Assembly (NCBI GenBank): GCA_020091685.1
Contig: CM034605.1
Coordinates: forward strand, 24,520,470 to 24,584,469
From: Lutjanus erythropterus
Taxonomy: Eukaryota; Chordata; Actinopteri; Lutjaniformes; Lutjanidae
Length of the DNA: 64,000 nt
Reading direction: 5' to 3'
Shown: piece by piece, positions 1 through 64,000 of the stretch
How the letters are laid out: each line of letters starts with the position of its first letter
How positions within the stretch are numbered: the first letter of the stretch is position 1
Position numbers and translations under genes: made by a program
The notes under the pieces: model-generated
Database searches by the model: none
What the model was told of the DNA's origin: nothing
Seen by the model: the letters and a program-made list of their open reading frames with translations, nothing else

Positions 1-726
1 TCTATGTATTTGAAAAAATGTATCCATGTATGTATGTATGTGAAAAAATGTATGTATGTATGTATGCATGTATGTATGTGAAAAATATTTATGTATGTAT
101 GTATGTAAAAAAAATGTATGTATATCAAAAAATTTATGTATATATGTATGTATGTATGAAAAAACAATATGTATGTATGTATGTGAAAAAGTATGTAAGT
201 ATGTATGTATGTATGTGAAAAATGTATGTGTATATGTATGTGAAAAAAAATGTATGTATGTATGTATGTATGTATGTCAAAATGCATGTATGCATGTATG
301 TATGTATCTATGTATGTATGTGAAAAAATGTATCAATGTATGTATTTGAAAAAATTTATCCATGTATAATATGTATGTGGAAAAAATGTATATATGTATG
401 TATGTGAAAAATGTATGTATGTATGTATGTGAAAAATGTATGTATCATGTATGTATGTATGTGAAAGATGTATGTATGTATGTGTGTGAAAAAATGTATC
501 TATGTATGTATTTGAAAAATGTATGTATGTATGCAATATGTATGTGAAAAAATGTTTATGTGTATGTATGTATGTATGTATGTATGTGAAAAATGTTTGT
601 ATGTATATCACTATGTCATATATGTATGTATATGGTAAAATATGTATATATGTAATGTATGTATATATATGTATGTATGTATGTATAAAAAGTATGTATG
701 TATGTATATGAAAAAGTAATATGTAA

Positions 727-757
<31 letters not shown>

Positions 758-1445
758 AATGTATGTGTATATGTATGTGAAAAAATGTATGTATGTATGT
801 ATGTATGTATGTATGTATGTATGTATGTATGTATGTATGTCAAAAATGTATGCTTATGTATGTATGTATGTATGTATGTATATGTATGTATGTATGTATG
901 TATGTGAAAAATGTATCTATGTATGTATTTGAAAAAATGTATCATGTATGTATGTATGTGAAAAATGTATATATGTTAATATAATGTATGTATGTATGTG
1001 AAAAATGTATGTATATATGTATGTATGTATGTATGTATGAGTAAAAAAAATGTATATATGTCAAATTTATCTATACATATGTTATGTATGTATGAATAAA
1101 TGTATGTATGTATGTATATAAAAAAAGTATGTATGTATGTATGTATGTATGTATGTATGTGAAAAATGTATGTGTATATGTATGTAGAAAAATGTATGTA
1201 TGTATGTATGTCTGTATGTATGTATGTGAAAGTATGTATGTATGTATGTATGTATGAAAAATGTATGTATGTATGTATGTGAAAAAATGTATCTATGTAT
1301 GTATTTGAGAAAAGATATATCCATGTATGTAACATGTGTAAAAATGTATGTATGTATGTTATGTATGTATGTATGTATATGCATGTAAAATGTATGTATG
1401 TATGTATGTATGTATGTATGTATGTATGTATGTGAAAAATGTATG

Positions 1446-1477
<32 letters not shown>

Positions 1478-1764
1478 AAAATGTATGTATATCAAAATGT
1501 ATGTATGTATGTATCCATGTATGTATGTATATAAGCAAAAAAATTATTATGTATGTCAAAAGTATGTATATATACTTATGTATTAGTAAAAACGTATGTA
1601 TGTATGTATGTATGTATGTGAAAAATGTATGTGTATATGTACTATGAAAAATGTGTATGTATGCTTGTATGTATGTATGTGAAAAATGTATGTATGTATG
1701 TGAAAAAATGTATGTATGTATGTATTTGAAAAATTTATCCATGTATGTATGCATGTAAAAAATG

Positions 1765-1798
<34 letters not shown>

Positions 1799-2239
1799 TG
1801 TGAAAAATGTATATATGTATGTATATGTATATATGTCAAAAATAGCAATGTATGCATGTATGTATGTATGTATGAAAAATGTATGTATGCATGTATGTAT
1901 GTATGTATGTGAAAAATGTATGTATGTATGTATGTATGTAAAAATGTATCTATGTATGTATTTGAAAAAATGTATCCATGTATGTATGTATGTAAAAAAA
2001 TGTAGGTATGTATGTATGCATGTATGTATGTATGAAAAATGTTTGTATGTATGTATGTCATGTATGTATGTATATAAGTATAAAAAATGTATATATGTCA
2101 AAAAATTTATGTATATATGTATGTATGTATGAAAAAAATATATTATGTATGTATGTATGAAAAAAGGAAGTATGTAAGTATGTATGTATGTATGTATGTA
2201 TGTAGAAAAATGTATGTGTATATGTATGTGAAAAAAATG

Positions 2240-2273
<34 letters not shown>

Positions 2274-2388
2274 TCAAATGTATGTATGCATGTATGTATG
2301 TATGTATGTATGTATGTATGTATGTGAAAAAATGTATCTATGTATGTATTTGAAAAAATGTATGTATGTATGTATGTATGTGGAAAAA

Positions 2389-2419
<31 letters not shown>

Positions 2420-2996
2420 AAATGTAATATATATGTATGCATGTATGTATGTATGTATGTGAAAAATGTATGTATGTATGTATGTATGTATGTGAAAAAT
2501 GTATGTATGTATGTATGTGAAAAATGTATCTATGTATGTATATGAAAAATGTATGTATGTATGTATGTATGTAAAAAATGTATGTATGTATGTATGTATG
2601 TTATGTATGTATACATGTAAAAATGTATGTATCATATGTATGTATGTATATATATATTATGTGAAAAAATGTATGTATGTATGTATGTATGTATATGTAT
2701 GTATGTATGTAAAAAAATGTATGTATATCATAAATATTTTGTATGTATGTATGCATGTATGTATGCATGTATGTAAAAAAATTTATGTATGTAAAAATAT
2801 GTATATATGTATATGTATTATGTAAAAAATGTATGTATGTATGTATGTATGTATGTGTAAAATGTATGTATAGTGTATGTATGTATGTATGTATGTATGT
2901 ATGTATGTATGTGAAAAATGTATGTATGTATGTGAAAAAATGTATTTATGTATGTATTTGAAAAGATTATCATGTATGTATGTGTGTGAAAAAATG

Positions 2997-3036
<40 letters not shown>

Positions 3037-3283
3037 AATGTATGTATGTATGTATGTATGTATGTATGTCAAAAATGTATGTATGCATGTATGTATGTAT
3101 GTGTAGAAAAATGTATGTATGCATGTATGTATGTATGTATGTAATATGAAAAATGTATGTATGTATGTATGTGAAAAAATGTATCTATGTATGTATTTGT
3201 AAAATGTATCCATGTATGTATGTATGTGAAAAAATGTGTATGTATGTATGTATGCATGTATGTATGTGAAAAATGTATGTATG

Positions 3284-3314
<31 letters not shown>

Positions 3315-4640
3315 GTAAAAATGTATATATGTCAAAAATTTATGTATATATGTATGTATGTATGTAAAAGGTATGTATGTATGTATGTATGTGAAAAAAG
3401 TATGTATGTATGTATGTATGTATGTATGTATGTAGAAAAATGTATGTGTGTATATGTATGTGAAAAATGTATGTATGTATGTATACTTGTATGTATGTAT
3501 GTATGTAATATGTATATAAAAATGTATGTATGCATGTGTATGTATGTATGTATGTATGTATGTATGTATGTATGTATGTATGTAGCAGAAAAATGTATGT
3601 ATGTATGTATTTGAAAAAATGTATCCATGTATGTATGTATGTGTAAAAAATGTATATATGTATGTATGCATGTATGTATGTATAAAAATATATGTATATA
3701 TGTATGCATGTATGTATGTATGTATGTAAAAAAAAATGTATATATATCAAAAATTTATCTATATATGTATGTATGTATGAAAAAATGTATGTATGTATGT
3801 ATGTGAAAAAATGTATGTATAGTATGTATGTATGTATGTAAAAAATGTATGTGTATATGTATGTGAAAAAGTAATATATGTATGTATGTATATGTATGTA
3901 TGTCAAAAATGTATGTATGCATATGTATGTATATAATAATATGTATGTATGTATGTAAAAAATGTATGTATGTATGTATTTGAAAAAATGTATGTATGTA
4001 TGTATGTATGTGGAAAAAATATGTATATATGTATGTAATGAAAAATGTATGTATGTATGTATATGAAAAATGTATGTATCATGTATGTATGTATGTAAAA
4101 ATGTATGTATGTATGTATGTATGTATGTGAAAAAATGTATGTATGTATGTATGTATGTATGTATGTGAAAAATGTATGTATGTATGTATACATGTATGTA
4201 TGTATGTATGTATATTAAATAAAAATGTATGTATGTCAAAATGTATCTATGTATGTATGTATGTATGTAAAAATGTATGTATGTATGTATGTATGAAAAA
4301 AGTATGTATGTATGTATGTATGTATATGTATGTATGTATGTAAGATAAATAAATGTATGTATGTATATGTATGTAAAAATGTATGTATACTATGTATGTA
4401 TGTATGTATGAAAAAATGTATGTATGTATGTATGTAAAAATGTATGTATGTATGTATGTGAAAAAATGTTATCTATGTATGTATTTGAAAAAAATGTATG
4501 TATGTATGTATGTATATGTGAAAATGTATGTATGTATGTATGTATGTATGTATGTATGTATGTATGTATGCATATGTAAAATGTATGTATGTATGTATGT
4601 ATGTATGTATGTATGTGAAAAATGTATGTAATATGTTATG

Positions 4641-4672
<32 letters not shown>

Positions 4673-4780
4673 AAAATAATATATATCAAAAATGTATGTA
4701 TGTATGTATGTATGTATGTATGCATGTAAATATGTATCTATGTAAAAAATGTATGTATATATGTATGTATGCAAGTAAAA

Positions 4781-4811
<31 letters not shown>

Positions 4812-6279
4812 ATGTATATAAATATGTATGTGTATGTATGTATGTATGAAAAATGTATGTGTATATGTATGTAAAAATGTATGTATGTATGTATGTATGT
4901 ATGTGAAAATATGTATGTATGTGAAAAAATGTATTTATATATGTATTATGTAAAATTTATCAATAACATATGTATGTATGTAAAAAAAGTATATATGTAT
5001 GTATGTATGTATGTGTATGTATGTATGTATGTAGAAAAATGTATGTATGTATGTATGTATGTATCAAAAATGTATGTAATACATGTATGTATGTATGTGA
5101 AAATGTATGTATGCATGTATGTATGTATGTATGTAGAAAAATGTATGTATGTGTATGTGAAAATATATGTATGTATGTATTTGTAAAAATGTATGCATGT
5201 ATGTATGTATGTGAAAAAATGTATATATGTATGTATGTATGTATGTATGTGAAAAATGTATGTATGTATGTATGTATGTATGTATGTATGTATATAAAAA
5301 AATGTATATATGTAAATGTATGTATATATATGTATGTATGTATAGAAAAAATGTATGTATGTATGTATAAAAAAGTGTATGTATGTATGTATGTATGTAC
5401 ATGTATGTATATGTAAAATGTATGTGTATATGTATGTGAAAAAATGTATGTATGTATGTATGTATGTATGTATCAAAAATGTATGTGTATGCATGTATGT
5501 ATATGTATGTATGTATGTATGTGAAAAGAAATGTATCTATGTATGTATTTGAAAAAATGTATCCATGTATGTATGTATGTGGAAAAATGTATGTATATGT
5601 ATATATGAAAAATGTATGTATGTATGTATGTATAAAAAATGTATGTATGCATGTATGTATATTATGTATAAAAATGTATGTATGTATGTATGTAAAAAAT
5701 GTATCTATGTATGTATTTGAAAAAATGTATGTATGTATGTATGTATGTATGTATGTGAAAAAATATATGTATGTATGTATGCATGTATGTATGTGAAAAA
5801 TGTTTGTATGTATGTATGCATGTAAATGTATGTATGTAAAAAAAATGTATATATGTCAAAAATTTATCTATATGTTATGTATGTATGTAAAAAACGTATG
5901 TATGTATGTATGTATGAAAAAATATGTATGTATGTATGTAATATGTATGTATGTAATATGTAAAATGTATGTATGTATGTGAAAAAGTATGTAAGTATGT
6001 ATGTATGTATGTATGTATGTAGAAAAATGTATGTATATATGTATGTGAAAAATGTATGTATGTATGTATGTATGTATGTGAATAATGTATGTATGTATGT
6101 GAAAAATGTATGTATGTATGTATGTGTAAAATGTATGTATGTATGTATGTTGTAAAAATGTATCCATGTATGTATGTATGTAAAAATGTATGTATGTATG
6201 TATGTATGTATGTATGTATGCATGTGTATAATGTATGTATGTATGTATGTATGTATGTATGTATGTAGAAAAATGTATG

Positions 6280-6311
<32 letters not shown>

Positions 6312-8145
6312 AATGTATGTATATCAAAAATGTATGTATGTATGTATGTATGTATGTATACATATGTAGTAAATAAGTTATGTATGTCAAAAATGTATCT
6401 ATATATGTATGTATTCAAAAATGTATGTATGTATGTGTATGTATGTGAAAAATGTATGTAAGTGTATGTATGTATGTATGTATGTATGTATGTAGAATAA
6501 TGTATGTGTATGTGTGTGTGAAAAATGTATGTATGTATGTATGTATGTATATGAAAAAATGTATGTATGTATGTGAAAAAAATGTATGTATGTATGTATT
6601 TGAAAAAATGCATGTATGTATGTATGCATGTGAAATAAATGTATATATGTATGTATGTATGTATGCATGTATGTATGTAAAATGTATGTATGTATATATA
6701 TATATGTATATATGTATGTATCTATGTATAATATAATATGTATGTATGTATGTATGTATGTAAAAAATGTTATGCATATGCATGTATGTATGTATGTATG
6801 TATGTAAAAAATGTATCTATGTATGTATTTGTAAAAATGTATCCATGTATGTAATATATGTGTAAAAATGTATGTATGTATGTATGCATGTATGTATGTA
6901 AAAATGTATGTATGTATGTATGCATGTATGTATGTATGTATGTAAAAAAATGTATATATATAAAATTTATATGTATATATGTATGTATGTATGTATATAT
7001 GTATGTATGTTATGTATGTAAAAATATGTATGTATAAGTATGTATGTATGTATGTATGTATGTAAGAAAAATGTATGTGTATATGTATGTGAAAAATGTA
7101 TGTATGTTGTGTGTATGTATGTATGTATGTATGTAGTAAATGTATGTATGTATGTATATAGAAAAATGTATGTATGTATGTATGTATGTGAAAAAATGTA
7201 TGTATGTATGTATTTGAAAAAATGTATGTATGTATGTATGTATGTAAGTAAAATGTATGTATGTATGTATGTATGTATGTATGTATGCATGTGAAAAATG
7301 TATATATGTTATGTATGTATGTATGTAAAATGTATGTATGTATGTATGTATGTATGTATGTATATGTAAAAAATGTATGTATATCAAAAATGTATGTATA
7401 TGTATGTATGTATGTATACATGTATGTAAAGATTATATGTATAATGTATGTATATATGTATGTATTAAGAAAAAATGTATGTATGTAGCATGTATGTAAA
7501 AATGTATGTAGTATGTATGCATGTATGTATGTATGTATGTATGTAAAAAATGTATGTAATATGTATTATGTGAAAAATGTATGTATACATGTATGTATGT
7601 ATATGAAAAATGTATGTATATGTGAAAAAATGTATTAACATATGTATGTATTTGAAAAAATGCAGCATGTAATATGCATGTAAAAAATGTATATATGTAA
7701 TATATGTATGTATGTATGTATGTATGTGAAAAATGTATGTATGTATATGCATGTATGTATGTATGTATATGTATGTATGTATGTATGTCAAAATGTATGT
7801 ATAGTGTATGTATGTATGTAAAAATGTATGTATGCACATGTATATATGTATGTATGTAATATGTATGTATGTATGTATATGTATTTGAAAAAATGTATGT
7901 ATGTATGTATGTATGTAAAAAAATGTATGTATGTATGTAGCATGTATGTATGTGAAAAAATGTATGTATGTATGTATGCATGTATGTATGTATATAAAGT
8001 ATGTAAAAATGTATATATATCAAAAATGTATCTATATGTATGTATATGTAAAAATGTATGTATGTATATGTGAAAAAGTATGTATGTATGTATGTATGTA
8101 TGTATATGTAGAAAAATGTATAATATATGTATGTAAAAATGTATG

Positions 8146-8177
<32 letters not shown>

Positions 8178-8805
8178 AATGTATGTATGTATGTATGTGA
8201 AAAAATGTATGTATGTATGTATGTATGTGAAAAAATGTATGTATGTATGTATGTGAAAAATGTATGCATGTATGTATGTATGTAAAAAATGTATGTATGC
8301 TATGTATGTATGTATGTAGCATATGTATGTGAAAAATGTATGTATGTATGTATGTATGTATGTATGTATGTATGTGAAAAATGTATGTATGTATGTATGT
8401 ATATATGTATGTAAAAAAAATGTATGTATATCAAAATGTATGTATGTATGTATGCATGTATGATACATGCATGTATATAAAAATTAATATCAAAGTATGT
8501 ATATGTGTATGTATTCAAGTATTATGTATGTATGTATGTATGTGTAAATTTATATAAGTATGTATGTATGTATGTATGTATGTATGTATGTGAAAAAATG
8601 TATGTATCATGTATGTATGTATGTCAAAAATGTATATATGTATGTATGTATGTTAAAATGTATGTATGTATATATTTGAAAAATGTATCCATGTGTATAT
8701 GTATGTAAAAATGTATGTATGTATGTAATGTATTATGTATGTATGTATGTATGCATGTATGTATGTGAAAAATGTATGTATGTATGTATGTATGTATATC
8801 AAAAA

Positions 8806-8836
<31 letters not shown>

Positions 8837-8974
8837 AATGTATGTATGTATGTATGTAGGTATGTATGTGTATGTATGTATCTATGTATGCTGTATTTGA
8901 AAAATGTATATATGTATGTATGTGAAAAAATGTATGTATGTATGTATGTATGCATGTATAATATGTATGTAAAA

Positions 8975-9005
<31 letters not shown>

Positions 9006-9248
9006 AATGTGTATGTATGTATGTAGAAAAAATGTATGTATGTATGTATTTGAAAAAATATATCCATGTATGTATGTATGTAAAAATGTATGTATGTATG
9101 TATGTATGTATGTATGTGTAAAATGTATGTATGTATGTATATATGTATGTATGTAGAATAATGTATGTATGTATGTATATGTATATGAAAAATGTATGTA
9201 TGTATGTATGTATGTGAAAAAATGTATGTATGTATGTATTTGTAAAAA

Positions 9249-9279
<31 letters not shown>

Positions 9280-9332
9280 AAATGTATGTATGTAAATGTA
9301 TGTATGTATGCATGTATGTATGTAGAAAAATG

Positions 9333-9364
<32 letters not shown>

Positions 9365-9490
9365 ATGTATGTATGTATGTATGTATGTATGTATGAAAAA
9401 TGTATGTATGTATGTATGTGAAAAAAGTATGTATCTATGTATGTATGTTGTAAAAATGTATCCATGTATGTATGTAACATGTGAAAAATG

Positions 9491-9522
<32 letters not shown>

Positions 9523-9600
9523 AATGTATATGTATGTATATATGTATGTATGTATGTAAAATGTATGTATGTATGTATGTATGTAAAAAAATATAATATG

Positions 9601-9634
<34 letters not shown>

Positions 9635-10244
9635 TAAAATGTATGTATGTATGTGAAAAAATGTATCTATGTATGTATTTGAAAAAATGTATCCATGTAT
9701 GTATGTATGTGAAAAAATGTATGTATGTATGTATGTATGTATGCATGTATGTATGTATGTAAAATGTATGTATGTATGTATGTATGTATGTATGTCAAAA
9801 ATGTATGTATGCATGTATGTATGTATGTAAAAATGTATGTATGTATGTATGTGAAAAAATGTATCTATGTATGTATTTGAAAAATGTATGTATGTATGTA
9901 TGTATGTGAAAAAATGTATGTATGTATGTATGTATGTATGTGAATGTATGTATGTATGTATATATGTATATGTGAAAAATGTATGTATGTATGTATGTAT
10001 GTAAAATGTATGTATATCAAAAATGTATGTATATGTATGTATGTATGTAAAAAAATGTATGTATGTATGTATGTGAAAAAATGTATCTATGTATGTATTT
10101 GAAAAAATGTATCCATGTATGTATGTATGTATGTGAAAAAATGTATGTATGTATGTATTTGGTAAAATGTATGTATGTATGTATGTATGTGAAAAAATGT
10201 ATGTATGTATGTGTATGTATATGTATATATGTGAAAAATGTATG

Positions 10245-10275
<31 letters not shown>

Positions 10276-10298
10276 GAAAAATGTATGTAAAATGTATG

Positions 10299-10330
<32 letters not shown>

Positions 10331-10469
10331 AATGTATATAAAATGTATGTATGTATGTATGTATGTGTATGTATGTATATAAGTAAAAAAAATGTATATC
10401 AAAAATGTATGTATATATGTATGTATTCAAAAAGTATGTATGTATGTATGTATGTATGTATGAAAAGTG

Positions 10470-10502
<33 letters not shown>

Positions 10503-10803
10503 GAAAAATGTATATGTGTATATGTATGTAAAAAAATGTATGTATGTATGTATGTATGTATGTGAAAAATGTATGTATGCATGTATGTATGTATGTAAAA
10601 ATGTATATATGTATGTATGTATGTATGTGAAAAATGTATGCATGTATGTATGTATGTGAAAAATGTATGTATGTATGTATGTATGTTAAAAATGTATGTA
10701 TGTATATATTTGAAAAAATGTATGTATGTATGTATGTATGTGAAAAAATGTATGTATGTATGTATGTATGTATGTATGTATGCATGTATGTATATGTAAA
10801 ATG

Positions 10804-10837
<34 letters not shown>

Positions 10838-11375
10838 TGTATGTATGCATGTATATATGTAAAAATGTATGTATGTATGTATATGTAGGTATGTATGTAA
10901 AAATGTATGTATATGTATTTGAAAAAATGTATCCATGTATGTATATGTGTAAAAAAAATGTATGTATGTATGTATGTATGCATATGTATGTATGTATAAA
11001 AATGTATGTATGTATGTATGTATGTATGTGTAAAATGTATGTATGTATGTATGTGAAAAAATGTATGTATGTATGTATTTGAAAAAATATATCCATGTAT
11101 GTATGTATGTAAAAAATGTATGTATGTATGTATGCATGTATGTATGTGAGAAAAATATGTATGTATGTATGTATATATATATGTATGTGAAAAATGTATG
11201 TATGCATGTATGTATGTATGTGAAAAATGTATGCTTATGTATGTATGTATGTATGTGAAAAAATGTATGTATGTATGTATTTGAAAAAATGTATCCATGT
11301 ATGTATGTATGTGAAAAAATGTATGTATGTAATATATGTATGTATGTATGTATGTATGTAAAAATGTATGTATGT

Positions 11376-11407
<32 letters not shown>

Positions 11408-11609
11408 AATGTATGTATGCATGTATGTATGTATGTGAAGAAATGTATGTATGTATGTATGTGAAAAAATGTATCTATGTATGTATTTGAAAAAATGTAT
11501 CCATGTATGTATGTATGTGAAAAAATGTATGTATGTATGTATGCATGTATGTATGTGAAAAATGTATGTATGTATGTATATATGTATGTATGTGAAAAAT
11601 GTATGTATG

Positions 11610-11641
<32 letters not shown>

Positions 11642-11896
11642 AAAATGTATGTACATCAAAAATGTTTGTATGTATGTATGCATGTAAAAAATTTACGTAT
11701 GTATGTAAGTATATGTATGTAAAGAAATGTATTATGTATGTATGTATGTGAAAAATGTATGTATGTATGTATGTGAAAAATGTATGTATGTATGTATGCC
11801 AAAAATGTATGTATGTATGTATGTATGTATGTTTGTATGTATGTATATGGAAAATGTCTGTATGTATGTATGTCAAAAATGTACGTATGTATGCAA
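1..11896 (+). repeat. Giant composite (ATGT)n satellite-like array
   Basis: Almost every base belongs to runs of ATGT (about 3-12 units) separated by A-rich spacers such as GAAAAA, CAAAAA or TAAAAA. The A-rich strand of the spacers is always the + strand, so the whole array has one orientation. Rarer phrases recur, such as TTTGAAAAAATGTATCCATG and a TGTCAAAAATTTATCTATAT-like phrase, which points to a higher-order repeat rather than a simple microsatellite. All forward frames of ATGT runs are stop-free and encode Met-Tyr-Val-Cys; the reverse encodes Thr-Tyr-Ile-His. The long open frames here are therefore artefacts. The array continues past the left edge. The right edge is a short TGCAAAATTA sequence. 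No gene is present. Confidence 0.97.
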
Positions 11897-11919
11897 AATT
11901 ACATATAAAAGAAAAAAGT

Positions 11920-12737
11920 GCTGCACTCACCAATTTTGTGTACTTGTGTTCCATTTCAATCTAGTTTTTTACATCTACTTGACCACAGTTCAGGGGGAAA
12001 CTTATTTTTTACTCCACTGGATTAATTTAACAGCTATAATTACCAGTTACATTCCAGATTAAGTTTTTGTATGTGAAACATAATGACAATCTTATAAAAT
12101 ATGATACACTTTTATAGATTAAATTAATAAACAGTATGTTCTCAAAAGTATCAATACTTGGTTGCTTTTTTGATGCCACAATTCGATCTCCATTTATTAT
12201 ACTTTTGATAGTAATGAAAGTACCAAAACCTTTTTTTTATTTAATTCAAAGTTCTAAATGGCCGTTCAAGACCTCAGTTCAGTTCGGTCTTTATTGTCCT
12301 GCCTGAAATTTGGCTTGCAGCATAGCAAGTCAGATTTTTCTGCACAAGCATTGTGTGCAAGGTGTTAATTTAAAGAAGAAGAAAAAATCTCCCTATTTTG
12401 TCTGCCAAGAACCTTTTTTCTTTTCACTGTGGTATCAAGATAGAAGAGAGTATAATTTTGTATACTAGTATTGTGTTTTAGTTTAAAACTTTGGTATTGT
12501 GTAACTTTACAACAGTATATAGAATAGTTAAAGCAGTAGTTGCACATTAATGCATCAGTAATAATAATTCAATAGTAAACTAATATATATTTGTACAACA
12601 CTGACAACGCCTTTTACTCTTGTTACTTTTACTGAAGTGACATTTTCAGTGTTAGACTTTCATTGTAATGGAGTATCTTTATATTGGAAGGTTGCTACCT
12701 TTACATAAGTAAAGATCTGAATACTTTTCCACCACAG
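11920..12737 (+). mobile_element. hAT-like non-autonomous element, copy A (5' end missing)
   Basis: The sequence matches, from memory, a very common teleost hAT-type non-autonomous element. Visible parts are a 'TACTTGTGTTCCATTT...CTACAGTTCAGGGGGAAA' start region, an 'AATGCATCAGTAATAAT' middle, and an end with 'AAGTAAAGATCTGAATACTT' followed by TCCACCAC, the complement of the family's terminal GTGGTGGAA. The left terminal repeat is absent; the element starts directly at the border of the ATGT array. It has no coding capacity. Confidence 0.6.
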
Positions 12738-14538
12738 ATCATATTGCATTAATGTCCAGCCCGACATAAAAGCATTAAACAGACTCATAAAACTGGTCCC
12801 ACACTGTAGTCGTCCTACGAACTCTCAACTTCTGGCTCCCACGTCCTCTTGCTCTCCGTGCTCTCTCTTTCTGCATCTTTTCCCTTTCAGATGAATTGTG
12901 TGGCCCATTGAGAGCGGGTTAAAAAAGAAGGTGGAGAGACCAAAGAGGGTGAGCGAGGGAAGCCGAGTGTTGAGTGCAGGTGTCCAGCTTCAGAAAGTGG
13001 GCTTTTTAAGAGCTGAAAAGGGCCATCCGGTCACCCTTTGCTGGAATGGGTAACCCCCCCCCCTCCCCAAATCCCCTTCTCTCAGTCTTTGTCCCTATAG
13101 ATATTTTTTAATTGTTGGCTATGACAGTTCAGCGGCTTTTTGAGTGCCTCAGTGAAGAGCCTTGTAATTAGAGCTATTGAGCTGCTGGAATTGGCACAAT
13201 TAGGGTCAGCATTAATGATTTCTGTGTGCACCGGGTGGTTTCAGTAAAAGGGCTACGTTCTCAGAATGGATGGAGAGAATTTACAAAGAGGGTCAGGCCA
13301 AATGAAAAAGGAAGGGGCAGTTGGACATAAAGGGAGTAAAACTGAGGCCTAAATGAACTGGAGCCTGTGCATTATCTGGGTTCTTGTTTGTTGGACCACC
13401 GTAGACTCAGCAAAGTGTCCATGTGGTATCATTATCAGAGCTGTGAGAGGTGGGATGCGCCTCAGGGGCATCATCTTCTCCCTTCTCTCTGCTCTGTGCC
13501 AGCCGGTCCACTCAAGCCCTGGTGTGAGTAGAGACATGTTTGTGGGAGGTGAGGATGAGGAGCAGAGAGGGGGAACAGGAGTGTCTCTTGGAATGTTAAC
13601 GAGATCAGTTTATATCTGCTCTTCCCTCTCGCTTCGACCCTCCACCCCTAACAAAGAAGACAGAGTTTTCTGGGGTGTAAAGCTGTTGTAGGGAAAGCAT
13701 GGCTCGACACTTTAATTCTGTTGTCATTTGGCCGAGCATGAAAGAAAACCTCCGACAACAAAAACAAAAAAGGAATGAATGGGCATGCTGAAAGGAAATG
13801 TATTTCCCAATTACTGCAGCGGCCCTTCCAAAGACGCCCCGGCCGCTGTCCCCCCGCCGGCTTACACCAACCACATACGGCCGAAAATTAGCAGGTGTCT
13901 GTAGACACAGAAACAGACGGAGCAGCACAGAGGCCACCCAGAGATCTGACGGCCGGGGGGCGAGGTGGATTTAGCACAGATGTTCAACCATGATGTCACA
14001 TGTCCAAAGAGTACAATTTAGACACACACACAGAGTTCAGATGTGGTATGCTGAATGTTGTGGGTAAAAAGAAGTAAGAATGGAAACACAATTTAGTTAG
14101 CTGTCCCATTAATTTTAGTTATTCCCAGTATAACACAAAAAGAACCACAATTCTTTCAAAATAAAAGCAGCCTTAAGAAGTTGCACATTTTCCAGTGTTT
14201 TAGTAGCTTCTCATTGTTTGCGCATTTTAATAGTTTCTATCAATTCTACAAAACCTTATGATCTTTTTTAATATAAGTCTACTGAACTTTGTAAACAGAG
14301 GAAACCAGGTGTTCTGCAGAAGTGGTATTTCTATTTTGTGTGTATTTACATAATTATGCAGTACATTTTGTTTTAGAGGGAAATGTACTTTGTACTTTAT
14401 GTTATATCTACAGTATTTAAAGTTGGTTCCACTTTGACCAGCTACAACATAAAAATTCTGCATACATGAAATATAACAATAAAACGTTCTGAAAAGGAGT
14501 GACTTTTCATTACTTTAAGGATATTTTGCCAATAACAC
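12738..14538. other. Intergenic DNA, no gene recognised
   Basis: Ordinary complex sequence. I see no recognisable exon, RNA gene or complete transposon. A higher-complexity stretch at 13,085-13,235 is listed separately as a possible conserved element. A C-run near 13,052-13,067 and GC-rich DNA at 13,815-13,865 are the only compositional features. Confidence 0.5.
13085..13235. promoter_or_regulatory. Possible conserved non-coding element
   Basis: Non-repetitive, balanced-composition sequence with several homeodomain-type cores: TAATTAG near 13,166, CAATTAGGG near 13,197 and a TTAATGATTT near 13,212. It lies in a gene-free region. The style resembles fish developmental enhancers. This is inference only; no cross-species alignment was possible. 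Confidence 0.22.
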
Positions 14539-14901
14539 AACCCCAGTTCCAAAAAAGTTGGGATGCTGTGTAAGATGTAAATAAAAACAGAATGCAATGA
14601 TTTGCAAGTCCATTTTGACATACAGATTATTCAATTGAATACAGTACAAAGACAACTGATTAACTTTATTGTACACATTCTAAAAAAGATGGGATGGGAG
14701 CATGTTTACCACCGTGTTACATCACCATTAGCAGGGATGTCTCTGAAAAAGACATTATCTGTATGGCAGCATATGTTGCTTCAAAACCTGTATGTACCAC
14801 TTACCTATTATGCAATGGGCACTAAAACATCCCCATAATTTTCACACATCCTGGCTTTTGAACTTTGCATTGGTAACAATCTGGACGGTCCGTTTTGTCG
14901 T
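14539..14901 (-). mobile_element. Tc1-like element fragment, copy 1
   Basis: It begins with the family's terminal repeat (ACCCCAGTTCCAAAAAAGTT, then GGGATGCTGTG). The sub-terminal region 'ATAAAAACAGAATGCAATGA' follows, then internal sequence including 'GGCAGCATATGTTGCTTC' and 'CTGGCTTTTGAACTTTGC'. These match a widespread fish Tc1-like transposon read antisense to its transposase. The internal part is a deletion derivative: the 'GTTACATCACCATTAGCAGG' junction joins regions that are far apart in the full-length element as I remember it. The fragment stops abruptly at 14,901, where the ATGT array begins. Confidence 0.7.
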
Positions 14902-15000
14902 CTGTATGTATGTATGTATGTATATATGTATGTCAAAAATGTATGAATGTATGTATGTATGCATGTCAAAAATGTACGTATGTATGTATGTCAAAAATAT
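14902..15000 (+). repeat. Short (ATGT)n array inside Tc1-like remnant
   Basis: ATGT runs with CAAAAA spacers, in the same orientation as the large array. On the left it abuts the Tc1-like sequence; on the right it is interrupted by the 15,001-15,574 block and resumes after it. Confidence 0.9.
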
Positions 15001-15574
15001 TTTAATCAGGAGAGACCAAGAGTAAAAGAAAATGGTTTATTGGCACATGCATGAGATATGAAACATGAAATGTCTTTGGCGGTTAGACCTTATTGAGGTG
15101 AAACAATATGCACATATATAAATGGGGGTGATGAAGCTGTAGTGAAGAGAACCCCCCAGGGTCTAGACACTGGTGGTGGTGGTGGTGAGGTGCAAAGCAG
15201 AGACAGATGAGGTGCAGTGGCTCCAGACTCCTGCTGCCTGGACCTGAAGACTGGAGGAGAGGGCATCGGGGAGGATTGGGGTGAACATCTTCTGCTACCT
15301 GGGTCCAATGACTGGAGGAGAGAGGGGTGGAGGAGGGTCACGCGACTGACTGAATGACAACTGAAGGAGCAAAGACAGAGGCGATTTAAAGTTTGGCAGC
15401 AGCAAATTGACTGGCTATCGCGACCGTGGCAAAATCTGATTGGATAGTAAAGACGAAGGTTAACGCCCACAACAGCTGATTAGAGGGAACAAGAAGAGAG
15501 AGACGAGTAAAGGAAAGTTATGAATGAAGGCAGCGTAATAGAAGGTCTTCCTGATTGAACTTACGCTGAGCTTC
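15001..15574 (-). mobile_element. Insertion splitting the ATGT array, possibly a solo LTR
   Basis: A 574-bp block of complex sequence flanked on both sides by the same tandem array. Read on the minus strand it has a promoter-like CTTTAAATCG around 15,385-15,395, a C/T-rich middle, and an AATAAA (plus-strand TTTATT at 15,036-15,041) about 35 bases before its right-hand end. That order, promoter then polyadenylation signal, is expected of a solo LTR. No canonical TG...CA ends were confirmed, and no protein domain is recognised in a 126-codon minus-strand open frame (15,090-15,470). It could instead be a different interspersed repeat. Confidence 0.4.
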
Positions 15575-16872
15575 ATATGTATGTATGTATGTGTCACAAA
15601 TGAATGTATGTATGTATGTATGTATGCATGTCAAAAATGTATGTCTGTATGTGAAAAATATATGTATCTATGTATGTATGTCAAAAATGTATGTATATAT
15701 TTATGTATGTATGTATGTATGTATGTCAAAAATGTATGTATGTATCTATGTATGTATGTGAAAAATGTATGTATGTATGTGTGTGAAAAATGTATGTATG
15801 TATGTAAAAAAATGTATGTATGCATGTATGTATGTATGTGAAAAATGTAATTATGTATGTATGTATGTATGTATGTGAAAAATGTATGTATGCATGTATG
15901 TATGTATGTATGTATGTGAAAAATGTATGTGTATATATGTATGTGTGAAAAATATGTATGTATATGAAAAATGTTTGTATGTATGTATGTATGTGAAAAA
16001 TGTATGTATGTATGTATGTATGTCAAAAATATGTATGTATGTCATAAATGTATGTATGTATGTATGTATGTCAAAAATGTATGTATGTGAAAAATGTATG
16101 TATGTATCTATGTATGTATGTGAAAAATGTATGTATGTATGTGAAAAATGTATGTATATATGTATGTATGTGAAAAATGTATGTATGTATGTCAAAAATG
16201 TATGTTTGTCTATGTATGTGAAAAATGTATGTATGTATGTATTTATGTATGTGAAAAATGTATGTATGTATGTATGTGAAAAATTTATCTATTTATGTAT
16301 GTATGTATGTGAAAAATGTATGTATGTATGTATGTATGTATGTATGTATGTATGTGAAAAATGTATGTGTATATATGTATGTGTGAAAAATATGTATATA
16401 TATGAAAAATGTTTGTATGTATGTATGTATGTGAAAAATGTATGTATGTATGTATGTATGTCAAAAATATGTATGTATGTCATAAATGTATGTATGTATG
16501 TATGTATGTCAAAAATGTATGTATGTGAAAAATGTATGTATGTATCTATGTATGTATGTGAAAAATGTATGTATGTATGTCAAAAATGTATGTATATATG
16601 TATGTATGTGAAAAATGTATGTATGTATGTCAAAAATGTATGTTTGTCTATGTATGTGAAAAATGTATGTATGTATGTATGTATGTGAAAAATGTATGTA
16701 TGTATGTATGTATGTGAAAAATGTATCTATTTATGTATGTATTATGTGAAAAATGTATGTATGTATGTATGTGAAAAATGCATCTATGTATATATGTATG
16801 TGTGAAAAATATGTATGTATATGAAAAATGTTTGTATGTATGTATGTATGTCAAAAAATGTATGTATGTATG

Positions 16873-16904
<32 letters not shown>

Positions 16905-16934
16905 AAATGTATGTATGTGAAAAATGTATGTATG
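15575..16934 (+). repeat. Second (ATGT)n array with 438-bp higher-order unit
   Basis: Same unit and spacers as the large array, mostly GAAAAA/CAAAAA. A complex phrase (GAAAAATGTATGTGTATATA ...) at 15,918 recurs at 16,356, exactly 438 bases later, with the intervening spacer order largely preserved. A partial third copy of the neighbouring phrase (GTGTGAAAAATATGTATGTA) is at 16,800 after 15,943 and 16,381. The right edge is again a TGCAAAATTA-type sequence, as at the end of the large array. Confidence 0.95.
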
Positions 16935-17148
16935 CAAAATTATACATAAAATAATCAAATGCATGATGTATACAACAAACTTTGTTATGTATCATATGAG
17001 ACAGAACTCTTCAGTTTGGTAAAACACTAAGCACTCTAATAACCAGTTTTGTTCATTTTTGACAATCATTTTCAGTGATAGATTTTTAACAATGTAATCA
17101 TATCATATCACAGTAAAATCTACCAAAAGTCAGTTTATGATTATATTT
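16935..17148. other. Array right flank, no gene
   Basis: AT-rich flank starting TGCAAAATTATACATAAAAT, similar to the flank after 11,890. No further feature seen. Confidence 0.4.
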
Positions 17149-17278
17149 AGTGGTGGAATGCAACTAAATACATTTACTCAAGTACTGTACTCACAAATTT
17201 TGTATACTTGTGCTCCATTTTATTCTGTTTTTTTTACCTCTACTTCACTACAGTTCAGGGGGAAACGTATTTTTTACT

Positions 17279-18149
17279 CAGCTGATTAACTTTATTATAC
17301 ACATTCTGAAAAAGCTGGGATGGGAGCATGTTTACCACCATGTTACATCACCATTAGCAGGGATGTCTCTGAAAAAGACATTATCTGTATGGCAGCACAT
17401 GTTGCTTCAAAACCTGTATGTACCAGTTACCCATTATGCCATTGGCACTAACACACCCCCATACTATCACACATTCTGGCTTTTGAACTTTGCATTGGTA
17501 ACAATCTGGACGGTCCGTTTTCTCTTTAGCCTGGAGGGCACAACATCCATGCTTACCAAAAAAAAAAAAAAACGTTTTCCACTTTGCATCACTCCATCTA
17601 GAAGAGAAGCTGGTGGCCTGTCTGGATGTTGCTGCAATGAAATGTGTTGACCAAGAAATATCTTTTATAGAATATTAGTTTTCGGCCTTGCCCCTTATGT
17701 GCACAGATTTCTCTGAATTCTCTAAATCTTTTAATGATATTATGGATTGTAGAAGGTAAAATCCCTAAATTCCTTGCAGTTGTGCATTGAGAAACATTGT
17801 TCTTAAATTGTTGGGAGTATTTGCAGAAACAGTTTTTCACAAGGCAATGAACCTCTCCCCATCCTTGCTTGTGAATAACTGAGGATGGAGGAAGAGGATG
17901 CGCCCTTAATCATGCATCTATCACCTGTTACCACTTAACCTGTTTACCAATTGAATGTTCCAGACAGGTTTTATTGAGCATTTCACAACTTTCCCAGTCT
18001 TTTATTGCTCCCGTCCCAATTTTTTTAAAATGTGTTGAACATCTTGCGTTTATACTATACTCAGTTGAATATAGGTCGAAAAGAATCATTGCATTCTGTT
18101 TTTATTTACATTTTACTCAGCGTCCCAACTATTTTGGAATTGGGTTTGG
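17279..18149 (-). mobile_element. Tc1-like element, copy 2 (5' truncated, with right terminal repeat)
   Basis: Bases 17,281-17,522 nearly duplicate 14,655-14,900 (about 15 differences by eye), including the same internal deletion junction. The element continues further through 'TTTTCGGCCTTGCCCC' and 'AATGATATTATGGATTGTAG', and closes at 18,121-18,149 with CGTCCCAACTATTTTGGAAT plus TGGGTTT, the inverse of the copy 1 terminal repeat. The other terminal repeat is missing. Confidence 0.72.
17690..17830 (-). pseudogene. Tc1-like transposase N-terminal (HTH) fossil
   Basis: On the minus strand this reads QQFKNNVSQCTTARNLGI, then PSTIHNIIKRFREF and a GQGRK motif. This is the helix-turn-helix DNA-binding domain typical of Tc1 transposases (family knowledge). 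The frame sits in an 80-codon open stretch (17,598-17,840), but the catalytic DDE region is absent because of the internal deletion, so it cannot encode an active enzyme. Minor changes from the expected motif (FREF for FRES) fit neutral decay. Confidence 0.7.
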
Positions 18150-18775
18150 ACTTCTGCGGTTTTACTTAAGGAAAATTCTGGCTTTTGCTTGTAATAGAAC
18201 AATACTAAATACTTAAGTAGGAAACTGAATCCTCTGTTGACAAAAAGTATATCCCTTAAAAGTATCCTTAATAGTATACTACATGTATAGTACAACATTT
18301 TGTAGTAGCATTGGTGCACCCCAAACTGCTGCAATAAAATGCAGCTTACAAGTTAATGCATCAGTAATTTATAACTCTGAAAGGGCCATTATAGTTTTTC
18401 TCTCGTTATATACATTACCTGTCAAAATACTCCATTATGATTAAAAGTCAAACATTTAAAATGTTACTGTCACTACTTACTGACTTAACTCTGAGCACTA
18501 GAGTTGCTCAAATACTGTCTTTACATACTTAATGACAATATTTGAGTTACTTCCACTCCATCTTATTTAAGTCATTACATTTCGGAAGGAAATATTGTAG
18601 ATTTTACTTTTTTGATTTAGTTTTAGATGCAAAACATGTTGTCAGTTTTTAAAATATGATGTGTTGTTTTTGATCAAATTACCAAAGTAAAAATTTCAGG
18701 TGTAATGGAGTATTTTTACACTGTGGTATTACTAATTACTGAAGTACAGGTCTGAGTACTTTCTCTTCAGTTGCA

Positions 18776-20571
18776 GTTAACAGTCTGTGTGTACAATAGC
18801 TGTTGAAAAGTTTGTATTGTCAAACACGACCAAACACAATTACAGCAGTGAATGAAAGACAGACAGACGGGGGAGAAGGGGGCTGGGTGGTGTGCTGAAC
18901 GGAAAAATTGGAGGTCAGATAGAAAGCCCACTCCTTTTAAAGTGTCATCTGGATTTCATTTCATAAATTCCACATATTTTACATGTACTGGCCGCAATTT
19001 TCACTAGCTCCTGAAAACGAGGAGCCGTGTTTAGCCCCTTGGCTGGCCGACAGTTCTGGACAGCAGCAACCTGGCCTCTTATTACCCTCTTCAAACACAC
19101 ACACACACACACACTGTGGCTGGTGTAGGAGCATGCCTGGTGACGCGCACGCACAGCAACAAATAAATAAGCCCACAAAGGCGAATTATCCCTGACATTA
19201 ATCAGAGATGTGAGGGATTTTTATGTAGTGAGAGAATGAAAGAGAAAGTGGCAACACAGAGCCAAGGGTGTGAAAAGGGCTATTGAGTCTGGACTGGGGT
19301 GTCCCGCACCTGCGCTGTCTATTCACCCCACTGTTTACACACTGTCATCCACAATTAATACCTCATGGGGACTGGGCTGCCTGCCCTCTGCAGGGCCCCC
19401 GGACCCATCCAGGGCCCTTATGGATGCCTAATTGAGCATACCGCTCTGCTGATTGAATTAACAGCTCTGTCTCTGGGACCTTTTCCCCTTCCACCGAGGA
19501 GGGGGACTATTCCACACCCGCATGGGACCCCTGTACCGTTCCACAGAAGACAGAGCAGAGGGGAGAGAAAGAGGGAGAGAGGGAGGAGGAGAGGGGGGGG
19601 AAGGTTGTGGCTGGAGAAAGCAAAGGGTCAGAGGAGGGAGTTGTTGAAACTGTCCAGAAAACGTGTCCCTTTCTGTTGGCAAACCGAGGCTGGAAATGTG
19701 AACTGGGGGCAACGAAAGGTCTCAGTCTTCACAGGACCAGTGAGTTCCAGCGGGGCAGCGAGTGTGCAGCACGGAGCGAGTGAAAAGACAGGATTGTGAG
19801 AACATACACAACATCAGCCTACTGTACAACAGAAGTTCGCACACATTTGAGCGCTTACACTTCTAACTTTCTCACAATCTGGTTGTCAGTTCTTGTTTGA
19901 CTTTTGTTCTCTTCTGCAGCACAGATTTTTAAGGTTAGATGTGTGGTTTTAAAGGACGAAACAGTAACGCCTTATTTTAACAGCTACATAACTTTGTGGG
20001 AAGATTCCTGGAAAGAATTATGTAATTTTGTGGTACATACAGCCTAGAGGGAAAAGAGAGTTCAATTGGTGCACTTCCAATTAGTTAATATCAATGAATT
20101 GCTTGTGTAACCTTGAATCTTTTCAGCAGGGGTCAGTGGGTCAGCTGAACATGCAAAAATGGAAAATTTACAAGCAGACGTACAGTCCAACATACAGAAT
20201 ATGAAGAATGAAGTTTACAATAATATTTACTTGGATTAAATGAGTGTCAGTAAGAATCCATTAACACTTGGCTGCTCATAGTTAATGGCCGTAATAAGTA
20301 CCAAATTACATAGTTCAGAGGAAATTACAGGCTATACATTACAAAGCCATAAAGTAAAGTGCTACAGATAATACAGATACCTGCTTAGACTCACAGACGA
20401 TAGAAGAAGATTCTATTTTGTTCTAATAATCAATACATTTATATACAATTGAGCAGCATTATTAACAGGATGGGAAAGCACTTACATTTAAGAACTATTT
20501 TTAAAAAAAAACAAAAAAACAAAAATATTTACATACATACATACATATATTTAAATAATTTACTGTAATGG
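18776..20571. other. Intergenic DNA, no gene recognised
   Basis: Contains a (CA) run at about 19,096-19,113 and a GA-rich tract at 19,555-19,605. A 145-codon + frame at 19,365-19,799 has no recognisable domain and runs through the GA tract, so I do not call it. The moderately complex stretch 19,330-19,480 is listed separately. Confidence 0.5.
19330..19480. promoter_or_regulatory. Possible conserved non-coding element
   Basis: Non-repetitive stretch with ACAATTAATACCTCATGG, CCTAATTGAGC and GATTGAATTAACAGC, i.e. clustered homeodomain-type cores in otherwise GC-balanced DNA. Suggestive of a regulatory element; inference only. Confidence 0.18.
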
Positions 20572-20922
20572 TTTAAAGGGACAATTCACCCCAAATTCAG
20601 AAATTCATATTTTTATCCTGGCCTGTGGTGCTATTTTCCCATCTGCAGTAGAATCTACCAGAATCAATGTATTTTCTAATAAAAAGAAAATAGTTCCTAC
20701 ATGGAACTTCTCACAGTGTGGTCTGTGGATTATCTTGAGCAACCGGGTCATGATTTTTGAAAAGAAATGCTGGTTTTGAATTTTTCAAAAATGTATTTTA
20801 TTTATTTATTTTGGTCCCTTGAGCACCACAAGCCCAGTTTATATCAGACAGAAGGCACACATCTCTACAGCCGATATGTCCAAAACTCCATTTTTGATAT
20901 TGGGGTGAACTGTCCCTTTAAG
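20572..20922. mobile_element. MITE with TTAA-adjacent inverted ends
   Basis: The left end TTTAAAGGGACAATTCACCC and right end GGGGTGAACTGTCCCTTTAA are inverted repeats with only one or two mismatches, 351 bp apart. No coding capacity. TTTAA at both ends could be a piggyBac-like TTAA target or part of the terminal repeat. Confidence 0.75.
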
Positions 20923-23394
20923 GCAGAGGAAATCTGAGGATATATAAAGCTTTTAAACTCACCACAAGCCGTTTTGGACTGGTTCTGAGGCGTTCTCAGA
21001 TTTATTCTATTTGACCTGCGTAAGCAAACAAGACCATCAGCGAGGAGTTATTAATGTCTGACCCCTCAGGTCAGATTCTCTATTAAATCACATGAAACAA
21101 GACTGTGTTTACTTTTTCATGAGATCATTTTGAAGTTGCAGTGAGAAGCACAGATTGTTTTTTTTTCAGTAATTTTACTTTTGATATTATATTTTGTGGT
21201 CATGGTGGTGGAAACACCAGAGCTTTTGTCCACAGTTTTACAATGTACTCTTCTGCACATTTCAGATGTGCTGCACACTGTGAACTTTCTTGGTTAAAAC
21301 TTTCCACATTCCTGCACACAATCTGTGAAACTACTGTACAAATTTTTAGAATATTATGTGATATTTTATTGTCAGTTTTCTATTTACACTTATTGACTTG
21401 CAGCACTTTTATCTTTCTTTATATTTTTCTACTAATGTTTATTGTCATGCGCCGAAACACCAAAGCAAATTCCTAATGAGAGAAAACCTACTTGGCAACA
21501 AAACCTGATTCTGATTCTGATTACAGACACTGCAGTTCTCTAGCTGAGCTCTGGCAGTAACCAACATAAATACCCACATATTAGTAGTGAATGCTCTCGA
21601 AGGCAAATATCAGCCGTCTAAGCCTGTAATTTATAATCTGTTATTCACATTTTTCTGTCTTTGGAGAGAAGAAACAGTTTGGCTTTGTAAAAAAGTGGCA
21701 TGAATAACATTGTAAAAGTCTTTCAGCGGGTATCATCACATTCGGTTCACTGGACTTGTCTGAATAGCATTATACACCCACTAAAAATGTTCCACTCCGA
21801 GCGAACACCCCTACAGTGTCCTCTTGGCACGATCCACTACAATAGTAGTAAAATATAATAATGTGGAAAATCAGTAGCCCTCTGGAGAGGTGGAAATGCA
21901 CTGAGACCGACTGTATCCTCTTTATTTTCAGGCCTGCGAAAGAGTTTGCCATCACGTCTTTATCCGGACTTGTCAAAGTTCAGCACACATGTAGGGCTGA
22001 GAATCAGATCTGCCTCTTGAAGGGAAATGAAATGGGTGAATTCATCTCAGCTGAGGCTGCTGCTGAGTCATGTAGCCAAAAGTGGTTATTGTTCCCAAGT
22101 TTCCTGAGTTTCTCTCCGTCTGTAATCTCTTGGCTGGATCCATTTGTTGCCTCTGTGTAAAAATAGGCACATAGATCCTCTTAACTGTACTGATACTGCC
22201 TTCACTTTGTTATTCTAACTTAAGACGCCTTAATCAATCATTTGCTGCTAGATCTCTCTCTCCTGCAACAGATTTTCCACACCAGGAGAAATGATATAAA
22301 AGCAATTTGTACTTGGTTATATTATGCCCAGGAGCACAATGCTTTCCTGCATCAGCAGACTTACATTTATTAATCGAAGCACTGGACTTTATTACACTTT
22401 AATTGTCCGTTTAAGTGTTTCTACTTTTCTTCTAAAGCACCAGTTTGTAAGATTTGTTCGGATCTAATGGCTGAATACGGCAGAAATGGAATATAACATT
22501 CATAACTATGTTCTGATTTTGCAATCACCTGAAAAGAAGAATTGCTGAGTTTTCATTTGTATCTAGAGAGGGCGTGGGTCCTCTTCCATGGAGGCTGCCA
22601 TGCTGCATCGTACAAGAGAGGGCCTTTCGCATTTTGTGTGAGTTTCACAGTCACCCTAGGTTCTCCTAAAAGCTTGGAAAGGGAGGGTGAGGCAAGGTGT
22701 TTGCAATCTGCAAGCTCACTGCTGGACGCCACTAAATCCTACATGCTGGTCCTTTAATACTTTGTGTATTCAGTTATTTCTAACGTGCAAAATCATCAAA
22801 TTCCTTTAAGTTTATTAAATTGACAATTTTTGAAAAACGCTATTAACAAAATATTTTTACTTACAAAACAATCAACAAAAACCGTAGCAAATAATTATAT
22901 CTAGTTAATTTGTTACATTGCTTTCTAAATAATTCAAACTGTTAAAATGATTGAATTTAGTAATTTTCCATTACTGCAAACTGCAAATTGAAACATGAGT
23001 GGTGAGTTTGAATATATTTTGTGTAATTGTGTGGGCTCAGCTACTGTTTCACACTCTCTCTTACTGTGGTCTTGGTAACCAAAGCAGCAGATTTTATCTG
23101 CAGCTGATGTGTTTTATTCTTGAGCTGTTGTGGTCTGGGTAGACTAACATGTCGTTTGCCTTGGCCCGCTCTGGTTGTCTCATAACTTGTGTATGTGCTG
23201 TATTTTCACTCTGATCCACCTGTTGTGCTCTGCTAACTAAGGGTTTTACACATGATGTACTATGCATGGTGTTCATAGCAGATCTAGCGGGTGTTTCTAG
23301 CAACATGGAGTTGAAATTACATGACATTGTCAGTGCTTTCACAGTGAGATTCTGCCATTGATTTAAGCTCCACCACTGTATGGATTAGCAACAC
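20923..23394. other. Intergenic DNA with one LINE-type tail
   Basis: No exon, RNA gene or full transposon recognised apart from the 3' tail listed at 21,425-21,523. Short open frames (for example 21,861-22,160 +) have no recognisable domain. Confidence 0.45.
21425..21523 (+). repeat. LINE/SINE 3' tail (GATTCT-type)
   Basis: Carries 'GCCGAAACACCAAAGCAAAT', 'AAACCTACTTGGCAACAAAA' and a terminal CTGATTCTGATTCTGATTA. This tail is shared by many teleost L2-clade LINE and dependent SINE copies, from memory. The 5' part is not recognisable. Confidence 0.5.
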
Positions 23395-23632
23395 GGTAGT
23401 TTAGCCAAAAACAGTCCAAAACCCAAAGACTCTACATTTTCTTTTCACCTGTTGACCTAAAAGTGTGCAAAAGTTTTTTGCTCTTATATATTTTAGATTC
23501 TTCATAGTTGCCACCCTTTGCTTTGATGACAGCTTTGCACACTGTTGGTATAATCTGAACAATTTCTTATAAAAAATAAACAAAAAAACACTGAATGAGA
23601 AGTGTGTCCAAAAGTTTGACCAAAACTATATG
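23395..23632 (-). pseudogene. Tc1-like transposase C-terminal fossil with end repeat
   Basis: On the minus strand around 23,500-23,555 the DNA reads VQIIPTVCKAVIKAKGGN, matching the C-terminal tail motif of Tc1-like transposases (a KAVIKAKGG core). The right end (GAAGTGTGTCCAAAAGTTTG, about 23,600-23,620) resembles the Tc1-family terminal repeat. Only the tail remains, so this is a 5'-truncated dead copy of a Tc1 family different from the one at 14.5-18.1 kb. Confidence 0.65.
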
Positions 23633-24199
23633 TTATAGGTTGCTTTAATATTCATCTGATTTTATTTCCTCATACTCTGAATCAAGGTTTTGGCACGAAC
23701 CCACTCTAGACTGGTTCCCACCACAAAACCAGTGGATACGTGAATGCTCCAGGCCCTCACCACCAGCCGGGCTTTGCAGTGGTCTCCATGACTGCACAGA
23801 GCAGCTCACCTCTCGATGAACCCCCAGTCCAGCTTTGGTGGTGGGGAGCATGCCCTACAGTACCAAAAACAAAAACACAAAAATTCTGTCGAGCATACCC
23901 CTGCACCAGTGAACTGTGCAGCAACCACACCATGCCCCGCTCCCCTTTGGCCCCCCTCCCAGACCCCATGCCCCCGGTTAACAAGCCAGCCAGCACGTTC
24001 CCTGTTGTCACTTGTTACCCGCTGTCCTCCTGATACGGCTCACGGGCGGGGCCAATTAAACTCGCACTGTTCCCCACACCGGGTCAGGAGTTTAGTGGGT
24101 CATCATCACTGTGATTTTCACCCAGAGTTATCTAATCCTGATTCAACCGCTCCGACTGGACCAAACCAGACCACTCTGTCTCAATAAACTGGATTTCTT
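23633..24199. other. Intergenic DNA, GC-richer, no gene recognised
   Basis: Moderately GC-rich sequence. Overlapping frames on both strands (23,740-24,187) have no domain and look like chance openings. Confidence 0.4.
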
Positions 24200-24965
24200 T
24201 GAATACACTACATTTAGTAACACTGTCTATGAAAGTCATTCTATAATCCATTATAAGCTCATTCATAAGACAATATGTTGCATTTGTAAGACTGTAAAAT
24301 TCTTTACAAATGTTCATAATCATGCATGACAACTTATAACAAGGTTCGTAACATATTATAGGTGGTGGACATAATTATTATTATAAGTTCAGCATTTGTA
24401 AAACATTATAACTCCATACTGAACTGACAACAACGTTTGAAAGAAGAATCTAAATCCTGGGATACACAGCACTTTATAAACACCATAACTTTATAACTGC
24501 CAATTTAAAAAGGCACATAGAGAAGTGCTCCAACATATCATAGCACATTATAAATTTTCAGTTTCTAAAATGGAATAATGTCTTATAAACATCAAATATA
24601 CATTAAAGCATGAGTTTGTGAGCTTTAACAGAACAGAACTGTGTATAGGGCTATTAACAATTGTATGATGCTATTACACAATTATGAGAACTTACGAGCA
24701 GTATTTGCTGGCTGCAAGTACAATGTGAGACATTCACAATGATTATCTTAGCCATGATAAGTCTTTAAAGCATAATGCATGATAAATTATAAGTATTATA
24801 TAATTATAAGTTAAACTTTGTGAATACTAACCTTATAAGACATTATGTCCACCACTTATGATACTTTATAAAATTTGTTAAGTAGTCAAGAGCTTTATAA
24901 AGGCTTACAGATGCATTATAATGTCTTATGACTGTGCTTAAAATGCATTATAGACATGACCATTA
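24200..24965. repeat. Palindromic TTATAA-rich repeat region
   Basis: Dense in short inverted and direct words: CATTATAA, CTTATAAGACATTATG, ATAATGTCTTATGAC, GTCCACCACTTATG opposed to AGGTGGTGGACATAA. The GGTGGTGGACATAAT (24,362) and ATTATGTCCACCACTTATGA (24,841) pair are inverted relative to each other, suggesting a degenerate MITE of hairpin type. No clean ends found. Confidence 0.4.
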
Positions 24966-24979
24966 CTTGCATTGATTCA

Positions 24980-25170
24980 AGTAGTAGTAGTGTGTTGTGA
25001 AAGAAAATTGGAATACACAAGCACAAGTAGTAGTAGCACTGTCGTAGTAGTTATTATTGACGTTACAGCAGAAGTATTAGTGATAGTAGCTGTAGAAATA
25101 GTTGTAGTAGTGCTTGTAAAGGCAACAGTACAAAAAGTTGCAATAGCAAAAGTATCATTAAATAAGTTAA
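24980..25170 (+). repeat. Degenerate AGT/GTA trinucleotide tract
   Basis: Repeated AGTAGTAGT words diluted by substitutions across about 190 bases. The 80-codon + and 96-codon - open frames here are products of the low-complexity sequence. A similar degenerate tract with ACT/AAC words lies at 38,430-38,625. Confidence 0.55.
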
Positions 25171-27639
25171 GTGAATTGTTAACAAATATGCTGTTGCTGT
25201 CCAGTCTGTGAACTTTCACTTTAAACAAAGTCTCCACACAAAGATCAGTTAGGTAACACTGCACATGTCCCAGTGTTTATTTTGATCGAGTGACTCCAGT
25301 TTATTCCTGTTTGGAGTCACTGGGGCCTGGAGCTGTAGTCGGCGTATGGAAGCTCTGAAATCTTGTATATTGTTTTGGAAACCATGGAAGTTTGAGTTAG
25401 TGACTGAAACCTGTACTTATACTTGAGGAAATCAATAACACTTAAGCTAAAATCCCCTATTAAGAATTTGTAGCAGCATATATATTTTACTAAATGGGTT
25501 ATAACACGTAAGTGTTTATTTATGTATTTGTCAACAGGTGTAAGTCCTCCAGTTTGCACCCATAAGTCTGCTGTATTAAGAGGTAATGACAGACAGTATA
25601 GTAGATAGTTATAAAATAAGTCTTCATAGAAGAAGCTATAATTGTTGAGAAATAGTGCACATTATATCAACTTGCAATTACAGTGCTAAATAGTACTAAT
25701 GACAAATGCTAAATATTACCAAAAAGTCCTCATTAAAATAGGCAGCTGTTGTAGAAAAAACAACTATTCCAGTCTGTCCCAGTATTTTCTGAGTGGAGAC
25801 ATTTTAAATGCACAATATGTCATTTGTGCTGCTGGGGGACTCTCACATTGAAACAATAACAAAAGTTGTAGTCAGATGACATTTGAAGTAGCGGGGGATC
25901 ATGGGAGTTGTTGTCTTTGTTGTTAAACAACCGTTACTGCAGATGAAAATCTATCTGAAGTGACTCAGGCAGAAATCAGCTTCATGGATGAGGTGATATA
26001 TTAAAGTTTTGTTTAGGTTTGGTCATGTGTGGTAGCTTTCTTCCTCGCTCTCAGATGTGTCTGACATTTCCCCAGTTTTCTTGGAAGCTATAGCAACTAG
26101 TGGTTTAGTAGACCATTTTTAGAGTAGACGTTTTGGAAAAGCACAGGTGTTACTTTAACATTAGTACCATCAACCGTGTCTCTGTTCTACTCAAATGTCC
26201 CATTCAGCCATGACAGTGTGACGGTTAGGCAGCATGCACAACACCAGGACCCAAACACTGAGCAGCTACATGGAATTCAACCATCATTATTTTTAAATGC
26301 ATGTGCACTGCTGTAGGTGTAACTGCTGTCATGCTTTTTTTTTAAAAATAAAAATAGGTTTTCACATACAAAACTGTGGTATGTTGGTGCATAAAAAACT
26401 AAGGTTAAGGAAAGCAATGCAAGTCACACCAGAATAAATAGAAAATTGAAAACATTAAAAAAAACTAAATGGATTATACAAAAAAAAAACAGTAGAAAAA
26501 ATATATGCAATCTAACTGTTATTTAAATAAATGAAGGAGCTGTACAGGTTTATGTAGAAATGTGCAAAATATTGGACAAAGGAATGTGCAAAGTCACAAA
26601 AAGTATTTGCAATATGCAAGATAGAGTCGGGTGTCTTGTGGAGCAGTGATTCCCTCTGGCAAGGTTTGAAATGACCGTAAAATCTTTATGATCTTTTTAG
26701 AAAGTAATAAGAACTAATAAAACAAAGCCATGGGATATAAATTATGAGTTATTTTTCTTTTATCGGGCCTAGTTAACAGGTGCTACCTGTACCTGGTGCC
26801 CTGTCACACTAACACCAGAACGTAACTTACATCTCGTCATTGGTACTTTTAGTCTTGTGCGTTGATCAGAGCTGTGATTAAAGATTTTGGTGGGCTGCAG
26901 AGATTTTCATATTTCAGATTGGGCCGTGACATTCTTAAGTTTTCGGGTAGAGGTTTGGAGGAGGGGTATGAGAGTCAGTGGGGTCCTAGTCCTTGCTGAT
27001 GACATCTTCATGTCACATTTATATATAATATTTTTATAAGACTTAAATCAGCTAATAGATAAAGTTGTAGCCTCTCTGTAACAAGAAAAAAGTTCATTTA
27101 TTTTGAAAAACTTAGTTATGAAGGGCTCACCATACACACATTCTTATATTTAATAATTAAACCTGTCACAGTTCAACACTTATGAGATCTGATCACACTA
27201 ATTGGCTGCTGACGCCTCTTTTGAAGGCCCAGAAACCCAAAGCATAAATCTATGATATTATGGTGCCCTCTGGTGGTTAATTTGAGCTATTACATCCTGT
27301 TAGAGTTCACGCAGACAGAATGGCAGATGGCAGCTGTTATATGCGGTGATAAAACCTGTGGTGGACCAGCCTGCACAGATTAAACATCAGTCCGTCTATT
27401 TTTAGATCAGTTTGACTATCATATAATATATTTGGGACTTTCTTTTACAGATTTTGTATTGCAGCATACAGAACATGTTAGAAAACTGTAAATAACATCA
27501 TGTAGACAAACTCCTTCTATAGTCACAGACACGTGTCTGGTATAAAAAAAAAAAAAAACCTATAGGAGGAACTTTGCTCAAGGCGAACACTTTAGCTCAG
27601 TGTTTTGTTGTATGTTAAAAGCATGTAAGATGAGTGTGG
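25171..27639. other. Intergenic DNA, no gene recognised
   Basis: AT-rich sequence without a recognisable exon. Bases 26,390-26,620 have A-rich runs and GTGCAAAATATTGGACAAAG words reminiscent of fish SINE/LINE tails, not strong enough to classify. Confidence 0.4.
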
Positions 27640-28130
27640 AGGCGCTTGGTTAATTGCACCGCACAGACAGTATTTTTAGCACATTTGCCAGAAGCGGGCG
27701 GAGCTAAGGAGGCTGAGATGGAGGGATGCTGCTGAACAGAGAGCAGGTGGAGCCCGCTGATGTTTACGGGATGCACTTTGCTGAGGGAGGATCACAGGAA
27801 ACTGGATAAGACACTTTTTTTTTCTTTCTAGTCGTGGAAAGCAAATTTCCCTCCGTGGACGGTTTTGCTTTCTTTCTTTTTTTTTTTTTTTAAATCTCGG
27901 AGAGTCCAGATACGCTCGGTCGACCGACAGGCTGCGAAAGGCTCCGTCTGTGTCTGTCGCGTCGCTGGAGGCTGCGACGATGTGATGCTCCGTCGCTGGA
28001 TCGACGGCCGCAGCCTTTTTCCCTGAAGCCTGATATTATGCAGGGAACAAGAGGCTCTGGACGGATTAAAGGGGAACAAAGCACCGGTTCAGAAAACGTT
28101 TTACAAACTGGCAGGTCGGTACCGCGTGAA
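27640..28130 (+). promoter_or_regulatory. Probable CCDC177 promoter and 5' untranslated exon region
   Basis: CpG-bearing stretch (27,900-28,140 has many CG, e.g. TACGCTCGGTCGACCGACAG) in otherwise AT-rich DNA. It contains a GC-box-like GGGCGGAGCT at about 27,698. It lies 0.7-1.2 kb before the CCDC177 start codon, and a clear splice acceptor (TCTCCACCTTTAG, ending 28,833) lies just 12 bases before that codon. A non-coding first exon here is inferred; the donor was not fixed. Confidence 0.4.
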
Positions 28131-28845
28131 ATACAACCGATCCACGGGATGAAACTGCAGCAAATATTGTAAATGTTGTCTTTGTATCTCAACAGCAGAC
28201 GCATCTCTTGTGAAATCTGTCTTTAAAGCTGCACCAGAGGTCGTTTTTAGTCTGAACGAGCAGATATTTTCAGTCCTGCTGGCACGTAAAAGTCGAGGCC
28301 TTCACTATTAGTAAGGTGTGAGTCCATGATGGTGAGCAGAGAGCTTGATAGATGAGCCCAGCGCTTGTTTACCAGCTACAGTCTCATTCAAGTGATTTGA
28401 AACGTGCTTTTACTATGAATTTATAAATAATATATGTTGCAGGGCCTGTTTCAAAAGTCTTTGTAGGTTGATTGTGTGATATAGAGTGAAAAATATTGCT
28501 ATGAGTAATCAAATTCTCTCAGCCTAGTAACTCTGCCAAAAATAGACTCTCTATTAAAGGACCTTGGTGTTTTTTCGAGTGTTATGTCACTTCCCTGAAG
28601 GGGAAATGTCTCATCTGGAGTTAAAATCTGTGCATGAATATGTGTTCATGCATGCATGCGTCTCTGACCCTCCCCCACAGACTGCTGCATCTCTCTTAAG
28701 CTCTGAACTGAATGCTGTAATCCTCTAATTGAAACCTCTTCTCACTGTTTTATCCACTTCCCCTCATGTATCATATGACACCCCCCTCTCCCTCCATTGA
28801 TCCCCGCCCCCTTCCCATCTTCTCCACCTTTAGTATTTGCCAACT

Positions 28846-31395
28846 ATGGTCGACCCCTCGGAGGCTGAGGAGCAGAATAAGTGTAAAGGCCCGCAGCTCG
28901 ACACGCCAGCAGTGGCCGCTGAAGACCCTCGACTGCCCAAACAGGTCGATGGCACGACAACAGAGGAAGATGGGGATGCCGGGTTTGAGACGCCGCCCAC
29001 TGGAAGTTCTGAGCCGAGCCCTAGCCACGCCCCGGCGGGGCCAGAGGCCGCTTCTCAAGAGGCCTCACCTCAGCAACCACAGACTCAGACTGCCACCGAT
29101 ACGCCACCCAAACTGCACCTGGACCTGTACAACTTTGACTCACCAGCCGCTGAGGGAAGCCGCTACGTGCTAACAAGCCCCCACTCCCTGGAGGCCTGTG
29201 CTCGATGTGGGGTCAAACCTGTGGAGCTCCTTCCACGCCCGCTGGCTGACTTCGCCCGGGAGGCTCCCGGACGCTCCATGCGTGTTGCGACAGGCCTGTT
29301 CGAGGTCTATGAGAGGGACCGGCACGCCAAACTGAGGCAGTGCAGGGAGGAGAGAGAGAGGATTATCAGAGAGGAGAAAAGAAGGATTCTGCAGGCGACA
29401 GTGAACAGCAGCAGTGCGACATCCACCTCTGTGGAGCAGCAGCACAAAGCCTCCTCTGGCTCCACTCCGCCTCCCAAATCTGGGCCGGTGACCTCCAGCT
29501 CTGCCCCTGACTTTAAAGCGTCCCCTAGAGCCACAGCATCAGGTCCAGCCTCAAAAACAGCTCTTTTATCTAAAGCCCCCACCACCAGTCTTAGCACCTC
29601 TCCTAAATCTGCCCCTATAGGATCTACTCAGTCCTCAAAAACTGGTTCTACACCTTCAACGCCATCCTCCAAGGGCGGTTTCCAAGGATCTGCCAAGCAT
29701 CCTTTGTCCTCATCATCTGAACAAGTAAAAACGCCACGTCCGCTCTCGTCTGGCCCCCCACCGGTAGTCAGGAAGTCCTCAGGTGGTAAATCCTCAAACA
29801 CTTTCCCTAGATCAACACCAAAACCTCCGTCCTTCCCCAGAGCCAACTCCACCTTAACATCATCAGTGTCCAAACCTGCAGCTCAGAGTTCTGGGATGCC
29901 TCTGAATGGCGTCACAGGAGGACCGTTCTCTCAGCACAATGGACATCTTGGATTTCACTCCAGGGTGCGAGGAAAAAGCCATTCGCTGGAGTCCTTACAA
30001 CGGAGGATGGATCCTGTCTGCTCTTCCACCTCCACCACCACAACTACAACCACATGCACTTCATCAGAATCGGGTGCATCCTCCTCTTACAGCTGGGACG
30101 GCGCCAGAGACCACTGGGCGAAAGTTTCCAGTCCGCGAGCTCGCACTATGGCCACGTTCAACTCCCTGATGGGCCGCAGCCTCAGCCTGGGTGACCTGAG
30201 TCACTCCCCTCAGACCACGCAGAAGGTGGAGCGCATAGTGAAGGAGGTGAAGCGTCGAGGCCTGAAGGCTGTCTCAGAGCGTGATCGCAAGATCGCAGCT
30301 CTGATGCTGGCCAGATATCAGGAGGAAGACATCATGAGTCAGACCCGCTACGTGGCGCACCTCCAGTGGGACAGTGAACGCAGGATGGAGGAGCTCCGAC
30401 GGGAGCAGGAGGATAGGGAGAAGCAGCGTGCGGTGCTTCAGTGCCAGCGGGTGTGGCAGACGCAGGTGTCAATACGTCAGCGAAGACTCAGCCAGCAGGA
30501 GAGACAGTCAGCTGCAGCCAAAATGCGACAGGCTGAGGAGAATGAGGAGCGATGGCGGGAGCTCGCCGAGCAGCAGGAGCGTAACCGTCTGCTGAGGTTA
30601 CAGCAGGCGGCGCGAGAGGAGAAGCATAAGAAAGCTCTTCAGGAGCAGAACCTGAAGGCGCTGGAGGAGGAGAGGGCGGCCATGCTGGAGCAGGAGAGGC
30701 TGCTGCTGAAGGAGAAGCTCACCATGGCCGAGCTGAAGAGGCAGGAGAGGGAGCACCAGGCGCAGGAGGACCGACGAGGTCTGAACAAAGCTGAGAAGAG
30801 GCGCCACGCCGCCCTGATCCAGGAGATCGCCCGCAGGGAGCAGGAGGAGCGGGAGGAGGCCAGGAGGGTGGCGGAGGAGAAGCTGAGCCGCTCCCTGGAG
30901 AATTACGAACAGATCGTGGAGCGTCGAGGACAGGAGCTGAAAGAGAAGGCCAAGCGTGAGGAGAAGCAGATCCAGAAGGCACGCAAAGCGGCAGAAAGGC
31001 GTGAGAGGCAGCAGCAGCAGCTGCTGGAAGCTCGCGTGAAGGAGGCGGAGAAACGAGCACAGCAGGCGGCTCTAGTGGCCGAGGAGAAGGCGAGAGAGAA
31101 GGCTCAGCGTGCCGTCCAGAGCCGGCAGGAGAAGGAGAGACTCCAGAGGCTCAACAGGCAGCGGGTGGAGGAGGAGGAGAAGCAGCGGCGTCTGGAGCTG
31201 CTGCAGTCCATCGAGAGGAAGCTGGAGAAGAGCGAGCAGATCTTCAAGGAGAAGAGGGCGGTGTTGGAGAGCGCTCGCTCCGTGGCCCGAGCCTCATTTC
31301 ACGTACGAGACAAAGTGAGGGAGGAGACCAACATGCGTACGTTTGATAAAATGGCCCTGGAAGCTCAACTCAAAGCCAGCCTGGATGAGAAATAA
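28846..31395 (+). CDS. ccdc177: Coiled-coil domain-containing protein 177, single coding exon
   Basis: Uninterrupted 849-residue protein. Start chosen at ATG 28,846 (CAACTATGG context); the frame opens slightly earlier but without an ATG, and a splice acceptor ends at 28,833. Residues 1-88 are acidic and Pro/Thr-rich. Residues 89-180 form the most conserved-looking block (LHLDLYNF, SRYVLTSPHSLEACARCGVK, SMRVATGLFEVYERDR), recalled as shared with mammalian CCDC177. Residues 185-415 are a low-complexity Ser/Thr/Pro linker. Residues 430-450 carry FNSLMGRSLSLGDLSHSP. From about 490 to 835 there is a continuous Glu/Arg/Lys/Gln-rich helix (coiled coil or single alpha-helix). No membrane segment or enzyme motif. 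The molecular function of CCDC177 is not established to my knowledge. The protein appears longer than the human one (about 700 aa, from memory). Neighbouring PLEKHD1 and SLC39A9 support the assignment. Confidence 0.9.
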   Translation: MVDPSEAEEQNKCKGPQLDTPAVAAEDPRLPKQVDGTTTEEDGDAGFETPPTGSSEPSPSHAPAGPEAASQEASPQQPQTQTATDTPPKLHLDLYNFDSPAAEGSRYVLTSPHSLEACARCGVKPVELLPRPLADFAREAPGRSMRVATGLFEVYERDRHAKLRQCREERERIIREEKRRILQATVNSSSATSTSVEQQHKASSGSTPPPKSGPVTSSSAPDFKASPRATASGPASKTALLSKAPTTSLSTSPKSAPIGSTQSSKTGSTPSTPSSKGGFQGSAKHPLSSSSEQVKTPRPLSSGPPPVVRKSSGGKSSNTFPRSTPKPPSFPRANSTLTSSVSKPAAQSSGMPLNGVTGGPFSQHNGHLGFHSRVRGKSHSLESLQRRMDPVCSSTSTTTTTTTCTSSESGASSSYSWDGARDHWAKVSSPRARTMATFNSLMGRSLSLGDLSHSPQTTQKVERIVKEVKRRGLKAVSERDRKIAALMLARYQEEDIMSQTRYVAHLQWDSERRMEELRREQEDREKQRAVLQCQRVWQTQVSIRQRRLSQQERQSAAAKMRQAEENEERWRELAEQQERNRLLRLQQAAREEKHKKALQEQNLKALEEERAAMLEQERLLLKEKLTMAELKRQEREHQAQEDRRGLNKAEKRRHAALIQEIARREQEEREEARRVAEEKLSRSLENYEQIVERRGQELKEKAKREEKQIQKARKAAERRERQQQQLLEARVKEAEKRAQQAALVAEEKAREKAQRAVQSRQEKERLQRLNRQRVEEEEKQRRLELLQSIERKLEKSEQIFKEKRAVLESARSVARASFHVRDKVREETNMRTFDKMALEAQLKASLDEK

Positions 31396-33800
31396 ACCCA
31401 TAGATTTGTCGTGGACTCCTTACTTCTGGTCATGTGCTTGGCTCTTGCCTCCATTGTGGCCCTCATCACGAAACAGCTTTATCCTTCTTCCCATAAGTGT
31501 TATTATTTCCTTACATATCTTTACCCATCAGCTGATTTGATTACATTTTTGATCAGTTTTTCTTATCGATCCTATCAAAGCAAACCAAATCATTTTGTAT
31601 CATGGATGTAAAGAGACTACAAACTCTATCAGCTGTCATCAATTAACAGTAAAGCCTGTGTGGGACATACAGTAGACTTCATATTAGATGAGAGCGTAGA
31701 GAGAGCTGCAACACAACCCCTCCTCTCTCCTTCTCTTTGCCCTCTGCTCCGTCAGTCCCAGCTACTGGACTGAAAGCTGTGCGGGAATGAAAAGAGTCAT
31801 TGTTTACCAGGAAGCACAACTCCATGACAACTGCAGGGGCTTTTAAGGGAGCACTCCTGTAAGGGAAAATTAAGCGCAAATGGTTTTAAGTCCCCCCAAA
31901 GCAAATGTTGGGATCCTTTTGTACACGCACTGTGACACAGCTCGATATAGCATGGAGATAAAGCCCTGGGCTGGACACTCGTCTGTACCTAAGCGCTGAC
32001 AATGCAGCACAGGGGGGCCGTGTGCACGAGCCCCGTGCTGATGAAGCACCAGAGGACGCTGATTCCTGCAGCTAAGGCTGTACTTCCGCCCACTTATTCC
32101 CTTCAAGGACTCCCTCTGTCTCTCCTCTTCATGTCAGACGACAGGAAACGGAATCGCTCTCAGCGACAGCCACCGTTCGACTCCCCCCGCAGTCGCTCTG
32201 CTCCCAGCAGAGCCGCCTGGTGACCAGGTCAAGGTCAACAGGTACGACTTTTTATTGCTTTTACAAGTTATGCAATACCTTCTACTTTGTTACGTGCTAT
32301 TGCCTTTCAGCGCTTACAATTAAAAAACACACAAAAACCCATGATAACACTGACCCCCACTTGACAGTGCAAAAAGAAAAAAATGCATTTAGTCATGAGC
32401 CGACATGCAAGCCAACAACAGGCTTTAGTTTAAAGGCCTCTGGCTGCGTTAATCCTACAATCTCTCAGATTAAAAAAAAAAAAAAAAACGGAAAAGGAGA
32501 TACACATGGGATTTTGCCCTCAGATGTAGCCGTTGCCATAGCAATAGAAATCAGGATGTAGCAGTGAAAGGTGAAATAACTGAGAAAAGAGTGTGTGGGA
32601 ATATGAGGGGGCTGCCTGTGGGAACCCGCTCTCTGGCGGCTCATTCTCGTTGTTTCTTTGCAGGGCGTCATTGGAAAAACACGCCATCTCTTTTGTTATG
32701 TTCACGTCCGCGTGAGGCAGGGAAATCACTGCAGCATTCAAGGTGAAATCCTTCACAAAGGTTCACCTGTGCCTGCAGCACGTCTGCAGCCAGGAAGTAG
32801 ACTGGGCCGAGCGTTTCAGACAGCCTGATACCTCCTAATGTCACTAACCACCGAGCTAAAAGCCAGAATGAATTTGAAATGCAGCATTAGACCAGCTGAG
32901 GACCGACAGGCTTATGGCACTGACTGAGCCACGCTGTTCCCACCAGATAATCACAGGGGGGGTGATGTGAGGTTAGAGGGATGAGACGGCAGATTTGTAA
33001 GTGCTTATGATGGTGACTGAAAAGATGAAACCTAGAAAAGGTTACATTAAAATGCAGTAACCTGATAAAAGTTGCAGTTGATAATACTTCCTAGTAAACC
33101 ACAGATGTCTGTGTATAATTGAATCCCATGTTGTTGCTCCTACTACCCTTGGCAAGCACTTGTAGGCCATGAGTTGTGGGTTTGTTGGCTCTGCTGAACA
33201 GTTTTCCCTTCATTTTGTTAATCAAGGAGGCCAAAAAGCTCAATTCAAACGACTTGGTATTCAAACTGCACATCTCCTAAAAGTAGCGTGGTGAACTTAC
33301 TGAGAAAGGGAGATCAAATATGGAGGAGGCAGGCCGAGATTTCTTCACGTTGCCATGACACAATTAAATTCTAAGCTAAGAAGAATATCAAGTAAGCCAG
33401 AGCAGCTAACATGCAGAGAAATTCATCACAGAAAATCACATTTTAATGTTCTTTTGTCGCTTAGATTTGACAGTTACTGAAAAATACATCACAAACACTG
33501 ACAGACATGTTCAGAACACCATTTGTTATCTAAGCGTGTCAGAGCTCCAAATATTTACAGACGGATTAGGAAGTGATGCAGCACATTAAACTGGTGGCTC
33601 AATATGTGGTTCTTGTGCTCTGCTGTGGATCATCGGAAAGCCCAAGATCTGTCTACCTGTTGCAACTCTGGCTCAAGCTGCACATTATGTGTAATGTATT
33701 TAAATTTAACATTTAACAAATTGATTTTGCAATAAAGCACAAGTGGCTGTGCTTCACTGTTCAGCTCATCCTCAGGTGGCTCATTGCTTTTATACCTCAT
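31396..33800. other. CCDC177 3' side and intergenic DNA
   Basis: The CCDC177 3' untranslated region must start here, but its end is not fixed. An AATAAA overlaps the stop codon (31,391-31,396), and further AATAAA copies occur at about 33,730 and 33,875. Poly(A) run at 32,470-32,488. No exon recognised. Confidence 0.4.
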
Positions 33801-33804
33801 CCTA

Positions 33805-34062
33805 ACGGGAAAATTCACCACTTTCCATTTAGATATCTACCTTGTGTCGATGGTAAATGTAGTCAATTGAAGCAATAAATTCCTGTTGCTATATTAGACA
33901 GTGCCTTCATGCACCAGGATGCATTGCATGCAGGCTTCTGACGTCCACGCCCATGATGCCATTAATCAGCCACCTAGTCACCACCCAATAAATCGGCTGC
34001 ATTTGCCATCAACACTGACTGCACATCCACATGAAAAGTGCCAAATCTTCCCTTTAACACCC
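33805..34062. mobile_element. MITE, family 1 copy a
   Basis: The left end GGGAAAATTCACCACTTTCC and right end GTGCCAAATCTTCCCTTTAA are inverted. Inside them are the inverted partners GATGGTAAATGTAGTCAATT and GCATTTGCCATCAACACTGA. The same arms occur at 45,505-46,108, so this is a repeated family. Non-coding. Confidence 0.65.
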
Positions 34063-34550
34063 CAAAGTCCTTGCAGATTTATATATTTTAAGATCCATAT
34101 CATGTGCGCACAAGTTAGCATATTTTTCTTTAATCTTTCAGAGGCCCTGGGTAGTAATGTTTTTAAACAGTTGGCATTGTTTTACATAGATGTAGAGAAA
34201 GTGCATGTCAGACTTTACCCTTTGATGCTGAGAAAGCGTTTAGATGCTGTGAGTCAGTCTTGAAAATAAACTCCCACATGCAACCAAACTTTAGATTTTC
34301 ATCAAAGTGCTTTTATCATGACACTGAAAACAGAAAACACATGTTAAAAAGGGTGCTTTATACTGACAGCTTTGTTTGTCTTCAAAGAACATCTTTAAAC
34401 ATGATCATTGGTGCTGATGTGATGCATGTGATTATGTAATGTATCATGTTTTATTTTGAAATGCTATCCTTAATATTTCTTTTTAATCCTTCACATATTA
34501 CAGTAACTCTTTTGTTTAACCTACCAAAGAGAGACTAGAATAGTTTTAAA

Positions 34551-34775
34551 ACCCTTAATAGATGGTTTATAACACACTATAAATAAAGACTTTTAAAGTA
34601 TTTAGCAACAATTATAACTCCTTATATGAAACATTTATCATATTACAACATAGCTGTAATCACAATGATATATATCATATGAACAATTGAGCAGTTATTG
34701 ATTAAATAACACTCAAAATATTCTCACATGTCCTGACAACTCTGCTATAGTGTGTTATAAACCATTTATTAAGTA
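34551..34775. mobile_element. Short palindromic MITE
   Basis: The left arm CTTAATAGATGGTTTATAAC plus ACACTATA (34,553-34,580) is the inverse of the right arm TATAGTGTGTTATAAACCAT plus TTATTAAG (34,746-34,773), with one or two mismatches. About 225 bp, AT-rich, non-coding. TTAA-type ends. Confidence 0.75.
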
Positions 34776-34892
34776 CCTTTAAACTATAAGGGGTTAGAAT
34801 AAAGTGTTAAACATATTTAAGGGATAGTTATTTGAAGTGGTGTTGTTTGGAGAAGCAGAGAAGAGTACCAGTACAGAAGTGTATTTTAGCTA

Positions 34893-35372
34893 CTTAAAGG
34901 GATAGTTAACCTAAAATCCCTTATGCTGATTGAGAGTCTGATTTATTTTGTTAGTCTGCAAACCGCTGCTGGAGTTTCACAGGAAAACAGTGTTGCAGAA
35001 TCTCCCAAACAATGTAAGTGAATGCTGACGAGATTTCAGACATAAAAAAAATAACTGAATAAAAACATAAAATGCCTCATTACTGCTTGTCTGGCATAAT
35101 CCAAGCCTCTTAAAGCCACACACACGGTGTAAATAATGTATTTTTTTTACTTCGGCTTGCACGTTGGGGTTTTAGGCAACTTGGATTACACCAGACGAGC
35201 AGTATGGAGGCATTTTATGTTTTTATTCTGTTGTTTTTTTGCACTTGAAAACTGGTCTGCAACTCTGTTTTCCTGTAAAACTCCAGCAGTGTTTTATGGA
35301 CTAAAAAACTAAACCTCACCTTCAGTCGGCATGAGGGTAAGTAGATAGCAACTGAATTTTCATTTTTAATGA
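34893..35372. mobile_element. Hairpin MITE, family 2
   Basis: The left end is TTAAAGGGATAGTTAACCTA. The interior folds on itself: TGCTGGAGTTTCACAGGAAA (34,967) faces TTTTCCTGTAAAACTCCAGC (35,268), and AAAACATAAAATGCCTC (35,062) faces GAGGCATTTTATGTTTTTAT (35,207). The right end is less well preserved. Non-coding. Confidence 0.65.
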
Positions 35373-36272
35373 TACGTGTCTTACTGAAGGAAACACACTC
35401 CAGCCGTACTGTTTATACTCACAGTCATCACACTCTTGTTTTCTTTGCTGCAGGTCCTGGTGACGAACGAGAGCTGGCGATGTAACGTACGATCCTCGTG
35501 ACAGATCTTTCCTTCCCACACTGAACTCCGAGTGTAAAACACAACAAGTCTCTCCTCTGATGGAAACACGTCCATATCAATAGTTTTTATTCGTTTTAAA
35601 CTAGTACCAGTGCCATCGACTGTGCTGCTGAGAACAGGAAACAGGAGACAGCTGAGCCAGACATGAACCTTCAGCCTTTTACCTTCATGAATGAAATGAC
35701 ATGTGTAAGGTTCACAACACAGCTTTATTAGCATCAAGGCATGTTGTTCAGTCCATAATATGTTCCCTCTTCCTTTTCCCCCTGACATGTGGGCTTCTTT
35801 TCTCGTCATTTACAGTGTTAATTTATCATTTGTACATTATCATGAAATGCTTGCGAGTGAATTACATTGAGTTGCTTCGTCAAGGACAGATTTTCCGATG
35901 TAGCAATAATGAAATGGTTGCTATCAGACACGTCAGCGAGTTCATCGTTTTCATAAAACCTCTGTTAAATTAAAAGGACAAAATCTGTGCATACAATCAA
36001 AACCAGAATAATAAAACAAACATTTTACAAGATGGGTTTGCATTGTCTGTGCTATCTGCTAAATCATTTCAGTATACTGTGAATCTGTTTTAGTAGCACT
36101 CTTTTTAGAGAACGGTGGAAACACTAGAAACTCCAGGTACAATGCTAGACTGATTGTTAAAACATATTTTATGATGACCAGTGACCTGTTAAGTATTTCT
36201 TAATGCCAAGTAACATTATGGTTTGTTTGTTTTTCAAATACTCAGTACTTTGCTGAGGATACTACTGCTGTT
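35373..36272. other. Intergenic DNA, no gene recognised
   Basis: Several open frames exist on both strands (35,381-35,809 -, 35,701-35,973 +) but none has a recognisable domain or splice structure. No repeat identified. Confidence 0.4.
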
Positions 36273-36771
36273 CTTAAAGGGATAGTTTAGGTTTTTTATT
36301 TTTATTTTTATTTATTATAGTCAGTGTTTTACCTACAGTAGATGGCAGCTTAGATCCTCCTTCCTGCGTCAGTACTCCTGCAGGAGTACTGACGCAGGAA
36401 GCTAAGCAATGTACTGGTGTGGACAGGGTCAGCAGCAAAACATAGTTTAGGCAATCAGTGTCAGTGCAAACTATATTTAGAATATTTTCACAGCTGTTAC
36501 ACACGTCAATTATCACTCTCACCAAAGATTTTACCTCCCAGAACACTGGAGTTGCTGGTCTATCGCTGCTTCAGGTGGTTAGTTTGTGTTATTGTTACTT
36601 TTGGTGTTTAAAAGGTTTGCTCAAATTCAGACTAACGAACTGATCGAGGCAGCGCTCTGCTTCCTACACTGGTGTTCCTGCTGTTTCTCCAAACTGGAGG
36701 TGTTCTACTGCAGGTAACACACTGACCTACAACACAACCCCACCCCAAAAAAAACTGAGCTATCCTTTTAA
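36273..36771. mobile_element. Hairpin MITE, family 3 copy a
   Basis: The left end TTAAAGGGATAGTTTAGGTT faces the right end AAACTGAGCTATCCTTTTAA in inverted orientation. It contains the perfect 40-bp palindrome listed separately, and words shared with 51,173-51,840 (CAGGGTCAGCAGCAA, TTACCTC, GAACAC, GTTGCTGGTC, CGCTGCTTCA). Non-coding. It lies between the PLEKHD1 and CCDC177 3' ends. Confidence 0.7.
36361..36400. repeat. Perfect 40-bp palindrome
   Basis: The first 20 bases TTCCTGCGTCAGTACTCCTG are exactly the reverse complement of the next 20, with no spacer; the centre is CTGCAG. Flanking TTAG/CTAAG bases extend the symmetry imperfectly. It lies inside the 36,273-36,771 MITE. Confidence 0.98.
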
Positions 36772-36973
36772 CATACATTTAAGTGTAGATTTCACACTCT
36801 TTGGTAGAAAAGTGCAAAAAGAAATCTTCAGATTTGGTCTAGCCAAACAGTTCCAGGAACTAAAATCAGAAACTTATGGTGGATCCAATCCTGGATTCTA
36901 AAGCAATGAACATTCCTCTTTAACGTTTCCCAATGAGTTTAAAAAGAAAGATAAAAAACTGGCACCATAGTTG

Positions 36974-36979
36974 TTTATT
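36974..36979 (-). terminator. Candidate PLEKHD1 polyadenylation signal
   Basis: AATAAA on the minus strand, about 330 bases downstream of the PLEKHD1 stop codon and the nearest such hexamer I noticed. Use is not proven. Confidence 0.35.
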
Positions 36980-37308
36980 CCTGAAAAATTATAATTTGCT
37001 GAAGCTTCGGGTTTTTTCAGTTTTGATGGAAACACAAACAGGAATGTTTGTGGTTCCTGGAATTGTTTGGTTGAAAAGAGTTTTAAATCAGTCAGACTGA
37101 GACTGAGAACTAGTGCTGTTACATATAATAGATTTAAAATGGACTCATTCGCTCGCTCTCAAGATTGCAACCAAACAGATTCCTGTGTGCAATCATCTAC
37201 AGTATTTTAACAGTGGGGTTTAGGATCAGGATCTCTACGTCACTCACTGTGTGGCCTGAGGTCAAGCTAATAATTTTTCTCTTCTTGTACCTCGCCCTCT
37301 CTGTCCTC

Positions 37309-53467
<16,159 letters not shown>

Positions 53468-53697
53468 TCAATGGAATAAAAAAAATTGAACCTCAATAGA
53501 GTCAATCAATAACAATTACCCCAATGACACACACACATAGAGGTGCATGTACAGCTGCAGGGACAAGTGCAGGAAAAGTAACGAAGAAATCCCAATAACT
53601 CAGCAGGGTGGAATGATGCAGCTGTCAATACGCACATCAGCTGGAGGCAGACTGACTGCACGGCACAGCGGAGATGAAAACAGGGATGATAGAGAGA

Positions 53698-53772
53698 AAG
53701 AGGAAGGGAGGGAGGGAGGAAGGGAGGGAGGGATACTGGGAGGCGGTGGGGGAGGAAGGGAGGGAGGGAAGC
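53698..53772 (+). repeat. GGGA-rich purine tract upstream of PLEKHD1
   Basis: Repeated GGGAGGGAGG blocks over about 75 bases, 265 bases or more upstream of the first coding exon. Four or more G3 runs on the + strand make a G-quadruplex possible. The plus strand is the template strand for PLEKHD1. Confidence 0.85.
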
Positions 53773-53900
53773 TTTAGGAATGAGTTGCTAAATCTGAAGC
53801 CGGTCAATACATTCCAGCCAGTAAAAGCTGTTATTCAGATTACTGTACTCGCAGCGAGCAGCAGTCTCCAGCTCTTGGCAGGTATAAACTCTGTGGTCTC

Positions 53901-53942
53901 TCCATCCATCCATCCATCATCCATCATCCATCCATCCATCCG
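53901..53942 (+). repeat. (ATCC)n microsatellite
   Basis: Imperfect run of CCAT units with two ATCATCC interruptions. Confidence 0.92.
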
Positions 53943-56900
53943 TTTACTCCAGCAGTGAATTAGGAGAACATCTGCGGCTGCAGATAGAGGCGTGGCTGCA
54001 GGGCTCCTGGTAAAGAGGATGGAGAGTCGGAGCAGTTAACACGCAGCTCAGCGTTGTGAGTATCAGATTAATTTACAGAACATGTGTCAGAGTGGATGGA
54101 CAGCAGATTATAAAGATATTGACAGCTCAGCTTCAGCAGAGAAATACATAAGCCTCTAGACTTGTTTTCATGAGTAAAACATCCTGTCGGATTAGAAAAG
54201 CCTCAGAAACAACATTTTTAAACAATATCTTAAGAGAAAAGTCCCACAGTTGGTTAAAAATGTGATCAGAGGTAACAACAGTCTGTAAATTCTTAGCTTG
54301 ATCAATAAAAACTAATCAAGAGCATTAAAAACAACAATTAAAGTGAAGTAAAAGTGTTAAAAACGTGACCAAAAGTAAGTGAAGAGAAACGCATGAGACT
54401 TTTTTCAACAGTAAAACATTCTGTCAGAGTAAAAAAAAAATCCTCAGAAAAACATTTATAAACATTTACAGTTAGAGCAAAGTCCCAAAATTTGTTAAAA
54501 ATGTGACCAAAAGTAAAAGAAGACAAATGAATGAGAGTGTAGACTTTTTTTTCCACAAGTAAAACATCCTGTCATAGTAGGAAAGCCTCAGAAAAAAAGA
54601 CAATAAGAGGAAAAGTCCCCAAATTTGTTAGAAATGTGACCAAAATCAACGATAACAAACTTCAATTCTTACCTTAATAATACACGATGAAAATACACAT
54701 CAACTGCATTGAAACAAACAATTTAAGTGAAGATCATCATCCTGTTAAATCTACGGGAAAACACCACAACAGACAGGTTACTGACCTGCTACAACTGTGA
54801 CATTAAACATGCTGCAGTAAACATGCTTAAAACATCCTGTGGGGGTAAAAAAGGCTCCTGAAAGATCATTTTTTTAACATTTACAGTAAGAGGAAAGTCC
54901 CACAATTTGTTAAAAATGTGACTTTTTTCATGAGTAAAACATCCTGTCAGGTTAGAAAATCCTCAGTAAAAGTAACAATGCAAAAATTCTTACCTTGATG
55001 AATAAAAGATGAAAACTAACATCAACTACATTAAAAACAACAATTTAAGTGAAGTTCAGGCTCAGTTCCACCTGTGAAATCCTCCAAAAACACATGGAAC
55101 TTATCTGCTACATTTTTTTTTTTACATTAAATGTGCTTAAATCATCAAAGCATAATCGAGAATTTTCACCAGTTAAAAAACTTTAATTTAGTCGTCATAA
55201 AACACTTTGCTTTACAACTGAATTTTTCACAATCGAAAGTATGGAAATAAGGCAGACTCATTCTGGAATGACAGGAAATAAAGATAGAAAAGACAAACCG
55301 ACCTACCCCCACTGAAACTATGACAAATATTAACCTGCTCCTAAAACCGTCCTGTGTCGTCCACTCAGCCCCAGCATGTCCTGTCATCTCCTCCTGTCTG
55401 AGCGTGAGAGGACGCATCGAACCCCACCTGCAGATATCTGACACTTTAAAGGGTCTGAATGGTTGAATTTTCTATGCACATCTGATCAGTTACTTTTTTT
55501 TAGAAGGGCTAGATTTGAAAAAAGTTAAGTGTTAAGTGGCCTGATGTTTACACTCCCAATGTCTGACCTGTAAATTAGGAACTTAAATGTGGGAAAACAA
55601 GTTTCTCTGTGCTTTACAACTGACATAACCAATGAATGGGCTCATTAACCTACTAACAAAATTATGATTTTCTAATGTAAACACCCATAAACTTAAAAAT
55701 GTTAGCAGGATTTTAAAATAAAATCACTATTTTTCATTTTTTTTCAGATGTATAAATGATCAATGGGCCACAGGTCGCCATTTGAATGGACCTGGCTCAA
55801 AGGAAACATTCTCATTTTTCAAGTTTCTCTAAATCCAACGGTCGAGTTTCTCATGTGAACCCTGCAAAAGTTACAGCTCACTGTAATGATTCCTCCAGTC
55901 CATGCTGTGCATGAAGATATGCCTTCCTAATTCAAATGTACAGAATTTACCAAAAAAAATCTACAGGCGTGTTTCAATGTAAAGGGAAAGCATTTAAAAG
56001 TTCAGCCAAAGCTAATTTGAGACATAAGCTGTCTGAGTTAGAGAAATCAAGTGGGTGTCTTTTGCTCATGCTCCCTTTAAGCTCTTTTTAAAGTAAAACA
56101 CTTGTCGCATTTTGATGTTGACTTGTGAAAAGGAAATTGAGTTTAATTAATTGATCTGAATGCAAAATAGTAGCACAAGAAGAGAACACTGTTCTAAGAT
56201 GCCTAACTTTGGAAGATATTCACTTGATTTGTCAAACTTTAAAATGAATTTGTGCACAGACGGTGCAGCAGACAGTGGATTTTGTCTTACATCACTTACA
56301 CTCTTCACTGTGGAGAGAGGAAACAATACAGCAACCAATAACTCATTCACTGTTGACAAAGTTATCTGAGGTTTTTAAAAATCACCAAATTTGGAGATAC
56401 ATGAATGAATGTTGATAAACCTGACAACCTGCCAAATGACATTTCCATTTGAATTCATATTTTTTTCTCCTTTTATATCAAGTTTACCCATTGTACCTCC
56501 ACCCTCTTCCCAAAAAGAAGTCATCTGACAAACATGAAAGAGCTTTAAAGGCTCAGAAATCTTATTTTCTCAATCAGATTCTTACCATGAATGACGGGCT
56601 CCTACATGAACACACTACTGTCTGCCAAAGTTAGAACAGTTTTGAATATTCTTCATAGGAGCTTTAAGGTTTTTTCCTGTGCTCTTTTCACTGGTTTGAA
56701 ATGGGTGGGGCTCAGGAGGGACGAGGTGATGTCATATACCTCAAAGCACCAATTAGAGTTCAACAACAATCAAATCAAACTTTAGTGACAGTTGTTGGTT
56801 TATTTTCAAAGCTGTCTGTCCTGATCAAAGATTTTGTCATGAACATTTAATCTTGTAGACAAATACTTAAGATTTTAAACTATATTTTCAGGGGCTTTGA

Positions 56901-57400
56901 TGCCTCACATATTCTCAAGTCAATGCAGTTGGGTAATCTGTGATAGTAAACTGTACGTCTTTGAGTTTTTGCACTGTTGGCTGAACAAAAAAAGATATTT
57001 AAAGACTTCACCTTGGACTCTGTGATGTTTTTCTGACCCAACAATTAATCGTGAATACATTCTGCAGATTAACAGATAATGAAAAGCCAGTAACATACAC
57101 CAGTGGACCCTGAATTCATTTCGTGAGGATGAGAAACATGTAAATGCCAAATCTCAGCAGGAATTCTGATGCAACATCGCTTAGAAAGAGGAAATGGCAC
57201 ATACTGGGGCTGTCCTCCAACGTGTCCGGGTGTAAAGCAACACAGTGGGGATTTTTTTTTTCCCTTTTTGTACACAGAAATAGAAAATAAAATGGCCATG
57301 CAGCTGCTGGTCTGCATGCGACCCACCCACCCCCGTTTCTCTCGCAGTCACACAAGGAAGCCTAAAAACCGTCCAGGTGGGTTTCTTCTTGTGGAATTAA
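53943..57400. other. Intergenic DNA between PLEKHD1 and SLC39A9
   Basis: No exon recognised. A loosely repeated phrase (GTAAAACATCCTGTC with AAAGTCCCACAATTTGTTAA and AAAATGTGACCAAAA) recurs at about 54,175, 54,410, 54,560, 54,830 and 54,940, suggesting an old tandem repeat of about 150-270 bases. A hAT-type relic may lie at 56,935-57,075. Confidence 0.5.
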
Positions 57401-59122
57401 TGGACAAGTTTTGTGTGTAAAACCATTCAGTTTATACATAAAACAGAGACTCCTCAGACAGTCTGTCGCCTCTTGTGTCACGTCCAAAAATTCAAATAAA
57501 AAAAAAACAAAAAAAAAAGAGAAAAAAAGTGTATTTGTGAGTAAGCAGTTCCATCTCACACAAGAGATCATAATGATTGTGGTATGAAGGAGTTACTCTG
57601 TACAGTACACGTTACATACTTACATACATATACATGGGCTCTGCTGTGAGCAGGCACAATGATACAGTAACACTCACAATAACCACGTGTCCTGATAGAA
57701 GAGGGAGCAGCCTGCTTACATTTTAATGCACCAATCTGTTACAGTTTTAATGGTGCCGAGGCAGAGATGGGGCAGGGCTGCGTTCAAGAGCTTTAAAGAT
57801 GAAGGTGAACCCTCCATACCCATTTCACGCCGTGCTTTGCCTCAATTTTATGTGTACGATTATTGCTCAAGTATGATTAATTAATGAGGGCTAAACCAAC
57901 TAAATGCTAAAAAAAAAAACTAACAGGTTTGCTCAAAGTTCTCCTCACAAGATCTGCAACATGTCTGCTGTCCTGAGCCGATGGTCCCTAAACATTTCAT
58001 ACAGTAAAGAGGGCAAGGCAATTATTCATAATTCATACGGAGCTGCTGAAATGACCCTCCACCTCTATACGATCATTTAAGACAATTCTATACAGATTTT
58101 TCCACCAACTTCTATTTATAAATCCTCTGCGAGTAAAGAACAGAAATAAACACGTCCAGAAACTAAACAGACAAAAATAAACATGATAGTTCATGGTGTG
58201 ATCCATCAGGGAGGTGTTCTGTGTCTTTTCCTTAACGCAGGACTCGGGCGTGAGCAGACTCGTCCATTAACCATTTCGTGTAGTTTTATAGGACAGACAC
58301 ACCCATCTGTATCACAGACAGGTTCCCCATTAGGCCAAGAAACTGCACTGATTTTTCTAACAGGACAAACTTGGTAGACAAACTCTCTGGCTGGTTATTG
58401 GGGCTCATTTCTCTTCCTGTTTCATGGTTTTCACCAAGAAAAAGATCTCCGTTGGTAAGAAAAAAAGTCAGGAACGCTTCTTACAAACTGTAACGTCTTT
58501 CTGGCACCGTTTCCTCTCTCCACATCTGTTTCACCTTACTAATATGGCACTTGAAAATCAGATCAAATCTATCTGGATTGTGTCTAAGAGATTTACACTC
58601 TGTACAGTTATATAAAAAGGAGTTTGCTTTCTTGATATCACAGACTTCAATCAAGACCTTCTAAATCTCAATGTGCAACTGCCAACTAGTAAAACATCAC
58701 TGTAACGAAATCAAGGTTTTGACTTTGGACTAGCACAATAATGCAACACTGAAAACTCCACGGTGATGTAAAGAAACAGAGCTGAAGGCTCCACCTCCAG
58801 CCTCTCTTAAAAAAGATTTCTGATTGAATAAATGGACACATACAGGGGCTGTGCGATGTTTCGTCATCAGTGTCAGCAGAAAAATATTGTTGCATGCCTC
58901 AGTTGTCACTGCAACAACTCTGATTTCCCTAACATCATTCATTCCCTGTTTTAAAGATCAGTTTTGAGTCACAAGACGTCCCTGCAACGAGCATCAGTCT
59001 GGTCCACGAGGTCCATTAGCAGAGGACGAGCAATAAGACATTTAGATCCCACAAAGATTGGAGTCTCAGTTTTCGCTTCTTTCCCCTGTACACCCTTCTT
59101 AAATCCGTCCTGAGCTCCGGCT
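57401..59122 (-). other. Probable SLC39A9 3' untranslated region
   Basis: Follows the SLC39A9 stop codon on the minus strand. No repeat or exon recognised. Minus-strand ATTAAA hexamers occur near 57,722 and 57,744 and could be polyadenylation signals. The 3' limit is not fixed. Confidence 0.35.
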
Positions 59123-59356
59123 CTAATGGTGGTGACCAACAGACAGCACCAGAGGAATGAGGCAGCCCAGCACCAGTGCTCCCACCTCCACCTTGCTCAG
59201 TCCTTTGCCCCCGTTCCCTCCGGACGGAGCATGGCTGTGGCCGCCGCCCCCCACCTCAGGCAGGACGTGAACGGTGGCCACGTAGAGGAAGGTGCCAGCA
59301 GAGAAGAGCATGGCGACGCCTGTGGCGTTGATGTCTGACAGGGCCTCTTTGCTGCT
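59123..59356 (-). CDS. slc39a9: SLC39A9 last coding exon
   Basis: 77 residues and [43 protein letters not shown], ... [17 protein letters not shown]. Acceptor CTCAG|AGC. Contains two membrane segments and a Gly/His-rich loop between them. Confidence 0.96.
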
Positions 59357-61700
59357 CTGAGAGAGGAACACACAGACAATCACTGTGAGGCAAAATGTCT
59401 GACTACAAACATGACTGTCATTTAGGTCATTTAGATTTCTTTATGGCTAGTGAAACATCCATCTTATCTAAAACATGGCTGGTAAGTGTCTCTTGTAGAA
59501 AACCTTCAAGTCTTAACAGCACTACAGGTTTCCCAAGACAAAACAAAAATCTGACAAGTATTTAACTAAGGCCTTTTATTATTTAACTTATTCCAAGAAG
59601 ATGACAGATGCTGATGTTGACGTTTCCCTCAGGCTGGATACTCTTCTAAAATTAAATGGATATTTAAAGTCCCTCTCCTCTAAAATATATATTTTCCTTC
59701 TTGTTCCTAGAGTCGGATGTTTGAGCTTCACTGTGCAGATTGATGTATGTGCAGTTTGACATAGTGAACATTCACTAAGAACTGACTTTACAGTGAAGTA
59801 GAACATGTCTTGTTCATTTCCAGCAGGACAATTCTGGAAATGACCAAAATTTGCTTATTCATAGATTCTTTTTTAATGAGGCAGAAGGAGTAGATGCCGT
59901 TTTTAGGATTTTAATGTGGAAATTATCATTTTTTGCAGGAAAAATATATATATTAGACACTCATCCTTGTTCCAAGCAGGCTATTTGTATATATGTCTTA
60001 ATACATGTCTCCACAAAGAACAACACTGATTAAAACATTTACCTGACTGAGGCCTAAAAAGGTGAGCATGGCGAGAACGGGAGCTGCCAGGGCAAAGACC
60101 AGGAGATGTTTGCGGATACGGTTCCTCTCAAGACCAGCATGCATCAGAAATGATACCAGGCCAAACGCTGCTGGGGCCTGAAGACAACAGAGTAGTAGAG
60201 TTGAAATAGATTCACATTTATTTGCACAATTGCAGAGATTATTACATTAAAAGAATTACATTCTCAAGGAATCATTTGGTCTATACAATATCAGAAAATA
60301 GTTAATATTGCCCAATTTCCTAGAAGCATTGTAATAGTTTTATTATCAGACAAACAAAAAACTATTTTGTCAACTATCAAATAAGACAAATAAAAGCAGC
60401 TAATTCCCAGAAATGCAATGCTGGATCTTAAACTTTTAACTGAATATATTTTTAAAATATATTTTTTGTGGTAATAACAATTAATTACTTGAATTTGATC
60501 ATCAAAATAGTTGCTGATTGATTTTCTGTGGATCACTAATCAATTAGTTGTTTCAGATAAACTGCTGCTGCATATAATTAATTGTGATATGCGATACAGC
60601 TGCAAAATAAAAGAGGATGTTGAAAAACACTGATTTACTGTACAACATATGAACCATTATTACCTTATGCAACATGATAGCTACAAAGACAATGAGCTGA
60701 ACGCTGGTCTGAGACGTAGAGGCGGCAGCTCCCAGTGCCACGCCATCAGCTGGAGACAAAAGACAGAGTTACTGAGATACATTTAATATTTGGTCCTTAG
60801 ATCAACGACAGTCTATAAAACACTCTCACTAATTACCACGGTGCTTTTAAATAACAGCAATTCTCAATACCTGGTTGTGATTTAGACTAATAATGATGAT
60901 TTTAACATAAAGAAGTATACTTATGAGATATGGGACAATAAATATTCAAAATCAGACCTACCTGCAGCGTGGACCACGAGGCCAAGAGTGGTGGTGATTT
61001 TCGAGGAGGTGACTCTTGCTGACTCTGGATCTAAAACAGACAAAACACAACCAGTCAGAAAAATGTTTAAAGTGCCCGTCTTTATATGTTTAAGAAATAT
61101 ATAAAAGTAGATCCAAATGAAAATGACAGAAAGACATCTTCACACTGAGTAACAACTGCGTGTTGTCTCTTGTTGGCAGACTTCATAAACAGTTTGCAGA
61201 GAATTAGCTGCTCAAATAATAAGCTCTGAAACTGTTGGGTGTGGAGCGTGGGTGCATCTGGGAAAACAGAATTTGCAGTTGAGCCATCTGGGGGTGTTTT
61301 GGGTCTAATTCAACAAAATCATTTTCTTCCAGTGAAGATTAATATTTGATGAGGCTAATGACAAAGCTGCTGCCGCCAAGCCCCATTGTCACAAGCTAAA
61401 TCTCCACATAGACATTTTGGCCGTGTGCACTGTTCATTTCATGAATCAAGTGCTTTGGATGCGTTAATCTTTGTGTTTGCTCTTTGCAAAACCGACCTTC
61501 AGTGCTGTGCACATGAGAGCTGCCTATCTGGTCAACCAGCAGCATGAAGACGAAGCCCAGCACCAGAGACACGCCGATGCAGGCGTGAAGCTGCTCGTGA
61601 CTGTGCTCATGTTTCCCGCTGGCACTCAGGGCTGTGTCTACTTCACCCTTCGGCTCGGACACTTCCGGGACGCCAACCTGGCCATGGCTGTGGTGTCCAC
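59123..61700 (-). CDS. slc39a9: Zinc transporter ZIP9, C-terminal five exons (5' part outside window)
   Basis: Five exons join in frame to about 242 residues, corresponding to the last four fifths of a roughly 307-residue ZIP9. ZIP proteins move zinc into the cytosol; ZIP9 is reported at Golgi and plasma membrane and, in croaker fish and mammals, also as a membrane androgen receptor (established literature). Visible: a His-rich loop ([21 protein letters not shown]), a membrane segment ([18 protein letters not shown]), the metal-site helices [14 protein letters not shown] and [20 protein letters not shown] (the HxxxD and HKxPAA motifs of this branch), then [40 protein letters not shown] and a last helix ending GHHH. 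The N-terminal helix and the LLCGTALAVIVPEG-type segment are not found up to 64,000. Tandem with PLEKHD1. Confidence 0.93.
60043..60177 (-). CDS. slc39a9: SLC39A9 exon, APAAFG helix and next TM
   Basis: 45 residues, phase 0 at both ends: [45 protein letters not shown]. Acceptor TTCAG|GCC, donor CAG|GTAAAT. Confidence 0.95.
60664..60749 (-). CDS. slc39a9: SLC39A9 exon, HAAADG continuation
   Basis: Completes Ala, then [28 protein letters not shown]. Donor AAG|GTAATA. Splits the metal-binding helix codon as in other vertebrate ZIP9 genes (from memory of the protein). Confidence 0.94.
60962..61030 (-). CDS. slc39a9: SLC39A9 exon, start of metal-site helix
   Basis: Completes Asp, then [20 protein letters not shown] and AA plus one base. 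Acceptor TTTAG|AT, donor G|GTAGGT. Confidence 0.94.
61497..61700 (-). CDS. slc39a9: SLC39A9 exon, His-rich loop and TM segment
   Basis: Two bases of a split Gly codon, then 67 residues ([20 protein letters not shown] ... SSHVHSTE) and one base. Acceptor TGCAG|GT, donor G|GTCGGT (weaker than consensus). The loop is His-rich and acidic, likely cytosolic zinc-sensing by family analogy. Confidence 0.92.
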
Positions 61701-61779
61701 CTGCAGAGACAGAGGTCAGGAGAGGACAGGAAGAGGCAGATGGACTGTTAAAAACACCAGAGCACATTTGATTCAAGGA

Positions 61780-62460
61780 ATCAAGGTCATTTATTATCAT
61801 TGCACAACAAAGGGTTGTACAATGAAATTAGAATTGCAGTTCCTTCATGCTACACACAAAATAGAACTGAAAATTAATTCAATTTATAATGGAATAAGTT
61901 TATAATACAAAACAAATGAAAAAATACAATATGTAAGCCTACAAGTATTTACATATATACCCATATGTATACACGCAGGAAATAATCCTGTGGTGTATTT
62001 TTGCATCAGGTTGCATGTAAGCAGCAGCAACAAGATGGTGATAATAATAATATGGTCAATATCTTCACACTAAAAGTTCAATAGCTGGGAAAACACTGTT
62101 CATCATTCCTGAAACTGCCTGGAACAGAAACCATCATAAACCCGTGTAATATTCTTCTGAGATGTAAGTATGTAAATGAACACAAAACAAATCTCTCTGT
62201 TTGACAAAGTTTGTTACGCAAGAAAAAAAAACACGTCAGCTGGTTGTATTTTACCGCATGCTGAACTTTGCTCTGTTTGAAAAGGATTCAAACTGTTACA
62301 GTCCACACAGGCAAATATACAGTATACAAATATCAGAAATTATATGTCTATATGCTCTACACTTTAGTTATCTTTTGGTGTCTTTCTGGCCGGAGGCACT
62401 CCTGAAGGCATCTGCAGCTCTGACAAAGAGCCAAAGACAATAAAGAATTTGGTGGGGCGT
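61780..62460. repeat. LINE/SINE-type relic in SLC39A9 intron
   Basis: Begins near TCATTTATTATCATTGCACA, ACAAAGGGTTGTACAATGAA, a phrase common at the 3' side of fish non-LTR repeats from memory. The body is AT-rich and non-coding. Exact ends uncertain. Confidence 0.4.
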
Positions 62461-62839
62461 TCTGACAACTGACAGGCAATGGAGGAAGAAAATGTCAATT
62501 ACATGGTCAGGATCTTACACTTTGAAGCAACCAGGACGTCCGACCACAAATCATTTTAAGCACAGCTTTACACAACCACAAACCGATACTAAAACCATAA
62601 AGTACAAATTATTCCAAGAGCTATTTGTCACTTATGGAATAACTGAACAGGCCAACGCTTAAACTGTATTATTATAACACTGTCTGGAACCAGCTGGACA
62701 GATTTACAAGGGAAAAACTTATTCTATAGGCTTTCAAACTGAAATCTCTTAAGAACAGACTGCTATTTTCTCATTATGTCATTGTTTGTTTTTAATGACT
62801 TAAGTACCCAAGACTACTTGGAAAGCAGTATTGTGGGGA

Positions 62840-63107
62840 ATTAAAAGTTAACTGAAATTTAACTGAGAGCTTAAATAATCTGTCAATTAATTATTAGACA
62901 ACTTAGAAAATTAATCAGCAAAAAATATGATAAACAATTAATTATTTAAGTCAATAATGAAGCAAAAAAGCCAGATGTTAACCAGCAATTTGGAGACACT
63001 CTCATGGACTTGAGACGGGCATTATTCACTGCTTTCAGACATTTTATAGATTAAAAAAAAATGAGAATCACGCATCATAAAAATAATCATTAGTTGCTGC
63101 CCTACTA
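62840..63107. mobile_element. hAT-type non-autonomous relic (TAGGGCAGCAACTAA end)
   Basis: The right end ATCATTAGTTGCTGCCCTAC (63,088-63,107) is the inverse of the family end AGGGCAGCAACTAATGAT. Interior TAATTATTAGACAACTTAGA and CAATTAATTATTTAAGTCAA match the same class as 39,605-39,958. The left end is eroded. Confidence 0.6.
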
Positions 63108-64000
63108 ATATTAAAGCTTTCTTTCACTGACTTATTGATTTAAGAATAATGAAATGTAACTTTGCCTTGGTCCAAGGGAGATGGGGAGAGGGCTGGGTAC
63201 CGAACTTTAATATTTTCATGGCACTGACCAAACTGCATCAGCGTCAAGTCAGCCATTAAGCTCACATCATGTTTTTACTAAGATTTAATAATGCTAGTGA
63301 CTTGCTGTCTAACATTAGATGTCACAGTATGCAGGAGAAACACTGCATTACACCCAGACACATTTATTTTTTACCACCAGGTCTGAGAACAACTCCTTCC
63401 TTTAAAGTGAGCAATTGCACCATGATGTGTAATGTAATTTTGTTGTTAAAAAGTAAAAAAAGTACAGTTTAGGAACCAGTATCAAAGCCAAGGTATCAGT
63501 ACCAGTATCTAAAATCTTTGAATGATACAATGCTCTAGTTGGGGAAACAGTTTGTGTCACAGTAACACAGATGAGCAGCATGCGTCACGTGTACAGCAGC
63601 ACTGTTGTCATGTCAGCTGTGTGGAGTTATTTTAAGCTCATGGAAGAAAAAGGCAAAACAGTCGAATGCAATTAATGCACTTAATGTAATTTCCCTAAAT
63701 GTCATTTTTTATGTTTGACTGGCTTTGACCGAACACAAAAGGTGCTGTTCTGTGCAAAAAAGTTCAGTGCATGGGCATGACATGTTTTTAGATGGCTAGG
63801 TTGAGCAAAGTGCATCCATACAAATGTATTAATAACAGCTTAGTTGTTTAAGAGATGGAAGAAGAATTTATCGGACTGGTTTTGGCAAATACTCAAAGTT
63901 GTGGTATTAGATAAGAAATAGTATTGAGCCATTCCTTGTCCTTAAGGAAATTCACTGTTTTGGCGAACTCTACCTTCAAGTATCTCTTCATAAAGTGCGT
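63108..64000. other. SLC39A9 intron or upstream DNA, nothing recognised
   Basis: I searched the minus strand for the ZIP9 N-terminal exons and found none. No repeat or RNA gene recognised. Confidence 0.5.

Follow-up and report, generated by a model that had tools for sequence, protein, structure and literature searches.

A Satellite-Like ATGT Array in Lutjanus erythropterus That Probably Grew in Place, With a Spacer Private to Its Locus Among Three Giant Loci Read

Introduction

How a repeat of four bases can come to fill almost twelve kilobases in a single orientation, and whether the outcome is better described as a microsatellite or as a satellite, is the question raised by the left end of the stretch analyzed here (64,000 nucleotides of Lutjanus erythropterus, called the window throughout). 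The window corresponds to C15:24520470-24584469, on a contig of 37,883,876 bases within a genome of 937,629,617 bases and 444 contigs. How complex satellites arise from simple repeats is, as a rule, read from arrays that are old, very large, and homogenised. Medium-sized arrays that share one core and carry differing spacers in one genome would make the steps of the process comparable side by side.

Results and Discussion

Extent, Composition, and Polarity of the Main Array

Tandem Repeats Finder (TRF) covers positions 18-11893 of the window with a period of 4, the consensus ATGT, and 2946.8 copies (68% matches, 9% indels), which bears out the proposal of a first-pass annotation that an ATGT array of roughly 12 kb with A-rich spacers lies here (Table 1). 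As an ATGT repeat, the main array is real and plainly not a product of chance. Positions 1-11896 hold 4950 T, 4300 A, 2428 G, and 218 C, and GC skew stays between 0.67 and 0.88 in every one of the first twelve 1-kb bins of the window. The spacers had been described as having a single strand polarity, and this is what the counts give: 333 runs of at least four A stand against a single T-run, and 309 occurrences of (ATGT)3+ against none of (ACAT)3+. The A-runs recur once per ~36 bp, and cutting the array at them yields 333 phrases with a mean length of 30.3 bp and a commonest length of 20 bp (48/333).

With a period of 4 and the unit ATGT, the array is a microsatellite in the sense of a tandem repeat of a few bases, and it belongs to the same core-unit class as ordinary tetranucleotide microsatellites, from which it differs in its kilobase size, its regular spacers, and the order of its phrases. 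It is also a kilobase-scale, head-to-tail array in a single orientation, with 11.9 kb in the window and a further 4.15 kb beyond a run of N at the left border. Its description as a single oriented, satellite-like array therefore holds, given the one polarity, the non-random phrase order, and the like array to the left of the N run.

Table 1. Features located in the window (positions counted from its first nucleotide).
Positions	Strand	Feature	Basis or measure
1..11896	+	Main ATGT array with A-rich spacers GAAAAA, CAAAAA, TAAAAA	TRF, phrase and polarity counts
9233..9672	+	Example of a long unit, 439 bp, between two TATGTATTTG anchors	Anchor intervals
11862..11921	+	Right edge of main array, TATGTATGCAAAATTA onward, alike at right edge of second array	Local alignment with 16907 onwards
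11916..12028	+	Interspersed-repeat fragment just past main array	84% identical to 17180-17292
14538..14602	.	Left inverted arm of DNA-transposon-like element around second array (right arm 18084-18148)	65 nt, 91% complementary
14653..14899	+	Element piece left of second array, found again on its right at 17279-17524	247 bp, 93%
14903..14991	+	Second array, left piece	TRF
15004..15556	.	Stretch splitting second array; ends AATCAGGA / TCCTGATT are inverted copies	8 bases, perhaps chance
15576..16934	+	Second array, main piece, 438-bp higher-order unit	TRF; 3 copies, 88%
17180..17292	+	Second copy of the 11916-12028 fragment	
28834-31395		Single reading frame of 853 aa, DUF4659, ~17 kb right of main array	E 9.9e-103

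Phrase Order and Longer Units

The satellite-like organization claimed for the main array stands in part, in that the order of its phrases is non-random but a clean long unit was not found in it. The order was followed with anchor motifs that were chosen after inspection of the sequence, which counts against the explanation that we favor below, and the number of anchors depends on their definition (31 when defined as TATGTATTTG, 29 when an A must follow, and 34 when phrases containing TATTTG are counted). Of the 31 TATGTATTTG anchors, 16 have TATCCATG within the next 20 bp, compared with a random mean of 1.9 and a maximum of 7 in 2000 draws. Similarly, phrases with TATTTG are followed by TATCCATG-class phrases 19 times where 2.5 are expected (maximum of 9 in 5000 shuffles). 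A third phrase type stands 60-180 bp before the first type in 9 of 12 cases against 3.4 expected, a value that the draws also reached. Other phrase pairs gave mixed results: one is found 5 times with 0.7 expected, though shuffles also reached 5, another 8 times with 1.1 expected at lag 3 but 0 times at lags 4 and 5, and two further pairs tested are within chance. Recurring phrase pairs number 6 against 1.1 expected, which equals the maximum over 1000 shuffles, and none of the 59 lags in a phrase-lag test stands out (best z of 3.6, at lag 56).

Identical informative phrases lie no nearer to one another than chance would place them, with 4 of 120 pairs less than 250 bp apart (4.6 expected) and 11 pairs less than 1000 bp apart (18.7 expected), and phrase triples do not recur in the main array. 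Thus, by phrase-identity distances and phrase triples, recent local duplication is not seen in the main array. The longest exact repeat measures 97 bp (offset 1808), compared with a mean of 72 and a maximum of 87 in phrase-order shuffles (n = 100).

Of the 30 intervals between anchors, most belong to one of two length classes, at 336-439 bp (n = 11) or at 160-239 bp (n = 12); the remaining seven (60, 505, 608, 696, 760, 883, and 1165) fit neither length class and were left out when the units were compared with one another. With the anchors removed, the units of the two classes have likenesses of 0.775 against a control of 0.747 (sd 0.006, maximum 0.759; 40 draws) and of 0.710 against 0.677 (sd 0.006, maximum 0.687; 40 draws), where the match is a rough one in that controls begin at phrase starts and units 45 bases past the anchor. 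The regularity of anchor spacing is weak, the observed value being reached in 0.033, 0.126, and 0.047 of random draws for three anchors. Long units of ~0.2 and ~0.4 kb in the main array are weak and decayed, and we read the array as an old, decayed higher-order structure. Several base-level approaches were set aside. Self-alignment was swamped by the simple repeat and gave no usable unit, lag counts past the short lags were best near 1234 and 2825 with a clear unit absent, and TRF with periods up to 2000 returned only periods 4 and 53-57 for the whole main array. A local TRF row at 302-571 has a period of 83.

A Second Array in the Window

A second ATGT array, omitted from the first-pass annotation, lies in the same orientation to the right of the main one in two pieces and has a 438-bp unit (Table 1). 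Its three copies at 88%, together with an exact repeat of 182 bp at offset 438, make it fresher than the main array. The longest string common to both arrays is 67 bp, and 100 phrase shuffles gave a mean of 61 and a maximum of 80; as this is within chance, a common origin of the two arrays rests on edge and spacer. The right edges are alike over ~30 bases from TATGTATGCAAAATTA, and the same interspersed fragment, which we take to be hAT/Tol2-like, lies 3' of both at different distances. Two overlapping pieces of an element whose ends are long and inverted flank the second array (14538-18148; overlap of 247 bp, 93%). This pattern of edges and fragments can be explained by local duplication with later deletions, the rival being carriage by a mobile element.

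The Cluster on the Contig

Directly left of the window is a run of exactly 5,000 N (24515470-24520469), taken to be an assembly gap although withheld sequence would look no different, and beyond it an array of like kind extends from 24511318 to 24515469 (4,152 bases). The suggestion that the array leaves the window still repeating is thus right insofar as the array resumes further left, though not directly, since the 5,000 N intervene. The piece adjoining the N run has the GAAAA spacer and 0 TATGTATTTG anchors, compared with 31 in the main array. Smaller pieces lie further left, at ~24510281 (tens of bases) and at 24508573-24509144, and the array pieces on both sides of the main array are all in one orientation. 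Interspersed elements separate the pieces of the cluster; left of the main array there is a LINE-like insert carrying a direct repeat of 13 bases, the copies of which begin at a distance of 363 bp, and a further one of these elements is a piece that from its look we presume to be Tc1-like. The main block is nominally 21,045 bp long including the 5,000 N, and the whole cluster ~28.8 kb; owing to the N run the true length of the block is uncertain, at ~12 to 21 kb.

ATGT Arrays Elsewhere in the Genome

Across the genome, matches to (ATGT)5 number 10,998 in forward and 6,685 in reverse orientation; a reversed-pattern control is uninformative here, being the same repeat in another phase. The C15 cluster accounts for 519 matches (401 in the window plus 82 and 36 in two stretches leftward). 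Among the matches listed, the first 100 places are all on contig C1, up to 13.42 Mb. A short ordinary microsatellite at 4.89 Mb contributes 4 of them and a giant array 71, and the ends of a second giant array contribute 17 and 8. The comparison that follows covers three giant loci only, of which two are on C1, chosen in listing order and not by survey.

The first giant C1 array (10398129-10421376) is a TATG array of 23.2 kb that is free of N and in which exact repeats reach 81 bp at most; it is longer than the array in the window, and its spacers are TTTG, TTTGG, and GAATG. The second (~13405930-13423200) has a TATG core, GGTCAT spacers at both ends, and 14,903 N in the middle, and its true length may be ~17 kb. 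The spacer words separate the loci clearly. GAAAA reaches 26.2, 18.5, 15.0, and 23.5 per kb in four C15 pieces, as against 0.2, 0, and 0 in three C1 pieces (5 in the 23,248 bp of the first C1 array and 0 in 2,295 bp of the second). Conversely, TGTTTG reaches 22.2 per kb in the C1 array at 10.40 Mb and at most 3.7 in the other six pieces, TGAATG 9.9 per kb in that same array and at most 1.9 elsewhere, and GGTCAT 33.2 and 33.9 per kb at the two ends of the array at 13.41-13.42 Mb, the other five pieces having no more than a single count apiece. The ATGT core is multi-locus, but each of the three loci read has a private spacer, which is the strongest result of this analysis. A satellite family, understood as a single sequence shared among many sites, is not supported by these three loci: the ATGT core is present at many sites, but the GAAAAA spacer is nearly absent from the two other giant loci. 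Among open-library titles under the words tried, none dealt with an ATGT satellite whose spacers are private. The exact array pattern had 0 matches among contigs of viruses, bacteria, and archaea, which has little bearing given their content.

Origin of the Array

We consider it probable, at about 0.7, that an ordinary ATGT microsatellite grew in place into a satellite-like array that was later cut up by transposons. Observed are an oriented array parted by A-runs, a non-random order of its phrases, pieces in the same orientation on both sides, and two arrays with other spacers; from these we infer the steps of growth, the change of the spacer into the locus's own word, and the later decay and breakage. 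The start would have been an ATGT microsatellite beside a short A-run, and the ancestor at C15, judged from that one locus, may have had the form TTTCAAAAATG(TATG)nCAAAATTA. This could have grown first by 4-base slippage and next by tandem duplication of longer pieces that took the spacer along (~30 bp, later ~200 and ~400 bp), whereby the spacer found at each locus would have become a repeat word peculiar to that locus. Decay, transposon insertions, and local duplication would afterwards have broken the array. The spacer words at the two outer edges of the C15 cluster (TTTCAAAAATGTATG on the left, in the leftmost piece, and GTATGTATGCAAAATTA on the right) have CAAAA beside the core on both sides, which fits the proposed ancestor, and the different spacers of the other giant ATGT arrays suggest that each block grew on its own, in place. 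The array is most likely without host function.

The edges are where another origin has to be weighed, namely that a hAT- or MITE-like mobile element brought the array here as its own internal tandem repeat. A shared right edge followed by the same fragment at two places in the window could also be compatible with such carriage, and to that extent counts against growth in place; the second array, moreover, has on either side a piece of an element that bears long inverted ends, and PMC12628747 describes such routes for other satellite DNAs. However, a common left edge was not seen in these arrays: the second array begins inside the inverted-repeat element and the leftmost C15 piece in other sequence. 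The two copies of the fragment are 5.3 kb apart in the same orientation, so that local duplication suffices as well, and the other two giant arrays have different edges and spacers. Satellites formed inside transposons (MITE, Helitron), as PMC12628747 describes them, are comparable in that the array here lies beside and among transposon pieces with a like edge on one side only, whereas ends of one element were not found on both sides of the main array and the spacer varies among the three loci read. We regard carriage by a mobile element as unlikely.

That the length is an artefact of assembly, a short array having been expanded, is very unlikely, because long exact repeats are absent from the main array; duplications of that kind would be long and nearly exact, and neither the 97-bp maximum in 11.9 kb nor the 81-bp maximum in the 23.2-kb C1 array free of N has this character. 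What speaks for an artefact are the exactly 5,000 N that border the window within the array and the 14,903 N inside the C1 array at 13.4 Mb, which indicate that such arrays are hard to assemble. In the first assembly of the tandem-repeat-rich cod genome, gaps were likewise largely tied to tandem repeats (PMC5241972). With N runs in two of the three giant arrays, the true sizes of these arrays are probably misjudged in the assembly. Also very unlikely is a role as a regulatory or chromatin element for neighboring genes. Its one point of support is a position ~17 kb left of the DUF4659 reading frame, which we take to be CCDC177-like; the array itself is irregular and decayed, and DNA folding of one 139-base stretch gave, for either strand, a stability no greater than that of shuffles.

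Returning to growth in place, it is possible, although we would put it at rather less than even, that giant ATGT-core arrays form a whole class in this genome, each having its own private spacer, built on a core prone to runaway growth in this lineage and exchanging no sequence between arrays. If true, each array would be an independent replicate of the change from microsatellite to satellite, and from several such arrays one could tell whether it is the core motif, and not the site, on which growth depends. The mechanism is ordinary, and the private spacers are the interesting part; new would be a set of arrays on one core, kilobases and not megabases in size, each with its own spacer.

Likeness to Human Satellites 2 and 3

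By analogy, the array is best read as resembling a small human satellite 2/3. According to PMC4022460, these satellites derive from an ancestral CATTC unit that has diverged, so that both systems have a diverged, very short ancestral unit (CATTC there, ATGT here) overlaid by longer units, weak ones in the main array here, and different arrays have different subfamilies, matched here by three spacer types at three loci. The unit here being ATGT and not CATTC, this is a likeness only and not a matter of descent. Human satellites 2 and 3 form megabase arrays that typically lie beside centromeres (PMC4022460), whereas the arrays described here are nominally ~12-23 kb, some of them with N. Unlike their human counterparts, the ATGT arrays lie within large contigs, and the window's array has a gene nearby.

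Other Features of the Window

The CCDC177-like reading frame and transposons that seem to resemble fish elements both point to a teleost. Rfam at the gathering score and a tRNA search each gave 0 matches in the window. A sushi-domain motif scan intended to place a neighboring gene gave two hits, neither of them convincing. On the minus strand at 61396-61827 there is a reading frame of 143 aa, for which Pfam found no family and which looks like a portion of an SLC39A9-type zinc transporter. In a self-comparison, a cluster of diverged direct repeats, 66-90% alike, was observed at 54135-55058.
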